Assembly (NCBI RefSeq): GCF_014334135.1
Contig: NZ_CP060497.1
Location: 1,054,001-1,118,000 of the forward strand
DNA from: Olivibacter sp. SDN3
GTDB taxonomy: Bacteria; Bacteroidota; Bacteroidia; Sphingobacteriales; Sphingobacteriaceae
Reading direction: 5' to 3'
Length of the DNA stretch: 64,000 nucleotides
Under the pieces are notes generated by a model. It was not told where the DNA came from. It saw only the letters and a program-made list of their open reading frames with translations, and searched no databases. Position numbers and translations under genes: made by a program. Each line of letters starts with the position of its first letter. Within the stretch, counting starts at the first letter, position 1. Below are positions 1 through 64,000 of this stretch, one piece after another.

Positions 1-673
1 CCTGATAGTTTCGCATTTCCTCGGCTTTATTATTCACGAGATCACCCGTAAAAAAAACAACTTCAGGTTTTTCTGCCAAAAGCATGTCTATTCCCCCCAA
101 TACCGCCTTTTTATTATAAAAGCTGCCAGAGTGAATATCTGATAATTGCCCGATTTTTATACCATGAAAGGCTTTCGGTAAGTTAGGTAGATACAGCTTT
201 TGCCTTCTCACTTGATAATCGTAACCACCTACCGCAATTCCCCAACTTAGCGTTGCAAAGGGTACCGATGCTACAACAATTCCGGCACGCGTTATAAATT
301 GCGATCTGCTAATAGTATTAGCGTCAAGCTCCTGCTGACGAACCTCCTTGCCCGGTTTCTTTATTACGCTTATAACTCTTCTACGGACCCAAACACTCCC
401 CCTCCTAATTTCATCTATCAGCAATACAAGGACATAGACAGCCTTACTGGTGAAAGTAAGAAAAAATGCAACCAATATAACCGATCGTAACATTAACGGT
501 ATATTCAAAAGAATGCTAGCAATAACGCCAAAAAACAAGGCTATATTGTAGGTCCACCACAACGATTTGAACAGCTTGCTCTTAACCCATTTTATGCTGC
601 TTTTCTGTAGCGCATAATAAATATAAAAATCTATTAAAAGGAGTATAAAAACATTTAATAGAATAAGTCTCAT
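1..673 (-). CDS. Membrane-anchored metallophosphoesterase (3' end outside window)
   Basis: Reading leftwards from an ATG at 673 gives 224 codons that stay open to the window edge, so the C-terminal part is missing. Residues 1-88 contain about three hydrophobic segments, followed by a basic linker and a further hydrophobic stretch near 131-148. The calcineurin-like phosphoesterase fold then begins: GQLSDIH (metal ligands D179 and H181) and FFTGDLVNN (G210-D211). The later NH and HxH motifs lie beyond the edge. The gene starts 30 nt after the hemH stop, so it is probably co-transcribed with hemH. The fold is clear. The substrate is not; membrane-attached relatives include UDP-diacylglucosamine hydrolase-like and uncharacterised enzymes. 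Confidence 0.85.
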   Translation of the reverse strand, partial: MRLILLNVFILLLIDFYIYYALQKSSIKWVKSKLFKSLWWTYNIALFFGVIASILLNIPLMLRSVILVAFFLTFTSKAVYVLVLLIDEIRRGSVWVRRRVISVIKKPGKEVRQQELDANTISRSQFITRAGIVVASVPFATLSWGIAVGGYDYQVRRQKLYLPNLPKAFHGIKIGQLSDIHSGSFYNKKAVLGGIDMLLAEKPEVVFFTGDLVNNKAEEMRNYQ

Positions 674-703
674 AACACAAAAAAGAAATTACTTTCCCTC
701 ATT

Positions 704-1768
704 TTATGGATATACTGCCTGCTTAGTTTGAGGATGTACAGTGGCATCATAAGCATATACCATTTGTTTAAGGGCTTCGATCCATTTAGGGTGATCATTT
801 AGACTTGGAACAAGCTCTACATGCTCTCCACCCAACTTTTTAAATTCTTCGCCGTATTCAACAGTAACTTCATACAACGTTTCCAAGCAATCTGCGACAA
901 ATGCCGGACATAAAACCAACAGTCTCTTTGTATTTTTTTTTGCCAAATCTTCTAGGACGTCACTGGTATAAGGTTGAATCCAAGGTTCTTTTCCAAGTCT
1001 TGACTGAAAACAAACGGTAAACTTTCCTTGATCCAAATTGAGCTTTGCAGCTATAAGTCTCGCTGTTTCATAACACTGTGCTACGTAACAAAATTTATTG
1101 GCTGAATTTATTTCGTATTTACATGTAGAAGCTTCACAACGGTGTTCACCAGAATTATTTATTTCTTTCATCTGCCTTTCAGGGAGGCCGTGGAAGCTAA
1201 AAAGCACGTGATCAAAAGAGGCTGGAGTTTTGCTTTCAGCATTTTCCGCAAAAGCCGCTATCATGAGATCATTATCATAGAATTGATTAACGATAGAAAT
1301 TCGTGGAAAGGTATGCCATTTTCGCATCAAGCCCATTGTTTTTTCAATGACAGAGCCAGTACTTGCGGATGCATACTGCGGAAACAGCGGAATAACTATA
1401 ATACTGTCCACCATAGCTGCCCTAAGTCTTTCCAAGGCATCCTCAATGGATGGTTTTTGATAGCGCATGGCCAGTTCTACCTGGTAATCATCTCCCAACT
1501 CTTCCTTTAACAAAGCTGTTTGTATCTCACTGATGTGTAAAAGAGGTGACCCAGTATCGGAATCCCAGATCTCACTATAAAGTTTAGCTGTCTTTGGACT
1601 ACGGAAGGGCACTATAGCTCCACGCACAAGCAAATTACGCTGAATAACCCCAACGTCAATCACCCTACCATCCATAAGAAACTCATCTAGATACCTTCTA
1701 ACATCCGAAACTTTCGGACTATCAGGAGTTCCTAAATTAATCAGCAATACGCCTTTTTTAGTTTTCAT
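704..1768 (-). CDS. hemH: Ferrochelatase
   Basis: This is the last enzyme of protoheme synthesis, inserting Fe2+ into protoporphyrin IX. The 354 residues match the usual bacterial length. Visible family motifs are the N-terminal LINLGTPDSP, PLFPQYASASTGS (residues 127-139), SFHGLP at 191-196 with the catalytic His193, and CPAFVADCLET at 287-297. Four cysteines fall in the segment 211-232 (C211, C216, C227, C232). Some ferrochelatases carry a 2Fe-2S cluster, but usually with other cysteine positions, so this is only noted. The gene is followed closely by the metallophosphoesterase. A TATCTTTG box about 85 nt upstream is a likely promoter. Confidence 0.96.
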   Translation of the reverse strand: MKTKKGVLLINLGTPDSPKVSDVRRYLDEFLMDGRVIDVGVIQRNLLVRGAIVPFRSPKTAKLYSEIWDSDTGSPLLHISEIQTALLKEELGDDYQVELAMRYQKPSIEDALERLRAAMVDSIIVIPLFPQYASASTGSVIEKTMGLMRKWHTFPRISIVNQFYDNDLMIAAFAENAESKTPASFDHVLFSFHGLPERQMKEINNSGEHRCEASTCKYEINSANKFCYVAQCYETARLIAAKLNLDQGKFTVCFQSRLGKEPWIQPYTSDVLEDLAKKNTKRLLVLCPAFVADCLETLYEVTVEYGEEFKKLGGEHVELVPSLNDHPKWIEALKQMVYAYDATVHPQTKQAVYP

Positions 1769-1852
1769 TAATAACCAAATCTTTTAAAAATGTTCGATAC
1801 GCCGCATTCCACATATGTTTATAAAAAAAGCCATATCTCCTGCAAAGATAAG

Positions 1853-1860
1853 CAATTGTA
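1853..1860 (-). promoter_or_regulatory. Bacteroidota -7 box upstream of hemH
   Basis: On the minus strand this reads TATCTTTG, a full match to the Bacteroidota TAnnTTTG element. It would start transcription about 78 nt before the hemH ATG. No TTG was found at the ideal upstream spacing. Confidence 0.45.
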
Positions 1861-1922
1861 CGTTGACTGATTTGAATCTTTAATAATGTGAGGTTTACAT
1901 GATACAACAACCTACTTCTTAT

Positions 1923-2771
1923 TCAGAACATTTCCAATGCGTCTTTCACTGCTTGCATCAACCACATAGGAGTGGACGTTGCCCCACAGATGCCAACCGT
2001 TTCATTAGCGTTGAACATACTTGGTGATAATTCTTTAGAATCTGATATAAAATAGCTGTTTGGGTTATGCTGAAGACACACATTAAACAATACCTTACCA
2101 TTGGAGGATTTTTTCCCTGAGACAAAAACAATTTTATCATATTGTTTCGCAAAACCCGCAAGGTCTTCATACCTATTGGAAACCTGCCTGCAAATCGTAT
2201 CATTTGCCTTCACTTCATACCCCCTTTTCAGCAGCTCTTCTTTGATGCTATAAAACTTTTCCGTGCTTTTAGTGGTCTGACTATATAAAGTAAATTTATC
2301 AGGCAGTTCAACGTCCTCTAATTCCGCTATATCCTGAAAAACAATTGCTTCATTATTAGTTTGCCCTTGCAGTCCAATAACTTCAGCATGACCATGTTTA
2401 CCGAAAATCAAGATTTTTTCTTTTTCGTCATAGGATGTTTTTATTCTGTTCTGGAGTTTTAGAACCACCGGGCATGAAGCATCTATCAAGGTAATATTAT
2501 TTTCCAATGCAATGCGATAGGTTTCAGGCGACTCTCCGTGTGCTCTAATTAACACTTTTTCATTGCTGAGAGTAGGCAGATCTTCATGGGAGATTATCCT
2601 TAAGCCTTTAGCTCTTAAACGACTTACTTCTTCGTCATTATGCACAATATCGCCTAAACAATATAAATAGCCGTCATTTTCTAAAATTTCTTCGGCCATA
2701 TCGATTGCATAAACCACTCCAAAGCAAAAGCCAGAGTCCTTATCAATGGCAACCTGCAGATTCTGTCCCAT
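1923..2771 (-). CDS. ispH: 4-hydroxy-3-methylbut-2-enyl diphosphate reductase
   Basis: This is the last step of the MEP isoprenoid pathway, reductive dehydroxylation of HMBPP to IPP and DMAPP by an Fe-S enzyme. All three cluster cysteines are present: C16 in GFCFGVV, C100 in DASCPVV and C194 in DTICRQVSNR. The substrate-site histidines are in IVHNDEE (H44), RAHGE (H78) and KHGHAE (H126/H128). The 282 residues are normal for the family. The gene is 59 nt downstream of the carboxypeptidase gene. A TAACTTTG box ends only 4 nt before the ATG, which suggests a leaderless or nearly leaderless mRNA. Confidence 0.96.
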   Translation of the reverse strand: MGQNLQVAIDKDSGFCFGVVYAIDMAEEILENDGYLYCLGDIVHNDEEVSRLRAKGLRIISHEDLPTLSNEKVLIRAHGESPETYRIALENNITLIDASCPVVLKLQNRIKTSYDEKEKILIFGKHGHAEVIGLQGQTNNEAIVFQDIAELEDVELPDKFTLYSQTTKSTEKFYSIKEELLKRGYEVKANDTICRQVSNRYEDLAGFAKQYDKIVFVSGKKSSNGKVLFNVCLQHNPNSYFISDSKELSPSMFNANETVGICGATSTPMWLMQAVKDALEMF

Positions 2772-2775
2772 AATG

Positions 2776-2783
2776 CAAAGTTA
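2776..2783 (-). promoter_or_regulatory. -7 box immediately before ispH (leaderless arrangement)
   Basis: The minus strand reads TAACTTTG, followed by CATT and then the ispH ATG. With the usual start 5-7 nt after this element, transcription would begin at or next to the ATG. Confidence 0.45.
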
Positions 2784-2830
2784 AGGTTTTATTTACTAAA
2801 AACTTAACACCTTAAATTAAAGCATTTTCT

Positions 2831-4267
2831 TCATTTCAAGGTATTAAGCAGCTTAAACATTTTTTGTCGCATATTATAAGCTGTCCCCTCATAATTATTA
2901 ACGAGCAAACTAAACACCAATTCAGTACCCAACGCATTTTTATGATATCCTGTATACCCTAGTACTCCGCCAATCGTACCACTTTTCATACGCATACCAT
3001 TATAAGTTGGAAAGCTTTTGTAATAGCTATCAAACCAAGATTCTTTCTTCGCGGAAGCTAGAATACGTGCCATAGCATCAGTAGTGACCCTATTTTCGGG
3101 TGAAAGGCCGCTACCATCCAAAATACGCAGGGCTCCTTTCGGAATACCTAATCTGCTTGCCCAAAAATCGCTTAACAACTGGGCTGCGTTTTCTGTATCA
3201 ATATTCTTACCCTGTTTAATAGCCATTGTTTTCAAGAATGATTCGCCATATAAATTGATACTTTTCTGATTAAACCAATACACCAATTCTTTTAACGCAG
3301 GAGAGTTATGCGTGATTAACAGCTTGCCTTCCGATATCTTAATTTTACCCGAAAGGCTTAACATCTTTGATGTTGTTGCAGGAACATTAACGGTAATACC
3401 TTGATCTTCTAAAGCCAGCTGTAGACGCAATGCGGCATCATAGGCCGCATCTGGCAACGCAGCCTGTATGTTTTTTTTCATATCAATACCATAGGTTCCC
3501 CGGAGGTAAATAATAGATGAATAGGGCGCAGCATAGGGATAAACCTTATCTCCAGACCCAGCCGCTCCTGTTGTCGACTCATTAACTACCTTTATATATG
3601 AAATATTTGGTTTGGTAGCAATCAATGTTGTAGTTTCTCCTACCCGACTCGCTGGGCGCAATTGAATATCCACTAAATTCTCGCGCCAGTTTAAACCAGA
3701 AGGCCCTGCTCCATAGTAGCTTCCCAAGTCTTGCCAAATCCACCGAGGGGCAGCTGTTTGTCCACCAAAAACAGCATCGTCGGCAATGATACTACCTTCG
3801 ATTTTTTTTATCCCCGCAGCCTTTATGGCGGCAGTCCACTGACCAAGCAGCAATGCTTCCCTCGTTGTTTCGAATCTGTTACTTGCCAACGACGGGTCTC
3901 CACTTCCACGAATAATAATATCTCCGAGAAGCACTCCGTCGTCACTGATTTTACCCGTGTGCAAGAGCTGCGTCTGATAACTATAGTCTGCCCCCAATAT
4001 ATGATAAGCTGCTGCAGAAGTAATCGTTTTCAATGTAGAAGCTGTAGCAAGCCCTAAAGCTTCATTCTTAGCGAAAACGGTTTCTCCGGTTTGCGCATTC
4101 AATACTGTAAATGAGACTGATGCATATTTTAGATCTTTATCCTGTTCAAACTGCTGATAGGCTGCAGCTACTTTTTTTTGAAGGGACTGACCAATGACTG
4201 GTTTATGGAGAACTACTAGCAATAAACCAAGCAAACAGCTACATTTTCTAATATCAAAACAAATCAT
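2831..4267 (-). CDS. dacB: D-alanyl-D-alanine carboxypeptidase/endopeptidase, PBP4 type
   Basis: This is a periplasmic serine peptidase of family S13 that trims D-Ala from, or cleaves cross-links in, peptidoglycan. Counting from the longest frame (start 4333), the triad motifs are STLK (99-102, nucleophile Ser99), SIN (358-360) and KSGT (450-453). I chose the ATG at 4267 (478 residues) because the sequence from there is a clean signal peptide: MICFDIRKCSC, a leucine-rich core, then VIGQS. The longer frame would add 22 residues with a second hydrophobic stretch. The usual large inserted domain lies between SxxK and SxN. The gene is divergent from the zinc protease gene, and ispH follows. Confidence 0.93.
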   Translation of the reverse strand: MICFDIRKCSCLLGLLLVVLHKPVIGQSLQKKVAAAYQQFEQDKDLKYASVSFTVLNAQTGETVFAKNEALGLATASTLKTITSAAAYHILGADYSYQTQLLHTGKISDDGVLLGDIIIRGSGDPSLASNRFETTREALLLGQWTAAIKAAGIKKIEGSIIADDAVFGGQTAAPRWIWQDLGSYYGAGPSGLNWRENLVDIQLRPASRVGETTTLIATKPNISYIKVVNESTTGAAGSGDKVYPYAAPYSSIIYLRGTYGIDMKKNIQAALPDAAYDAALRLQLALEDQGITVNVPATTSKMLSLSGKIKISEGKLLITHNSPALKELVYWFNQKSINLYGESFLKTMAIKQGKNIDTENAAQLLSDFWASRLGIPKGALRILDGSGLSPENRVTTDAMARILASAKKESWFDSYYKSFPTYNGMRMKSGTIGGVLGYTGYHKNALGTELVFSLLVNNYEGTAYNMRQKMFKLLNTLK

Positions 4268-4417
4268 AAACAACGAATTTACACGAACGGCCAATATCCA
4301 TATTTTTTTTACAAAAAACACGGTCATAACCATCCATTTCTACCTAAAAAATGACATTTTTGTAGAAAAAATACATCAACCTCAAAAACCATATCTATTC
4401 ACACGCTATAAAACCAT

Positions 4418-6952
4418 ATGCTTAAACAACAATTTATTCTTTTAGGATTAGGTCTATCACTATTAATATCCCTAAACAGCTTTGCCCAACACCGCAAAAT
4501 ACCAAAACGAAAGCCAGCAAAAACAACAATTGCAGACGACAGTACAAGGAAAGCTCCCGAAAAAAAAGAACCAAAAAAAGAACCAAAAAAATTTGAGGAC
4601 TTTCTGAAAAAAGACAGCAAAAGCAACGTAGGCCTTTTTACCATACACCATCAAGAAGAAAAGTATTATTTTGAGATTCCAGACAGTCTTTTGGAACGTG
4701 ACCTACTCGTAGTCAATCGAATTACTAAGTCAGGTGCTGATCTGAGAACAGGAATGAGTGGTTATGCAGGAGACCAGATAAACAAAAACGTTATCCGCTT
4801 TGAAAAAGGGCCTAGAAATAAAATATTTTTACGTAAGATCTCCTTTTCCGAGCGTTCCTCAGACAGCACACAGGCCATGTACCGTGCTGTCATGAATTCA
4901 AATATCCAGCCTATTGCAGGAAGTTTTGATATTGTTGCATTTTCGAAAGACTCCGCCGGCTCAGTGATAGATATGACCGGCTTCATTAATGGCGATAACG
5001 ATATTCTCTTTTTTGCCCCTTATTACAAAAGCACGCTAAGACTCGGAAATTTACAGGCAGATAAATCATATATTTCCAGTATTCGTACCTACCCCATGAA
5101 CACGGAAGTTAGCACTGTCAAAACATACGGAAGAACTCCTCCTCCCGGAACCAGTGGACCCACAGCCGCGCAATTGGGCTCGGGCACAGCAACATTGGAG
5201 TTGAACACCTCGTTGGTCCTTTTACCTAGAGAGCCTATGCAAGCACGTTATTTCGATTCAAGAGTAGGCTATTTCACGGTGAAGTATACGGACTTTGATT
5301 TGAATCCTCAAGGTGTTAAAACGCAATCCCTTATTACCCGTTGGCGTTTAGAGCCAAAAGAAGAAGACCTAGAAAGGTATAAAAGGGGCGAGCCTGTGGA
5401 ACCAATAAAACCAATTGTTTATTATATAGACCCTGCAACCCCCGAAAAATGGGTCCCTTATCTTATTGCCGGCGTAAACGATTGGCAGTCGGCCTTCGAA
5501 CAAGCTGGTTTTAAGAATGCCATAGTTGCAAAACGCGCACCAACACCTGAAGAAGACCCGGAATGGTCACTGGAAGACGCCCGCTATTCAGCCATTGTAT
5601 ACAAACCTTCCACTATACCTAATGCCAGTGGTCCACACGTGAATGATCCTCGAAGCGGGGAAATTCTTGAGAGCCATATCAACTGGTATCACAATGTAAT
5701 GTACCTCTTACGAAACTGGTATTTTGTGCAGGCTTCACCTAATGACGAACGCGCCAGAAAAATGCAATTCGACGACGAACTTATGGGAGAGCTTATTCGT
5801 TTTGTATCTTCCCATGAAGTAGGACATACACTTGGGTTACGGCATAATTTCGGGTCAAGTTCTGCATATCCCGTAGAGAAGCTTCGTGACGCAAAATGGG
5901 TCAAGGAGCACGGTCATGCCGCTTCTATTATGGACTACGCCCGATTCAACTACGTTGCCCAGCCAGGTGATGGCATATCTGGCAAAGATCTGTATCCAAA
6001 AATCAACTATTATGACAAGTGGGCAATTGAATGGGGCTACAAATTGATTCCTGAAGCTCACCATGCGGCACAAGAAACCCCCATACTCAATCAATGGGTA
6101 CTTGGAAAGGCTGACGATCCAAAATACTGGTTTGGAACCGAGAGCAACCCCAATGATCCACGCTCGCAGAATGAAGATTTAGGAGACGACGCGATGCAAG
6201 CAAGTACCTATGGTATTAAAAACCTCCGATTTATTCTTCCTAATTTAAAGAAGTGGACAAGCGAACCAAATAAAGACTATGAAAATCTCGGGACAATGTA
6301 TGGCGAGCTCATCAATCAATTTGGAAGGTACGCCGGCCATGTAGCAAAAAATGTCGGAGGAATTTATGAAACGCCGAAAACAATTGAACAATCGGGAACC
6401 GTTTACGAACATGTATCTAAAAACAAACAGCACAAAGCGATGCTCTTCCTGTCAACGGAAATATTTGATGCTCCAAAATGGCTAATTAATTATGAGATCG
6501 GCAACCTGAGTGGCTCTGATCCTATTGAATTGATCGGTAAGGTTCAAAAAAGCACTTTAGACCGTATATTATCAACACGCACCTTAAGCAACCTTATTCA
6601 AGCTGAAGTACAAGAAGGTAGCAGGGCTTATACAATAAAGGATTTATTCACCGATTTCGACGCCGGCATTTGGAGCGAGCTCAATAGTAAGAAGGCAATA
6701 GATGTTTATAAAAGAAATCTTCAGAAACATTATGTAAACAATCTAATAAAACTCCTATCTCCTCCAACAAACGGAGAATCCTCTGCTGACCCTACAAAAT
6801 CGGATGTATCGAGTGTTGCTAGGGGACAGCTCATCAGTCTTCAAAAAAATATCAGTGGTGCAATCACCGGAACGACAGATACGTTAAGCAAATATCATTT
6901 ACAAGACCTATCAGAAAGGATAAGAATAACACTCCAACCGGGTAGTAAATAG
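4418..6952 (+). CDS. Secreted zinc-dependent metalloprotease (DUF5117/DUF5118/DUF4953 architecture)
   Basis: The 844-residue protein begins with a signal peptide (MLKQQFILLGLGLSLLISLNSFAQ region) and a lysine-rich, probably disordered segment to about residue 65. The N-terminal and central parts resemble the DUF5118/DUF5117 domains seen in Bacteroidota proteases. The catalytic core has the metzincin-type zinc motif HEVGHTLGLRH, with H466, E467, H470 and H476. A SIMDYARFNY segment (about 504-513) provides the Met-turn. The C-terminal 300 residues are the DUF4953-like helical part. It probably acts in the periplasm or outside the cell; its substrate is unknown. It is transcribed alone and ends at a strong bidirectional terminator. 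Confidence 0.88.
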   Translation: MLKQQFILLGLGLSLLISLNSFAQHRKIPKRKPAKTTIADDSTRKAPEKKEPKKEPKKFEDFLKKDSKSNVGLFTIHHQEEKYYFEIPDSLLERDLLVVNRITKSGADLRTGMSGYAGDQINKNVIRFEKGPRNKIFLRKISFSERSSDSTQAMYRAVMNSNIQPIAGSFDIVAFSKDSAGSVIDMTGFINGDNDILFFAPYYKSTLRLGNLQADKSYISSIRTYPMNTEVSTVKTYGRTPPPGTSGPTAAQLGSGTATLELNTSLVLLPREPMQARYFDSRVGYFTVKYTDFDLNPQGVKTQSLITRWRLEPKEEDLERYKRGEPVEPIKPIVYYIDPATPEKWVPYLIAGVNDWQSAFEQAGFKNAIVAKRAPTPEEDPEWSLEDARYSAIVYKPSTIPNASGPHVNDPRSGEILESHINWYHNVMYLLRNWYFVQASPNDERARKMQFDDELMGELIRFVSSHEVGHTLGLRHNFGSSSAYPVEKLRDAKWVKEHGHAASIMDYARFNYVAQPGDGISGKDLYPKINYYDKWAIEWGYKLIPEAHHAAQETPILNQWVLGKADDPKYWFGTESNPNDPRSQNEDLGDDAMQASTYGIKNLRFILPNLKKWTSEPNKDYENLGTMYGELINQFGRYAGHVAKNVGGIYETPKTIEQSGTVYEHVSKNKQHKAMLFLSTEIFDAPKWLINYEIGNLSGSDPIELIGKVQKSTLDRILSTRTLSNLIQAEVQEGSRAYTIKDLFTDFDAGIWSELNSKKAIDVYKRNLQKHYVNNLIKLLSPPTNGESSADPTKSDVSSVARGQLISLQKNISGAITGTTDTLSKYHLQDLSERIRITLQPGSK

Positions 6953-6982
6953 TTAGTAGTTAAAGAGTTCGTATATTTAGTC

Positions 6983-7024
6983 AAATAAGAAGCCCACTTT
7001 TATACTAAACCGGGCTTCTTATTT
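6983..7024. terminator. Bidirectional terminator between convergent genes
   Basis: This is a perfect 13-bp inverted repeat: arms 6983-6995 and 7012-7024, the right arm reading GGGCTTCTTATTT, with a 16-nt loop. It serves the zinc protease gene on plus and the EEP-family gene on minus. Confidence 0.9.
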
Positions 7025-7032
7025 ATATGATT

Positions 7033-7839
7033 TTATTTATAGGCGAATTCTACGTATACCGGTAAGTGATCAGAAGCATAAGGTTCTTTAACAACCTCGT
7101 GCTTCACCGGTTTAAAGGCATCCTTTGGTTTATACATAATAAAATCGATCTCTCTATTAGGTTGCTTTTCCGGAATAGTAAAGGCTGCTACACCCGGAAC
7201 GCTACTTCTTTTGAAATGCTCGTCAAAATGGTTGATAACGTCGGATCCAGGCTTGGCATTAAAGTCCCCCCCTATGATGACAGGAAGTAAGGTATCTTTA
7301 AATTTTGCGGTTATAGCATTCGCCTGCAACATCCTATTTTCCTCCTTAAGATCCAAATGGGTGCAGGCAAACAGCAATGAATCACCATTGGCGGTTTCTA
7401 CTGTGATTACAGCCAGAACTCTTGGTTCTCCGCCGCTATTTTGATCCATTGGTAGTTTTAGGCTGTCGACCTTTAATATGGGAAATCTCGATAAGACAGC
7501 AATTCCATACGCGCCCCCCTCATAATCTATTCCCTTTACAAAAAAATGCTCCATTCCAGTTAATTTACCCAATTCAGCTGCTTGATCCAAGCTTTCACCC
7601 GACCGACGATTGTTAACATCAACCTCTTGTAAGGCAACAAGATCCGGTTGATAGCTGTTAATCACTTTGGCTATTGCTTGCATATCTATTAACTCTGGTT
7701 TAGAGGGTGGGTTTGCATGATGCATATTATACGTCATCACTTTCAAAGTATGTTGTTGGGCGTAACCGCATAATACCTGTAAGATTAGCAATAAAGAGAG
7801 CAAGCTTGTTCCAAAAAAAGTTTTGCTATTAGTTAACAT
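7033..7839 (-). CDS. Secreted endonuclease/exonuclease/phosphatase family protein
   Basis: This 268-residue protein has the EEP (DNase I-like) fold, which acts on phosphodiesters or phosphomonoesters with a divalent metal. Motifs from the chosen start are TYNMHH (N38), LQEVD (metal ligand E72), HLDL (H161), GGDFNAKP (D192, N194) and the C-terminal SDHLPV pair (D257, H258). I place the start at the ATG at 7839 because it opens a signal peptide ending in CGYAQQ. The frame continues upstream to 8004, but that extension is poorly hydrophobic and looks non-coding. Relatives include sphingomyelinase-like and nuclease proteins, so the substrate is open. Confidence 0.88.
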   Translation of the reverse strand: MLTNSKTFFGTSLLSLLLILQVLCGYAQQHTLKVMTYNMHHANPPSKPELIDMQAIAKVINSYQPDLVALQEVDVNNRRSGESLDQAAELGKLTGMEHFFVKGIDYEGGAYGIAVLSRFPILKVDSLKLPMDQNSGGEPRVLAVITVETANGDSLLFACTHLDLKEENRMLQANAITAKFKDTLLPVIIGGDFNAKPGSDVINHFDEHFKRSSVPGVAAFTIPEKQPNREIDFIMYKPKDAFKPVKHEVVKEPYASDHLPVYVEFAYK

Positions 7840-8024
7840 AATAATTTGTTTTACTATTGATATAATTTTAACCATCCTGTGAAATATATGGCAGCAGCTT
7901 ATTTTATCTGTATGTTCAAAATAAACCCTTATACTTCCTTCACAAGTTCTTCTGATCTTGTGAAAAAAATAAAATGGGGAAGGCGAACAGATCTCCTCCC
8001 CCATTAATTAACTGAATAACCGTT

Positions 8025-9014
8025 TTATACAAGTCCTTTTTCTACTAAATATTCCGCAATCTGTACGGCATTCGTAGCGGCTCCTTTTCGCAAATTATCA
8101 GCCACAACCCACAAATTCAGCGTTTTATCTTGACTTTCATCTCTACGGATACGACCCACGAATACTTCATCTTTTCCGTGCGCATCCTTTGGCATAGGAT
8201 ATTTTAAATTGGCAGGGTCATCCACTACAACAACTCCGCTTTGCGCTGCAAGTATTGCTTTTACCTCTTCTAGGTCAAAATCATTTTCAAATTCAATATT
8301 TATCGCTTCGGAGTGCCCCCCTATAACGGGTATACGCACGGTAGTTGCTGTCACGCGAATACGCTCATCACCCATAATTTTATTAGTTTCCTTGATCATC
8401 TTCATCTCCTCCTTTGTGTATCCGTTATCCTGAAAAACATCAATTTGAGGAATTACATTTAGGTCAATTGGATAGGGGTAAGCTTTCTCTCCAACCACGC
8501 CTGCACGCTCGTCGTTAAGCTGCTGAACCGCTTTCACACCAGTACCGGTGACCGATTGGTACGTCGAAACTACCACCCTTTTGATCTTATATTTTTCATG
8601 CAGGGGTTTCAATACAACAACCATCTGAATAGTAGAACAATTAGGATTTGCTATGATCTTATCTGCTTCTGTAAGAACAGATGCATTTACCTCAGGAACT
8701 ACTAATTTTTTTGTGGGATCCATCCGCCAAGCAGAAGAGTTATCGATTACGGTAATACCTGCCTCTGCAAACTTAGGGGCGTATTCTGTAGACGTTCCTC
8801 CTCCTGCCGAAAATAATGCTATATCAGGCTTTAATGTTATTGCTTCGCTGGGGGTTACCACTTTGTACATCTTCCCCTTGAATTCAATTTCCTTACCCTT
8901 ACTCTTTTCTGAGGCTACCGGAATTAATTCTGTAACGAGGAAATCGCGCTCTGCTAATACTTTTAACATCTCCGAGCCTACTAACCCGGTAGCGCCAACG
9001 ACTGCAATTTTCAT
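8025..9014 (-). CDS. asd: Aspartate-semialdehyde dehydrogenase
   Basis: This enzyme reduces L-aspartyl-4-phosphate to the semialdehyde, the branch point to lysine, diaminopimelate, threonine and methionine. The 329 residues start with MKIAVVGATGLVGSEM, the NADP-binding GxxGxxG loop. The catalytic cysteine is C126 in NPNCSTIQ, and the substrate-binding histidine is H234 in GGHSEAI. The frame runs 14 codons further upstream to 9056, but family alignment and the Rossmann start favour 9014. dapF, another diaminopimelate-pathway gene, lies far away at 57.8 kb. Confidence 0.96.
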   Translation of the reverse strand: MKIAVVGATGLVGSEMLKVLAERDFLVTELIPVASEKSKGKEIEFKGKMYKVVTPSEAITLKPDIALFSAGGGTSTEYAPKFAEAGITVIDNSSAWRMDPTKKLVVPEVNASVLTEADKIIANPNCSTIQMVVVLKPLHEKYKIKRVVVSTYQSVTGTGVKAVQQLNDERAGVVGEKAYPYPIDLNVIPQIDVFQDNGYTKEEMKMIKETNKIMGDERIRVTATTVRIPVIGGHSEAINIEFENDFDLEEVKAILAAQSGVVVVDDPANLKYPMPKDAHGKDEVFVGRIRRDESQDKTLNLWVVADNLRKGAATNAVQIAEYLVEKGLV

Positions 9015-9319
9015 TGATATAATTATTTTTTTAAAATGATGACGAAAACTACCCAAACTATTTCAGCGATTAAGCAGGTTTCATTGTTTTGTTTTTTGTT
9101 TTCAATTTTTTTATTGAACAAACGTTATAAACCTTCAAACATACAAAATTTCACGTAAAAATTTGAAAAAATAGAAGAATTAGCCCTTATACCTGTTCAT
9201 TTTGTTCATTCTTGACTAAAAGACTCTATGGGCGGGAAAGATTCCATTAACTTCCATATCTTCCCTTCTATTATCTATCTAATTCCACAGATGCAGTACA
9301 GATAACGATTAATCTAAAT
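9015..9319. other. Intergenic region between divergent asd and the lamin-tail protein gene
   Basis: This is about 300 bp of AT-rich sequence that must hold both divergent promoters. I see no clear TAnnTTTG box, no strong hairpin and no convincing small ORF. Confidence 0.5.
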
Positions 9320-12088
9320 ATGAAATTCTACTTAGCGTTTGTTATTAAGCTCTTATACCTTATGGTATTTTTTGTTCATAAAACAACTAACCTGTATGGA
9401 AGTACAGTTACAAACCGCGATAAAAATATGCCGTACACCTACACGTTTATTCAGCGCCAGTCAAACAGCACGATATGGCGTGATAAAACTTTTGCTATAA
9501 GCAACACATTTAATGATCAGAACAAGCTTTTACCTGATTCCTCAGGGAATTATATCTTTTCCGAGTTTTTTTCTTCTACTGGTTTGGATGAATTTTGGCA
9601 GGGAAACACGAGTAATTTTACCATTGTTAACGAACGGCTTCAAATTTCCGGTGAGCACGTGTCTCCTGTTACATTGACGACCCCTAACAAGCGTATACGT
9701 AACACCATTTGGGAAACAGGAATACAAATTGACGGAAACCTAAGTTCAACGAACAATATCAGAATATATTTAGCTTGTTCAGAAAGCAACATGCAATCAC
9801 ACCTAGGTTACCATTTGCAGATCGATGGGAGCGGCGCTCAGCATACTTATCAGCTATGGAGACAAAATGGCTCCTCCCGTAGGAAAATTTTTCAGAGTAT
9901 TCCATTAGAAAATAAACAGACCAGCCTCCGCGTCAGACTCAAGATAAATTGTGATCAAAATGGTCTCTGGAATATTTATGCAGATGAATATGACGAAGGA
10001 ATTTATAAAGCACTGATCGACGACCAAGGATTACAGAATGTACTCGACAGCACCTATTCCAGTAGTACTCAAATGGGCATGCTAATCAATTATTCTATTA
10101 CCAGACGAGCAGACTATAAAATAGATTATTTATTATCGCGACGCCTAGATGAAAACCTTTCGTCGGAAATGTTACCCTTAAAAGTTGTCTCGTATAAACC
10201 GTTAACTTCAAACACCTTCCAATTGATTTTCAATAAACCAATCAACCCTTACGGCATAAGCTTAACAGATTTTGTTATCGCAGATAATTACCGGTCACCT
10301 GAAAATGTTAAAGTAGACAAAAGTGAAATTATACTTACATTTGAGGAACCATTCGAGCCTGGCGATTATACATTACAACTTCATAATTTTTATGACATCT
10401 ACGGTAATGCGACCAGTGAAGACTCCGTTATATTTCACTACGAAGAACCACATCAGTTACAGCAGTTTGACATTGTCATAAACGAAATAATGGCCAGACC
10501 TCATCCATCAAACGGTTTGCCCGCCACAGAGTATATAGAACTCTTTAACAGAAGCGACAAAAACATAGCACTGACCGGTATGACCTATAAATCATTAGCA
10601 ACATCATATACCTTTAATAAAGGGGTAATCAACGCTGGTGAGCATTTAATTCTATGCCGTTCACGAGATACTAGCACATGGAAAAATTTCGGTAAAACAA
10701 TTGGTTTATCTCCATGGCCAGTTCCAACAAACGCGGGAACCACCTTAAGCCTGATAAGTGAAGAAGGGCTTATTATAGACGAGGTTAGCTATCGCGAATC
10801 GTGGCATAGTTCTACTGACAAAAGAGCGGGAGGATGGAGCCTGGAACGCATCGATTATCAAACACCTTGCTTAGTCGAGACCAACTGGGCCAGCGCAGAG
10901 CACCGATTAGGAGGAACACCCGGCACAATAAATAGTATTTATCATCCTTTATCAGATGAATTAGACATATTGGACATCCAGGTTATTGAGGAAAAGACGA
11001 TAGCGCTTCAATTTAACATGCAGATTGATACGCTATTTGCGAAACAAACTGATTTATATCAAATCAATCACAACTTATCACGCCCTGATGAAATACATAT
11101 AATAGGTGTTAATACCGTTCATCTTTCATTTTCCGAACCACTACCGAAAGGCCTCACCTATCAACTTACTTTAAAGGGGATCTCCGACTGTTCAGGCGAG
11201 CTAACCAACCTGACGAAAACCTTTTATATCGCTGAAGACATATTACCAGGCGACATGCTAATCAATGAAGTTCTACCTAATCCAAGAAATGAGGGTGTAC
11301 CCTTCATAGAACTATATAACAACTCCAAAAAATCACTGGAGTTAAAAAACCTACAGTTAGCAAGAATTGTCAGCTCAGATAGTATTATCACTCCCCGAGA
11401 AATAACAGCTTTCCCGCATCAGGTTTTACCTGGAACATATAAGGTCTTAACTATTGATCCTGAAAAGGTGAAGCAACAATACACCACTCCAAATGAAGAT
11501 GCTTTTGTGACTATGCAGGCATTACCTCAGATGAATAATCGAAGTGGTGGGATCGCATTGCTTAGTCAAGGTAAGGTGATTGATTTGCTGTTATATAATG
11601 AGAAAATGCACGATCCGTTTATTAAGGATCCGAAAGGCGTTTCATTGGAAAGAAAGCGCTTTTCGGTAAGTACGAATGAGCCAGGGAATTTTACATCCGC
11701 TGCGGCTATAGTAGGTTTTGCAACACCTGGATACCAAAATTCGCAATATGCTGAGCAAGAAAAAGCTGAGGATCACGAAGTATGGTTAACATCCAAAACA
11801 TTTTCTCCTGATTATGACGGATTTGAAGATAAATTGGAGATAAATTATCGGTTCAAAGAGGGCGGTTATCGCGCGAATATCAGGATTTTCAACGATCGTG
11901 GACAATTGATAAAAAACCTACTTTTCAACCAAAGCCTAGCTACTGAGGGTTGTATTTTATGGGATGGACTTAACGACCGGAATCAATTAGTTCCCGTTGG
12001 TATCTACATTATTCATTTAGAAATATTCAACGCAATCGATAGCGTAAAACATTATAGGATAAGTTGCGTTTTGGCCGATAGATTTTAA
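9320..12088 (+). CDS. Large secreted protein with two lamin-tail domains and a FlgD-like C-terminus
   Basis: The 922-residue protein has an N-terminal hydrophobic segment (residues 1-26) that probably acts as a signal. It has a lectin/laminin-G-like or unassigned region to about 285 and an Ig-like segment (about 290-375). A first lamin-tail domain starts near 383 (VINEIMARPHP, then YIELFNRS). A second Ig-like stretch follows, then a second lamin-tail domain near 643 (INEVLPNPRN, then IELYNNS). The last 90 residues (SPDYDGFEDKLEINY, RIFNDRGQLI, WDGLNDRNQLVPVGIYI) match the FlgD Ig-like fold found at the end of Bacteroidota surface proteins. No catalytic motif is seen. Its role is probably cell-surface or extracellular; the specific function is unknown. 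Confidence 0.82.
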   Translation: MKFYLAFVIKLLYLMVFFVHKTTNLYGSTVTNRDKNMPYTYTFIQRQSNSTIWRDKTFAISNTFNDQNKLLPDSSGNYIFSEFFSSTGLDEFWQGNTSNFTIVNERLQISGEHVSPVTLTTPNKRIRNTIWETGIQIDGNLSSTNNIRIYLACSESNMQSHLGYHLQIDGSGAQHTYQLWRQNGSSRRKIFQSIPLENKQTSLRVRLKINCDQNGLWNIYADEYDEGIYKALIDDQGLQNVLDSTYSSSTQMGMLINYSITRRADYKIDYLLSRRLDENLSSEMLPLKVVSYKPLTSNTFQLIFNKPINPYGISLTDFVIADNYRSPENVKVDKSEIILTFEEPFEPGDYTLQLHNFYDIYGNATSEDSVIFHYEEPHQLQQFDIVINEIMARPHPSNGLPATEYIELFNRSDKNIALTGMTYKSLATSYTFNKGVINAGEHLILCRSRDTSTWKNFGKTIGLSPWPVPTNAGTTLSLISEEGLIIDEVSYRESWHSSTDKRAGGWSLERIDYQTPCLVETNWASAEHRLGGTPGTINSIYHPLSDELDILDIQVIEEKTIALQFNMQIDTLFAKQTDLYQINHNLSRPDEIHIIGVNTVHLSFSEPLPKGLTYQLTLKGISDCSGELTNLTKTFYIAEDILPGDMLINEVLPNPRNEGVPFIELYNNSKKSLELKNLQLARIVSSDSIITPREITAFPHQVLPGTYKVLTIDPEKVKQQYTTPNEDAFVTMQALPQMNNRSGGIALLSQGKVIDLLLYNEKMHDPFIKDPKGVSLERKRFSVSTNEPGNFTSAAAIVGFATPGYQNSQYAEQEKAEDHEVWLTSKTFSPDYDGFEDKLEINYRFKEGGYRANIRIFNDRGQLIKNLLFNQSLATEGCILWDGLNDRNQLVPVGIYIIHLEIFNAIDSVKHYRISCVLADRF

Positions 12089-12110
12089 CCGTATATAAGG
12101 TGCTACAAGT

Positions 12111-12140
12111 TGCATATAAAAGGCAATTTATCTAAGTTTG
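12111..12140 (+). promoter_or_regulatory. Promoter of the threonine dehydrogenase gene
   Basis: A TTG at 12110-12112 and TAAGTTTG at 12133-12140 are separated by 20 bp, a close match to the Bacteroidota -33/-7 promoter. The -7 box ends 6 nt before the ATG at 12147, so the mRNA is probably nearly leaderless. It also shows that the in-frame TTG at 12138 lies in the promoter and is not the start. Confidence 0.6.
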
Positions 12141-12146
12141 TGGGCG

Positions 12147-13100
12147 ATGGAAGAGCGTATTATTATTATAGGATCAAACGGTCAAATAGGCACAGAGCTA
12201 GCATTGGCCCTGCGATCAAAATATGGACAGGAAAGCGTAGTAACATCAGACATTAGGCAACCCTCCGTAGCCTCAGCAGGTCCTTTTGAGCTAATCAACG
12301 TTTTGGATAGGGAACTCCTGAAAGCGATGTTTGACAAATACAAACCGACTCAAGTATACCTTTTGGCAGCGGTACTTTCTGCTGTCGGCGAGCAAAATCC
12401 AAAGATGGCTTGGGATCTTAACATGACAGGACTACTCCACGTTTTGGATCTAGCCGTTGAATTTAAAGTGCGTAAGGTTTTCTGGCCAAGCTCTATCGCT
12501 GTTTTTGGTCCTAATTCACCAAAAGAGCGTACGCCTCAATACTGTACAATGGATCCAAATACTGTTTATGGCTTTAGTAAACAAGCGGGTGAACGTTGGT
12601 GCGAATATTATTTTAATAAATATGGTTTAGATGTACGAAGCATTAGATATCCGGGATTAATTAGCTGGAAAGCTGCTCCAGGCGGTGGCACAACTGATTA
12701 TGCTATTCATATTTTCCATGAAGCTTTGAGCAAAGCTTCCTACCAATGTTTCCTTTCTGCGGACACTGCTCTACCGATGCTTTACATGGAAGACGCCATA
12801 AGAGGTACACTAGCCCTTATGGAAGCCCCTGCAAAAAATCTTCGCATAAGAAGCAGCTATAATTTAACTGGGATAAGTCTCACGCCCCAGGAGCTAAGTA
12901 CTGAAATCCGTAAGCATATTCCTGACTTCACTATTTCTTATAAAGAGAATGATCCTCGTCAAGTTATTGCCGATAGCTGGCCATCCTCAATTGACGACAG
13001 TTATGCACAACAGGACTGGGGGTGGAAACCTGAGTTTGATATCACTGCATTAACGAACGAGATGTTAACCAACCTCAAACAAAATTTAGAAACCACGTAA
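12147..13100 (+). CDS. NAD-dependent L-threonine 3-dehydrogenase, short-chain (SDR/epimerase) type
   Basis: This enzyme oxidises L-threonine to 2-amino-3-ketobutyrate. The 317-residue protein has the NAD-binding loop GSNGQIG (9-15), the SDR serine region PSSIAVFGP and the catalytic pair Y141-x3-K145 in VYGFSKQ. It closely resembles the SDR-type threonine dehydrogenases known from Flavobacterium, including the stretches WDLNMTGLLHVL, RSIRYPGLISW and GGGTTDYA. It is unrelated to the zinc-dependent Tdh of E. coli. The ATG at 12147 is chosen over an upstream TTG that overlaps the promoter. yebC follows after 13 nt, so the two genes are probably co-transcribed. Confidence 0.88.
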   Translation: MEERIIIIGSNGQIGTELALALRSKYGQESVVTSDIRQPSVASAGPFELINVLDRELLKAMFDKYKPTQVYLLAAVLSAVGEQNPKMAWDLNMTGLLHVLDLAVEFKVRKVFWPSSIAVFGPNSPKERTPQYCTMDPNTVYGFSKQAGERWCEYYFNKYGLDVRSIRYPGLISWKAAPGGGTTDYAIHIFHEALSKASYQCFLSADTALPMLYMEDAIRGTLALMEAPAKNLRIRSSYNLTGISLTPQELSTEIRKHIPDFTISYKENDPRQVIADSWPSSIDDSYAQQDWGWKPEFDITALTNEMLTNLKQNLETT

Positions 13101-13113
13101 TTATCCATCATCT

Positions 13114-13839
13114 ATGGGAAGAGCTTTTGAGTTTAGAAAAGAACGAAAATTTAAACGTTGGGCCAAAATGGCTGTTCAGTTCACCCGTTTAGGGAAAGAA
13201 ATTGCTATTGCAGTAAAAGAAAGCGGTCCACACCCAGAATCTAACTCCCGTTTACGTACTGCTATTCAGAACGCGAAAGCGGTCAACATGCCTAAAGACC
13301 GTATAGAGGCGGCTATAAAACGAGCTTCGGAAAAAGATGCAAAAGGTTATGAAGAACATGTGTATGAAGGATATGGGCCACACGGAGTCCCTATCTTGAT
13401 TGAAACCGCGACGGATAACACCAACAGAACAGTGGCAAACATTAGAAGTTATTTTACAAAAGCTGGGGGATCTTTAGGAAAAACAGGCTCCCTAGATTTC
13501 ATTTTTCAACGCAAATCGATTTTCCGTTTCACCGCAACCGAAGATTTAGATATTGAGGAGCTTGAGCTTGAATTAATTGATGGTGGTTTAGAAGAATTAT
13601 ATGTGGAAGCCGACGAAGAGGAAAATGACGTTGTAGTCGTGCAAACTTCCTTTGAAGACTTTGGAAACATGCAGAAACTTCTTGAACAAAAAGGCATAGA
13701 AGTTAAAAGTGCTAAATTAGAAAGAATTAATTTATCGACAACTGAAGTTTCGGAAGAAGCCTCGGCCGAAGTGCTGAAACTCATAGATAAAATTGAGGAG
13801 GATGATGATGTGCAGGCTGTTTATCACAATATGGTTTAA
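13114..13839 (+). CDS. yebC: YebC/PmpR family protein
   Basis: The 241 residues match the YebC/TACO1 family, which has been described as DNA-binding transcriptional regulators and, more recently, as translation factors that help ribosomes through difficult (for example proline-rich) sequences. Motifs are MGRAFEFRKERKFKRWAKMA at the N-terminus (usually MAGHSKWxxIKxRK in other phyla; this variant is normal for Bacteroidota), NSRLRTAIQNAKAVNMPKDRIEAAIKR, and YEGYGPHGVPILIE. It is downstream of threonine dehydrogenase in the same orientation. Cytoplasmic. Confidence 0.93.
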   Translation: MGRAFEFRKERKFKRWAKMAVQFTRLGKEIAIAVKESGPHPESNSRLRTAIQNAKAVNMPKDRIEAAIKRASEKDAKGYEEHVYEGYGPHGVPILIETATDNTNRTVANIRSYFTKAGGSLGKTGSLDFIFQRKSIFRFTATEDLDIEELELELIDGGLEELYVEADEEENDVVVVQTSFEDFGNMQKLLEQKGIEVKSAKLERINLSTTEVSEEASAEVLKLIDKIEEDDDVQAVYHNMV

Positions 13840-13932
13840 AGTAATCGTCACACAGCCGAGTATTTGTTGTTGTATATGGTTTATGCTTCATTATCGAAAT
13901 CCTTTGTATATTAGGGAACTTGATTTTCGCTC

Positions 13933-15021
13933 ATGACATTTGAAGAATTCTTCGTAAAAAAGAAAATAGATCTACATCTTTTGAAAAAAGTAGAACCTCT
14001 TTTATATCAGGAATTTAGAAGCCATTTTGAGCAAATGGGTGAAAGAAGTTTTGATCATACGAAGAAATATTGGTTCAATCGCCTTAGAAAAAATTTTCTT
14101 TTAAAAGATGTTTTAGAAGACTCTAAACCCACTACCTCTAAGACATCACCCCTTGATGAAAATAAAATTATTGCTTCAAAAGAAGCTCCGCAAGCAGTTA
14201 AACCCAGCGGATTCAAACCTCGTTTTAAGCCCAGTGTAACCGGTAAGTCCAAAACACCTGAAGACAGCGAGGCTCAGAAAAGTGAAGAAACGAAAATCCA
14301 GGAAAATAAAACAGAAGGTACATCGGAAGCAACAAAAGAACCAACGCCCAAACCCCTCGGATTCAAACCTCGTTTTAAGCCCGGTGTAACCGGTAAGTCC
14401 AAAACACCTGAAGACAGCGAGGCTCAGAAAAGTGAAGAAACGAAAACCCAGGAAAATAAAACAGAAGGTACATCGGAAGCAACAAAAGAACCAACGCCCA
14501 AACCCCTCGGATTCAAACCTCGCTTTAAGCCCGGTGTAACCGGTAAGTCCAAAACACCTGAAGACAGCGAGGCTCAGAAAAGTGAAGAAACGAAAACCCA
14601 GGAAAATAAAACAGAAGGTACATCGGAAGCAACAAAAGAACCAACGCCCAAACCCCTCGGATTCAAACCCCGCTTTAAGCCCGGTGTAACCGGTAAATCC
14701 AAAACACCTGAAGACAGCGAGGCTCAGAAAAGTGAAGAAACGAAAACCCAGGAAAATAAAACAGAAGGTACATCGGAAGCAACAAAAGAACCAACGCCCA
14801 AACCCCTCGGATTCAAACCTCGCTTTAAGCCCGGTGTAACCGGTAAATCCAAAACACCTGAAGACAGCGAGGCTCAGAAAAGTGAAGAAACGAAAACCCA
14901 GGAAAATAAAACAGAAGGTACATCGGAAGCAACAAAAGAACCAACGCCCAAACCCCTCGGATTCAAACCTCGCTTTAAGCCCGGAAGGCGTGACAATAAC
15001 GATCAGTCCAAAGACACTTAA
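13933..15021 (+). CDS. Protein of unknown function with five perfect 50-residue tandem repeats
   Basis: The 362-residue protein has a conserved-looking charged helical N-terminal part (about 1-65: FEEFFVKKKIDLHLLKKVEP, then YWFNRLRKNFLLKD). It continues into five 50-residue repeats and one partial copy. Each repeat begins GFKPRFKPGVTGKSKTPEDS and ends TKEPTPKPL, and is rich in Lys, Glu, Thr and Pro, so it should be disordered. No signal peptide or membrane segment is seen. The basic GFKPRFKP motif alternates with acidic stretches, which could suit nucleic-acid or ribosome binding (inference only). The stop is 6 nt from the stop of the convergent dipeptidase gene. I do not recognise the family. 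Confidence 0.75.
   Translation: MTFEEFFVKKKIDLHLLKKVEPLLYQEFRSHFEQMGERSFDHTKKYWFNRLRKNFLLKDVLEDSKPTTSKTSPLDENKIIASKEAPQAVKPSGFKPRFKPSVTGKSKTPEDSEAQKSEETKIQENKTEGTSEATKEPTPKPLGFKPRFKPGVTGKSKTPEDSEAQKSEETKTQENKTEGTSEATKEPTPKPLGFKPRFKPGVTGKSKTPEDSEAQKSEETKTQENKTEGTSEATKEPTPKPLGFKPRFKPGVTGKSKTPEDSEAQKSEETKTQENKTEGTSEATKEPTPKPLGFKPRFKPGVTGKSKTPEDSEAQKSEETKTQENKTEGTSEATKEPTPKPLGFKPRFKPGRRDNNDQSKDT
14209..14985 (+). repeat. 150-bp tandem repeat, five full copies plus a partial copy, in frame
   Basis: Copies start at 14209, 14359, 14509, 14659 and 14809, and a short sixth begins at 14959. The period is exactly 150 bp. Copies 2-5 differ at only a few synonymous positions (cgt/cgc, aag/aaa, cct/ccc). 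Copy 1 has two amino-acid changes (Ser for Gly, Ile for Thr). The near identity implies recent expansion and a likely variable copy number. Confidence 0.95.
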
Positions 15022-15027
15022 AATAAA

Positions 15028-16170
15028 TTATTGCTCCTGTGCCTTTATCACTCGTAACACATTTTCACCTAACACTTTACGAACATCTTGCCTGCTATAG
15101 CCACACTGCCTTAACGCCCGTACTAAATTCGGGTAAGAAGACACATCGTCTAATTCCAGTGGCGTAATGCTCATTCCGTCGAAGTCTGCACCTATCGCTA
15201 CATGGTCAATCCCAACTAGTTTTACTAGATAATCAATATGATCAACCAATAAAGATAAAGGGGGTCTCAAGTGCTGTTTAGCTTCGGCAGGTAATAATCT
15301 ATATTTTTCATCGATGGGCCTATTAACGCTATCCGTTTCCGAAACGTACTTGCTATAAAGTACGGAAAGTTTTCTCCGGTAGCTCGGATCCAGAAAGTCG
15401 GCATAAAAATTTACGCCGATCACACCGCCATTTTTTGCAATAGCCCTAATTTGACCATCCTTTACATTTCTATAATGCGGGTTTATTGCATATACGTCGC
15501 TATGCGAAACAAAAACAGGTTTGGTTGTTATCTCCAGCGCATCATAAAATGTCTGCTCTCCAACATGTGATAAATCAACAATCATTCCCAATGTATTCAT
15601 ATGCCTGATTACTTTTCTTCCAAAATCGTTTAAGCCTTTTTGCTTTGCTTTTTTGTTACTTTCGTCGATCGCGGATGAAGCCCAATCTGTACTATTATTC
15701 CAAGTAAGCGTTAGGTAACGTACCCCTCGTTGGTATAAACTATCAATATAGTCTATACGATTTTCTATCATATGCCCACCTTCAACGCCAATCATAGCTA
15801 CTATTTTATGCTGTCGCAATCCATTTTCTATGTCCTGGGCATTATGTGCCAACATAATATAATCGCCATTCTCCTTAACAACATTATACAACGCATCAAT
15901 CTGCCGATTTGCATACCGAAAAGGTTGGGCTTTCTCGCCATCGCACCAAACAGAGAAGAACTGAACATTCACCCCTCCCTCCTTCAATCTCGGAATATCA
16001 GTATGTCCTGTTGTTAATCGTTTAGCAATATCTTTCCCCCTCATAATCGTTTCGGAGAGAACATCATTGTGAAGATCCACTAGTACTTCCTGGTAATCGG
16101 GATTCTCTTTTTGCTGTGCAGGTAGGTTCAGCCAAATAACCAAGCAAATAATCAGCGATTTAAGTTTCAT
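15028..16170 (-). CDS. Membrane dipeptidase, peptidase family M19
   Basis: This is a zinc dipeptidase of the renal dipeptidase family that hydrolyses dipeptides, often with little side-chain selectivity. From the ATG at 16170 (380 residues) the protein has a signal peptide (MKLKSLIICLVIWLNLPAQQ). Metal-site motifs are VDLHNDV (H34, D36), GVEGGHMIE (Glu ligand), FVSHSDVYA (His ligand), HYRN and IGADFDG. The frame extends to 16206, but the hydrophobic signal begins at the internal Met. It is convergent with the repeat-protein gene and divergent from the SNF2 helicase gene, with only 74 bp for both promoters. Confidence 0.9.
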   Translation of the reverse strand: MKLKSLIICLVIWLNLPAQQKENPDYQEVLVDLHNDVLSETIMRGKDIAKRLTTGHTDIPRLKEGGVNVQFFSVWCDGEKAQPFRYANRQIDALYNVVKENGDYIMLAHNAQDIENGLRQHKIVAMIGVEGGHMIENRIDYIDSLYQRGVRYLTLTWNNSTDWASSAIDESNKKAKQKGLNDFGRKVIRHMNTLGMIVDLSHVGEQTFYDALEITTKPVFVSHSDVYAINPHYRNVKDGQIRAIAKNGGVIGVNFYADFLDPSYRRKLSVLYSKYVSETDSVNRPIDEKYRLLPAEAKQHLRPPLSLLVDHIDYLVKLVGIDHVAIGADFDGMSITPLELDDVSSYPNLVRALRQCGYSRQDVRKVLGENVLRVIKAQEQ

Positions 16171-16244
16171 TTTGTTGTTGTTGATCAATATAATGCAATA
16201 TATCACTAAAATTCTTTATATTTAATGCTTTTTTAATTGTTCAG

Positions 16245-19154
16245 ATGTTAAGGATAGATACGCAAAAACCATATACATTAGTTTATTCTCTTTGCCAGCA
16301 TGAATTTTTGGGGTATTTAATCGAACCTCACATTGTACAGATGAATCCAAATGGTGAATTTTCTCTCACCTATCAGCGTATTTTCACCAATACTGCGGAA
16401 GAGTATGCCGCAGCGATAGACGAAAGCGATCGCAAAATCATCCGTCTTTTAGATGAATTGGAACAATCTGAGCTGATAAAAAAGATGCATAAAAAAACGA
16501 TCCGTCCAAGAGAATTCTTTAGTAAGGTATTCGATAAGAAGCTATTCGACTATATACGACCTAAAATTGACAGAAAGCTGTCTGATGTTTTGACACTCAT
16601 TAAACAGAAGCCGTTATATCTCATGAGTAAAGAAGGCTGGCCTGTCGAAAGAACATTGACAATTGCGGATGAGCCTGCTTCGGTTTTATTTCATTTCCGC
16701 CGTAACGAAGAAGAGACACGTTACTTCCCAACAATTAAATTTAAGGGTATGCGCATCGAGTTTATGTTTAAAAATGCGCAAGTAGTGAGCAATGAGCCAG
16801 CCTGGCTTCTTTTGGAAAATACGTTATACTTTTTTGATCAAGCATTAGATGGCAAAAAGCTTTCTCCATTTTTAAATAAACGTTACATCAGTATCCCCAG
16901 AAATACAGAATATAATTACTTCGACAGGTTTGTGCGTCTGTTGGTAACTAAACATCACGTTTATGCAGAAGGCTTTGAAATTAAAACATATCAACATGAG
17001 GCCTCCCCTATCTTGAAACTGGTAACCACCCCACTTGGCGACTCTTTTGCCCAGCTACAGTTTAAATATGGTCCTTACGTCTTCGATGCAGGAAGTGACC
17101 ATAAAGTTACTGTTCGTATGGAATATAAAGCATCTGAAGATCTGTATATCTTCCATCGCATCAAACGTTCACTCAGATGGGAGGAGAAACACTTACAAGA
17201 CCTACTTGATCTTGGCCTATATAAGGTTGATCCTTTGTTCAATAATTTAAATGTTAAACCGACTAAAAGTTCTCAGGAACCATCTAAGACACATTTATTG
17301 ATTAACTGGATAAATGTCAACCACTCCCTACTAAAAACGAAGGGATACCATATAGAACAAAAAGATGACAACCCTAAAAAATTCCTTTTGGGTAATACTA
17401 AAATAGACTTAGAGATCGATGAAAAGAATGACTGGTTTGACGTAAATGCAATTGTTCGTTTCGGCTCCTTTGAGATTCCTTTCACACACCTTAGAGATCA
17501 TATATTACGCCAAAAGAGGGAGTATCTTTTACCATCGGGAGAGGTAGCGATCATCCCTGAGGCCTGGTTTTCGCAGTTTAGCAATTTTTTCCATTTTTCG
17601 GTCAGTAAAAGTAAAATCCAGTTACAGAAGCATCACATAGGCCTTATTAGCGACTTAAACGAGCATCCTATCAACGGACTAGCTATGGAACGCAAATTAC
17701 AACGCTTGCATGATTTTGAAAGTATCCAAGACGTAAGTGTTCCAGAGTACTTTAAGGGAAACCTGAGGAGCTACCAAAAAGCAGGATATAACTGGTTTCA
17801 TTTTCTAAAAAGTTATCATTTTGGGGGGTGTTTAGCCGACGATATGGGTCTGGGTAAAACGATTCAAACACTTGCCCTGCTACAAAAGGAAAAAGAAGAG
17901 CACCTTACAGCAGGCAATCATAAAACATCGTTAATAATCATGCCTACATCACTTATTTACAACTGGTTGAGTGAAGCTGAAAAATTCACACCAGATCTAA
18001 AAATATTGATACATACAGGCCCAAATAGAGTAAAAACAGCTAGTACCTTTGCTCCTTTCGACATCATTTTCACTACTTATGGAATTACCCGAATCGACGA
18101 ATCGTTATTACAAGAATTTTACTTTCATTACGTCATTTTAGATGAAAGCCAAAACATTAAAAACCCCAGTTCGAAGTCATTCAAAGCAGTGCGGCAGCTA
18201 AACAGCAAAAATCGATTAATATTAAGCGGAACACCTGTAGAAAATTCAGTGGGCGATCTATGGTCACAAATGTCATTCCTAAACCCTGGTTTACTTGGGG
18301 GGCACTCCCATTTCCAAAGTGAGTTCGTCATTCCAATAGAAAAAAAGAAAGACGAGGAGAAAGCAAGAAGGCTTCAAGCGCTTATCAAACCCTTTGTCTT
18401 AAGGCGTACGAAAAATCAGGTCGCTACTGAATTACCTCCAAAAACTGAGCATATTTTCTATTGTAAAATGACTGATGAGCAAACGGAATACTATGAAAAG
18501 GTCAAGTCGGAATATAGAAATATATTATTGGAGCAATCAATCGACGAATTGGTGGTTAAATCACAAATACAGGTATTACAGGGCCTGAGCAAACTGAGGC
18601 AATTAGCTAATCATCCGCTTATGATAGACGAGCATTATAGTGGTGAATCAGGTAAATTCGAAAATGTAATCCATACATTGGAGAACATATTATCAAGGGG
18701 TCATAAAGTTTTAATTTTTTCACAATTTGTTAAACAACTCGACATCTATCGTAAATATTTCAATAAAAAGAAAATTCAGTACGCCTATCTTGATGGAGCT
18801 ACCAAAAACAGAAAAGAGGTTGTGAATGACTTTAGAAAGAATGCCAACATCAAGCTTTTTTTAATATCCATAAAAGCTGGCGGGGTAGGTCTCAATCTTA
18901 TTGAAGCAGATTATGTCTTCATTTTAGATCCTTGGTGGAATCCTGCCGTTGAGCAGCAAGCAATTGATCGCTCTCACCGTATTGGTCAAACTAAGAGTGT
19001 TTTCATTTATAAATTTATCACAAAAGACTCTGTAGAAGAAAAAATACTGGCACTACAAAATCGGAAAAAAATTATTGCCGAACAACTCGTTACTACGGAA
19101 GAAAGTTTTGTAAAATCGTTATCTACTGAAGATATCAAGGAGCTATTAACATAA
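16245..19154 (+). CDS. SNF2-family DNA-dependent ATPase/helicase
   Basis: The 969-residue protein is a Swi2/Snf2 ATPase of the kind found in many bacteria, translocating on DNA to move or remodel bound proteins. The first 490 residues are a family-specific N-terminal region without a motif I recognise. The motor has Walker A DDMGLGKT (residues 533-539, K538), the box II motif DESQ (633-636), SGTPVENS (motif III), and the C-terminal helicase lobe with FSQFVKQLD, GGVGLNLIEAD and the box VI motif RSHRIGQTK. Cytoplasmic, monocistronic. The bacterial partner is unknown. Confidence 0.92.
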   Translation: MLRIDTQKPYTLVYSLCQHEFLGYLIEPHIVQMNPNGEFSLTYQRIFTNTAEEYAAAIDESDRKIIRLLDELEQSELIKKMHKKTIRPREFFSKVFDKKLFDYIRPKIDRKLSDVLTLIKQKPLYLMSKEGWPVERTLTIADEPASVLFHFRRNEEETRYFPTIKFKGMRIEFMFKNAQVVSNEPAWLLLENTLYFFDQALDGKKLSPFLNKRYISIPRNTEYNYFDRFVRLLVTKHHVYAEGFEIKTYQHEASPILKLVTTPLGDSFAQLQFKYGPYVFDAGSDHKVTVRMEYKASEDLYIFHRIKRSLRWEEKHLQDLLDLGLYKVDPLFNNLNVKPTKSSQEPSKTHLLINWINVNHSLLKTKGYHIEQKDDNPKKFLLGNTKIDLEIDEKNDWFDVNAIVRFGSFEIPFTHLRDHILRQKREYLLPSGEVAIIPEAWFSQFSNFFHFSVSKSKIQLQKHHIGLISDLNEHPINGLAMERKLQRLHDFESIQDVSVPEYFKGNLRSYQKAGYNWFHFLKSYHFGGCLADDMGLGKTIQTLALLQKEKEEHLTAGNHKTSLIIMPTSLIYNWLSEAEKFTPDLKILIHTGPNRVKTASTFAPFDIIFTTYGITRIDESLLQEFYFHYVILDESQNIKNPSSKSFKAVRQLNSKNRLILSGTPVENSVGDLWSQMSFLNPGLLGGHSHFQSEFVIPIEKKKDEEKARRLQALIKPFVLRRTKNQVATELPPKTEHIFYCKMTDEQTEYYEKVKSEYRNILLEQSIDELVVKSQIQVLQGLSKLRQLANHPLMIDEHYSGESGKFENVIHTLENILSRGHKVLIFSQFVKQLDIYRKYFNKKKIQYAYLDGATKNRKEVVNDFRKNANIKLFLISIKAGGVGLNLIEADYVFILDPWWNPAVEQQAIDRSHRIGQTKSVFIYKFITKDSVEEKILALQNRKKIIAEQLVTTEESFVKSLSTEDIKELLT

Positions 19155-19185
19155 ATTAATTCCTCTAGCCTTTCCAAGACAAAGC

Positions 19186-21450
19186 CTAATACACCACAAT
19201 TTCATCCGTAAATAGAAAACCCTTCATCTCGTTCTTACCTATAATTCTGATGTAACGGGCCGCGCGGCCTTTAAGGTCAAAACGAAACGTTTTGAAGCGC
19301 AATGACGAATCAGTAACCGGTACATCATTAACTACCGTTTGCAGTTCGCGAAAGTGCTTACCATCGTCCGAAGCTAATAACTTAACATTACTTGGAATGT
19401 AAACTCCGGGGCCAGCTATTTGCATAAAGCGTAGTCTTACCTGATGAAGTTCTTCCCTTCGTTCAAAATCCAAGGTAACGTCAAAGTCACCCAAAAAACC
19501 CTGCCACTCCCCATCCCCATAGCTTACTCCGCCATATTGTCCATTTAACAATGTTGAGTCAAATTTTGCAGGATATTTTTCATTCCAAGGATTATTGTAC
19601 AAAATCTTCTTACCGATACCCTTGTGTATGTCTGCGGTAAAAGTTTGCACGTTTCCAAAGCGAACAGAATCTTTAAAAATCGCGGCTTTGACTGTTGCTG
19701 TGTTAACCAAAGTGAACGGTTCTGCATACAATGTAGACATGGCGTCGGGTTCCGTTCCGTCTGTTGTATAACGAATCACCGGATTGTCTTGTTCAGAGGT
19801 TATGCTTACGATATTCTTTTTATTTTCAGCATCGAAACTTGTTGATATACGCACATCGTAAGCAGGACGATAATAATTAATCCCTAAACGCTGCATTAAC
19901 AAATAATGTTTCTGCAGCCTGTGCTGAAAATCAGGCCAATCTTTTTGATCTGGAGAGGTCCAAGCGACCTCTGCCAAAGCCAAAGCTCTCGGGAAAACCA
20001 TGTAATCTACGTGTTCCTGCGTGGATATATATTCCGTCCAAACATTAGCCTGCACGCCTAAAATATGTCCTCGCTTATCTTCTGCTATAGCTGCTGACAA
20101 TGGATTATAATTATATACCTTTTCAATAGGTAGGAACCCACCTATGGCTTCAGGTTGCCCGATAGGGTTTGTTTGATAGGAATCAAAATACAAGTATCCT
20201 CCCGGTGTCATGATCACATCATGTCCTGCATTAGCCGCTTCAATTCCTGCCTCCTCCCCCCGCCAACTCATCACAGTAGCCTCGGGAGCTATCCCTCCCT
20301 CTAATATCTCATCCCACCCAATTAGCTTCCTCCCATTATCGTTTAAAAAGGTTTCTATCTTTTTAATCGCATAACTTTGTAGCTCTTCTTCATTTTCCAG
20401 ATTATTCTCCTTAATAACTTTTTGACACTTAGCACAATTTTTCCACGCTGTTTTATCCGCTTCGTCTCCACCAATATGGATATAGGTCGAAGGGAAAATT
20501 TCAAGCACCTCCTGAAGCACACCTTCTAAGAAAGTGAAAGTTTCGTGGTTACCTATACAAAATTCAGCGTTTTTATAAGGCTCTCCCGAGCAAGAAAGAT
20601 TTGGATAAACGGCAAGCACTTCTTCACTGTGCCCCGGCATTTCTATTTCAGGTATAATATTAATGCCCTTTGAAGCAGCATAAGCCACCAACTCGCGGGC
20701 CTCTTCTTGGGTGTAAAAGCCTCCATAGGCATTAGGATCTCCCATATCAAGATATTTACGCCCATTGTTCCACCAATCTTTCCATGATGGGTAGCTGCGC
20801 CATGCCGCCTTGCTGGTGAGTTCCGGGAATTTCTTAATTTCCAATCTCCATCCTGCTCCATCTGTTAAGTGCCAATGTAAAGTATTCAATTTATACAGCG
20901 CCATTAAATCGATGTATCTTTTAAGGAAAGATAGGGGATAGAAATGACGGGAAACGTCTAACATCAGCCCTCTATAGGTAAACTGAGGTTCATCTTCAAT
21001 AAAAACGGCAGGTACTAGTCGCCCATTAGATTGTGTGAGCGCTATTTGTTCCAATGTTGCAATGCCATACAACAGCGCTTGATACTCATGTGCCGTAACA
21101 ACTATTTTATCGGTATCGACGACTAAACGATAGGCATTTTTGGGCAGGTTATCATCAGCATCGGCTTTCAATAAAAAGATACCTTGACCAGGTAATTTTT
21201 TCGTGGATTTCAGTTTATGCACTTCTCCGAAATCAATATAGGGATGTGCGCGCAAAAGTTCTGCAGACTCGTGGAAGTCTATACTTGCATATACTTCGGC
21301 CTGTTCAGGGTAGTTAAAGTAGCCCGCCTTTTCTTGAATATGTGTCGGCTTTGGAATTATTGCCAGACTATCCTGCGCGCGTGTGCGCATAGGAAGGCAA
21401 AATAAAAGCAAAAGGGATACCATGGTAGAGAACTTCATCTTTTCCATCAT
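19186..21450 (-). CDS. Beta-N-acetylhexosaminidase, GH20
   Basis: This is a secreted or periplasmic exo-hexosaminidase that removes terminal GlcNAc/GalNAc from chitin fragments, glycans or peptidoglycan. The 754 residues comprise a signal peptide (MMEKMKFSTMVSLLLLFCLPMRTRAQ), a GH20b N-terminal domain to about 150 and the GH20 barrel with its catalytic pair D329-E330 in HIGGDEAD. After the barrel come a chitobiase-type C-terminal segment (VIRYTTDGTEPD) and a final F5/8 C-like carbohydrate-binding part (about 620-750). Two ATGs are adjacent at 21450 and 21447. A TACCTTTG box 29 nt upstream suggests its own promoter right behind trmB. Confidence 0.93.
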   Translation of the reverse strand: MMEKMKFSTMVSLLLLFCLPMRTRAQDSLAIIPKPTHIQEKAGYFNYPEQAEVYASIDFHESAELLRAHPYIDFGEVHKLKSTKKLPGQGIFLLKADADDNLPKNAYRLVVDTDKIVVTAHEYQALLYGIATLEQIALTQSNGRLVPAVFIEDEPQFTYRGLMLDVSRHFYPLSFLKRYIDLMALYKLNTLHWHLTDGAGWRLEIKKFPELTSKAAWRSYPSWKDWWNNGRKYLDMGDPNAYGGFYTQEEARELVAYAASKGINIIPEIEMPGHSEEVLAVYPNLSCSGEPYKNAEFCIGNHETFTFLEGVLQEVLEIFPSTYIHIGGDEADKTAWKNCAKCQKVIKENNLENEEELQSYAIKKIETFLNDNGRKLIGWDEILEGGIAPEATVMSWRGEEAGIEAANAGHDVIMTPGGYLYFDSYQTNPIGQPEAIGGFLPIEKVYNYNPLSAAIAEDKRGHILGVQANVWTEYISTQEHVDYMVFPRALALAEVAWTSPDQKDWPDFQHRLQKHYLLMQRLGINYYRPAYDVRISTSFDAENKKNIVSITSEQDNPVIRYTTDGTEPDAMSTLYAEPFTLVNTATVKAAIFKDSVRFGNVQTFTADIHKGIGKKILYNNPWNEKYPAKFDSTLLNGQYGGVSYGDGEWQGFLGDFDVTLDFERREELHQVRLRFMQIAGPGVYIPSNVKLLASDDGKHFRELQTVVNDVPVTDSSLRFKTFRFDLKGRAARYIRIIGKNEMKGFLFTDEIVVY

Positions 21451-21478
21451 GTTTGTTTTAAATTAAGATCTGACCTTA

Positions 21479-21486
21479 CAAAGGTA
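21479..21486 (-). promoter_or_regulatory. -7 box upstream of the GH20 gene
   Basis: The minus strand reads TACCTTTG 28 nt before the ATG, in the 39-nt gap after trmB. No TTG at ideal spacing was found, so this is a moderate call. Confidence 0.4.
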
Positions 21487-21489
21487 AAC

Positions 21490-22146
21490 TTATTGCCCGG
21501 TAAAAGAAAACTTCAGGTAATTGATGTTCTTATCATGTGCTAGATATTTCTTTTCATAGTAAGTTTTGATAGCCAGAACATCGTCGATTAAATCGGAGCG
21601 GTACAAGTCCTCCGTCTTACTATGAACAGATAATTTCCATTCTAGTATTTTATGGTGCGTATAAGCGTGCAGGCCATCATTATCCGTTTTGAGATTAACA
21701 AATCCACCATCTTTAAGAACAATGTTATATTTTTCCAAAAACTTATCAGACGTAAGCCTTTTTTTTTCTCTGCTCAACTGTGGTTGTGGATCAGGAAAAG
21801 TAATCCAGATTTCGTCAATTTCCCCTGACGCAAAATACTCGAGCAGCGTCTCGATCTGTATCCGTAAAAAAGCAACATTCGAAATACCTTCTTCCAATGC
21901 TGTTTTAGCTCCTCTCCAAATGCGATTACCTTTATAGTCTATCCCTATAAAATTCTTCTCGGGAAAAAGTTTAGCAAGGTTTACCGTATATTCTCCTTTG
22001 CCACACGCAAGTTCAAGCACCACAGGCCAATCATTTCCAAAATGTTTCTTTGCCCACCCCCCTTTCATTACCTTTCCTTCATCCAATTGTAATACGTTGG
22101 CAAACGTTGCAATCTCGGCAAATTTTCTTAATTTATCTTTTCCCAT
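21490..22146 (-). CDS. trmB: tRNA (guanine-N7-)-methyltransferase
   Basis: This SAM-dependent enzyme makes m7G46 in the variable loop of tRNA. The 218 residues match the family. Motifs are VVLELACGKGEYTVNLA (SAM loop), FIGIDYKGNRIWRGAK, the diagnostic EIWITFPDPQP, and LKTDNDGLHAY near the C-terminus. The start at 22146 sits 7 nt after a TAAGTTTG promoter box, fixing the ATG and implying a nearly leaderless mRNA. Confidence 0.95.
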   Translation of the reverse strand: MGKDKLRKFAEIATFANVLQLDEGKVMKGGWAKKHFGNDWPVVLELACGKGEYTVNLAKLFPEKNFIGIDYKGNRIWRGAKTALEEGISNVAFLRIQIETLLEYFASGEIDEIWITFPDPQPQLSREKKRLTSDKFLEKYNIVLKDGGFVNLKTDNDGLHAYTHHKILEWKLSVHSKTEDLYRSDLIDDVLAIKTYYEKKYLAHDKNINYLKFSFTGQ

Positions 22147-22153
22147 TTCCCGG

Positions 22154-22184
22154 CAAACTTAGATAAAATGCCTTTTTTTCACAA
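22154..22184 (-). promoter_or_regulatory. Promoter of trmB
   Basis: On the minus strand, TTG (22184-22182) and TAAGTTTG (22161-22154) are separated by 20 bp, a full Bacteroidota -33/-7 pair. The -7 box ends 7 nt before the ATG. Confidence 0.65.
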
Positions 22185-22201
22185 GTGTCCATTTCTTTTG
22201 G

Positions 22202-22280
22202 CGTTCAAGCTTCCGTCATTAAATGACGGAGGTATATGCAATATGCAAACCCGCATATACCGGCAAAGCCAGCTTGAACG
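22202..22280. repeat. 79-bp cloverleaf-forming palindromic element
   Basis: The outer arms CGTTCAAGCT (22202-22211) and AGCTTGAACG (22271-22280) are a perfect 10-bp inverted repeat. The whole interior is filled by three abutting hairpins: TCCGTCATT/AATGACGGA (22212-22230, 1-nt centre), GGTATATGC/GCATATACC (22231-22261, 13-nt loop) and GGC-AAA-GCC (22262-22270). No base is left unpaired at the junction. It is not a tRNA. It may be a REP-like palindromic element, a mobile-element end or a structured RNA. Confidence 0.8.
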
Positions 22281-22385
22281 AAATTGAAATGAACACCGAT
22301 GAAAAAAGTGGTTTATTCGCGGTGCTTTGCTTTCTTGGGAACTCATGATTGCTTTGCAATTATTGATCTCTCATCTACCTTCTAG

Positions 22386-22409
22386 AGCTTTCATCTATAG
22401 ATGAAAGCT
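22386..22409. repeat. 24-bp perfect palindrome
   Basis: The half-site AGCTTTCATCTA is followed directly by its reverse complement, with no spacer. The right half also pairs with sequence near 22448-22455, so two alternative structures compete. Confidence 0.85.
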
Positions 22410-22455
22410 GCATGAGCTGCCGAATATGCATACTCCAGCTCATGCAAGCTTCATC
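22400..22455. repeat. Long imperfect inverted repeat
   Basis: TGCATGAGCTG (22409-22419) pairs perfectly with CAGCTCATGCA (22436-22446). The stem extends outwards as GATGAA(A)GC against GCTTCATC with single-base bulges, giving about 19 pairs around a 16-nt loop. Confidence 0.8.
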
Positions 22456-22491
22456 GCCTTTAAAAACAGTTATATCGTGGAAAAATAGTTT

Positions 22492-22499
22492 TATCTTTG
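22492..22499 (+). promoter_or_regulatory. -7 box upstream of fcl
   Basis: TATCTTTG, a full TAnnTTTG match, lies 20 nt before the GTG at 22520 and downstream of the earlier in-frame ATG at 22412. It supports the GTG start. Confidence 0.5.
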
Positions 22500-22519
22500 T
22501 ATTCTTTAACATCATAATC

Positions 22520-23449
22520 GTGGAAAAAAACGACAAAATATACATTGCTGGCCATCGAGGTATGGTAGGGTCAGCCATCCATCGTAAACTTAAAAAAGAA
22601 GGCTTTTCCAATTTTATTTTAAAAACCTCGCAAGAGTTAGACCTACGTAATCAGGACGCCGTTGCCGGTTTCTTTGCTGAGGAGAAGCCTAAATACGTTT
22701 TCCTAGCCGCGGCAAAGGTTGGGGGCATTGTTGCCAACAACACCTATCGCGCAGACTTCCTTTACGAAAACTTGGCCATCCAAAACAACGTCATCCACCA
22801 ATCTTTTCTAAATAATGTAGAAAAACTCATGTTCTTAGGCTCCAGCTGTATATATCCCAAACTAGCTCCCCAGCCATTACGTGAAGATTATTTATTAACA
22901 GGGCCCTTGGAAGAAACCAATGAGCCTTACGCTATAGCAAAAATTGCAGGCATTAAAATGTGTGATGCTTACCGGGCGCAATACGGTTGTAACTTTATTT
23001 CTGTCATGCCTACAAACCTCTATGGTTATAATGACAATTACCACCCAGAGAACTCGCACGTGTTACCTGCACTTATACGTCGTTTCCATGAAGCAAAAGT
23101 TAGTGGGTCTAATAAGGTAACCATCTGGGGTTCAGGATTTCCCCTTAGGGAGTTTTTGTTTGCTGACGACCTGGCAGATGCCTGTTTTTTTTTAATGGAG
23201 CATTATAACGATGCGCACTTAATAAATATTGGAACCGGAAGCGATATCAGTATAAAGGATTTGGCAATTCTCATAAAAAAAATTGTCGGATTCAAGGGAG
23301 AATTAGTTTTTGACACATCAAAACCTGACGGAACTCCGCGTAAATTAATGGATGTAAGTAAACTTCGTGATTTAGGTTGGCAACATAACATCGATTTAGC
23401 CAAAGGTATAACATTAGCATATGAAGACTTTAAGAAAAAGTATCTTTGA
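22520..23449 (+). CDS. fcl: GDP-L-fucose synthase
   Basis: This enzyme epimerises and reduces GDP-4-keto-6-deoxymannose to GDP-L-fucose for surface glycans. I use a GTG start at 22520, giving 309 residues and the N-terminus [20 protein letters not shown], which places the NADP loop GHRGMVGS at 11-18 as in the family. The catalytic tyrosine and lysine are Y137 and K141 in [11 protein letters not shown]. Other family stretches are [35 protein letters not shown] (partial motif) and [15 protein letters not shown]-mannose 4,6-dehydratase (gmd), its usual neighbour, is absent here. It is flanked upstream by unusual palindromes. Confidence 0.93.
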
Positions 23450-23493
23450 CTTTTACTATATAAATAAAGATCAATTTACAGCAGCAAAGTAAG

Positions 23494-24951
23494 CTACCAC
23501 TTCCAATCGCCAGAAATACGCAAAGCTTCTTCCAGATTATTTTTGATCATAAGATCTTTAACTTCCTCATCGGATAGTTTCTTCGCTGTGATCTTCCCGG
23601 CATTTGCTAGCCCAAAAGCCAGCATAGCATTAAACCTTACCGTATTTTTTATTCCGTTTTTATCTACAAGGTCGAAACTATCACAGTCGGCATGATAGCA
23701 ATTAAGCACATCTTTACTTAAATAACTATCGCCGCCACCACCCGTAGGTATTCCTTCCAGCATAAAGGGCTGATGATCACTGTGCAATCCCGCTCTTGCT
23801 TCAAAGTTATTTTTAAATGTCGTATCTATTGATTTCACCTCTGCGCCGATCGATTCAAACAGGGCTCTACTCTCCTCGGTACTAGCCTGAAAGCTTTTCG
23901 GGTCATTGGTCATATCGTAGTTCAGCATATATTTAATATGATCAATACTTTTATCAGCAATGGCTCGCTCAACGTAAGCCTTTGATCCCAATAACCCTTC
24001 TTCCTCTCCCATAAACAACACAAACTCTATTGTTCTTTTCGGTCTAACATCAAGTTTTTTTAAGGTACGCGCCATATCTATCACGGCAAAAGACCCTATC
24101 CCATTATCAATTGCACCCGTAGCTAAGTCCCAACTATCCAAATGCCCACCTATCACAATTTTCTCGTCAGGTAACCCATCTCCTTTTATCCGTGCTACTA
24201 CATTCCTTGCAGTAATTTTACCGGCATGATTAGTCATATCTATTGCAGCGGTTAACTGATCTTTACCAACAAGGTTCTCCTTAAGCGCAAGCCCATCTTC
24301 CAATCCGATACAGATGGCCGGTATTGGTATTAAAGATCCTGTTACAGAGGCTGTACCTGTTAACAAAACTCCCCCAGGAACGGTATTGTATAAAATCACT
24401 CCTTTTGCGCCGTACTTTATAGCCAAGGCCGTTTTTTCCGAACGGTGGAGATTTTTCGTACCCTCTTTTGCATCAGGCAAAACACCTAGGTAGGCTAATA
24501 CAATTTTATCTTTTGCTTTCTCCACATCGGCCAGATAGTCTGCTTCCGTCCCACTTCCCATATCAACTATATCTCCTGTTAAACTTACTTTTTCAGGAGA
24601 GTGCGCTAAAGAGACTGCTTTTATCTCTTCAAAATCACCACTCCCTTTTTTAATCTTAAAACGGAGCGACTCCCTACTCCAACTATCCGCCATAAAAGGT
24701 TGAAAGGTTACTTCATCTAAACCGTAAGATTGAAGCAAATCATATGCGTACTGCTCGGCCTTTTGACCATTTTCTGAACCCGTAAGCCGATGACCGATCT
24801 GTTCGGTTGCATTTTTTAGATTATTATAGGCTTCGGTATTATGGAGAACGTCTTGATTGATAAGATTAAATATCTCCTTGCTATTTTCAGGAGTTTGTGC
24901 AGTAACTTTTAAGCAAAATAAGATAGCTAGGGCGAGCGCAAATTTATTCAT
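23494..24951 (-). CDS. Secreted M28-family zinc aminopeptidase/carboxypeptidase with PA domain
   Basis: The 485-residue protein has a signal peptide (MNKFALALAILFCLKVTAQ). A protease-associated domain (about 110-240) is inserted before the catalytic part. The two-zinc M28 site shows GGHLDSWD (H270, D272), AIDNGIGS (Asp), FMGEEEGLLGS (Glu pair), NYDMTND (Asp) and the final HSDHQPF (His). It resembles plasma glutamate carboxypeptidase-type enzymes that release amino acids from peptides in the periplasm. The ATG at 24951 is preferred; the TTG two codons upstream lies inside a TAAGTTTG promoter box. It is convergent with fcl. Confidence 0.92.
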   Translation of the reverse strand: MNKFALALAILFCLKVTAQTPENSKEIFNLINQDVLHNTEAYNNLKNATEQIGHRLTGSENGQKAEQYAYDLLQSYGLDEVTFQPFMADSWSRESLRFKIKKGSGDFEEIKAVSLAHSPEKVSLTGDIVDMGSGTEADYLADVEKAKDKIVLAYLGVLPDAKEGTKNLHRSEKTALAIKYGAKGVILYNTVPGGVLLTGTASVTGSLIPIPAICIGLEDGLALKENLVGKDQLTAAIDMTNHAGKITARNVVARIKGDGLPDEKIVIGGHLDSWDLATGAIDNGIGSFAVIDMARTLKKLDVRPKRTIEFVLFMGEEEGLLGSKAYVERAIADKSIDHIKYMLNYDMTNDPKSFQASTEESRALFESIGAEVKSIDTTFKNNFEARAGLHSDHQPFMLEGIPTGGGGDSYLSKDVLNCYHADCDSFDLVDKNGIKNTVRFNAMLAFGLANAGKITAKKLSDEEVKDLMIKNNLEEALRISGDWKW

Positions 24952-24954
24952 GCA

Positions 24955-24962
24955 CAAACTTA
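24955..24962 (-). promoter_or_regulatory. -7 box directly before the M28 peptidase gene (leaderless)
   Basis: The minus strand reads TAAGTTTG, then TGC, then ATG, leaving only 3 nt between the box and the start codon. The mRNA would begin at or inside the start codon region. No TTG at ideal spacing is seen. Confidence 0.4.
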
Positions 24963-25028
24963 GATAAACTTTCTTTTATATGAAAGCTTATCTGCAATAC
25001 CTACGAAAGAATAAACACTAGCTGCTGT

Positions 25029-26228
25029 TTATATCACTCTACATAGCAGTCCTTTTAAATATTCTCCTTCAGGAAATGAAGCTCTTACCGGGTGGTCTTC
25101 TGGTTGAGCAAACTGCCTAATAAATTGTATTTCCTTTCCTGCGTCCAGCGCTGCCCAAGCCAATATCTGCTTAAACGTATTTATATCCATTGCTCCCGAA
25201 CAAGAAAAAGTAGCAAGTAACCCACCACCTTTCAGCAAGAGCAACCCCAGTCTATTCAGCTCCTTATAAGCTCTGGCCGCCTTATTGAGGCTACTTCTAG
25301 TGGGTGCATATTTTGGAGGGTCTAAAACAATCATATCAAAAGTATCGCCGTTATCTCGAAACTTCTTTAATTGTTTATTAACATCGGCCTGAAAAGCGGT
25401 ATACTTATTTTGCTCAAATTGATTCAAGTGCATATTTTGATTAAGTGTCTCGATAGCTAAGGCTGAGCTATCAACACAATATACTTCAGCGGCCCCCATT
25501 TTAAGTGCATTTAAGCTAAATCCACCCGAGTAGCAAAAGCAGTCTAATAGCCGTTTATTATGTACGTAATTGGCCACTAACAATCGGTTGTCACGTTGAT
25601 CACAATAAAAGCCCGATTTTTGTCCTTCAGCTATATTAATCTTATACCGTATATCATTTTCATACACCTCCACAAATGTCGGAGGATGTTCTCCAAGTAG
25701 CACACCACCTTCAACGTCGAGCCCTTCATGTGCTCGGGCTGTTGTTTCGTGGCGCTGATAAATACCTTTAGGTTTCAACAAGCTACCCAACTCATCCACT
25801 ATTACCGCTTTTACCCGTTCAATTCCAGCGGTTAACACCTGTAGTGAGATAAAATCGCCGAAACGATCAGCAATCAGTCCGGGCAAAAAGTCAGCTTCAC
25901 TAAATATCAATCGTGCTGTATTTGTTTTACCATCAGCAAATATCATGTCACGGGCCGCTACGGCCGTCCGTACTCTTTTCCTCCACCAATCATCATCAAT
26001 TTCATTGTTTGGGCTCCATTCCAGTAGGCGTACAGCAACCCGTGATTCGCCGCTATAACAACCATAGGCAATAAATTCCCGTTTGATTGTTAACACCATC
26101 ACGATATCACCATTTTCCGGAATACCGCTTATCTGGTCTATAGCACCAGAAAACACCCAAGGATGTATTTGCCATGCAGCCTTATCTTTTCCTTTTTTTA
26201 ATATAATTTCAATCATCGTTTCTTTCAT
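25029..26228 (-). CDS. rlmI: Class I SAM-dependent rRNA methyltransferase, RlmI type
   Basis: The family methylates 23S rRNA cytosine (m5C1962 in E. coli). The 399 residues contain an N-terminal PUA domain (about 5-85, IEIILKKGKDKAAWQIHPWVFSGAI), a central EEHEE-like domain, and the Rossmann methyltransferase domain. The last has RLLDCFCYSGGFSLNALKMGA (SAM loop), VDSSALAIETLNQN and the catalytic-loop motif LDPPKYAP. ATGs at 26228 and 26216 are both possible starts. A TACTTTTG box lies at 26327-26334. Confidence 0.88.
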   Translation of the reverse strand: MKETMIEIILKKGKDKAAWQIHPWVFSGAIDQISGIPENGDIVMVLTIKREFIAYGCYSGESRVAVRLLEWSPNNEIDDDWWRKRVRTAVAARDMIFADGKTNTARLIFSEADFLPGLIADRFGDFISLQVLTAGIERVKAVIVDELGSLLKPKGIYQRHETTARAHEGLDVEGGVLLGEHPPTFVEVYENDIRYKINIAEGQKSGFYCDQRDNRLLVANYVHNKRLLDCFCYSGGFSLNALKMGAAEVYCVDSSALAIETLNQNMHLNQFEQNKYTAFQADVNKQLKKFRDNGDTFDMIVLDPPKYAPTRSSLNKAARAYKELNRLGLLLLKGGGLLATFSCSGAMDINTFKQILAWAALDAGKEIQFIRQFAQPEDHPVRASFPEGEYLKGLLCRVI

Positions 26229-26326
26229 TATCTGCGGTAAAATAATAGCGACAGATTACACAGCATGGCACCCGCAAAACAACCTATTGAATATTTTATT
26301 ATCTGTCCAGTTTCTTATCGTCGCAG

Positions 26327-26334
26327 CAAAAGTA
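26327..26334 (-). promoter_or_regulatory. -7 box upstream of the RlmI-like gene
   Basis: The minus strand reads TACTTTTG about 99 nt before the start, in the divergent gap shared with the sigma-factor gene. Confidence 0.35.
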
Positions 26335-26379
26335 AATAATTATTGAAAAAAACATTTCTTTGCAACATCTCAAAAAACC

Positions 26380-26955
26380 TTGCGTCTATTAGTAAAGAAA
26401 CTAAAGAGTATTTTGGAAGTTACTTACAGCGATCCGCACGAACAACTGATTGCCGATTGTAAGCTGGGCAATCGACAGGCGCAATTCAAATTATACAAGC
26501 TTTATTCTAAAGCGATGTATAATACTGCGTTGCGTATTGTAATCGATGCGGATGAAGCTGCCGATGTTTTACAGGAGGCTTTTATTGATGCGTTTAAAAG
26601 ACTCGACAGTTTTAGACAGGAAAGTACCTTTGGTTTATGGATGAAGCAAATTGTAGTGAATAAATCCTTATCCGCATTGAGGAAGAGGAAAGTTGAATTC
26701 GAATCGTTGAGTGGCGCAGACGATATACCAACAGACGATTTAGAAGAAGAATTTTCATCGCAATTTGAGGTAGAACGCGTGCGTAAAGCAATCAACCAGT
26801 TAGCAGATGGCTACCGTGTCGTACTAAGTTTATATTTATTGGAAGGATATGACCATGAAGAAATTGCACACATCCTTAAAATAAATGAAAACACTTCCCG
26901 TAGCCAATTCTCACGGGCGAAGAAAAAGTTATTGGATATATTAAAGTACAATTAG
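26380..26955 (+). CDS. ECF RNA polymerase sigma factor
   Basis: This 191-residue (longest form) extracytoplasmic-function sigma factor has region 2 from about 30 to 100, including DADEAADVLQEAFIDAFKRL. Region 4 runs from about 135 to 190 (YRVVLSLYLLEGYDHEEIAHILKI, then SRSQFSRAKKKLL), the helix-turn-helix that reads the -35 element. There is no ATG near the conserved start. The frame opens at TTG 26380, and a second TTG at 26413 would give MEVTYSDPHEQLI, which matches the usual N-terminus better. It is followed by a probable anti-sigma gene and a DUF4097 gene, so it likely controls that envelope operon. Confidence 0.9.
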   Translation: MRLLVKKLKSILEVTYSDPHEQLIADCKLGNRQAQFKLYKLYSKAMYNTALRIVIDADEAADVLQEAFIDAFKRLDSFRQESTFGLWMKQIVVNKSLSALRKRKVEFESLSGADDIPTDDLEEEFSSQFEVERVRKAINQLADGYRVVLSLYLLEGYDHEEIAHILKINENTSRSQFSRAKKKLLDILKYN

Positions 26956-26995
26956 GCAAAATCAACCTAGAGCTCGTAAATAAAAAGGAGGAGTG

Positions 26996-27544
26996 ATGAA
27001 AGGAAATATAGAAAAATTCATTTCAGAAAACAAGAAACTGTTTGACGAAGCTGTTCCGCCGGAAAACATTTGGGGAAACATAGAGCGTTCGCTGGAGGAA
27101 AATTTTCAGCAGAAAAAAAAGAGTAAAGCACTAAAGCAGCGTACATTCATATCCATAGCGGCCATGTTCTTATTAGTCTGTACTGCTGGTATTCTATTTT
27201 ATAGAACCAACCAGTCAAACAAGCAGGACTATAGTAACATCGACCCTATCCTGGCGAAGAGACAGCTAGAGTATGCTTCGCTGGTGAATGAGAAACGTGA
27301 TGCGCTATCTGCGATGGCTGCGAACGATCCCAATCTTTATCAGGAATTTTCGGATGTCATTAACAAAATGCAAAGCAACTATAAACAACTTAAGGAAGAG
27401 ATTGCGCAAAGTCCAAATAAAGAATTAACATTGGAAGCCATGATTAATAATCTTCAAATGCAGATAGAGGTGCTGAATCAGCAGCTCGAGGTTTTGAATT
27501 ATATTCATCAACAAGAAAAAAAGACCCCTTATGAGAACATATAA
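26996..27544 (+). CDS. Probable anti-sigma factor, single-pass membrane protein
   Basis: The 182-residue protein has a cytoplasmic N-terminal part (1-49), one membrane segment (TFISIAAMFLLVCTAGILFY, about 49-68) and a periplasmic coiled-coil-like tail ending in LQMQIEVLNQQLEVLNYIHQ. The N-terminal motif NIWGNIERSLEENF is common in Bacteroidota proteins encoded after ECF sigma genes. An unusually strong ribosome binding site (AAAGGAGGAG) precedes the ATG at 26996; a GTG one codon earlier is the other option. Its 3' end overlaps the next gene by 14 nt. The role follows from context; no family-specific anti-sigma motif is certain. Confidence 0.72.
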   Translation: MKGNIEKFISENKKLFDEAVPPENIWGNIERSLEENFQQKKKSKALKQRTFISIAAMFLLVCTAGILFYRTNQSNKQDYSNIDPILAKRQLEYASLVNEKRDALSAMAANDPNLYQEFSDVINKMQSNYKQLKEEIAQSPNKELTLEAMINNLQMQIEVLNQQLEVLNYIHQQEKKTPYENI

Positions 27545-28766
27545 AATATTATGCTGCTACATCTGCGCTTTAGTAGTTGCTTCATTTCCTGCAGCTGCTC
27601 AAGGGAGAGGGGATGACAGTGCTTTCGAGAAGCATATATTAGGGATTGTGGAACACGCGGAAAGATTAGGTCAGGGTATTGCTCGTAAAGTAAAAGATAT
27701 TGATACAGATGAGTTAGTTAGAAATGCTGAAAAAATCGCCCGGTTATCTGAAGAACATGCCGAAAAACTGGCCGATAAATTTCAAGAGATAGACTGGGAT
27801 CAGATGAATAGCCCCTTCCAACACATCGAGCCGTATGAACTGAAAGCAGACGCTAATAGCGTGGAGGAAAGAAAAACGATTCAAAAGGTTTATATGATCT
27901 CAAAGAACACCCCATTAACTATTGATAATAGGTATGGAAAAGTACAAGTAAACACGTGGTCGAAGAATGAAATTAAAGTAGACATTACTATCCGTGCCGT
28001 GGAAGCTTCCGGAAGCAAGGCCCAAGAAATTATAAACAGTGTAACGATTAGCGAGTCAAAATCACCGAATAGCATTTCCCTGAACACGCAAATCAACAGG
28101 GGTAAATCAAGTTGGTGGAACAATATGGTAAGTGGCAGCAATAGGGGCGTTGAAATAAATTATAACATCTACTTGCCAAAAAGCAACGAGCTTTCAATTA
28201 ATAATAAATACGGAAGCGTTGTTTTGCCCGATTTGGATGGAAACCTTAAGGTTGATGTATCGTATGGCAGCTTAAATGCAGGAAAATTATCCGGAAATAA
28301 TATTAGTATAAGTTCTAGCTATGGCTCGGCTAAGATAGCTTCAGTTAAAGACGCCGCGCTAGATTTTAAATATGGTAGTATCGATCTAGGAGAAGCAAAC
28401 AATATTAAACTAAACATAGGTTATTGCGGCGGAAGCAATGTGGGCCGACTCATGAACTCTGGAGATATATCCGTAAAATATTCCGGAGGCTTTAGCGTAG
28501 GTTTAGATAAAGCCATCAACAAGCTCAATTTGGATGCCGCCTATTCGCCCAGTAACATCAAAATAGATCCGAACGCTAATTTCACCTACCAAGTAAATGT
28601 TAGCTATGGTAATTTTAATCCAGGTAAATGCATCGTCACCAAAGAAGATCCTGCCCCAGATAGCCGTGGGCCCAAATTACATAAAAGCTATAGCGGCTAT
28701 TACGGAAAAGATGCTAGCAATCATATCGCTATAGATTCAAAATATGGAACTATTAAGTTTCAGTGA
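27531..28766 (+). CDS. DUF4097-type putative adhesin, secreted
   Basis: The 411-residue protein has a signal peptide (MRTYKILCCYICALVVASFPAAAQ) and a charged helical part (25-110). From about 125 it has a beta-rich region built of recurring short motifs ending in YGSV, YGSL, YGSA, YGSI and YGTI. This is the beta-helix pattern of DUF4097 (putative adhesin) proteins. It overlaps the preceding gene by 14 nt, implying translational coupling, and ends at a rho-independent terminator. Probably periplasmic or surface; function unknown, likely part of an envelope-stress response. Confidence 0.82.
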   Translation: MRTYKILCCYICALVVASFPAAAQGRGDDSAFEKHILGIVEHAERLGQGIARKVKDIDTDELVRNAEKIARLSEEHAEKLADKFQEIDWDQMNSPFQHIEPYELKADANSVEERKTIQKVYMISKNTPLTIDNRYGKVQVNTWSKNEIKVDITIRAVEASGSKAQEIINSVTISESKSPNSISLNTQINRGKSSWWNNMVSGSNRGVEINYNIYLPKSNELSINNKYGSVVLPDLDGNLKVDVSYGSLNAGKLSGNNISISSSYGSAKIASVKDAALDFKYGSIDLGEANNIKLNIGYCGGSNVGRLMNSGDISVKYSGGFSVGLDKAINKLNLDAAYSPSNIKIDPNANFTYQVNVSYGNFNPGKCIVTKEDPAPDSRGPKLHKSYSGYYGKDASNHIAIDSKYGTIKFQ

Positions 28767-28794
28767 CTTGTAGTTACTTATAATTTATTCGGAG

Positions 28795-28827
28795 CCCGAT
28801 CTACTGACACCCAGGGGATCGGGTTTT
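28795..28827 (+). terminator. Terminator of the sigma/anti-sigma/DUF4097 operon
   Basis: CCCGATC (28795-28801) and GATCGGG (28817-28823) form a 7-bp GC-rich stem with a 15-nt loop, followed by TTTTCTG. Confidence 0.85.
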
Positions 28828-29092
28828 CTGCAAAAAAACTTTTGCTCTTCAACGCTCGAATCATCAGAGCAAGCCGAAGATATTTTATACAAACTAGCTA
28901 AAAAAACTAAAACACAATTCACAACACACTGTTTTTCAATAAATTAAAACTGTTACCCAGTGAAACTATAGGCTGGTAAATAACTTTTTACCACTATGAA
29001 TCACCATAAGGTTTAATAGCGTTAATAAGCAATTTTTAGTCTCAGGATGTAACTTGGAAGTTAGCTGTTCGTCCAATAAAAAAGTTATCAAC
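28828..29092. other. Intergenic region upstream of the LanB-type dehydratase gene
   Basis: About 265 bp of AT-rich DNA. It contains a weak palindrome GGTAAA/TTTACC (about 28975-28993) but no TAnnTTTG box, no second precursor-like ORF and no copy of the 12-bp repeat found near the peptide gene. Confidence 0.5.
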
Positions 29093-31918
29093 ATGAAATT
29101 GAAGCTATTGCCAGCCGTATTATGCCGAACTCCTGTATTCTCCTATCAGCAAAACATCTCCCAAATTTGGGAAGAACTTAAGGATGCCATTAAAAATGCT
29201 TCTCCTGATCTATATGAAGTTATAAAAGAAACAACAGGTGATCAGTATACGCAACTGCCCGCTAAAATAAAGTTCGCCTGTTGGAAATATTTTAATAGAG
29301 CATGTTTTCGGGCAACGCCCTTTGGTGCTTTTGGCTCAGTTACCATCGTTCCCTTTAGCGAAGAAGCACCATTTAAAATTACCATCAGTAACGAGGTAAC
29401 ACTTCACCAATTCATCGACTGGAAGCATAAAGATTTTCTTACAGCGCAGGTTGAGCGGGCTTTTCAACAATCGAATTTTTTTCTATGTAATACCTCTGCT
29501 TACACCTCCGGATCGTATATACGTTATATCAACCTAGTAAGGAGCACTTTCGAACTCGCCACTACAAGGCGTCAAGAAATTGTAGAAAGCACGCTTACTT
29601 ATTGCATTGTCAAACAAAGCAAGCAGAATCTGATGGCCTATCTAACCGAACATTATCGGTTAAAAGGTGCGATAGCAGAAGACTTCATTAAACAGCTTAT
29701 CGACTTACAGCTATTAATTACCGATGTAAATGCCAATATTATAGGTGACGATTATTTCCAGCGAATAAAGTTAACTCCTGAAAAGACCGTCGATGACCAA
29801 CGCTATATCATTTCAGAAAAGAAACTCGTTGCAGGCTGCCTCAGCAAGCAGCCATTCAAAATTATCAGCGAAGCAATATTATGTTTAAAGGATCATCTAC
29901 CATTACACAAAAATAAGGATCTGGAAACATTCAAATATAACTTCTCTAGAAAGTTTGAATACCTAGAGGTGCCCCTACTTATGGCGCTAGATCCTGAGAT
30001 AGGCATCGGTTACGGTGCCTTGGAAACAGCGTCCACTTACAGCACCCTGTTAGATGAGTTAAAGTCCCCCAACCCGCCCGCCTTGAACACAACTATTACA
30101 TATGGCCCATTGCAACATTTCATATTGAATAAAATCATTCACAAACAAAAAATTCGCTTGGAAGAGTTTGTTTCAGCGAGCAAACCGTCAGAAGCAACAA
30201 TACTGCCTAATACATTTTCAGCCATTGTGCAATTAGTAGACAACCATATCATCGTTAAACACATTGGAGGTAGTACGGCCAACGCCTTACTCGGTCGCTT
30301 CACTTTAGCAAACGAAAAGGTAAATGAAACGTGCCGGGATATTGTTTTACTGGAGGAACAGGCCAATCCAGAAGTCCTCTTTTTCGACATTGGTTATCAA
30401 GCGGAAAAAACGGTAGACAATGTAAACAGGCGGAAATGCATTTATAACTACGAATTACCCATACTTTCCTGGCCAGAAACCACCGGTTATCTTTCATTGA
30501 ACGACATCATGGTCAGTGTTCGGCAGAACGAAATTATATTACGATCAAAAAAGTATAATAAGCGGATTATCCCCCGCCTTGCCTCCGCTTATAACTATTC
30601 CAGATCCGACCTTTCTGTATATCGCTTTTTCTGTGACCTACAGCATCAGCATATACAAACAAATCTTAATATACATTTAAAGGACTTTTTCCCATCTCTA
30701 GATTATTATCCTAGAATTTATTACAAAAATCTAATATTGTCTCCGCGGATGTGGAAGGTGCCTGAGGAACTATATAAGCAAACGGACAAAGATGATCTGC
30801 TATTATTTTTAACGAATTGGCTGAAGGTAAATAACATCCCACAATACTTCAAATGCGGTAACGGAGATCAAATGCTGTGCTTTAATATGGTCAACAGCGA
30901 GGATTTAAACTATTTTATAAACTATTGTTTGGGGAAGAAATATCTATATATAACAGAGGCCTTCCTTCCCGAAAGACCTTCGATACAAGACGAAAAGAAC
31001 CAACCTTATCTAGAAGAATACATCGTAAGCTTCTCACATAGTGAGGTCGTTTACGAACCGACAAGTAAGGAAACACCGGTTCCCATTTATCAGGAAGAAC
31101 GTCCTATTCATTTACCCGGTAATGAATGGTTATACTTCGAAATCTACTCGCATACCTTACGTAGCAATCAGGTGTTAACAGCCCTTATTGATACGTACCT
31201 GCAATCAGTAAAAAAGCTCATTAAGAATTGGTTTTTCATTCGATATCCCCACCCTGCACCACATATCCGACTTAGACTCCAGTTAAAATCAGGGAACATA
31301 TCAATGCAGTTAATCAAACAGATGGCAGATCTTATTGAAAGCTATTTTAATCAGGGCATTGTTAGTGATTGGCAGATCAAACCATATATTCAGGAGATTG
31401 AACGGTATGGCGTAAGAACAGTGGATGAAATCCAGCGTTACTTCTGTAGTGATAGCAAATATGTACTAAAACTCCTGCGGCACTGCAGAAGTGACCAATT
31501 ATTATATGGTATGACCTTAAGATTTATAAACGATGTACTGGAAGGTCTAGGTCTCCCCCTTCATGATCAGCGTCAGTACATACAACGTATGGCAGATAGC
31601 TTCGCCAGTGAAATGAGTATACATACCACTGCATTCAAAAAAATAAACAAAAGTTACATCTCACTAAAAGATAACATCGGTATACCAGTGCTAAACAAAA
31701 CATTGGAAAAAGCTTATCACCGAACCGTACAGCATTTAGTGTTACTTCTGAGCACCATAGACCATAATAAACGAAGACAACAGTTGATGGTTGATATTGT
31801 ACACATGCATATTAATAGACTTTTTCCAACCGATCAGCGCATGCACGAACTCGTTATTTACCAGTATCATCTAAAATATCTATTGGCAAAGCAAAAGCGT
31901 GTAACGTCTCCACATTAA
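29093..31918 (+). CDS. Full-length LanB-type lantibiotic dehydratase
   Basis: The 941-residue protein has both halves of a class I dehydratase. The N-terminal glutamylation domain (about 10-660) contains the family motif CFRATPFGAFGSV near residue 70. The C-terminal glutamate-elimination (SpaB_C/thiopeptide-type) domain starts near 678 (WLYFEIYS, then WFFIRYPHPAPHIRLRL and EIERYG). Such enzymes use glutamyl-tRNA to convert Ser/Thr of a precursor peptide to Dha/Dhb. The ATG at 29093 replaces an upstream TTG because MKLKLLPAVLCRTPVFSY matches the family N-terminus. No LanC, protease or transporter gene is nearby. Its last 65 nt overlap the convergent histidine kinase gene. The probable substrate is encoded at 33091. 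Confidence 0.9.
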   Translation: MKLKLLPAVLCRTPVFSYQQNISQIWEELKDAIKNASPDLYEVIKETTGDQYTQLPAKIKFACWKYFNRACFRATPFGAFGSVTIVPFSEEAPFKITISNEVTLHQFIDWKHKDFLTAQVERAFQQSNFFLCNTSAYTSGSYIRYINLVRSTFELATTRRQEIVESTLTYCIVKQSKQNLMAYLTEHYRLKGAIAEDFIKQLIDLQLLITDVNANIIGDDYFQRIKLTPEKTVDDQRYIISEKKLVAGCLSKQPFKIISEAILCLKDHLPLHKNKDLETFKYNFSRKFEYLEVPLLMALDPEIGIGYGALETASTYSTLLDELKSPNPPALNTTITYGPLQHFILNKIIHKQKIRLEEFVSASKPSEATILPNTFSAIVQLVDNHIIVKHIGGSTANALLGRFTLANEKVNETCRDIVLLEEQANPEVLFFDIGYQAEKTVDNVNRRKCIYNYELPILSWPETTGYLSLNDIMVSVRQNEIILRSKKYNKRIIPRLASAYNYSRSDLSVYRFFCDLQHQHIQTNLNIHLKDFFPSLDYYPRIYYKNLILSPRMWKVPEELYKQTDKDDLLLFLTNWLKVNNIPQYFKCGNGDQMLCFNMVNSEDLNYFINYCLGKKYLYITEAFLPERPSIQDEKNQPYLEEYIVSFSHSEVVYEPTSKETPVPIYQEERPIHLPGNEWLYFEIYSHTLRSNQVLTALIDTYLQSVKKLIKNWFFIRYPHPAPHIRLRLQLKSGNISMQLIKQMADLIESYFNQGIVSDWQIKPYIQEIERYGVRTVDEIQRYFCSDSKYVLKLLRHCRSDQLLYGMTLRFINDVLEGLGLPLHDQRQYIQRMADSFASEMSIHTTAFKKINKSYISLKDNIGIPVLNKTLEKAYHRTVQHLVLLLSTIDHNKRRQQLMVDIVHMHINRLFPTDQRMHELVIYQYHLKYLLAKQKRVTSPH

Positions 31919-32990
31919 TCATCACCTGCGTTTTGAAATGATTACGCGCGTCTGCCTCGTGCTCGAAGGTGGCAGCATTGCCGTAAGCATTTTTTAATCG
32001 CTTTTCTATATTTTCCAGACCTTTACTAAAGCCAGTTTTATTATGTATGGCATTAATCAAGTTATCTGTCTCAATATAAAGTTTAGCATCCAACATGTAG
32101 ACTTTAATTATTGCTGGGTGATGCTTAAGCGAAAGATTTCCATGTTTAAAGATGTTTTCTACTAGCGTAATAAGAATCAGCGGAATAATGCGAATTTTTT
32201 TCACATCATTTTGAGCCACTATCTCAAAATAGATCTGATCATTCTGTCTTAGTCGATGCAGGTGAATCAAATTATGTACCTGCTCTATTTCTTCTTCAAT
32301 CAAGATGTTTCCTTTATCTTCCCCCGCTTCTATAGCGTAACGCATCATGGCAGAAAGTGTAAGAATAGCATCAGCAGCAATGGGTGCTGACTTTCTTGTT
32401 TTATTATAAATAAAATTGAGCGTATTAAATAAAAAGTGTGGGTTAATTTGAGCTCTTAAATAAGCATTTTGTGCTTTTGCCAGCTCCTGTTCCATTTTCT
32501 GTTGGCCAATAATCTGATTGAGCCGCTGACGTTCAAGCTCAGTTGTATGTTCTTTCTCCTTCAAAAATGTGATCAGAAAATAATATCCACTAGAAAAACC
32601 GACAAAATATAAAGAGCGCCAAACAGATTTTAGTATGAAGCTCTTATTAAAAACCACCTCTGATATACCCGTAATATAAGGGAAAGTAGATGCCGTTAGA
32701 TTAATGACATAAAGTAAGCTGGTATACAGTATTATTTCTAATAACGTAGCCAATGGTAATATCCAGTAAACAGTTTTTCTATTTTTAAACCGAAATACGT
32801 GATACAAAGTAACATGTGCATGAAAATAAAAAAAACATATATTGTAACTATAATGAATGATATAGTCGCCAATCTCACTAAACTTTTGCGTTGCAAAACC
32901 AATTATTAATGTTTCGTAGATAATAAAAGAAGCCCAAGCTACAATATGTATTTTCTTTCTTTTAATGAACTTTTGGATGGTTAAGAACAT
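31854..32990 (-). CDS. LytS/YehU-type sensor histidine kinase
   Basis: The 378-residue protein has four or five hydrophobic segments in residues 10-140 and no recognisable sensor domain. A coiled linker (145-180) leads to the His_kinase motif AQINPHFLFNTLNF with phospho-acceptor H185. The ATPase part shows the N box LVENIFKHG (N279) and a degenerate G box GFSKGLENI. It pairs with the LytTR response regulator at 33260, separated from it by the antisense peptide gene. Its 3' end overlaps the dehydratase gene by 65 nt tail to tail. Its position between dehydratase and precursor suggests that it controls them, perhaps by sensing the product (inference). Confidence 0.9.
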   Translation of the reverse strand: MFLTIQKFIKRKKIHIVAWASFIIYETLIIGFATQKFSEIGDYIIHYSYNICFFYFHAHVTLYHVFRFKNRKTVYWILPLATLLEIILYTSLLYVINLTASTFPYITGISEVVFNKSFILKSVWRSLYFVGFSSGYYFLITFLKEKEHTTELERQRLNQIIGQQKMEQELAKAQNAYLRAQINPHFLFNTLNFIYNKTRKSAPIAADAILTLSAMMRYAIEAGEDKGNILIEEEIEQVHNLIHLHRLRQNDQIYFEIVAQNDVKKIRIIPLILITLVENIFKHGNLSLKHHPAIIKVYMLDAKLYIETDNLINAIHNKTGFSKGLENIEKRLKNAYGNAATFEHEADARNHFKTQVMINVETLHAFALPIDILDDTGK

Positions 32991-33008
32991 TTTGTTGCTG
33001 TTTATAGC

Positions 33009-33041
33009 AGTTTCGTGTAAGGAAAAGCTAGTTTGGTGTAA
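33009..33041. promoter_or_regulatory. 12-bp direct repeat, likely LytTR regulator binding site
   Basis: AGTTTCGTGTAA (33009-33020) and AGTTTGGTGTAA (33030-33041) differ at one base and have a period of 21 bp, two helical turns. LytTR-family regulators bind paired direct repeats with this kind of spacing. The site is 50-82 bp upstream of the peptide ATG and 19-51 bp upstream of the divergent kinase start, so it could control both. Confidence 0.6.
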
Positions 33042-33090
33042 ACTTTTTGTTTCTAAAAAAAATAAATAAGAGCTTTAAAAGAAAAAGGCT

Positions 33091-33219
33091 ATGAAAAAAT
33101 TCAAATTAAAAAAACAAACGCTCTTCGTATTTAAAAACAGCAAGAAAGCTAAAACTGGCGAGAAGGATCCAACAACAACGGGTATGACTTTTACCGTTTC
33201 AGCTACTTCTTATTTTTAA
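33091..33219 (+). CDS. Small RiPP-precursor-like peptide, cysteine-free
   Basis: This is a 42-residue ORF below usual size cut-offs. It begins ATGAAAAAATTC after an AAAAAGG purine stretch. The N-terminal leader is basic with the block KKFKLKKQTLFVF, similar in style to the LxLxKxTI leaders of Bacteroidota RiPP precursors. A lysine-rich linker follows (residues 15-25). The last 17 residues, DPTTTGMTFTVSATSYF, hold eight Ser/Thr (28, 29, 30, 33, 35, 37, 39, 40), no Cys and no Lys. A terminator follows. Context points to modification by the LanB-type enzyme 1.2 kb away. Without Cys no lanthionine ring can form, so the product may keep free dehydrated residues. The gene call rests on context and composition, not on homology. 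Confidence 0.7.
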   Translation: MKKFKLKKQTLFVFKNSKKAKTGEKDPTTTGMTFTVSATSYF

Positions 33220-33250
33220 CTTTTTATACTATAGTTTTAGTTGGTTGGTT

Positions 33251-33281
33251 AAAGGCTGGTCAGTTGTGACGGCCAGTCTTT
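33251..33281. terminator. Terminator after the peptide gene, overlapping the regulator's stop
   Basis: AAAGGCTGG (33251-33259) pairs with CCAGTCTTT (33273-33281), with one G-U pair and a 13-nt loop, followed on plus by ATTGTATTTTTTG. The response-regulator stop codon (33260-33262) lies in the loop, so the hairpin may serve both strands. Confidence 0.75.
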
Positions 33282-33997
33282 ATTGTATTTTTTGCTAAGT
33301 ACTCATAAAATGGATCTTTATAAAAAGTTCCTATGGGTACTAACATGTTATTGGGAAGTTTTACCAAGCTACCTTCTACCTTTTCAATGTAATCCTTTGA
33401 AATAACAAAAGAGCGGTGTACCTGAATAAAATTTGCGGTTTCATCTAACCTCTCTTTTATCTCTTTCAAAGTAAGATAGGTAATTACTTCTTCGGTGGTT
33501 GTATATATCTTAATATAATTTTTGACGCTTTCCACCGCAATAACATCATCGAATTTAATTCTTACAAATCGGTTCCTTTCTTCTGTTGTTTTGACATAAA
33601 AATCTTTAGCCTTATCTATTGTTTGTGCGCTTACAATATCCGTCTTAATAAGTTTATTAATCGCCAACGCAAACTTAGCAAAAGTAAAGGGCTTTAGCAG
33701 GTACGCATCCGCTTCCACTTCAAAAGCCTCAAAGGCATATTTAGTGTGTGCTGTGGTGAATATCAGCTTCTCTGTTTTAGCGCGAATGGCTTTCGATAAA
33801 TCGATCCCTGAAATGAGCGGCATATCAATATCCATAAAAACAAAATCGACCAGATCTCCTTGTGCTATCTCAGCCATTGCCTTTACAGGATCGGTATAAC
33901 TTTTAGCAACCTCCAACTCGGATATCTGCTGAATATAATCGTTCAATATCTCCAGAGCATCGGGCTCATCGTCTATGATGATACATTGATAGGGCAT
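33260..33997 (-). CDS. LytTR-family response regulator
   Basis: The 245-residue protein has a CheY-like receiver domain (1-120; acidic pocket IIDDEPD, phospho-acceptor D56 in FVFMDIDMP). A LytTR DNA-binding domain follows (about 145-240; RFVRIKFDDVIAVESVKNYIKIYT, then FIQVHRSFVI). It is the partner of the histidine kinase at 31854. The short peptide gene is inserted antisense between them. The nearby 21-bp-period direct repeat is a plausible target. A TTG-20-TAnnTTTG promoter lies just upstream of this gene. Confidence 0.94.
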   Translation of the reverse strand: MPYQCIIIDDEPDALEILNDYIQQISELEVAKSYTDPVKAMAEIAQGDLVDFVFMDIDMPLISGIDLSKAIRAKTEKLIFTTAHTKYAFEAFEVEADAYLLKPFTFAKFALAINKLIKTDIVSAQTIDKAKDFYVKTTEERNRFVRIKFDDVIAVESVKNYIKIYTTTEEVITYLTLKEIKERLDETANFIQVHRSFVISKDYIEKVEGSLVKLPNNMLVPIGTFYKDPFYEYLAKNTIKTGRHN

Positions 33998-34017
33998 AAC
34001 TCAAGGTAATGTTTTCC

Positions 34018-34048
34018 CAAACATAGATAAAATCCAATATATTATCAA
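34018..34048 (-). promoter_or_regulatory. Promoter of the LytTR response regulator gene
   Basis: On the minus strand TTG (34048-34046) and TATGTTTG (34025-34018) are 20 bp apart, 20 nt before the ATG at 33997. Confidence 0.6.
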
Positions 34049-34212
34049 TTTTAGTTTGTAACAGGTGATTTTTATCAAAATTCATTAATGGTATGCAAAA
34101 ACTATTGTTTGAAAAGCGTCAAAGACACCCATCTCTATCTAGCTTTTCACTAAAGGGTTTTCCAAACATAAATCAATGTAATTAGCCGATGTTCATCGCT
34201 CTGTCTATTAGA

Positions 34213-36519
34213 TCAATCTTTCACCTTAAAAACGGCTCTTGAAGACATAACTCTGCCACTGGCACTTATCCCTTGAATGTCAATAATATATTCTCCGCTC
34301 CAGTCGGAAGAAAAAAAAGACTTCGTCTGTTCCCCCTCGATGACACTCCAGAAAAGTTGATTCCTAAAATCTGGTTTTTTACTTTTCAGTTCATCCTCGT
34401 TTAGATACGAGGGGGCCTGAAAAGTATTTTGGTTTAATAAACCATTATACTTATACAAGGTCACTTCTGCATCTATTGGATAATCGCCCGACAAAAAAGA
34501 AGTTTTAGCACTTAAGATACCATCATAAATATTCGGCCCGTAGATATAAGTGTCTGTGATTAGCTCTATCGTTTCAATCTTTGCAGGGTCATAGTTGAGG
34601 AAGTACTCAGCTGTCATAGGAACCCCATCAAGTAAAATTAACGGATTGTTTCCCATAAAGGTATTTGCTTTTTCATCTAGAATTCTAAGACTAAAATTAT
34701 TTTGTGACCGTCGCACCATTACCTCTCGTATATATTCATGAAAAGTTTCCTGTAACGTTGCGAACCTTTTATACTTATTCAGGTCATAACTAACATCAGG
34801 GGTGTAATAAAAGGGAATTATACGTGTGTCAATCATTTGCGTTTGCACTTCACCTGCATCAGGGAAATTAAACCGTAGATTTAGTTGATTATTTATATAA
34901 TACTGTAGCAGCGTTTCTTTCGAAATCAATGCCCTTTCTTTAAACGGGTATACTTTATAAGCCTTATGCTTATAAAAAGGCGAGACCTCCTCAATTTGGC
35001 TATTTTCTCCATGAATACCAATGGCTAAAGTCTGCAACCCGCGAATATACCTCAAATCAAAGGTTGCCATTCCACAACTATCTGTTTTCGAAACGTAATA
35101 ATTTGGCGAGGAGCCCACAAGCCCTATGTAAGCATTCTTTAAAATTATTGGCTGATTATCATTTAACGATGTGAATTTAAAAGTTGCTGGCTGGCCTATA
35201 ACATCCGTCATTATCTCCTCGTTAAAACGCTGGTCTTTCCTATAAAAAATCAATAGATTATCTAAATTAATAAAATCCTCTGTCCCTTTTATAGCATTGA
35301 AATAGTCTAATGGTTGCTCAATCTTTCCTTCTAAATCTGATTCTAAGTAATAATACGTGGCGATATCCCTTACGTCCTGTTGCTGTAAGTCGTCAACTCT
35401 ATAAACTGAAATAGAAAAACGGGTAGTTTTTTCGTCCGTATCAGCCATATCGAAAACCGGTTTTATAAACGATCTACGGTTGTAAGAATCCTGTAATTCG
35501 TTTACAGTAAACCCATTACGATCGGGCGTCTTAAATAGCGCGTGCTCTGCCAAGATATCGTTCATTGCATTTCTAACCACAACATATGAAATACCTTCCG
35601 GGAGTACCGCATAATCAAGGGAATCGTTAAGGGAAGCGTATACGTCGGTATCGTATTCTCTTTCTAAAACCTTTTCGCCCTTATGATAAATAGCGAGAGA
35701 AAACTGATTTTCAGTAGTAGCGTTACTGTACTGACCCTTTAACACTATTGATGAAGTCGTATGATAAAGCCGCAGCAAGAATCCTTCACTTTCAACTTTA
35801 GGCATTTCTTTTTCAAATATATGCCCTTGCTCATCTTTTACTATTATATGATACTGATGATGCAACTTCGGTATAAAACTAACCTGTCCTAATCCAAAGG
35901 CAGAGGAACTAAACGTTTCAATAACTTGCTTATCAGCATCGATTATTTCTCCCTGGTAATCAAGCCCCCTACCATATTCATCCACCAACTGCACCACAAT
36001 CCTATTATCCAGGTCGGCCACCAGCTTATAGTTCTCCAACCTAACACTCAAATTTTTAGGTAATTTTTCTGCTGTCGGCATTATTTCGTCCGAGGGATTA
36101 ACGATCAGTAAATCTTTACGGAAGAAACTTTCCTGTCCATATGATTTCATCCGCTCTGTGTAGGCTACAACGATATAAGTACCGGAAGATATCGCCACCG
36201 GTAGCTGAAATTCTCCCTCCCCGGTTCCGTCATCTAGCAATACTTTTGTTTGCGCTATAACAAACGAATGAGCATCCAAAACCTCTACATAAGTAATTTT
36301 AGGGCCTATAGAAGTTTCTCCATTCCCAAGCTCATAAATGTTAAACCAGATCGTTTCTCCAGGCAGGTAAGTACTTTTCGAAATATGAAGATAAACACTT
36401 TCAGGCTGATTGTTCCAGCCCGGATTTGCAAATGCCTGATGAAGCTGAAAAAAGCTTACATAAAAAAATAAGATGATAAAAGATCTATAATTATATGCCA
36501 TACAGCTATTCATTTTCAT
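34213..36519 (-). CDS. Secreted MG2-like protein with an orphan TonB-plug-like C-terminus
   Basis: The 768-residue protein has a signal peptide ending near FANPGW and an N-terminal beta-sandwich that resembles macroglobulin MG2-type domains (SVYLHISKSTYLPGETIWFN). Several beta-rich segments follow. Near 630-690 a segment (PLILLDGVPM, then DPAKIETIELI, then NIYDGILSAKT) resembles the plug of SusC/TonB receptors, but no barrel follows; instead there is a short beta-rich end. It overlaps the DUF4249 gene by 14 nt and so belongs to the TonB/DUF4249 operon. It probably works in the periplasm or at the inner face of the outer membrane; function unknown. Confidence 0.8.
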   Translation of the reverse strand: MKMNSCMAYNYRSFIILFFYVSFFQLHQAFANPGWNNQPESVYLHISKSTYLPGETIWFNIYELGNGETSIGPKITYVEVLDAHSFVIAQTKVLLDDGTGEGEFQLPVAISSGTYIVVAYTERMKSYGQESFFRKDLLIVNPSDEIMPTAEKLPKNLSVRLENYKLVADLDNRIVVQLVDEYGRGLDYQGEIIDADKQVIETFSSSAFGLGQVSFIPKLHHQYHIIVKDEQGHIFEKEMPKVESEGFLLRLYHTTSSIVLKGQYSNATTENQFSLAIYHKGEKVLEREYDTDVYASLNDSLDYAVLPEGISYVVVRNAMNDILAEHALFKTPDRNGFTVNELQDSYNRRSFIKPVFDMADTDEKTTRFSISVYRVDDLQQQDVRDIATYYYLESDLEGKIEQPLDYFNAIKGTEDFINLDNLLIFYRKDQRFNEEIMTDVIGQPATFKFTSLNDNQPIILKNAYIGLVGSSPNYYVSKTDSCGMATFDLRYIRGLQTLAIGIHGENSQIEEVSPFYKHKAYKVYPFKERALISKETLLQYYINNQLNLRFNFPDAGEVQTQMIDTRIIPFYYTPDVSYDLNKYKRFATLQETFHEYIREVMVRRSQNNFSLRILDEKANTFMGNNPLILLDGVPMTAEYFLNYDPAKIETIELITDTYIYGPNIYDGILSAKTSFLSGDYPIDAEVTLYKYNGLLNQNTFQAPSYLNEDELKSKKPDFRNQLFWSVIEGEQTKSFFSSDWSGEYIIDIQGISASGRVMSSRAVFKVKD

Positions 36520-37669
36520 TCCAAAACATAGGCGGCCTCGCGGAACCCCTTATCGTACAATCAACACACCGAGGATTAGCGTATGTATAACCAATTAACA
36601 AAGACGTAGCGTTACTATAAATTTCATCCACGGGAACCATTCCCCCCGCAAAAACAATAAGGGGTGAATTGACTTCATCAATAAAAACACTTTCCGGTGT
36701 ACAATCACCATATATATTCTCTTTTGCCACCCATTCACGGCTTAGATTATTATTGTTGATGTAGATCCGTTTACTTGCCTTTTTTCCACCTTCGACAAAT
36801 CCTATTACCTGCTTATTCGCGTTTGAAATGCATTGAATATTGGTAATTAATTCTGAAGGCATCGTTCCAAAAATATCCCCCAAATCTTCCGAATTTTTCC
36901 TAATGAGGTCCCAAAACATATAAGCCTCCCTACTTAACGCCGTTTGCTCAACTAAAACACTATATCTTTCGGTTAAAAGTTCTGATCCCCTAGGAATAGT
37001 TTTCAAGTAAAAATCGTCTATCAATGAACTACTTTGTCCATGCGTATTCCCAATGAGTATATTTGTAGAACGCTGATTCCTAAAGCAACGAAATACTTGT
37101 TCATCTGCATTTCTCCTTCTAACTTGATCATTTTCAAAAATAAGTCTAGAATTGAAAGGTGTATAAAAGACATAGTCCTCAAAAAAATCCCATCGGAAAT
37201 ATGAGGTATTGGTTAATGCTCCATCTGTACTAACCTTTAAATCAATCCCGGCATCGATCTCCTCCCAAGTTAATTTTTCAATAGGCGGTGTTATTAAAAG
37301 CTGTACAAAATCTGACAAATATTCCTCATTTTCCTGGTCTCTAATACGGATACGATAATTAACTTCCTTCGTCAATGCTATAGTATCCGTTTGATATACT
37401 CCGGGAGCTGTTTCCAAGCTGTTGATCAAGTCTCCATTCTCCCCTTCTATTTGAACAATAGCTCCCCGGTCCGGATGTCGTACAACAGAATCATCCAAGA
37501 AACCCGTTCTGCTAAGACGAACCTCAGTCACACCGGTCAAATTGATAAAACCTTCAACAACCAATACTCCCACCCTGCTCTCCTCGCCAATCACCGGATC
37601 GTAAGGCTTTCTACAGGCGGAAATTGCCATTAGGCCAATCAATAATGTATATACTATTTTACCTTGCAT
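36506..37669 (-). CDS. DUF4249 lipoprotein
   Basis: The 387-residue lipoprotein has a signal peptide and lipobox (MQGKIVYTLLIGLMAISAC), then a DUF4249 domain over nearly all of the rest (VLVVEGFINLTGVTEVRLSRT near the start, CVDCTIRGSARPPMFW at the end). In Bacteroidota DUF4249 genes sit next to a TonB receptor and are thought to be its surface or periplasmic partner, much as SusD is for SusC. The ATG at 37669 is chosen over 37756 because it starts the lipoprotein signal and lies 10 nt after the TonB receptor stop. Its 3' end overlaps the next gene by 14 nt. Confidence 0.87.
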   Translation of the reverse strand: MQGKIVYTLLIGLMAISACRKPYDPVIGEESRVGVLVVEGFINLTGVTEVRLSRTGFLDDSVVRHPDRGAIVQIEGENGDLINSLETAPGVYQTDTIALTKEVNYRIRIRDQENEEYLSDFVQLLITPPIEKLTWEEIDAGIDLKVSTDGALTNTSYFRWDFFEDYVFYTPFNSRLIFENDQVRRRNADEQVFRCFRNQRSTNILIGNTHGQSSSLIDDFYLKTIPRGSELLTERYSVLVEQTALSREAYMFWDLIRKNSEDLGDIFGTMPSELITNIQCISNANKQVIGFVEGGKKASKRIYINNNNLSREWVAKENIYGDCTPESVFIDEVNSPLIVFAGGMVPVDEIYSNATSLLIGYTYANPRCVDCTIRGSARPPMFWNENE

Positions 37670-37679
37670 TCCTATCAGA

Positions 37680-40418
37680 TCAAAATTTGAAGTTATAATT
37701 AATAAAAGGAATTGGTCTTGCAAAAACAGACAGTTGATACCCATTGATCTGCCCACCCTCTGCCATATAGAATACAGAAAATGGATTTTCCCTCCCTGTT
37801 AAATTGTAAACCCCGACCGACCACGAGCTATGAGCTAACTTCTTAATTTTGTGACTACCTTCCAAATTGAACGACAGGTCCGTCCGAAAATAATTAGGTA
37901 TACGGTAACTATTACGATCGCTATACAAAACTCTCTGGCTGCCTCCATACTCATACCTACCAAGCGGCAATGTTATTGGTCTACCCGTGCTATAGGTAAC
38001 ATTAAATGAAACGCCATAACGTTGTGAAAATCTATAATTTCCGACGAGCGTAAAATCATGCGGTTTATCAAAACCTGCCGGATAATAAGCCCCTTGATTA
38101 ATTTGATCTGCTGGGTTTTGCGCGTGTGTCCGTTGTTCTATCCGGGAGTAAGTGTAGCTAACCCAACCATTGAGTCGTCCTGTCAGCTTCTTAAGCATTA
38201 ACTCCATTCCATATGCTCTTCCTTCTGTAGGAATCACATCAGTTTCAATAGCATGGTTCATCGTTAAGGAGGCTCCGCTTTTATAATCCAATAAATTATG
38301 CATTTTTTTATAGTACAACTCAGCTGAAGTTTCTATAGTATGATGGTTATAGTTTTTATATATACCCAAGGAAGTCTGATATCCATTAAGTGGACGGATA
38401 TAACGATCGCTTAATTTCCATATATCAGTAGGCGTAATAGCAGTAGTATTAGAGAGCATATGAATATACTGTCTTGAGTTGTTAAAACCGACCTTCAGCG
38501 AACTGGTTTCTGAAAGTAGTTGCTGTATATTTAGCCTAAATTCAGGGGCATGATAGGTGTTAATAACCTGGCCTTTTTGGTATGATGTTATTCCTGTGAT
38601 ATTTGACGTGCTTACGGGCAGGCCTTCCGCATATTCATTGATATTTTGGGGACCAATATTATTGAACAATACATATCTCAAACCAACGTCCAAAAAGAGA
38701 TTTTCACTGACTTTCCATTCATTCCCCACGTACAATGCTGTCTCTAAGGCCTTTTCGGACTGTATTTCATCGGGTTGAACAAGCGACTCTGTGCCAATGG
38801 GCCTTAAGCTTCCAGGGTTTAGATGATACAAAATAGCATTCACACCAAATGATGTGCTGCTATTTTCGGAGTTCTTCCATTTAAAGTCGCCTCTGAGAAA
38901 TGCCTGCCCGATTTTATATTCCAACTGATACCGGTTGTTAGCCTGCTCCTGCCCTTGAACCTGGAAGCTATATTGGTCATAACCAAACACAAAGTCCCCC
39001 GTTAATGAACTGCTTAATATGCTATTTAACCTTAGGTTTGCATGTTGATTTTTATAGCTATAAGTCGTGTCACCGGAAAAAGCAAAACGATCTCTACTTA
39101 GATAGCCTGAGGCTGAAACAGAAAATCTGTTATTGAGTTCGTGCCGCATCATAAAGTTAGCGTCATAAAACTGCGCCGATCCATTATTGTATTGATCTTC
39201 CGGGATCAAATTCAACAGCCAGTCGGAATAAGTGGTTCTTCCTGATAATAAAACACTGGTTTTACTTCCTATTGGTCCTTCAAGACTCAAACGTCCCGTC
39301 AGCGGACCCACTCCACCGGACCCACTAAATTTTTCCATATTAGGTGTTTTTTCCTTCACCTCTAAGACAGATGACAAACGGCCACCATATTGTACCGGAA
39401 GGCTGCTTTTATAAAGTTCCGCTCCTTCAATTACGTCAGGGTTAAAAGCAGAAAAAAATCCAAAAAAATGAGCGGGATTAAATACCGTCGCCTTGTCCAA
39501 TAGTACTAGATTTTGATCTGTTGCGCCACCACGAACGTTAAAACCATTTGCGGCTTCGCCGACTGCCTGAACACCAGGAAGCGTAAGTATTGCTCTCGTT
39601 ACATCTGCCTCGCCAAATACCGTTGGAATCTGCTTGATTCGCTGTATGGAAAGCTTTTCAAGCCCAAGTTGAGGTCTTTCAAGATTATGCCTTTCACTAT
39701 TGATAACGACCTCATCAAGCAGATTCATTTCGTCAAAAAGCTCAAAGATCAGTGTCGCATCATCGTAAACCATTAACTGACAGCTAAAAAGCCCTTTTCC
39801 AAAGCTTCGAATGGTTACATTTGTTCTTCCGGGCAATAACTCCGCTTTAAATTTTCCATTTTTATCAGTAAAAATGGAGTCCCTAAATCGATTCTCAAAA
39901 AGTACCCTTGCATGATTAATCGGCTTTCCATCTGCCTTATTAACGATAGTTCCCGTTATGAAAAAATTTCCATTAATGTCATTGGTTTGCCGAGTGCCCA
40001 GCTTAACTAATTCATTTCTTTCCACCACTCTTCCCTTATCCCTCAACGGTGTAAGCGGACTTTTTAGCGTATTCGCAGAAACTTTTTCTTCTGCTCGAAC
40101 GTCCTTTTTCGGCAAATAGGTTGATATTAAAGGTAATGTGGTAATAAATATTCTATTGGTTGATGAATCTATAGAAACACCATAATCCATTTTTTTAAAT
40201 ACTTCCTTAAAGGCCACTAAAATTTCATCATCATCGTCATAAGAAACTTTAACCGTATCCAGCAACTTTTCATCATAATAAAACCGAACAGATGATCGAT
40301 TCTCTGTATGCTGAACATAAGTTCTGAAACTGATCTCCTTATGTTGTTGGGCGTAGCCAGAAACAACACTTGAGGCGTATAAAACGGTCAATAAAAAAGT
40401 AGTTAATAACTTACGCAT
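37680..40418 (-). CDS. TonB-dependent outer-membrane receptor with STN-like and carboxypeptidase-like N-terminal domains
   Basis: The 912-residue protein has a signal peptide (MRKLLTTFLLTVLYASSVVSGYAQQ), an STN-like segment (about 40-95, VRFYYDEKLLDTVKVSYD), and a carboxypeptidase-regulatory-like beta-sandwich (about 150-235, FITGTIVNKADGKPINHARV). The plug follows (about 255-350, LPGVQAVGEAANGFNVRGGATDQNLVLLD), then a 22-strand-type barrel to the C-terminal phenylalanine (NYNFKF). STN domains in Bacteroidota often talk to an anti-sigma factor, but none is adjacent here. It forms an operon with the DUF4249 and plug-like genes. Substrate unknown. Confidence 0.92.
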   Translation of the reverse strand: MRKLLTTFLLTVLYASSVVSGYAQQHKEISFRTYVQHTENRSSVRFYYDEKLLDTVKVSYDDDDEILVAFKEVFKKMDYGVSIDSSTNRIFITTLPLISTYLPKKDVRAEEKVSANTLKSPLTPLRDKGRVVERNELVKLGTRQTNDINGNFFITGTIVNKADGKPINHARVLFENRFRDSIFTDKNGKFKAELLPGRTNVTIRSFGKGLFSCQLMVYDDATLIFELFDEMNLLDEVVINSERHNLERPQLGLEKLSIQRIKQIPTVFGEADVTRAILTLPGVQAVGEAANGFNVRGGATDQNLVLLDKATVFNPAHFFGFFSAFNPDVIEGAELYKSSLPVQYGGRLSSVLEVKEKTPNMEKFSGSGGVGPLTGRLSLEGPIGSKTSVLLSGRTTYSDWLLNLIPEDQYNNGSAQFYDANFMMRHELNNRFSVSASGYLSRDRFAFSGDTTYSYKNQHANLRLNSILSSSLTGDFVFGYDQYSFQVQGQEQANNRYQLEYKIGQAFLRGDFKWKNSENSSTSFGVNAILYHLNPGSLRPIGTESLVQPDEIQSEKALETALYVGNEWKVSENLFLDVGLRYVLFNNIGPQNINEYAEGLPVSTSNITGITSYQKGQVINTYHAPEFRLNIQQLLSETSSLKVGFNNSRQYIHMLSNTTAITPTDIWKLSDRYIRPLNGYQTSLGIYKNYNHHTIETSAELYYKKMHNLLDYKSGASLTMNHAIETDVIPTEGRAYGMELMLKKLTGRLNGWVSYTYSRIEQRTHAQNPADQINQGAYYPAGFDKPHDFTLVGNYRFSQRYGVSFNVTYSTGRPITLPLGRYEYGGSQRVLYSDRNSYRIPNYFRTDLSFNLEGSHKIKKLAHSSWSVGVYNLTGRENPFSVFYMAEGGQINGYQLSVFARPIPFINYNFKF

Positions 40419-40432
40419 AAAAGTATAAAAGA

Positions 40433-41086
40433 CTATTGATGATCAACCAATGATAAAAAAGTCTTTATGTACGCTTCAGGCTCTTCCTTAAATCGTATGT
40501 CTAGCTTTATATCTTTTTTCAATAAGCGACTAAGCGCTCTTTCTGATGTGACCTTATGAAAACGGCCCCTCACTCTTACATAATGCCGAGAATCCGCCAC
40601 AACCTCATTTACGATTTCATTTGATAATGAATTTTCCTTGATGCTCTTACTAATGGCCACTAAGGCTTCAAATTCCTTTCCCGAAAATATGACTTTATAA
40701 AAACCCTTTTCTATTCCCTCCTCACCTGAAAAAACATGTATAAACTTGTCGCCACCAATAACAAAACTACTGATCAGATCTTTATTTAATGACAATGGCA
40801 GGTTTTTATCTACGTCATAATAAATCACCTCCTGTTTTATCAGATCATAAAACAACGGTACCTTCTTAAAGTAGACACCATCATACATAATCTCACAACT
40901 GTCAGAAAAGGTACTAAACAAGTAACCGGGATCGCCCTTTAAACTACCATGATCTTGTTTGTACACTTTTCCGTTTAGTAATCTGGAAGGTAAGTATGTG
41001 GTGTCAACGCCCTGAGAAAAGGACTCTTCCGTGAAGAATAGTATCCCACAGAAAAATAAGCTAAGAAGAAATTTAGGTTTAGACAT
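40433..41086 (-). CDS. Secreted protein of unknown function, first gene of the TonB/DUF4249 cluster
   Basis: The 217-residue protein has a signal peptide (MSKPKFLLSLFFCGILFFTEESFSQG). It is a mixed alpha/beta protein with no motif I recognise; the last third is basic (GRFHKVTSERALSRLLKKDIKLD). It ends 14 nt before the TonB receptor start, so the two are co-transcribed. It may be a periplasmic or outer-membrane accessory of that transporter. Similar short secreted genes are seen before Bacteroidota TonB receptors, but I cannot name a family. Confidence 0.7.
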   Translation of the reverse strand: MSKPKFLLSLFFCGILFFTEESFSQGVDTTYLPSRLLNGKVYKQDHGSLKGDPGYLFSTFSDSCEIMYDGVYFKKVPLFYDLIKQEVIYYDVDKNLPLSLNKDLISSFVIGGDKFIHVFSGEEGIEKGFYKVIFSGKEFEALVAISKSIKENSLSNEIVNEVVADSRHYVRVRGRFHKVTSERALSRLLKKDIKLDIRFKEEPEAYIKTFLSLVDHQ

Positions 41087-41102
41087 TATTTCATCTTAAA
41101 TA

Positions 41103-41134
41103 GTAAATACGGCAATAAAGACTGCCGTATTTAC
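41103..41134. terminator. Terminator after the first SusCD pair
   Basis: GTAAATACGGCA (41103-41114) and TGCCGTATTTAC (41123-41134) form a perfect 12-bp stem with an 8-nt loop. It lies between the SusD stop at 41186 and the start of the TonB/DUF4249 cluster. Confidence 0.75.
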
Positions 41135-41185
41135 TTGTAATAGGTATGCGGTCAAAAAACGACTACATTTTTAGGTTGCATTCAT

Positions 41186-42688
41186 TTATTGAGGATTCTG
41201 ATCGGCGGCCGTCAATGCCCCATTTGCATTTATTTCATCCTGAGGAATTGCAAACAACCACCTATTCGTATTTGCTGGCAACACAAGTTCCCCAGGGGCG
41301 AAATTCGCGGCATTAGCGTCACTATTTAAATCTCCACCACCATGATTACCATCGCCTGTTGGCCTATTAAGACCGTTACCTAGTCTTTTCACGTCTAATA
41401 AACCGAAGCCTTCACCCCACAGTTCTATTTTCCTCTGCAACAGGATTTCCTCCAGTAAGGCATTACCACTAAAAGCTCCTGCATTATAAGCAGGATAACG
41501 GGTAGATACCAATGTTTGTAGCGTTTCAGTAGCCTGTGCTGCATTACCCAAGCGCGCTTCTGCTTCTGCCTTTATCAGATACATTTCGGCTAACCTCATT
41601 AACAGGTAATCGGATGCCCAGTTACCAGGTTGTCTTAATTGAAATTTAACTTGAGAATAAATAGGCAAATCTGGATTTTGGCTCCCATTGAATAAGTTCC
41701 TACGAACATCACCTTCTGGTATACGATCATACAACGCTTTGGTAATTTTTTTCTGTGTACCTAAAGCAGCATAACCTCCCGTTGCCTCACGATTATCTAT
41801 ATGAGAGTAGAAAGATGCAAAAATCGTCGCTTGATCAACGATCACTTCGAGTCCCCACAGCCATTCAGGTGCACTTAAGGTATTAAATCCAGCCGCAGTA
41901 TGCTGCTGCGCGGTGTAAAGAGACAGTCCACTTGATTCGATAGCTTTAGTTGCGTATTCCAAAGCAGCATCATAGTTACCTATTTGCAATGCTGCACGTG
42001 CATGAATACCCTGAGCTACTGCCAAATCCACGTGCGACCTATGAATTCTCGATTTACCCTCTAATAAGGTTTCAGCTTCACTTAAATCACTAAAAATAAG
42101 GTTGTAAACTTCCTGTACAGACGACCTTGGATTTCCCTCCGATGTAGGTTCCGTATATAAGGGCACCCCTGCTCCTGACAAGCTATTGTGTCCAAAAAAG
42201 TTCACTAGATAAAAGTAAGAATGTGCTCTCAAAGCCAATGCTTGCCCTCTTATTGATGCTTTATCTTCTTCAGAACCGATTGCCTCATCTAAACCGTCTA
42301 TAATTCGATTCGCATTGCTTATAATTCTGTAATAATAAAACCAGGTACGGTCCGGTCGCTGGTCAGGATTAGCATTACTTGGAGCGGAGTAGTTATAATC
42401 GGTATTCAGCCAGCCATATCCCTGCTTATGTACTACCATATCCTCACCCATTAGGTCCAATACCAAATCATAGGACTTCTGTCCAAAATTGCCGTGATTG
42501 GTCAGCGAGCTGTACATTGATCTTATGGTACCATTTAAGGCAACCATTGCGCCGTCTGTTGTCGTAAAAACTTCATTAGCATCAATGCTAGAAGTGGGAG
42601 ACGTTTCCAGATATTCCTTTTTACAAGCCGTAGCTGTTAAAGCTATCGCAATTGCAAAAGGGTATAATTTCTTTATAGTTCTTTTCAT
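41186..42688 (-). CDS. SusD/RagB-family nutrient-binding outer-membrane lipoprotein (pair 1)
   Basis: The 500-residue lipoprotein has a lipobox with C22 (IALTATACKKEYLE). The N-terminal SusD-like domain (FTTTDGAMVALNGTIRSMY) is followed by TPR-like helices and a C-terminal RagB/SusD domain (EILLQRKIELWGEGFGLLDVKRLGNG, ending LFAIPQDEINANGAL). SusD proteins cap a SusC transporter and capture glycans or peptides. The gene is 12 nt downstream of its SusC partner. No glycoside hydrolase is in the pair's operon, so the substrate cannot be inferred. Confidence 0.94.
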   Translation of the reverse strand: MKRTIKKLYPFAIAIALTATACKKEYLETSPTSSIDANEVFTTTDGAMVALNGTIRSMYSSLTNHGNFGQKSYDLVLDLMGEDMVVHKQGYGWLNTDYNYSAPSNANPDQRPDRTWFYYYRIISNANRIIDGLDEAIGSEEDKASIRGQALALRAHSYFYLVNFFGHNSLSGAGVPLYTEPTSEGNPRSSVQEVYNLIFSDLSEAETLLEGKSRIHRSHVDLAVAQGIHARAALQIGNYDAALEYATKAIESSGLSLYTAQQHTAAGFNTLSAPEWLWGLEVIVDQATIFASFYSHIDNREATGGYAALGTQKKITKALYDRIPEGDVRRNLFNGSQNPDLPIYSQVKFQLRQPGNWASDYLLMRLAEMYLIKAEAEARLGNAAQATETLQTLVSTRYPAYNAGAFSGNALLEEILLQRKIELWGEGFGLLDVKRLGNGLNRPTGDGNHGGGDLNSDANAANFAPGELVLPANTNRWLFAIPQDEINANGALTAADQNPQ

Positions 42689-42700
42689 TTCTTTTACTGA

Positions 42701-45700
42701 TTATAATCCAATAGTAACACCAAAAGTAAAATTACGCATCGTTGGGTATGTAAAATCCGATACACCCGTAAATGCCCTTTGAGGATCCATTCCTTTTCTG
42801 GAAGTAAAAATATGGGCATTGTCCACATTCGCAAATACGCGCAAACGTGTCAACCCGATATTATTAACTACTTGTTGCGGCAGGTTATACCCGAAAGTGA
42901 TGTTTTTAATGTTCAAATAAGATGCATCGAATAAAAATCTAGACGATTGCGAGTTTCCAGCATTTGCGGCAGCAATGGCATTTTGCAATCTAGGTACATC
43001 AGTAACATCACCAGGCTGTTTCCAGGCATCTAAAATATCGGCATGCCAATTAGATCCGTAACTTCCCATATGCATTAGAGCAGCATAGTTACCGTCATAG
43101 AACTGCCCTCCCAATTGGAACGTCAATAACACAGATAAATCAAAACCTTTATATCTAAAAGAGTTGGTAAGTCCTCCAAATAGATCTGGAATAGCCGACC
43201 CGTGATAATAGAAGCTAGCTTGGTTGATATTATTGGTCGTTATTCTCTCTCCTGTTGGGTTACCGCTATCATCTAAAACATCTTGATACCAAAGCGCGTC
43301 TCCATTGTCCGGATCTACACCTGCATAGTCGCGAAGCCAAAATCTGTATACGTCTTCACCTTCCATGATTTTTTTGGTACCCTCAATAATCCCACCTTCA
43401 CGATTTTCCGGAGCCAGTCTCGTCACCTTATTGCGATAATGACTTAGATTTAAATCAATTCTCCAGTCAAAATCAGTTTTGCGAATGGCGTTGTATCCCA
43501 ACTGTACTTCAACACCTCTATTATACATCGTACCCACGTTCCTCCAAATACTGGCATCTCCTGTAGAGAGGCCACCAGTAGATAGGGGAAGCGGCACTTG
43601 GAATAATAAATTAGAAGACTCACGGTTATACCATTCTACCGAACCTTCTATTCTATTATTAAATAATTGAAAATCGAGACCAATATTCAGGTTTCTGTTC
43701 TTTTCCCAGGTCAACCCTTGATTAGGTAAGCTATTTAGAATTACCCCGGGGAAGTTAACATTATTCCATCCAAAGGTGTAAAGACTCTGCCAACCATAGA
43801 AATTATCAATATTTGTATTGCCTGGATTTTCTTGATCTGTTTCGCCTGTCGGTCTTGTTCTTTGAACCCCTTCATTACCTTGTTCACCATAACTTCCTCT
43901 TAATTTCAACTCATTTACCCAAGTTGCATGCTGTAGAAATGCTTCTTCTGAAAGCCTCCAACCAGCACCTATAGAGAAAAAGTTACCCCACTGGTTGCTG
44001 GATTCGCCACCGATACCGGGAAAAAATCTTGATGTTCCATCACGACGAAAGCTAGCCGAAAATAAATAACGCTCTTTATAGCTGTAATTCGCACGGCTTA
44101 AATACCCCTCAATTCTATGGTAATCTTCATAAGAAGAGGCCGCCTCTAATGTTGCCGCTGGTGCTAACTCCGTGTTCCCTGGGAAAGGGAAACCTGATCG
44201 CGTAGCATTTAGAAAGTTTCTAGTATTGCGGTAATTTTCATGCCCCACTAGTACATTTAAATGGTGATCCTCATTGAAGGTTTTATCGTAGGTCAAAATT
44301 TGGTTGAAAGTAAACGACAATTGCCGTGTTTGATTTTTGGTGGAACGACCTGAAACATTTGCCGCGTCACCAAACTCTGGGTTCTGGAACGTGGTACCGT
44401 ATCTATTAAAGTAGTTACCTCCTAAAGTCGTCCTAAACGTAAAATTATTTAAAAACCGTGCTTCTAAATAGGTATTGAAGTTCATATTTCCGGTTTTGCC
44501 CGAGCGGTCGTCCAGATCCAACGACCCTAATAGATTGGAGTTACCCGCATATGGACGAGCTCCCATCTGCGCATTGGTTCCCCAATCTAAAACTTGCTGG
44601 CCTGTCAACGGATCAATCACGATACTTCCGGATTGATCTCTCTGCCATACCGGATAAATAGGCCCCATGATTCGAGTATAGTAGAAGGGGTTAGTAGTAA
44701 AAGTACCGTCTGCTAAGAGATTATCCTGGTAACCAAGTGCACCGTCAGCATTTAACCCTGCACTAAGCCATTCTTTTATTTTGCTATTTACGTTCACTCT
44801 ACCAGTAAAACGCTCATAGCCTGTAAATTTAACATACCCGGGCTCGTTTAGGTAACCCATAGATATGTAATAATTTCCCTTATCAGTACCACCTCTTACA
44901 TTTAAGTTGTAGTCTTGGCGAAAAGGTGAACGAAACAATACATCTTGCCAGTCGTCTTGATACAAGATACTTGCATCAGGATTAAATTGACCATTTGGCA
45001 GTACCACCAAATTATTGGGCTGATCCGTATTATTGTACACCAGATTCCCCGGGATTAAACTTGTAGAAGCTGATTGTCTTGCCTCTTCAGCTGTAGGAAA
45101 AGTTCCATCAGCTCGCTGTGTTCTTATAATTCGATTATAGGTTGCATGCCACATGCCTTCATAATACTGAGGCACATTTACTCTATCGTATTCTGGAATT
45201 GCTCTGTTCACAAAGCCTGTCCGTGCAGTGAAGGCGAGCTCTGGACTACCATCACGCCCTTTCTTTGTTGTGATCATGACAACACCGTTTGCCGCACGAG
45301 ATCCATAAAGCGCAGTGGCAGCAGCATCTTTCAAAACGGTAGTTGTCTCTATATCATCTGTTGATAATGATATATTCGAGCCTACGTACGGAACGCCGTC
45401 TACTACGTAAAGCGGACTGCTGTTAGCATTCACAGAACCTATACCTCTTATACGTATGTCTGCACTCGTTCCTGGAGCACCACCACCATTCGTTGCTTGA
45501 ACACCCGGAGCGACCCCCTCTAATGCACGCGTAAATGACGATACCTGCTGATTTTCAAAATTCTTCGCTGAAATGGTAGATTCAGATCCAGTAAATGCCG
45601 TTTTACGCATTGATCCATAGGGAACATGCACGATAACCTCCGACAGCATTTCAGAGCTCGCCGATAAAGCAAAGTTAATAACCGATTTATCTTCGGTGGC

Positions 45701-45952
45701 AATAGTCTGCCTATCAAACCCCAGATAAAAAGCGGATAGCTCCGTAGCGCCACCAGGTACATTGATTTCATAATTACCATCAGAACTCACCTGTACGGAT
45801 ACAGTCGTTCCTACTACCGAAACTGTGGCTCCTGCAAGAGTGGCCCCATCTGCTGCGGATGTAACCTTACCCCTAATCACTCTTTGCTGTGCATGTACCG
45901 CTCCAATAAGCAATGTACATGCAAGAAAGAAACTTAGTAGTTTTTGTTTCAT
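42701..45952 (-). CDS. SusC/RagA-family TonB-linked outer-membrane protein (pair 1)
   Basis: The 1083-residue transporter has a signal peptide (MKQKLLSFFLACTLLIGAVHAQ). A carboxypeptidase-D-regulatory-like domain (about 24-105) is followed by the plug (about 115-235, with TALYGSRAANGVVMITTKKG). The barrel ends FTFGVTIGL. It moves substrates captured by the SusD partner using TonB energy. The first 26 nt of the gene and 7 nt upstream are identical to the other two susC genes in the window. It has a long 5' leader with a conserved small ORF (46048-46140) and a probable promoter at 46366-46395. Confidence 0.95.
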   Translation of the reverse strand: MKQKLLSFFLACTLLIGAVHAQQRVIRGKVTSAADGATLAGATVSVVGTTVSVQVSSDGNYEINVPGGATELSAFYLGFDRQTIATEDKSVINFALSASSEMLSEVIVHVPYGSMRKTAFTGSESTISAKNFENQQVSSFTRALEGVAPGVQATNGGGAPGTSADIRIRGIGSVNANSSPLYVVDGVPYVGSNISLSTDDIETTTVLKDAAATALYGSRAANGVVMITTKKGRDGSPELAFTARTGFVNRAIPEYDRVNVPQYYEGMWHATYNRIIRTQRADGTFPTAEEARQSASTSLIPGNLVYNNTDQPNNLVVLPNGQFNPDASILYQDDWQDVLFRSPFRQDYNLNVRGGTDKGNYYISMGYLNEPGYVKFTGYERFTGRVNVNSKIKEWLSAGLNADGALGYQDNLLADGTFTTNPFYYTRIMGPIYPVWQRDQSGSIVIDPLTGQQVLDWGTNAQMGARPYAGNSNLLGSLDLDDRSGKTGNMNFNTYLEARFLNNFTFRTTLGGNYFNRYGTTFQNPEFGDAANVSGRSTKNQTRQLSFTFNQILTYDKTFNEDHHLNVLVGHENYRNTRNFLNATRSGFPFPGNTELAPAATLEAASSYEDYHRIEGYLSRANYSYKERYLFSASFRRDGTSRFFPGIGGESSNQWGNFFSIGAGWRLSEEAFLQHATWVNELKLRGSYGEQGNEGVQRTRPTGETDQENPGNTNIDNFYGWQSLYTFGWNNVNFPGVILNSLPNQGLTWEKNRNLNIGLDFQLFNNRIEGSVEWYNRESSNLLFQVPLPLSTGGLSTGDASIWRNVGTMYNRGVEVQLGYNAIRKTDFDWRIDLNLSHYRNKVTRLAPENREGGIIEGTKKIMEGEDVYRFWLRDYAGVDPDNGDALWYQDVLDDSGNPTGERITTNNINQASFYYHGSAIPDLFGGLTNSFRYKGFDLSVLLTFQLGGQFYDGNYAALMHMGSYGSNWHADILDAWKQPGDVTDVPRLQNAIAAANAGNSQSSRFLFDASYLNIKNITFGYNLPQQVVNNIGLTRLRVFANVDNAHIFTSRKGMDPQRAFTGVSDFTYPTMRNFTFGVTIGL

Positions 45953-45959
45953 GTGTTTG
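45927..45959 (-). repeat. 33-nt block shared by all three susC starts (copy 1)
   Basis: Seven nt of leader, the ATG and the first 23 nt after it (codons MKQKLLSFF) are identical at 51303-51335 and 57127-57159, synonymous sites included. The rest of the genes differ widely. Confidence 0.9.
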
Positions 45960-46047
45960 TTAGTTTTGATTAAAAATTAAATTGATTAAAAAATATAAAT
46001 TAGTAAACTAATATACGTTGGGAAGGCTATTGAGATAGGCAGGCAGA

Positions 46048-46140
46048 TTATTCGCCCGGTTTTATTACTAAAGCGTAAACACCTAACTGGCATTTTACCC
46101 TTTTAACCGGAACACAGAAATAGAGAAAATTTCCTGTCAT
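46048..46140 (-). CDS. Conserved leader peptide upstream of susC (copy A, 30 aa)
   Basis: This small ORF starts at ATG 46140 and ends at TAA 46048, 95 nt before the susC ATG. The last 13 residues are QLGVYALVIKPGE, matching copy B (51428) at 12 of 13 positions, although 11 of those 12 identical residues use a different codon. Preceding residues also align (RVKC with RIKH). Such synonymous drift is the mark of selection on the peptide. No signal peptide or domain is present. The likely role is a cis-acting leader peptide controlling susC translation or transcription (inference). Confidence 0.65.
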   Translation of the reverse strand: MTGNFLYFCVPVKRVKCQLGVYALVIKPGE

Positions 46141-46365
46141 GTTTTTTTACAATATCAGTTGATTTATGACAAGACTATTTGGGAATAAACGAAACGGCTT
46201 ATGGCAATACAAGCTTGCTAATAGGGAGCTAAAACTTCGGCAATGAAAACCTAATGAAAGGCACTCTTTAAACAGAAGACTTGTATACTTGATTATGGGT
46301 TTTCTGGTAAATTTTTCTCAAATAGTATTGTCGTAATATTAATAGTGATTATTTAACATTTTTAA

Positions 46366-46395
46366 CAAAAATACTATTTGTCTGAGAAGTTACAA
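46366..46395 (-). promoter_or_regulatory. Probable promoter of SusCD pair 1
   Basis: On the minus strand TTG (46395-46393) and TATTTTTG (46373-46366) are 19 bp apart. Transcription would start near 46360, about 220 nt before the leader peptide and 400 nt before susC. Confidence 0.5.
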
Positions 46396-46565
46396 GAGTT
46401 ATTTGTAAAAAAAATGCAAAAAAGATTAAGTTCTTGTAACCGGAAGGCTAAGGAAAAATAGAAATATTTATTCCTAAAACTACTCTTACCGTTAGCTAAA
46501 TCATTTTAACAATAATTATTATGAAAAAAAGTAGCGGTCTTAAACAATTAAAAATTAGCTCGTAA

Positions 46566-46604
46566 AATAATAAAGAGGTAATTTTAAGTTACCTCTTTAT
46601 TATT
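46566..46604. terminator. Terminator after SusCD pair 2
   Basis: AATAATAAAGAGGTAA (46566-46581) and its perfect complement (46589-46604) form a 16-bp stem with a 7-nt loop, flanked by A/T tracts on both sides and 14 nt beyond the SusD stop. Confidence 0.9.
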
Positions 46605-46617
46605 TTTATTTTAATAG

Positions 46618-48075
46618 TTAAAGATCAGGGTTTGTTTGTACTTCCCCTACCGGAATCGGGAAAACATAAGAAGACGAGTTAGGACTAATCATCCCTCCTG
46701 CGCCATAAGACGGTATAGCTTGTCCCCTCCTCATCAAATCAGGAGCCCTGAAGCCTTCGCCTAATAATTCGATACGACGTTCTGTTAGAATCTTTTCGAT
46801 CAAGTCTTCGTTGCCTGAGCTTGTTAATGGATTTTCAGCATCAGAGCGCGTATGTACAGCGTTTACCAAAGCCAATGCACGCGCTTGATCGCCCGCCTCA
46901 GCCTCAGCTTCTGCTAAGTTCAATAACACTTCGGCATAACGAATAACAGGAATCCAATCGATAAAAGGCGCTTCGCCGGCCCATTTAGTCAAAATCTGTA
47001 AACCAGAGGCTTCTGCGGTTAATTGCGTTTTACGCGCATCATTCTCTCCCCACTGCGGGTGCGCATAGATACCACCTAAGTTTCCAGTTGTGGTATTAAG
47101 ATAATACTCAATATTACCATTTCCAGTATTATAATAATAACCCATTTGATTCTGTGTTCCTGGTGCATTATTCTCTTCCATAGGCATCGATAGAATATTT
47201 TCTCTATTGTTACCCGCGTAAGGAGTGGCAAATGCAATTTCGACAGAAGTTTCCAGTCCCAAACTTCCGTCAGGAGAGGTAAACGGCGCTGCCGGCGAAA
47301 CAATCTTATTTGCTTCTGCAATAACATTTGGATAGTCTCCCATCGCTAAATATACCCGTGTTTTAAGCGCAATTGCTGTATTTCTGTAAGCCCGCGTTTT
47401 ATCAGCGCTACCACTTTCAGGCAGGTCTGCTTCGGCTTCGTTAAGATCCGTCAAAATCTGTTGATAAACTTCAGCAACAGTGCTCCTTGGTAAGGAATTG
47501 TTCTCTGTATTGGTTTCAGCCTGTAAACGTAAAGGTAAGCCGGGGGAAGCACCGTTGTCTTGTGTATATGGTGTAGCAAACATATGCACCAACGCGTAAT
47601 ACATCCAGGCACGTACAAACTTAGCTTCTGCACGATAGTTTGCTTCCAACTCTGGGCTGACAACGCCTGGGTATAAATCAAAATCCTCCAAGAATTTATT
47701 GACCCGGTTGATGGTCATATACCCCTGTATCCAGAAATTATTAACCTGGGTTGTAGCAGCATCATTGGTATGATTATATACATTTAATCCTGTCACACCG
47801 TTCGTGGTTCGATTCACAAACTCCTCGGCGCGTATATCGTTGTATATAAAATACCGCCCTGCCATCAAGCGCCCATCCTTTGCCGAAGCATATAGCCCGT
47901 GAACATGCGTAAGAATACGTTCAGGAGTATCAAACATATTATCCTCCGGAATATTCAGCTCCGGTCTCAAGTTTAGGAAGTCTTTACTACAGCTCGATAA
48001 GCTTGCCGTAAAAACCAACGTAGCAAAAGAAACCTTCAACAGTTTTCTTGTGTGCTTTCTATATATTGATTTCAT
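46618..48075 (-). CDS. SusD/RagB-family nutrient-binding outer-membrane lipoprotein (pair 2)
   Basis: The 485-residue lipoprotein has a lipobox with C29 (FTASLSSCSKDFLNLRPE). The N-terminal SusD-like domain includes WIQGYMTINRVNKFLED. The C-terminal RagB/SusD part includes YAEVLLNLAEAEAEAGDQ and ILTERRIELLGEGFRAPDLMRRG. It is 25 nt downstream of its SusC partner. It is related to SusD 1 but only at family level. Confidence 0.94.
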   Translation of the reverse strand: MKSIYRKHTRKLLKVSFATLVFTASLSSCSKDFLNLRPELNIPEDNMFDTPERILTHVHGLYASAKDGRLMAGRYFIYNDIRAEEFVNRTTNGVTGLNVYNHTNDAATTQVNNFWIQGYMTINRVNKFLEDFDLYPGVVSPELEANYRAEAKFVRAWMYYALVHMFATPYTQDNGASPGLPLRLQAETNTENNSLPRSTVAEVYQQILTDLNEAEADLPESGSADKTRAYRNTAIALKTRVYLAMGDYPNVIAEANKIVSPAAPFTSPDGSLGLETSVEIAFATPYAGNNRENILSMPMEENNAPGTQNQMGYYYNTGNGNIEYYLNTTTGNLGGIYAHPQWGENDARKTQLTAEASGLQILTKWAGEAPFIDWIPVIRYAEVLLNLAEAEAEAGDQARALALVNAVHTRSDAENPLTSSGNEDLIEKILTERRIELLGEGFRAPDLMRRGQAIPSYGAGGMISPNSSSYVFPIPVGEVQTNPDL

Positions 48076-48100
48076 TATAATATTTTTTTGTTGAATTAAT

Positions 48101-51100
48101 TTAAAATCCTACTGTCAATCCCATGGTGAATGTTCTTGCCTGCGGAACTGAGTTACGTTCAATACCTGAAGATAAGTTCTGATTACCATTACTTGATATT
48201 TCCGGGTCTACACCACTATATCCGGTAATGAGAAATAAATTTTGAGCAGAACCGTAAACTCTTACCGATTGAATACCGCTATTACCAAATAATCTAGTTG
48301 GTAAGGTATATCCTAAACTTATATTCTGAAGACGAAGAAAATCTCCTTTCTCCACATGTTCAGAAATCAGGAACGAAGAACCATTGGAGACATTATCACC
48401 ATAAACAGCACGTGGAATGGAACTCCCGGTATTTTCTGGTGTCCAAGCATTTAATACTTCGGTAGAATTATTCCATACCCTTTGATCTAACAGGCCCGCA
48501 CGCGTTCCGTTATAAATATAATTGCCTCCTGAGAAGGTAAAAATTAAGCCCAAATCAAAAGCTTTATAGCGGAAATTATTGTTAAAACCACCAAACCAAG
48601 TCGGAATAGTATTACCTAGAATCTGTTGCTCAGTAGCGATATTTACACCAGATGCCGGCGTACCATCTAAATTAGTATATGAAGCCCTAAACGTATTACC
48701 GTTAGCATCCACGAACTCTTCGCCACCATGCAAATATTGCACCTGTCTGCCATCAACTGTTTCAAAAATTCTACGCCCATTTTCCGGATTCACTCCCACA
48801 GTTTTTACCCCAAAGATACTAGCCGCCGAATAACCAACGCTCGTAATACTTGTTAACTCTAAGCCAGACGTATAAGCAAGCAACGGTGTACTTTCGTCAA
48901 CTAAGCTCGTCACTTCGTTTTTCAATGTTGAAAAATTCAAACTTGTTGTCCATGTAAAATCCCCTCTGTCAATTGGTGTAGCGTTAATGTTGAATTCAAA
49001 ACCACGGTTATACATTGAGCCAACATTCATCAGTATGGTATTTTCGTTTTCAGTCACCGGATTCGGAATACCTTTCGAAGGTGATTGCGGCACCCCCAGT
49101 ATCATATTGTCTATATCTTTGTTGTACCAATTGGCCTCTAAATTCAAGCGGTTATTAAAGAAACCTACGTCCAAACCAATATTCATCTGTGTACTAGTTT
49201 CCCATTTTAAGTCTTCGTTACCAGCCTGAATGTAGTAGTTTCTGGAAACACCGCCATAAATTCCTGATTGATACAAGTTATAAGCACCGTAGAAATTATT
49301 TAGGTTACCATTACCAACCCTTCCCCAGCTTGCTTTTAACCGAAGATTTGACATCGTATTCGCTAAGTTCGAATTCTTAAAGAACTCCTCGTTAGATATG
49401 GTATAACCGACAGAAGCGCCGCCAAAATTACCCCATCTGTTATTAGGAGATAAGGCCGAGTTTCCGTCCCTACGGTAGTTAGCGCTAATGTAATATTTGT
49501 TATCGTAGTTATAACTTACACTTCCCAGATATGCTTCATAGGCGATTTCATCTATGAAATTCCCGCCGGGCGTATTTTGAAGAAAAACACCTTGAAACTG
49601 ATCGTAAAATGGATCTGCTAGCTGCGCACGATTCGCTCCCCAAGCATCATCTCTTCTTTTCTGTGCATCTGAACCAATTAATAAAGACAGGTTATGTACG
49701 TCAGCAAATGTTTTATCATAAGTTAGGGTATTGACCCAGTTCCAGTTTTCCGAACGAATATTGTTATTAAATGCCTGACCGGTGCTACTCCATCCATCTC
49801 CCTGTAGTGGGTTCCAAAAACGCTTATTCTCAATATTTCTTAAATCCCAAGAGAAAGTTGTACGGAAATTTAAGCCTTCAGCGAGTTTCAATGTAGCTCC
49901 TAAGTTAGCCAATAAGCGACTAGTTTCTGAGGAGTTCCTATCTAAGTCAATTAGGGGATATGGATTTGACCATTGCGCAGGCACTAAGTTAGCACCTCGA
50001 TGGATGGCATTACTTTCCATGGCGTAACTACCATCTGAATTGAACGGTCTTACGTTTGGCATCTGAGACATCGCGATACGGCCCAGACCAGAAGAAGCGT
50101 AAGCTCCACCATCGATGGAACCACTATTCGGCGCATTGTTTTGTGCATTGGTATAGTTTACATTGGCCATCAAATTTAACCAATCCGTAGCCTGATGATC
50201 AATATTCATCCGTGCACTTTTACGCTTGAAAGTATTAGCTTTTAAAAATCCGTTCTGATCTGTCAGTCCCGCAGAAAAATAATACTTTGTTTTTTCTGTA
50301 CCGCCTGATACGGTTAGGTTATGGTTTTGTTGCCAAGCCGAACGGTAAACTTCATCATACCAGCGGGTATCTACTAAAGAACCGTCGTCATAATAGTCTA
50401 AGAAAAACGCACGGCCTTCTTCGTCACGCTGGTTGGCAGGCACCGCATTTGGATTAATCGCTAAGGCGTTGGCCAGTGCGGTGTTTTTATGTGCTACATA
50501 CTGCTCTGCGTTTAACACGTCCTGTAAGCGTATCGCCTGCGTGTTGCCGATCCATCCATCGTAAGTAACGTTGGTTCTTCCTTGCTTCCCTTTCTTTGTG
50601 GTAATCACCAAGACCCCTGCAGCGGCTCTCGATCCATAGATTGCTGCCGACGCAGCATCTTTCAGGATGTCCATTGATTCGATATCTGCCGGGTTGATAT
50701 CCCCCAAAGGGTTATTTGTTGCCGAATTTAAATTCGCCCCATCACGTTGTGTAACGTTATCGGTAGTAATTGGGATACCATCAACCACAACCAATGGAAA
50801 TGAACTCAGCGACAGGGAACTCAAACCACGTACGCGTATAACAGGCGGGTTATTTAAGAGACCGTTCGGTTGCACCACATTTACACCTGTTGCTTGTCCT
50901 GTTAATCCCTGCCCAAAACTCTGAATAGGCATAGATTTGATTACATCCCCTCTTACAGAAGATGCAGATCCGGTAAACTCTTGCCTGCGCTGCGTACCAT
51001 AACCGGTGACGATCACTTCAGACAGTTCAGAAGCATCGAGCGATAAGGTAACGTTTACCGTACTCTCTCCTCCAATTTCCTCCGTGATAGACCGATAGCC

Positions 51101-51328
51101 AATATAACTAAAGGTTAACGTTCTAGCATCGGCCGGAACCGAAATTGAGTAATTTCCTTCATTGTCTGTCTGTGTACCACTAGTTGTTCCGGTCACAACA
51201 ACAGACACACCGGGCAAGCCACTGCCATTCTCTTCAGTTACTTTCCCGCTAATGCGTCTCTCTTGCGCATATACCACTCCTAAGAGCATGGTACACACTA
51301 GAAAGAAACTTAGTAGTTTTTGTTTCAT
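48101..51328 (-). CDS. SusC/RagA-family TonB-linked outer-membrane protein (pair 2)
   Basis: The 1075-residue transporter has a signal peptide (MKQKLLSFFLVCTMLLGVVYAQ), a carboxypeptidase-like domain starting RRISGKVTEENGSGLPGVSV, a plug with AAIYGSRAAAGVLVITTKKG (about residues 230-249) and a barrel ending FTMGLTVGF. It is preceded by leader peptide copy B and a TTG-19-TAnnTTTG promoter. It is partner of the SusD at 46618. Substrate unknown. Confidence 0.95.
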   Translation of the reverse strand: MKQKLLSFFLVCTMLLGVVYAQERRISGKVTEENGSGLPGVSVVVTGTTSGTQTDNEGNYSISVPADARTLTFSYIGYRSITEEIGGESTVNVTLSLDASELSEVIVTGYGTQRRQEFTGSASSVRGDVIKSMPIQSFGQGLTGQATGVNVVQPNGLLNNPPVIRVRGLSSLSLSSFPLVVVDGIPITTDNVTQRDGANLNSATNNPLGDINPADIESMDILKDAASAAIYGSRAAAGVLVITTKKGKQGRTNVTYDGWIGNTQAIRLQDVLNAEQYVAHKNTALANALAINPNAVPANQRDEEGRAFFLDYYDDGSLVDTRWYDEVYRSAWQQNHNLTVSGGTEKTKYYFSAGLTDQNGFLKANTFKRKSARMNIDHQATDWLNLMANVNYTNAQNNAPNSGSIDGGAYASSGLGRIAMSQMPNVRPFNSDGSYAMESNAIHRGANLVPAQWSNPYPLIDLDRNSSETSRLLANLGATLKLAEGLNFRTTFSWDLRNIENKRFWNPLQGDGWSSTGQAFNNNIRSENWNWVNTLTYDKTFADVHNLSLLIGSDAQKRRDDAWGANRAQLADPFYDQFQGVFLQNTPGGNFIDEIAYEAYLGSVSYNYDNKYYISANYRRDGNSALSPNNRWGNFGGASVGYTISNEEFFKNSNLANTMSNLRLKASWGRVGNGNLNNFYGAYNLYQSGIYGGVSRNYYIQAGNEDLKWETSTQMNIGLDVGFFNNRLNLEANWYNKDIDNMILGVPQSPSKGIPNPVTENENTILMNVGSMYNRGFEFNINATPIDRGDFTWTTSLNFSTLKNEVTSLVDESTPLLAYTSGLELTSITSVGYSAASIFGVKTVGVNPENGRRIFETVDGRQVQYLHGGEEFVDANGNTFRASYTNLDGTPASGVNIATEQQILGNTIPTWFGGFNNNFRYKAFDLGLIFTFSGGNYIYNGTRAGLLDQRVWNNSTEVLNAWTPENTGSSIPRAVYGDNVSNGSSFLISEHVEKGDFLRLQNISLGYTLPTRLFGNSGIQSVRVYGSAQNLFLITGYSGVDPEISSNGNQNLSSGIERNSVPQARTFTMGLTVGF

Positions 51329-51335
51329 GTGTTTG
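51303..51335 (-). repeat. 33-nt block shared by all three susC starts (copy 2)
   Basis: Identical to 45927-45959 and 57127-57159. It covers the start codon and the first nine codons of the signal peptide. Confidence 0.9.
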
Positions 51336-51427
51336 TTTGTTTGGGTTAAAAAATTAAATTGATTAAAAAGTAAAGTATATGATTATGGTAAATTTGCTAC
51401 ATAAGGCAAGAATAGGTTTAGGAGACC

Positions 51428-51526
51428 TCATTCACCGGGCTTAATAACGAGCACATACACGCCCAATTGATGTTTTATACGGTATAAACCAGAAAGAATA
51501 GAATGATCGTAAATTTTTCTCATCAT
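51428..51526 (-). CDS. Conserved leader peptide upstream of susC (copy B, 32 aa)
   Basis: This ORF starts at tandem ATGs (51526 and 51523) and ends at TGA 51428, 99 nt before susC. It ends in QLGVYVLVIKPGE. Against copy A the codons differ at nearly every third position (for example CAA/CAG, TTG/TTA, GGC/GGT, CTC/TTA, AAG/AAA, CCC/CCG) while the residues are kept. The position relative to susC and to the promoter (about 218 nt downstream of the predicted start site) is also conserved. The terminal Lys-Pro-Gly-Glu-stop could suit a ribosome-pausing leader; that is speculation. Confidence 0.65.
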   Translation of the reverse strand: MMRKIYDHSILSGLYRIKHQLGVYVLVIKPGE

Positions 51527-52342
51527 AAATCAGCTAAATCCTCCCATATTTTTTACATTCCAAAGTAATTTTGACAGCAAGCGGCTGAGATTCGAAGGAA
51601 ATTTAGGTCACCCACAAGAAATAAGGCACAATATTCTGGAAAACCAATGTTCTTTGCGCCTATTTTTTGCAAAAAAATACGATATCGTAAACTTGCTTCA
51701 ATATTTTTATATTATTTAAGTTTTTTTAAAAAAATTTCTTACTTTTTCACAAAAGTAATCTTTAGCAAATATTTTACAACTTTTTTTTAAAAAATAACGA
51801 AAAAGATCCTTTCACGTAGTCAGAAATAGCTATGTTTTCCTACAAATCGGGTTCCCTTTGTAACAAGCAGGCTTACGGCATTAACGTATTCCAATTGTTT
51901 TTAGCTGCTTTTCACCATGATACAACAGAAAGTGCGTTTATAGCCTACCCAGTGAACAGCATTCCTGATGCCGCAGACTGCTGTAACATAGCTCCATCTT
52001 AAAGGCCAGATATGCCCCGGCAATTATAATACATGTCGATAAGGATTCAAAATCTGCTCGCTTCATAGTACATGCAATGGTAAAACGGATATAATGTGAA
52101 AGTAGATCTGCCCGTAACAAGAGTCCTAATGCTTTAATTAAAAGTATCGGAACTAAAGGAGGAAGGGTTTTGGCAAGTAAGCGCGGGTAACAATTTTGTA
52201 AATATTTGAGCTGATTGTTATTTCTACAGTAATGATCCCGAAAAGCTCACTACGTATTTCAAAATTGATGGTGTAGAATATGTTAAATCTACAGACATAA
52301 AGATACAGCACCCTAAGCCTACGAGACCTTAGCTGTAAGATC
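51527..52342. other. Long 5' leader/promoter region of SusCD pair 2 plus unexplained decayed-looking DNA
   Basis: The first 250 bp are the untranslated leader and promoter. Between about 52084 and 52325 the plus strand has a frame that reads like protein through in-frame stops (EEGFWQVSAGNNFVNI, stop, then ADCYFYSNDPEKLTTYFKI and more, ending at TAG 52329). This could be a gene remnant. No intact gene is supported. Confidence 0.4.
51750..51779 (-). promoter_or_regulatory. Probable promoter of SusCD pair 2
   Basis: On the minus strand TTG (51779-51777) and TACTTTTG (51757-51750) are 19 bp apart, the same layout and distance to the leader peptide as at pair 1. Confidence 0.5.
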
Positions 52343-52410
52343 TGTCCCGTCGTATGTTTGATTTAGCTAATGAGATGATTCATTAGCTAAATCAAACATA
52401 CGACGGGACA
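52343..52410. repeat. Perfect 31-bp inverted repeat with 6-bp centre
   Basis: The left arm 52343-52373 (starting TGTCCCGTCGTATG) and the right arm 52380-52410 are exact reverse complements over 31 bp, separated by GATGAT. It lies 3 bp from the terminator of SusCD pair 3. It is far longer than a normal terminator stem and has no T-tract of its own. It resembles a joined pair of mobile-element ends or a recombination site. Confidence 0.9.
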
Positions 52411-52412
52411 TA

Positions 52413-52450
52413 AAAAAGGCGGTTAACTTTTTGCAGTTAACCGCCTTTTT
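52413..52450. terminator. Terminator after SusCD pair 3
   Basis: AAAAAGGCGGTTAAC (52413-52427) and GTTAACCGCCTTTTT (52436-52450) form a perfect 15-bp stem with an 8-nt loop. It works in both directions. Confidence 0.93.
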
Positions 52451-52468
52451 ATTTACGTTTCAGCTTTA

Positions 52469-53896
52469 TTAATTCACATCCCAGAAAACCTTCTGCCTCA
52501 CATTATCTGCGCCTAATCTCGAGACTGCCTCATTCACATTAGATTCATTCAATGTATATTCACTTGGTGGATATGTTAAACGGTTTGGAATTATACCCGG
52601 ACTTACTGCTCCACTGGCGGGTTGTAAGACAGGATAGTCTAGACGCTTCCATTCGTTCCAGGCATCAAAACCACGATTGTATAACGCAATCCATTTTTGC
52701 GTGCCAATTTTTTGTTGCCAGTTGCCTTGCGCAGTACCATAGGCCACTTCACTTTGAGCGAGATACGTATCTGCTTGCGCTTGTGTTCCTCCCCAATAAA
52801 TGATTGACGCACTTATTGCGTTATTATAATGCTCTTCTGGAGAACCAAGGATTCCCCATCTTTCAGCAGCTTCGGCAAGAATAAATTCTACTTCCGAATA
52901 ATCCATTAATAACGCTTCAAAATCCGGAGCAATCACTTTTGTACTTGGTGAACTGTTGTCCGAATAAACATTATTAGAGCCAATTACACCACCAACATAA
53001 TTTCCATTCACGGAAGTAAAAAATTCTGGTCTACGTGGATCGTCTAAATTATTCAAAACGGTTATAAAAGGTCGTCCTGCAACGTAATCTTGACGTGTTG
53101 TAAACAACGAATTTAAGTTCGCTGATACGGGGTTGTTGTTTGGAGTTGAGGTCTGATAGGCGAAAGCCGCATTGTCGTTATTACTGGTAAATGCAGACGC
53201 GGCAGACGCAGATATTGCTTGTTGCGCAGCCGCCTCATCTATGTCTGCCAAAGTTATAGCTAAACGAAGCTTCAAGCTATGAGCAAACTTTAACCAAGCC
53301 GACATATCTCCTCCATAAAGAAGGTCAGCACTTCCAAAACCCTCGGCGGCAGGGTCAATCTGTTCTATTGCAGCGTCCAACCGATTAAGCAAATCAGCAT
53401 AAATGTCTTCGGCATTGTCATAAGCCGGTTGATTCACGTCAGTAAGAGCCTCATTATAAGGCACGTCACCATAGGTATTAACTAAAGCAGCCCAAGCGTA
53501 GATTGAAGCAACTTCAGTAGCAGCTATTTGATTATTTCGCACATCTTCTTCAATTTCCACATCTTCTTGCGCAATCCTTTTACTCTCAAGCAAATCGTGC
53601 AAAACTTCCCGATAAAACGGATTCCAAAAGTTTTGTTGAATGTTTCTAGTTACGAAATTATACCGTGGCTCATCTTGATAAGTTGTAGCCGTCCATTGCT
53701 GCATCCAAAAGCGGAAAACATTGATGTTCACACTTGGACTCGTCACATTATCGGTTAGTTCCTTTAAGGCGTTGCTAAATAGCGGACCTTGCGGAACTTC
53801 CCCTGGATTTTTCTGGTCAATATTATAATCATCCAGACTTTTCGCACACGATGCCAATAGGATCATTGGTACGATATATATAATAAGTTTTTTCAT
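52469..53896 (-). CDS. SusD-like lipoprotein of the SusD-like_2 type (pair 3)
   Basis: The 475-residue lipoprotein has a lipobox with C17 (VPMILLASCAKSL). It follows the shorter SusD-like_2 pattern (YNIDQKNPGEVPQGPLFSNALKEL at the start; FRFWMQQWTATTYQDEPRYNF; SAWLKFAHSLKLRLAITLAD; EVEFILAEAAERWG; WIALYNRGFDAWNEWKRLDYP near the end). It is 22 nt downstream of its SusC partner. This subtype differs from SusD 1 and 2, so the pair has a different history from its neighbours. Confidence 0.92.
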   Translation of the reverse strand: MKKLIIYIVPMILLASCAKSLDDYNIDQKNPGEVPQGPLFSNALKELTDNVTSPSVNINVFRFWMQQWTATTYQDEPRYNFVTRNIQQNFWNPFYREVLHDLLESKRIAQEDVEIEEDVRNNQIAATEVASIYAWAALVNTYGDVPYNEALTDVNQPAYDNAEDIYADLLNRLDAAIEQIDPAAEGFGSADLLYGGDMSAWLKFAHSLKLRLAITLADIDEAAAQQAISASAASAFTSNNDNAAFAYQTSTPNNNPVSANLNSLFTTRQDYVAGRPFITVLNNLDDPRRPEFFTSVNGNYVGGVIGSNNVYSDNSSPSTKVIAPDFEALLMDYSEVEFILAEAAERWGILGSPEEHYNNAISASIIYWGGTQAQADTYLAQSEVAYGTAQGNWQQKIGTQKWIALYNRGFDAWNEWKRLDYPVLQPASGAVSPGIIPNRLTYPPSEYTLNESNVNEAVSRLGADNVRQKVFWDVN

Positions 53897-53918
53897 TTTA
53901 AAACGCTTAATCTAATTC

Positions 53919-56900
53919 CTAAAATCTCATCCGAACATTAAATCCAAAATTCCTTACTGAAGGATACGCTCCACTTTGAACCCCTTGTAGGTTCCCTGCA
54001 GCCAATCCGGCCTCTGGATCAGAATATGGTACATTTTTGTGTAGAATCCACAAATTTCTTCCTACTAACGAAACATCAATTCCCTTAAAGAATTGCGTAT
54101 TTGCCAACCACCTGTTCGGCAAAGCATATGTTAAAGCTAGTTCTCTCAATTTCACATAACTGGCGTCGTATACGAATCCTGCCTGTGGGTTATTGGCATA
54201 GCCGTAAGGTGTTACGGAATTATCATAAGCCTCTACGCGAATATCATTAGGTGTACCATCCTCTTTTACTCCAGGCAGCACAACGCCACCGCCTTGCGCA
54301 ACTGGCGTACGCACAGGATTACCTAGGTCATTCAAACCCGCTGTTTCTGGATATATACCGGTGGCCATCCCATAATACTGATCTAATGAAAATACACTAC
54401 CGCCTTTCTTGATATCCAGCAAGAACGATAATGAAAGATCTTTATATTTAAAGTTGTTCTGTATCCCTCCAGTCCAATCGGGGATGATATCTCCCAAAAC
54501 CTGATTAGGTTCTGAAAACAAGTAATAGCCGTCTTCACCGACTACACGTTGTCCGTCGCTATACACGTAATCCTGACCTCGAATGGTTCCATATGGTTGA
54601 TTCAAAGTAGCGTTAAGTGAGATACCTCCTTGGAAAGTGCCTAACTGAATATTAGTGTTCTCTTCGTAAAGTTCCACCATCTGACTTTTTACAGTGGCAA
54701 AGTTAAGGTTCAATGTCCATGAGAAATCGTTGGTACGTACAGGTACTACAAAAGCACTTACCTCTACGCCTTCATTCCTTAAGGAACCAGCATTTACCCA
54801 ACGTCTCTGATAACCAGTAGTAGCAGATACTTCAACAGGTATGATTTGATCAAATGAAGTTGCTCTATAATAAGTCGCGTCAAACCCTACTCTGGCATCC
54901 CAAAAATTCATTTCCGCACCTATTTCAAAACTTTTCGTACGTTCGGGGCGTAAGTTGGCGTTCCGTAATTCGGTCGCAATAGACGCCATCGGGTTACCAG
55001 CAAAGATTGTATTGATGGTATAGACATTCAAAAGACTAAGCGCAGGGGCATCATTACCAACCTCTGCATAATTGACCCGGAATTTACCATAACTCAACCA
55101 ATTGGAATCTTTCATCAAATTAGAGAATAAAAAGTTACCCGCAACTGATGGGTACCAATAGACGTTACTACCTTCCGGTAAAGTGGTCGACTGGTCACGA
55201 CGGATCGATCCTTCAACGAAAAATGTTTCTTTATAACCAAAGTTGGCATTTGCAAACACACCATCTACTCCTCTCCGCTCATAAATTTCAACCGGCGCTT
55301 CAATAGGGTTCACAGAATTCGAAAGGGAGTATAAACCCTCATATGATAAACCGCCATTTGTCTGAGCGCGGATGGATGATAAATAGTTTCTACGAATATT
55401 TCCGCCCAAAAGTCCAGTAAACGAGAGGTCATCCGTGATATTCTTTTTGAAATTCAATAAAAGATCATAGTTCGCTTCACTATAAGTTTGATCAAAGCGC
55501 GCATACTCAGGAATTGTTGTGCCACCTATCGCTAAACGTTCTTCTTGGAACTCATTTGATCCATCAAAACTCACACGCCCCAATACATCGAGCCATTCTA
55601 AGGGTTTCCAATTGAGGGTAGCATTACCAAAATAACGGTTCCGCGTATCGTTCTGATAATTTTCATAACGCTCCCAATATGGGTTATTCGAGTAGATAGG
55701 ATTTGTAGCATCGATATTAGCCCAATTCCAAGTGATATTTTTTCCTTCACGATTGTAGGCATTCTCCAAATCTTTTATGTCCACGTTCGTCTGCCACCAT
55801 TGCCTAAAGGTTTGGTTCGGGTTTCTACCATCATATCCTGTTCCAAAACGCCCCAGACCATCGATCTTAGAAAAGTTTGCATTAGCAGCCACCGTTAATT
55901 TGTCTGTGATGTCATGTGAGCCAGAGAAATTAAACATGTTTTTAGTAATCTTACTATTAGGTAATACACCAGTTTCGTCATTTCTTGTGTAACCTACTTT
56001 ATAAGTGGTCTTGTCTCCTCCTCCGTCAATGGTTACACTCTGCATAGAATTTACTGCGGTCTTGTAAAATGCAGAAGGATCATTTTTTGCAGCGACCCAA
56101 GGCGTTGCCTGTCCATAAGTAGGTGATGCAGGGTCAAATGCATCCCATTGATAAACCATTAAATTTGGATCAAAAGCGGCACCGTATGAGGCATCCTCAG
56201 TAAAAGGTGTTACTAAAGCTGGTCCTGAATTTCCAAATACCGTATTATACCAAAAGTTTCCGTCAGGTGAAGGATATCCTTCTTCGCTATATTGATTAAC
56301 GTAACCTGCTCCGTATTCCTTTTGGTATTTCGGGAAAGTACTTTTATCTATACGTCCTATATTTACGCCACTGTTGACGGTTATATTGCTAGAATTTTTC
56401 TTTCCTTTTTTGGTCGTGATCATAATCACTCCATTGGAAGCTCGCGACCCATAAAGCGCAGACGCAGCAGCACCTTTTAATACGTTAATCGACGCAATAT
56501 CATCCGGATTAATATCCGCAGCGGGGTTACCATAATCATATCCTCCACGACCAGTTTCTTGATCAGATGTGTTGGTTGTCTCGTTATTGATTGGTGTACC
56601 ATCTATTACAAATAATGCCTGATTGTTAAACATAACAGATTTGTACCCTCTCATCACCACATTGGTAGATCCCCCCATGGTGCCCGATTGTTTGACTTCC
56701 AAACCTGCTACTTTACCTGATAAGGCACTGGTGAAGTTATTATCTCTAGTACGTACAATATCTTCGCTTCGTACTTCCTGGGCAGCATAACCCAATTCAT
56801 TTCGATTACGTTCGATACCCAATGCAGTCACAACAACTTCGCTTAGGGCTTGTGCATCTTGAGATAATTCAACATCGATTTGGGTTTGGCCTTCTATTTC

Positions 56901-57152
56901 AATGCTTTCCCTAACAAAACCGATGTACGAGAAAATTAATGATTCCCCGTTCGCAGGTACGCCTAGGCTATACCTTCCGTCAGCATCAGTTGTAGTACCA
57001 GAGGTCGTTCCAGAGACGATTACCGAAACGCCTGGCAACGGTTCCCCGCTGTCTTTAGCGATTACTTTACCGCTAATTCTTCTTTCCTGCGCATATACCG
57101 ATCCAATCAGTACCATGCATACAAAAAAGAAACTTAGTAGTTTTTGTTTCAT
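53919..57152 (-). CDS. SusC/RagA-family TonB-linked outer-membrane protein (pair 3)
   Basis: The 1077-residue transporter has a signal peptide (MKQKLLSFFFVCMVLIGSVYAQ), a carboxypeptidase-like domain (RRISGKVIAKDSGEPLPGVSV), a plug with SALYGSRASNGVIMITTKKG (about 229-248) and a barrel ending FGFNVRMRF. The early segment ALGIERNRNELGYAAQEV is typical of SusC proteins paired with SusD-like_2 lipoproteins. It is preceded by the divergent leader peptide copy C. Confidence 0.95.
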   Translation of the reverse strand: MKQKLLSFFFVCMVLIGSVYAQERRISGKVIAKDSGEPLPGVSVIVSGTTSGTTTDADGRYSLGVPANGESLIFSYIGFVRESIEIEGQTQIDVELSQDAQALSEVVVTALGIERNRNELGYAAQEVRSEDIVRTRDNNFTSALSGKVAGLEVKQSGTMGGSTNVVMRGYKSVMFNNQALFVIDGTPINNETTNTSDQETGRGGYDYGNPAADINPDDIASINVLKGAAASALYGSRASNGVIMITTKKGKKNSSNITVNSGVNIGRIDKSTFPKYQKEYGAGYVNQYSEEGYPSPDGNFWYNTVFGNSGPALVTPFTEDASYGAAFDPNLMVYQWDAFDPASPTYGQATPWVAAKNDPSAFYKTAVNSMQSVTIDGGGDKTTYKVGYTRNDETGVLPNSKITKNMFNFSGSHDITDKLTVAANANFSKIDGLGRFGTGYDGRNPNQTFRQWWQTNVDIKDLENAYNREGKNITWNWANIDATNPIYSNNPYWERYENYQNDTRNRYFGNATLNWKPLEWLDVLGRVSFDGSNEFQEERLAIGGTTIPEYARFDQTYSEANYDLLLNFKKNITDDLSFTGLLGGNIRRNYLSSIRAQTNGGLSYEGLYSLSNSVNPIEAPVEIYERRGVDGVFANANFGYKETFFVEGSIRRDQSTTLPEGSNVYWYPSVAGNFLFSNLMKDSNWLSYGKFRVNYAEVGNDAPALSLLNVYTINTIFAGNPMASIATELRNANLRPERTKSFEIGAEMNFWDARVGFDATYYRATSFDQIIPVEVSATTGYQRRWVNAGSLRNEGVEVSAFVVPVRTNDFSWTLNLNFATVKSQMVELYEENTNIQLGTFQGGISLNATLNQPYGTIRGQDYVYSDGQRVVGEDGYYLFSEPNQVLGDIIPDWTGGIQNNFKYKDLSLSFLLDIKKGGSVFSLDQYYGMATGIYPETAGLNDLGNPVRTPVAQGGGVVLPGVKEDGTPNDIRVEAYDNSVTPYGYANNPQAGFVYDASYVKLRELALTYALPNRWLANTQFFKGIDVSLVGRNLWILHKNVPYSDPEAGLAAGNLQGVQSGAYPSVRNFGFNVRMRF

Positions 57153-57159
57153 GTGTTTG
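57127..57159 (-). repeat. 33-nt block shared by all three susC starts (copy 3)
   Basis: Identical to 45927-45959 and 51303-51335, although the downstream coding sequence has diverged strongly. Confidence 0.9.
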
Positions 57160-57264
57160 ATGTATTTGGTTTAAAATTAAAAATGTAATAAATAGTAGAT
57201 AACACTAGATTATTTGTAATAAGTAGAATTCAGCTTGTAAAAATATGCATACCAATAAGCATAA

Positions 57265-57375
57265 TCATTCTGCCGGTTTTGTAATTAATACGAAACGCCG
57301 TAACAGGAAATTCCATTTCGGTAAAAAAATATAAACAAATAAAAGGTGTATATTGACACTATACTCCATATTCAT
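57265..57375 (-). CDS. Divergent leader peptide upstream of susC (copy C, 36 aa)
   Basis: This ORF runs from ATG 57375 (second ATG at 57369) to TGA 57265, 112 nt before susC. It ends RRFVLITKPAE, aligning with VYxLVIKPGE of copies A and B (Val-Leu-Ile, Lys-Pro and the final Glu are kept). The N-terminal part is more hydrophobic (HLLFVYIFLPKW). It sits at the same place as copies A and B, which supports it despite weaker similarity. No clear TAnnTTTG promoter was found upstream. Confidence 0.5.
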   Translation of the reverse strand: MNMEYSVNIHLLFVYIFLPKWNFLLRRFVLITKPAE

Positions 57376-57834
57376 TAGGTATCAGCAGATTAAGCCATGA
57401 AATTGTCTGTTTTGGTTCGACATGCTAAACATTTTTGCCCAGCTAACACAGCAAAAAACGAAATAATTGTAAATGTAAAAATCAACTTATATGTCCTGTT
57501 TTTTATTTAAGTCATACGTTAATGTATATAAAAATGTTACAAACATTAGGATGACATAAGCAAATATTCGTCCTTATTTTTGTAAATGCAAATGGAAAAA
57601 ACAATTGTTACAAAAGAACTAGCTTAACAGACTTATATAAGCAGATTTTATTTTAAATGTAACATTTGGAAATGTTTACATTTTTATTCTTTACGCAAAA
57701 AAAAGATATTCCCAGCCGATCGCCGTTTTTCCGACAAAAATTCAGCCGTTATTTTGCAGCAATCTTGGTCTTTTTTTGAAAACAGCAAAAAATACTCGAC
57801 CATGGTCAGAAAAATCAGCGTAAACCACCTGCAT
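57376..57834. other. Intergenic region between SusCD pair 3 and dapF
   Basis: About 460 bp of AT-rich DNA that should hold the promoter and long leader of SusCD pair 3. I found no full TAnnTTTG match. A frame over 57684-57902 overlaps the 3' end of dapF on the same strand and is not supported as a gene. Confidence 0.5.
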
Positions 57835-58614
57835 TCAATTAATATCCCCCTCAAAAACCAAATGTGCCGGGCCTTCCAAATAGATCTCATGGAAAATACC
57901 ATCTCCCTGATGATGAAATTGAATATTAAGCGCCCCGCCCTGTGCTTTTATGGGGGTATTAAGGATACCTGTCTGGTTTGAGACATAAGCCATAGCAAGG
58001 GCTACCGCTGTTACACCGGTACCACACGCCAGCGTTTCATCTTCCACTCCTCTTTCATAGGTACGTACAGCATAGCCTTTATCAATAGCCTCTACAAAGT
58101 TTACATTAATACCGTCTTCTTTGTACGTAGGGTGATAACGAATGGCCCGCCCCTCTTCTACTACCGGAAACTGCTGAAGGTTTTTAACTGTCTTGATATA
58201 GTGAGGAGATCCTGTGTTCAACACATAGGCGTCGCCGTCTTTTCTAATCTGTGAAACATCGATCATCTTTAAACTTACCCAATCGGCCTCCTGATTAATA
58301 GTTGCCTCATGAGCACCATCCACCGCCAGAAAAGTTGTTTTAGTCTGGATAATACCTAAATGCTTAGCAAAGGCAACGATACAACGGCCTCCATTTCCGC
58401 ACATACTCCCCAAATTACCATCAGCATTATAATAAAGCATCTCAAAATCATACCCCCCCTTTTCCTGCAATAACATCAAGCCATCGGCTCCGATACCGAA
58501 GCGTCTATCACATAAATGGGCAACCAAGGCTGTATCCTCAGCGTTAAAGTTATTGTCTCGGTTATCGATCAATACAAAATCATTTCCGGCACCTTGGTAT
58601 TTATAGAATTTCAT
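57835..58614 (-). CDS. dapF: Diaminopimelate epimerase
   Basis: This enzyme converts LL- to meso-diaminopimelate for lysine and peptidoglycan synthesis without a cofactor. From the ATG at 58614 (259 residues) the two catalytic cysteines are C72 in MCGNGGRC and C197 in ETLACGTG. Other motifs are FYKYQGAGNDFVLIDNRD and the substrate-site RTYERGVEDET. The frame extends to 58659, but a full promoter lies at 58642-58672, inside that extension, so the inner ATG is the start. Confidence 0.96.
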   Translation of the reverse strand: MKFYKYQGAGNDFVLIDNRDNNFNAEDTALVAHLCDRRFGIGADGLMLLQEKGGYDFEMLYYNADGNLGSMCGNGGRCIVAFAKHLGIIQTKTTFLAVDGAHEATINQEADWVSLKMIDVSQIRKDGDAYVLNTGSPHYIKTVKNLQQFPVVEEGRAIRYHPTYKEDGINVNFVEAIDKGYAVRTYERGVEDETLACGTGVTAVALAMAYVSNQTGILNTPIKAQGGALNIQFHHQGDGIFHEIYLEGPAHLVFEGDIN

Positions 58615-58641
58615 CCGTAATATTTCTCCGTAATAAACATG

Positions 58642-58672
58642 CAAACTTATCGAATTCATCCTATACCTCCAA
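58642..58672 (-). promoter_or_regulatory. Promoter of dapF
   Basis: On the minus strand TTG (58672-58670) and TAAGTTTG (58649-58642) are 20 bp apart, with the -7 box 27 nt before the dapF ATG. Confidence 0.65.
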
Positions 58673-58745
58673 AAACTTAAAGTCCGCTTTCCTTGTTATG
58701 TATCTTGCGCATTGCCCGAACTCGCTATGTTATTAGGATTATCAT

Positions 58746-59762
58746 ATGCTTACATTTAATAAAAAAGGTATTTATTGCAAACAGGCTAAAGTCTATATCG
58801 ATCCTTGGGTACCGGTAAACAAGGCGATCATTACACATGCTCACGCTGATCATGCGAGGAGTGGACACCAGCATTACCTCTGCCATAAAGATACCGAAGC
58901 CTTATTGAGATTGAGGTTAGGGAAAGATATTAAAACCGAGGCGCTCCAGTACAATGAGCCTATCCACATCAACGGAGTCCGCATATCTTTGCATCCCGCA
59001 GGCCATATCATTGGCTCGGCTCAGGTTCGCCTAGAATACAAAGGAGAAATATGGGTTGTTTCCGGCGATTATAAATTACAAAACGATAATTTATCTACTC
59101 CTTTTGAACCCCTCAGATGTCATCACTTCATCACCGAGTCTACTTTTGGACTACCCATATACCATTTCCCTGATCCGGCACTTATCAAAACACAGACATT
59201 AGACTGGATCGCGAATAACCAAAAACAAAAAATAAATTCGCTCCTGGTAGGTTATTCTCTTGGGAAAGCGCAACGTATTATTCAGCAATTGCAGGAAGTA
59301 GATATGCCCATATTTGCTCACGGGGCAATTACAACTATTCAAAACCAATTGATCCACTTGGGTAAGCCATTAGTTCCGGTAACCTATGCATCGGTAGAAA
59401 ATATCCAATCGATAGGTAGCCCCTACCTAGTTATCATGCCTCCCAGTGCAGTCGGTACACCTTGGTTAAAGAAGTTTATGCCTTATGAAACCGCTTTCTA
59501 TAGTGGTTGGATGCAACTCCGAGGCGCCCGGCGGCGGCGAAATGTAAACCGTGGGTTTATTTTATCAGATCATGCCGATTGGAACCAACTCAATAATGCC
59601 ATCAAAATTTCACAAGCAGAAAACATCTATGTAACTCATGGCTATAAGTCAATATATGCCAAATGGCTGAGGGAAGAATATCAATTAAATGCCGTTGAAG
59701 TAGATACACTATATGACGATCAATTGCTAAACGAGGAGGCCAACGGTGATACACTTCAATGA
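58746..59762 (+). CDS. Ligase-associated DNA exonuclease, metallo-beta-lactamase fold
   Basis: The 338-residue protein has the MBL metal motif THAHADH (H31, H33, D35, H36), a second His in HPAGHIIGSA, VVSGDYK and the C-terminal FILSDHADWNQL. It belongs to the beta-CASP-like exonucleases encoded with an ATP-dependent ligase, an Lhr-type helicase and PdeM in many bacteria. This is the first gene of the four-gene repair operon and overlaps the ligase gene by 17 nt. Cytoplasmic; probably processes DNA ends before ligation. Confidence 0.92.
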   Translation: MLTFNKKGIYCKQAKVYIDPWVPVNKAIITHAHADHARSGHQHYLCHKDTEALLRLRLGKDIKTEALQYNEPIHINGVRISLHPAGHIIGSAQVRLEYKGEIWVVSGDYKLQNDNLSTPFEPLRCHHFITESTFGLPIYHFPDPALIKTQTLDWIANNQKQKINSLLVGYSLGKAQRIIQQLQEVDMPIFAHGAITTIQNQLIHLGKPLVPVTYASVENIQSIGSPYLVIMPPSAVGTPWLKKFMPYETAFYSGWMQLRGARRRRNVNRGFILSDHADWNQLNNAIKISQAENIYVTHGYKSIYAKWLREEYQLNAVEVDTLYDDQLLNEEANGDTLQ

Positions 59763-61347
59763 ATTGTTTCAAAATATCGACAAAACAACTTCCACTAATA
59801 AGAAGGTAGAGGCGTTGGTAAACTATTTTCGCTCGGCGCCTATAGATGATGTGTTATGGAGTATTTATCTCTTAATCGGGAAATCAAGTGGTCGGGTAAT
59901 CAAAACCGCCATCATGCGCCAGGCGGCTATCCACTTATCGCGAATCCCGGCTTGGCTATTTGAAGAGTCTTATCATATCGTTGGCGACTTAGCTGAAACC
60001 ATTGCATTATCTTTACCCCCGCCAATCATAGAAAAAGCGTATACACTTAGTGAAACCATGCGCTTTTTATCCAACATGCCCACCTTGCCCGACGAAGAAA
60101 AAGAAAAAGCCATTAGCGAACGCTGGATGGAAACTGCTCCCGAAGAACGCTTTATTTTCAATAAACTAATCACTGGAAACTTCAGGGTGGGAGTCTCCAA
60201 ACAGTTGGTTATTAAAGCGCTCGCAATTACCTACAGTAAACCCACCAATGAGTTAACACATCGTTTAATGGGGAATTGGCACCCCAATTCCGTCACCTTA
60301 GCGCATTTATTACTAAATGAACGTGCAGAGGAAAGAAGCTACGAGCCCTATCCTTTCTTTTTAGCTTACCCACTGGATCAAGAACCAGCCAAACTGGGGG
60401 ATGTACAGGATTGGTTTATTGAACGCAAGTATGATGGCATAAGGGGACAAATTATCGTACGTAATCAGGAAATTTATATTTGGAGCCGTGGTGAGGATCT
60501 GCTCACAGACAAATTCCCTGAATTTCATCCCTTAAAGCGCTGGCTTCCTAATGGAACAGTGATTGACGGTGAAATCCTTCCCTCCAAAAACCAACAGATT
60601 CTTCCATTTTCACTTTTACAAACACGTATTGGACGCAAGAAGCTCAGTAAAAAAATCTTGGATGATGCTCCGCTGATTATGATTTGTTACGATCTCTTAG
60701 AACATGACGGCCAGGATACCCGTCGGTTGCCTATGCTAAAGAGACGCACCATGTTACAGAGGCTCCTGAAAAACATGCCTACACCGTCCCCGCTACAGTT
60801 GTCGCCCATCGTTCATTGCCAATCATGGGAAGAGGTAAAAAAAGAACGCTTACAGTCGAGGGCTTATTTTTGTGAAGGATTAATGTTAAAACGAAAGGAT
60901 AGTATTTATGAAACAGGAAGACGACGAGGGAGCTGGTGGAAATGGAAGATAGATCCTTATACGATCGACGGGGTGTTAATATATGCACAACGCGGGCATG
61001 GCAGGAGAGCAAACCTCTATACGGATTATACCTTTGCTGTTTGGGACGGCGATGCACTGGTACCCTTTGCCAAAGCCTATTCCGGTCTCACAGATAAAGA
61101 AATTCAGGCTGTAGATACTTGGGTAAAACGCCATACCATTGACAAGTTCGGTCCTGTGAGAAGTGTAACCGCATCCTTGGTTTTTGAACTGGCTTTTGAG
61201 GGTATCAGCGCCTCTCCCAGACACAAATCTGGCATTGCTCTTCGTTTTCCGCGTATTCTGCGATGGCGAAAAGACAAAACAGCTCAAGAAGCGAATACTA
61301 AAGCGGATCTCTTAGCCCTTTTGAAAGAAAGTAATAACAATAGATAA
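59746..61347 (+). CDS. ATP-dependent DNA ligase
   Basis: The 533-residue ligase has an N-terminal DNA-binding domain (1-200), an adenylation domain with nucleotidyl-acceptor lysine K228 in ERKYDGIRGQI, then DGEIL, CEGLMLKRKDS and the WWKWKID motif, and an OB domain. It seals nicks using ATP. It starts with GTG at 59746 after a strong GAGGAGG ribosome binding site; no in-frame ATG is near. It is inside the exonuclease-ligase-helicase-PdeM operon, and its stop abuts the helicase ATG. Confidence 0.94.
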   Translation: MIHFNELFQNIDKTTSTNKKVEALVNYFRSAPIDDVLWSIYLLIGKSSGRVIKTAIMRQAAIHLSRIPAWLFEESYHIVGDLAETIALSLPPPIIEKAYTLSETMRFLSNMPTLPDEEKEKAISERWMETAPEERFIFNKLITGNFRVGVSKQLVIKALAITYSKPTNELTHRLMGNWHPNSVTLAHLLLNERAEERSYEPYPFFLAYPLDQEPAKLGDVQDWFIERKYDGIRGQIIVRNQEIYIWSRGEDLLTDKFPEFHPLKRWLPNGTVIDGEILPSKNQQILPFSLLQTRIGRKKLSKKILDDAPLIMICYDLLEHDGQDTRRLPMLKRRTMLQRLLKNMPTPSPLQLSPIVHCQSWEEVKKERLQSRAYFCEGLMLKRKDSIYETGRRRGSWWKWKIDPYTIDGVLIYAQRGHGRRANLYTDYTFAVWDGDALVPFAKAYSGLTDKEIQAVDTWVKRHTIDKFGPVRSVTASLVFELAFEGISASPRHKSGIALRFPRILRWRKDKTAQEANTKADLLALLKESNNNR

Positions 61348-63786
61348 ATGCGTAAACAAAACATGGCTTTGGCAGCAAAGTGGTTTCGCCAGAAAAACTG
61401 GTCGCCCCACAAATTCCAAAAAGAAACCTGGCAGGCGATAGCTTCTGGAAAATCAGGCCTGCTAAACGCCCCAACAGGTTATGGAAAAACCTATGCCATG
61501 TGGTTCGGCATATTAGAACGTTTATTGGCATCTCGAGCGTCAAAAGAAGTGTCACGTGGAACATACTGCTTATGGTTAACACCCCTGCGTTCTTTATCAC
61601 AAGAAATGTTCTTGGCATTGAACCGGGTGAACCAGGATTTATCATTAGGTTTAGATATTGCCCTCCGCACCGGCGATACGGCAATTAAAGAGCGACAGCG
61701 ACAGGCGAAAGAACATCCAGATGTTTTGATTACCACGCCAGAAAGCGTACATCTTATGCTGGCGCAAAAAGGCTATGCGAAGAGATTGAACGGTATCCGC
61801 TTTGTCGTAGTTGACGAGTGGCATGAGTTGCTCGGGAGCAAAAGAGGTGTACTTACGGAACTTGCACTATCTCGATTGAAGCAATTAAACCCGACACTGC
61901 AAATCTGGGGAATTTCAGCTACCATTGGCAATCTGGAGGAGGCCAAAAACATCTTATTGGGAACAAAGGAAACAAACAACGGATGTATTGTCAGAGCTAA
62001 TCTTCCGAAAAAAACCGAGATCACTACAATTATGCCCGAAAAACTAGATAAGTTCCCCTGGGCCGGTCATCTCGGCGTATACCTTGCTCCGGAAGTAATA
62101 AAAATTATTGAACATGCCGGTACCTGCCTGATATTCACCAATACGCGTTCGCAAGCCGAGATCTGGTACCGGGAGCTTTTGAAACTTCAACCCAATCTTG
62201 CAGGTATATTAGCGCTGCACCACGGTTCGTTAAGTGAAGAAATTAGGCAGTGGGTAGAACAATCGTTGCATTTAGGAAAATTAAAGGCCGTAGTTTGCAC
62301 CAGCAGTCTTGATCTCGGCGTAGACTTTAGACCGGTAGATACTGTAGTACAGATTGGCTCGGCAAAGGGAATTGCTCGCTTTCTTCAACGTGCCGGACGC
62401 AGTGGGCATCAGCCAGGAGCAACCAGCAAAATTTGGTTTTTGCCTACTCATTCTCTTGAAATCATCGAAGGAGCGGCACTGCGTTATGCCGAAAACCATC
62501 AATTAATGGAAAATAGAATTCCTTACATCCGCTCATTTGACGTACTGATTCAGTATTTGGTGACACTCGCGGTATCGGATGGGTTCTACCCCATGGAAAT
62601 TTTTAACGAAGTGAAACAAACACACTGCTTTGCATCTATCTCCATGCACGAGTTTAATCAATGTTTGTTACTTATTACCCAAGGCGGAAAAACCTTAGAT
62701 GCCTATGATGAATTTCATAAAGTGGTTATCGAAAATGGTCTATATAAAGTCATCAGCAGAAAGATAGCTATGCGGCATCGTCTAAGCATTGGAGCTATCG
62801 TAAGCGATACGATGATGAGTGTTAAATATCCAAGCGGCAGATACATTGGCAGCATTGAAGAGTGGTTTATTTCCCGCTTGCATATAGGCGATACGTTTTG
62901 GTTTGCAGGAAAAAATCTCGAACTTATTCGCGTAAAAGATCTGCAGGCTATCGTCCGGCTGTCCAATCGTAAAAAAGGAATTGTTCCTTCATGGATGGGA
63001 GGTCGGTTGCCCCTCTCCACACACCTTTCCATGGCCATCCGACATATGTTGGATGAATGGCAACAGAATACCCCCAACACCATGCCAGAAATGACCTTTC
63101 TTAGGCCATTATTTAAGGAACAGGAACGACGTAGTGCTCTTCCAAGCGGCGAAAGCTTTGTTATTGAGAAAACGCAAACAAAGGAAGGTTATCACCTGTT
63201 CTTCTATCCCTTTGAAGGTAAATTTGTACATGAAGGCATGGCAGCATTATTCGCCCACCGTCTAAGTCTCCATCGGCCATATACCTTTTCCATCGCCATG
63301 AATGACTATGGTTTCGAGCTGCTGAGTGATCAGGAAATTCAGATAGAAGAAGCTATTTCGAATGGTCTATTATCAACGGAAAACCTAAGTACTGACATTC
63401 AGCAGAGTGTTAATATGACGGAGATGGCCCGTAAAAGATTTCGCGATATTGCGGGCATTGCGGGATTAGTATTTCAAGGCTTCCCGGAAAGAAAAATCAA
63501 AACAAAACACCTACAGGCAAATGCCGGCCTTTTTTTTAAGGTTTTTGAGGAATACGAGCCGGAAAACTTACTACTTCGCGAGGCCTACGATGAGGTGTTT
63601 GATTTCCAACTGGATTATGCTCGTTTACATCATGCGCTTAATCGCATTTCTATGCAGAAGATACTTATAAAACATCCAAGTAAACTAACGCCATTTGCTT
63701 TTCCTATCTTTGCTGAGTCGTTTCGGGAACGGTTCAGTAATGAAGCATTGGAAGACCGGCTGAACAAGATCATAGCGCAACTCTAA
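61348..63786 (+). CDS. Ligase-associated DEXH-box DNA helicase, Lhr core type
   Basis: The 812-residue protein has Walker A APTGYGKT (K47), the DExH box DEWH (156-159), SATIGN (motif III), HHGSLSEEIRQ and VCTSSLDLGVDF, and QRAGRSGHQPG (motif VI). A winged-helix and Lhr-type C-terminal region follows. It is the core 3'-5' translocase/helicase of the Lhr family without the long Lhr C-terminal extension. The ATG follows the ligase TAA directly, so translation is coupled. The role is DNA damage repair together with the flanking genes. Confidence 0.93.
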   Translation: MRKQNMALAAKWFRQKNWSPHKFQKETWQAIASGKSGLLNAPTGYGKTYAMWFGILERLLASRASKEVSRGTYCLWLTPLRSLSQEMFLALNRVNQDLSLGLDIALRTGDTAIKERQRQAKEHPDVLITTPESVHLMLAQKGYAKRLNGIRFVVVDEWHELLGSKRGVLTELALSRLKQLNPTLQIWGISATIGNLEEAKNILLGTKETNNGCIVRANLPKKTEITTIMPEKLDKFPWAGHLGVYLAPEVIKIIEHAGTCLIFTNTRSQAEIWYRELLKLQPNLAGILALHHGSLSEEIRQWVEQSLHLGKLKAVVCTSSLDLGVDFRPVDTVVQIGSAKGIARFLQRAGRSGHQPGATSKIWFLPTHSLEIIEGAALRYAENHQLMENRIPYIRSFDVLIQYLVTLAVSDGFYPMEIFNEVKQTHCFASISMHEFNQCLLLITQGGKTLDAYDEFHKVVIENGLYKVISRKIAMRHRLSIGAIVSDTMMSVKYPSGRYIGSIEEWFISRLHIGDTFWFAGKNLELIRVKDLQAIVRLSNRKKGIVPSWMGGRLPLSTHLSMAIRHMLDEWQQNTPNTMPEMTFLRPLFKEQERRSALPSGESFVIEKTQTKEGYHLFFYPFEGKFVHEGMAALFAHRLSLHRPYTFSIAMNDYGFELLSDQEIQIEEAISNGLLSTENLSTDIQQSVNMTEMARKRFRDIAGIAGLVFQGFPERKIKTKHLQANAGLFFKVFEEYEPENLLLREAYDEVFDFQLDYARLHHALNRISMQKILIKHPSKLTPFAFPIFAESFRERFSNEALEDRLNKIIAQL

Positions 63787-63787
63787 T

Positions 63788-64000
63788 ATGAACGAAGCTC
63801 TTCATACCTTCTTTTTAGGCGGCAAAACTGTTTACTTGCTACCTGAGAAATGCATATTTCTACCCGAAAATGCAACCCTGGTCCTTGCAGATATACATCT
63901 CGGAAAAGCTGCTCATTTTAGGAAATCTGGAATCATCATTCCCGCTAATGCAGGCACGTTACAAGACTACGCTAAACTGCATCGCTTGATATCAAAATAC
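63788..64000 (+). CDS. pdeM: Ligase-associated DNA damage response phosphoesterase PdeM (3' end outside window)
   Basis: The ATG at 63788 is 1 nt after the helicase stop, and 71 codons are visible before the edge. LVLADIHLGKAAHFRKSG carries the first metal motif (D35, H37) of the metallophosphoesterase fold and matches the PdeM N-terminus closely. PdeM is a Mn-dependent phosphodiesterase encoded next to Lhr, ligase and exonuclease genes. The rest of the catalytic motifs are beyond the window. Confidence 0.92.
   Translation, partial: MNEALHTFFLGGKTVYLLPEKCIFLPENATLVLADIHLGKAAHFRKSGIIIPANAGTLQDYAKLHRLISKY

Follow-up and report, generated by a model that had tools for sequence, protein, structure and literature searches.

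A full-length class I dehydratase (LanB), a LytS-type kinase, a 42-aa Cys-free peptide and a LytTR regulator were found to form a four-part unit, and it is proposed, with a probability of about 0.6, that the peptide is dehydrated by LanB, holds no lanthionine and is wired to its own two-component system. The module, its conservation, the lack of LanC in its loci, the dispensability of Cys and the co-occurrence of peptide and LanB among genomes were shown by comparison; dehydration, export and sensing are inferred.

Layout of the cassette

The window (the whole 64-kb stretch of DNA that was analysed) belongs to a genome of one 6.1-Mb contig. The peptide gene starts 1,172 bp downstream of the LanB stop and is flanked by the kinase and regulator genes, both on the minus strand, and the kinase gene overlaps the 3′ end of LanB by 65 bp (Table 1). 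An initial sequence-only reading had proposed a locus of LanB and a Cys-free peptide; both genes and their features were confirmed, and the unit was incomplete as proposed, the LytS kinase and LytTR regulator having gone unmentioned. Its claim that the window lacks LanC held across the 64 kb, and its claim that the window lacks a protease failed for the window but held for the cassette, in which none of the window's peptidases lies. It had also claimed the lack of an exporter, and no ABC exporter was seen in a by-eye check of ORFs of ≥100 aa only.

Table 1. Positions on the window of the cassette parts and of peptidase genes
Feature	Position	Strand	Basis or remark
LanB, full-length class I dehydratase	29093..31918	+	Pfam, NisB match, conserved residues, AF2 model
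LytS-type sensor histidine kinase	31854..32990	-	His_kinase PF06580 (Pfam, 1.2e-19); H-box QINPHFLFNTLN
Period-21 direct repeat	33011..33041	+	TTTCGTGTAA-N11-TTTGGTGTAA, between kinase start and peptide start
42-aa precursor peptide	33091..33219	+	Homologues at equivalent place; A2 profile match
LytTR response regulator	33260..33997	-	Response_reg 5.7e-19 and LytTR 1e-17 (Pfam)
S13 peptidase	2831-4333		Outside cassette
Met-zincin peptidase	4418-6952		Outside cassette
M19 peptidase	15028-16206		Outside cassette
M28 peptidase	23494-24957		Outside cassette

LanB dehydratase

The LanB ORF (941 aa; stop end, 31918) may start at TTG 29054 or ATG 29093, the latter being where the alignment with homologues begins. 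Lant_dehydr_N (1.6e-64) and Lant_dehydr_C (1.4e-50) were matched in a single chain (Pfam PF04738/PF14028), so that both the glutamylation and the elimination domains are present, and similarity to NisB was detected at E 1.5e-29. Counted along the pairwise alignment, LanB R69, R73 and T75 face NisB R83, R87 and T89, and LanB R726, R728, E768, R771 and H904 face NisB R784, R786, E823, R826 and H961, all being invariant in 17/17 homologues; the facing NisB residues are taken to be the catalytic ones of glutamylation and elimination. Over its chain the AF2 model matched MadB, NisB and MibB with E values of 4e-44 to 1e-36, TM scores of about 0.55-0.58 and an rmsd near 18, and the GodF and TbtB structures were also among the matches. 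The claim of a full-length LanB with both domains was thereby upheld: domains, residues and fold show a full NisB-type dehydratase, the dehydration activity of which is inferred.

Precursor peptide

The peptide consists of a basic leader beginning MKKFKLKKQTLFVFK and a core of the last 17 residues (DPTTTGMTFTVSATSYF) with eight Ser/Thr, no Cys and no Lys, in agreement with what had been read from the sequence alone. When the 28 short ORFs of positions 28701-29120 and 31801-34250 were compared with 12 relatives, the peptide ORF was matched in 10; all other short ORFs matched in ≥2 relatives were inside or antisense to LanB, the kinase or the regulator, and outside these genes only one other ORF, 28778-28864 (-), gave a single weak match (E 0.003). 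By this comparison the conservation of the peptide ORF exceeds chance. Two Cys-bearing short ORFs considered as precursors, 28785-28922 and 28966-29094 (-), had no match in the 12 relatives and were rejected. No credible match to a known family was obtained for the peptide in Pfam or NCBIfam, nor to an RNA family in Rfam. The A2 profile, which includes the window peptide among its rows, matched the peptide at E 2.9e-15 and nothing else in its genome at E≤0.01.

Among relatives' precursor codons, 4,774 of 5,832 single changes fell at position 3 and pN/pS was 0.06, a value biased low because the 383 non-independent pairs were picked at ≥75% protein identity. Across loci the leader stretch TxFx[FY]K is conserved and the cores, of the (S/T)DPTT type, are Thr/Ser-rich (mean fraction 0.32; the leader/core cut in the 113-locus survey was a rule of thumb). 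Core sequences diverge strongly even inside a genus (L063-L065), and up to 8 peptide copies occur per locus, a few of them possibly overlapping readings.

Conservation across loci and genomes

Gene clusters for LanB, kinase and regulator were each present in 61/61 loci and the next commonest in 22/61; no exporter or leader protease was conserved with the cassette, no further gene cluster occurring in >22/61 loci. As in the window, the peptide gene of the relatives' loci lies beside the kinase and LytTR regulator genes. In a wider set of 141 loci, representing 113 distinct LanBs, all 113 had the regulator near LanB and 111 the kinase; a related peptide was detected with the HMM in 109 and by eye in the remaining 4 (in one sampling step, the best 80 of 164 places encoding a relative were kept). 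Because the precursor HMM was trained iteratively on the loci and then counted on them, 109/113 is not an independent rate; the single-sequence search and the A2 profile depend less on the counted loci.

Cassette-type LanB was present in 81 of 301 genomes. A2 was matched at E≤1e-5 in 66/301 genomes, all 66 with cassette-type LanB, and in none of the 220 genomes without it; the profile is biased towards LanB-bearing genomes, since 19/30 of its rows came from LanB cassettes. Fourteen LanB-bearing genomes had no A2 match at E≤0.01, and 13 of these showed a diverged peptide when the locus was read (out of frame in L096; the G169 locus is outside the sample). The search with the single peptide sequence gave matches in 48/301 genomes at E≤0.1, of which 47 had a LanB match (46 cassette-type), and the match lay within 5 kb of LanB in 26 genomes. 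All counts and p-values ignore relatedness.

Cysteine and LanC

Core Cys was found in 17/113 loci and was lacking in 96/113 (in L097 the Cys is just ahead of the DPTT motif; L096, with its core out of frame, was counted as Cys-free). A LanB tree was built by a quick method with midpoint root from 58 of the 113 cassette LanBs (all 17 with Cys and 41/96 without) and 6 outgroups. On the window's side, 30/31 sampled rows were Cys-free and 1/31 had core Cys; on the other side Cys was scattered (e.g., TILC in L086 vs. TILM in L087 and L095), and the Cys state changes several times on the tree. LanC was detected neither in the window's own 6.1-Mb genome nor in any of the 141 loci; it was absent from 40/60 cassette genomes and present somewhere in the genome in 20/60. 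Core Cys and genomic LanC, sorted by hand, were not associated (3/10 vs. 17/50 genomes, p 1.0), and lanthionine formation by LanC in trans was rejected on this ground.

Two checks proposed with the sequence-only reading were thus run: relatives keep the peptide next to their LanB homologues, and no Cys-bearing precursor is consistently tied to this LanB clade. Its claim that the product, if the peptide is the substrate, holds no lanthionine rings was supported, the Dha/Dhb chemistry being inferred. Because the peptide is conserved, Cys is not consistently linked and LanC is absent from the genome and from the loci read, a LanB with a Cys-free precursor and a product without lanthionine is the best supported reading.

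Two-component system and upstream repeat

The kinase carries an H-box and N-terminal hydrophobic segments. With 18 LytTR genes in the genome, about 0.02 of them should lie within 4 kb of any one place. On the LytTR tree the regulators from peptide-bearing loci group together (3 label changes vs. 15.2 when shuffled). The branch that holds the window's regulator comprises 29 peptide-linked regulators and none of the genome's 17 other LytTRs. Two of these 17 group among peptide-linked ones elsewhere, and the 2 kb examined around each showed no similar peptide.

The period-21 direct repeat ahead of the peptide gene is a putative LytTR-type site. Its pattern was matched without mismatch nowhere else in the 6.1-Mb genome, and period 21 was an outlier among loci (10/42 vs. 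0-3 at 28 other periods; 42 of 48 main-layout loci were scanned, 6 being filtered out, with a later copy used for L095 and L099). At 2 mismatches 4 further places were found ahead of unrelated genes, so the repeat is perhaps not specific to the cassette regulator. Other period-21 sites in the genus also lie ahead of unrelated genes, and no exporter or protease was noticed there by eye. A scan of 32980-33320 for sigma-70-type promoters and terminators gave none, which is uninformative for Bacteroidota.

LanB-free triads and other LanB loci

For twenty kinase-peptide-regulator triads (of 21; G157 was left out), the surrounding 12-16 kb gave no LanB match; there, LanB would have to act in trans, or the peptide works unmodified. 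Fifteen loci with another LanB (27-34% identity) could not be used as negative controls, because 14 of them also carry kinase and regulator, within 4 kb in 13 (4.7-6.4 kb away in L230; neither in L231). A candidate peptide was seen by eye in 12/15, Cys-free in 9 of these 12, and these loci look like a further subfamily of this type.

TonB/SusC receptors were observed near 11/20 triads, 8/15 other-LanB loci, 15/113 cassette loci and 0/5 LanC loci, against a background, in 5 genomes, of 71 to at least 150 Plug genes each (scoring was stopped at 150). The link is kept only as a possible lead, and for triads alone.

Proposed mechanism and alternatives

It is proposed that LanB, with Glu-tRNA, would act on the (S/T)DPTT-type core of the basic-leader peptide, glutamylating and then eliminating Thr/Ser there, the TxFx[FY]K stretch being the likely docking strand for LanB's leader-binding site, to give a putative dehydrobutyrine-rich peptide without lanthionine. 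Leader removal and export would be performed by unlinked factors. The LytTR regulator is predicted to act on the period-21 repeat, and the kinase would most likely sense the finished peptide or its effect, which would make an autoinducing loop. Points against the proposal are the triads without nearby LanB, the lack of a conserved exporter or protease, the core Cys of 17/113 loci, the inexact repeats ahead of unrelated genes, the two other LytTRs that group with peptide-linked ones and the 14 LanB-bearing genomes without an A2 match. A bolder reading, which we put forward tentatively and with the odds leaning against it, is that of widespread peptide signalling in Sphingobacteriaceae, in which one LanB would make dehydrobutyrine-rich, ring-free signals for its own cassette and, in trans, for triads elsewhere in the genome, some beside TonB/SusC uptake genes.

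It remains possible that the cell secretes the dehydrated peptide as an antimicrobial or for competition, and that the two-component system controls nothing but its production. LanB products are often antibacterial, and the copy number (up to 8 per locus) and the strong differences among cores within a genus (L063-L065) are in favour of this; however, no immunity, exporter or protease gene cluster occurs in >22/61 loci, the kinase and regulator recur no less constantly than LanB, and peptide copies lie between kinase and regulator at LanB-free places too. The peptide could instead act in unmodified form as a small regulator of the kinase/regulator pair, LanB having a different substrate. Triads with no LanB in the stretch examined favour this reading, but it is considered unlikely: A2, biased as it is, was matched at E≤1e-5 in 0/220 genomes lacking cassette-type LanB, and each of the 66 carriers has one; the peptide is near LanB in 113/113 distinct loci; and the cores are Thr/Ser-rich (mean fraction 0.32).

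Least credible is a real ring, made by LanC in trans on Cys where present or by addition of Lys, Tyr or the N-terminus to Dhb. The core Cys of 17/113 loci is often near the C-terminus, and LanC occurs somewhere in 20/60 genomes; against this, LanC is absent from the window's own genome and all 141 loci, core Cys shows no association with genomic LanC (p 1.0), the Cys state flips several times on the LanB tree, and the window core has neither Cys nor Lys.

Comparison with known systems

With class I lanthipeptide systems such as that of nisin (NisB/NisC and NisRK), the cassette shares a full-length LanB with the fold and residues of NisB, a short leader-core precursor and an in-cluster two-component system, whereas it lacks LanC, LanT and LanP, its core is mostly Cys-free and its regulators are of the LytS/LytTR type; those of nisin are of the NisK/NisR type. 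Class I lanthipeptides of Bacteroidota include the pinensins and Pedobacter lusitanus peptides (as cited in other papers). LanB-type dehydration without lanthionine rings, as proposed for the cassette, is a feature of goadsporin (GodF/GodG) and thiopeptides (TbtB), in which LanB is split and partnered with azoline- or pyridine-forming enzymes, whereas the cassette LanB is full-length and the sole RiPP enzyme recognised there.

AgrC/AgrA and ComD/ComE peptide signalling belongs to the LytTR family (PMC8895600) and resembles the cassette in that genes for a membrane kinase and a LytTR regulator adjoin that of the peptide; the spacing of the cassette repeat pair is like that of LytTR sites. The cassette differs in its LytS-type kinase (PF06580), its modifying enzyme LanB, its occurrence in Bacteroidota and the lack of any conserved AgrB- or ComAB-like gene. 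An isolated LanB of Pedobacter sp. BAL39, PBAL39_02527, was listed in 2010 without partner genes (Table 1 of PMC3091789); the BAL39 LanB locus L196, which may be the same one, carries kinase, regulator and peptide. No comparable system was found in the full-text literature searched, which did not cover the Pedobacter lanthipeptide papers of 2020 (Caetano et al.) and 2021 (Bothwell et al.).

Significance

Class I dehydratases are viewed as the first half of lanthionine synthesis. One large mining pipeline starts from LanC and drops ORFs without core Cys (PMC7268733), and is therefore blind to loci of the present kind. In the present survey Cys-poor peptides and a LytTR system accompany 113 distinct LanBs, and the locus offers a case, open to direct testing, of LanB chemistry that serves a purpose other than ring formation. 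The cassette is a candidate peptide-signalling system in Bacteroidota, and, if the bolder reading is true, signalling and the lack of thioether rings would define a class of LanB products. The occurrence of LanB beside a two-component sensor and mostly Cys-free, Thr-rich peptides in many soil Bacteroidota thus suggests unusual ring-free peptides that may serve as signals.

Cassette genes and dehydratase residues

Olivibacter sp. SDN3 has a 6.12-Mb genome in one contig (completeness 99.99), and the genes of the cassette in the window are listed in the table, together with one repeat protein. The kinase and regulator genes flank the peptide gene on both sides. The peptide composition given by the sequence-only reading (42 residues, with a 17-residue tail holding eight Ser/Thr, no Cys and no Lys) held; that reading was silent on the flanking kinase and regulator, both of which were found in the window. 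A PF04738 search of the genome returned the LanB (class I dehydratase) of the window as the sole gene, and a PF05147 search of the genome returned no LanC (lanthionine cyclase).

Features of the window and their coordinates
Feature	Position	Strand	Description
LanB	29093-31918	+	941 aa; Lant_dehydr_N + Lant_dehydr_C
Kinase	31854-32990	-	PF06580
Peptide	33091-33219	+	42 aa
Regulator	33260-33997	-	Response_reg + LytTR
Repeat protein	13933-15021	+	362 aa; near-identical repeat units of ~50 residues (KPLGFKPRFKPGVTGKSKTPEDSEAQ...); without a Pfam match at 1e-5

The closest solved sequence to LanB was NisB (E 1.5e-29). An AlphaFold2 model of LanB (17-row alignment; mean pLDDT 83.5, pTM 0.70) matched MadB, NisB and MibB along the chain, with E down to 4e-44, TM about 0.58 and rmsd near 18. 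By counting along the printed alignment, NisB R83, R87 and T89 were placed opposite LanB R69, R73 and T75, and NisB R784, R786, E823, R826 and H961 opposite LanB R726, R728, E768, R771 and H904. These eight NisB positions, which we take to be the catalytic ones, face LanB residues that are invariant in 17/17 homologues, and therefore neither half-reaction seems to have been lost. This is judged from sequence alone; activity itself is inferred.

Pairing of LanB with the peptide

LanB was searched for in 301 genomes of the family and matched in 150, of which 81 contained a cassette-type LanB (E<=1e-110). In a comparable draw of 301 genomes, the single peptide was matched at E<=0.1 in 48 genomes; 47 of these also had a LanB match (cassette-type in 46), G136 had none, and the peptide lay within 5 kb of LanB in 26. 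Sixty LanB loci, part of the full-length matches, were fetched, giving 61 with the window. LanB, kinase and regulator clusters were present in 61/61, and the next commonest gene cluster in 22/61. The order LanB(+), kinase(-), peptide(s)(+), regulator(-) was found in 48 loci, every kinase-regulator gap of which contains a peptide of the same kind; the remaining 13, including L096 and L110, have another gene order with a similar peptide adjoining the kinase or regulator.

From a named collection, the best 80 of 164 relatives were kept, mostly from Pedobacter and Mucilaginibacter, and also from Olivibacter, Hufsiella, Taibaiella and Bacteroidetes lacking a name. The pooled 141 loci were reduced to 113 distinct LanBs by removal of those identical over residues 101-800. 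The regulator was present in 113, the kinase in 111 and an HMM-detected peptide in 109 (186 readings, 1 to 8 per locus); a similar peptide, each with Cys, was recognized by eye in the other four. In our judgement, the peptide and LanB are very likely a true pair.

In L096, the peptide beside LanB has the usual leader and a Thr-rich core out of frame; the copy may be broken or its sequence in error. Compared with the window, L063-L065 show a leader conserved within the genus and strongly different cores (e.g. L064, ...ETNTTELLTWTFTN); such divergence is inferred to be, possibly, the pattern expected of recognition specificity.

A profile (A2) of 30 peptides, 19 from LanB cassettes and 11 from LanB-free kinase-peptide-regulator triads, was searched in 301 genomes. 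At E<=0.01 it matched 74 genomes, 67 with cassette-type LanB and seven without (E 0.0002-0.0081 in the latter); at E<=1e-5, cassette-type LanB was present in 66/66. Among 14 cassette-type-LanB genomes without an A2 match, a diverged peptide is present at the locus in 13, all but G169, whose locus was not fetched. Fisher values for this co-occurrence reached down to 3e-52, with kinship and the make-up of A2 ignored.

LanB-free triads and a second LanB subfamily

Peptide matches far from LanB likewise sit between kinase and regulator. No LanB was found within 3 kb in 23 of 29 such loci (L034-L062); two of the 23 (L041 and L047) are parts of multi-copy cassette arrays, and 20 of the remaining 21 were fetched with 12-16 kb, stretches in which no LanB was found. 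Since LanB-free triads exist and every strong-A2 genome has a LanB somewhere, action in trans is suggested, and LanB may possibly act on the peptides of these triads; this is inferred. Among LanB-free triads L269-L288 (e.g. L276, L279), a TonB/SusC-like gene cluster was common to 14/20 (11/20 in a stricter search), and L269, L271 and L278 share a protein, C39 peptidase ABC exporter-like by eye, some 4-7 kb off.

The same bacterial family also has a second LanB subfamily, whose members are about 1,000 aa long (L219-L233); kinase and regulator accompanied it in 14/15 stretches, 13 within 4 kb. Candidate Thr-rich peptides were seen by eye in 12 stretches, nine of them without Cys, and no LanC was found in the stretches. 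Both subfamilies occur together in some genomes (e.g. G287, G268, G172, G230).

Cysteine and ring formation

With the core delimited by our own rule, core Cys was found in 13/109 loci with an HMM-detected peptide (16/186 readings), or 17/113 when the four loci judged by eye are added. A LanB tree was built from 58 cassette rows and six outgroups. On the window's side of its deepest branch (99 SH-aLRT), 1/31 rows has Cys, just ahead of a DPTT motif; on the far side, Cys and Cys-free rows are mixed, with seven state changes over the whole tree. L086 has TILC in four of its five copies and TILV in the fifth, and TILM stands at this place in L087 and L095, the neighbours of L086 on the tree; from this interchange, Cys there appears to act like an ordinary hydrophobic residue. 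Core Cys showed no association with genomic LanC in 60 hand-sorted genomes (3/10 vs 17/50), and five LanC queries found no LanC in any of the 141 loci. We judge a product without lanthionine to be likely.

Period-21 repeat and regulators

In 10/42 loci, the interval from the kinase start to the first peptide contains a period-21 direct repeat with at least 9/10 matching bases, an outlier against 28 other periods (0-3 loci each). Across the SDN3 genome, a single site, at window 33011-33041, fits TTTSGTGTAA-N11-TTTSGTGTAA without a mismatch, and four more fit it with two; the same pattern reversed, as a control, matched once. The repeat is present in all four cassettes of the genus (mismatches 0, 0, 0 and 2). 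G037, the fifth genome of the genus included in the search, lacks both a repeat match and a cassette-type LanB. Other period-21 sites stand before unrelated genes. LytTR proteins bind repeat pairs spaced about like this, and the pairs are likely a shared LytTR-type motif, an inference from sequence without binding data. Similar pairs recur in the genus upstream of unrelated genes (L123-L138), in L134 and L138 some hundred bases before a gene that resembles, by eye, another LytS kinase.

In a tree with 17 other LytTRs of the same genome, peptide-locus regulators cluster (3 changes vs 15.2 in shuffles): 29/46, the window's included, form one branch without any of the 17, and two of the 17 are placed among the remaining peptide-locus regulators.

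Published systems and proposed mechanism

The mining in PMC7268733 started from LanC matches and discarded ORFs without core Cys; PBAL39_02527, the LanB of Pedobacter sp. BAL39, was classed as clusterless (PMC3091789, Table 1), and LanB is reported to be absent from Bacteroidales (PMC10352776). No comparable system was found in passages of PMC8895600, PMC10880069, PMC12181424 (where the word lanthipeptide is absent) and PMC12328550, nor in titles and abstract openings returned by full-text literature searches; earlier mention (e.g. Caetano 2020, Bothwell 2021) is not excluded.

In the proposed mechanism, core Thr/Ser would most likely be dehydrated by LanB, whose activity is inferred, and the finished peptide would carry no lanthionine. 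Leader removal and export would require unlinked proteins. The peptide would belong to the loop of its own two-component system, and the kinase may sense it as signal, an inferred step that we judge slightly less likely than not.
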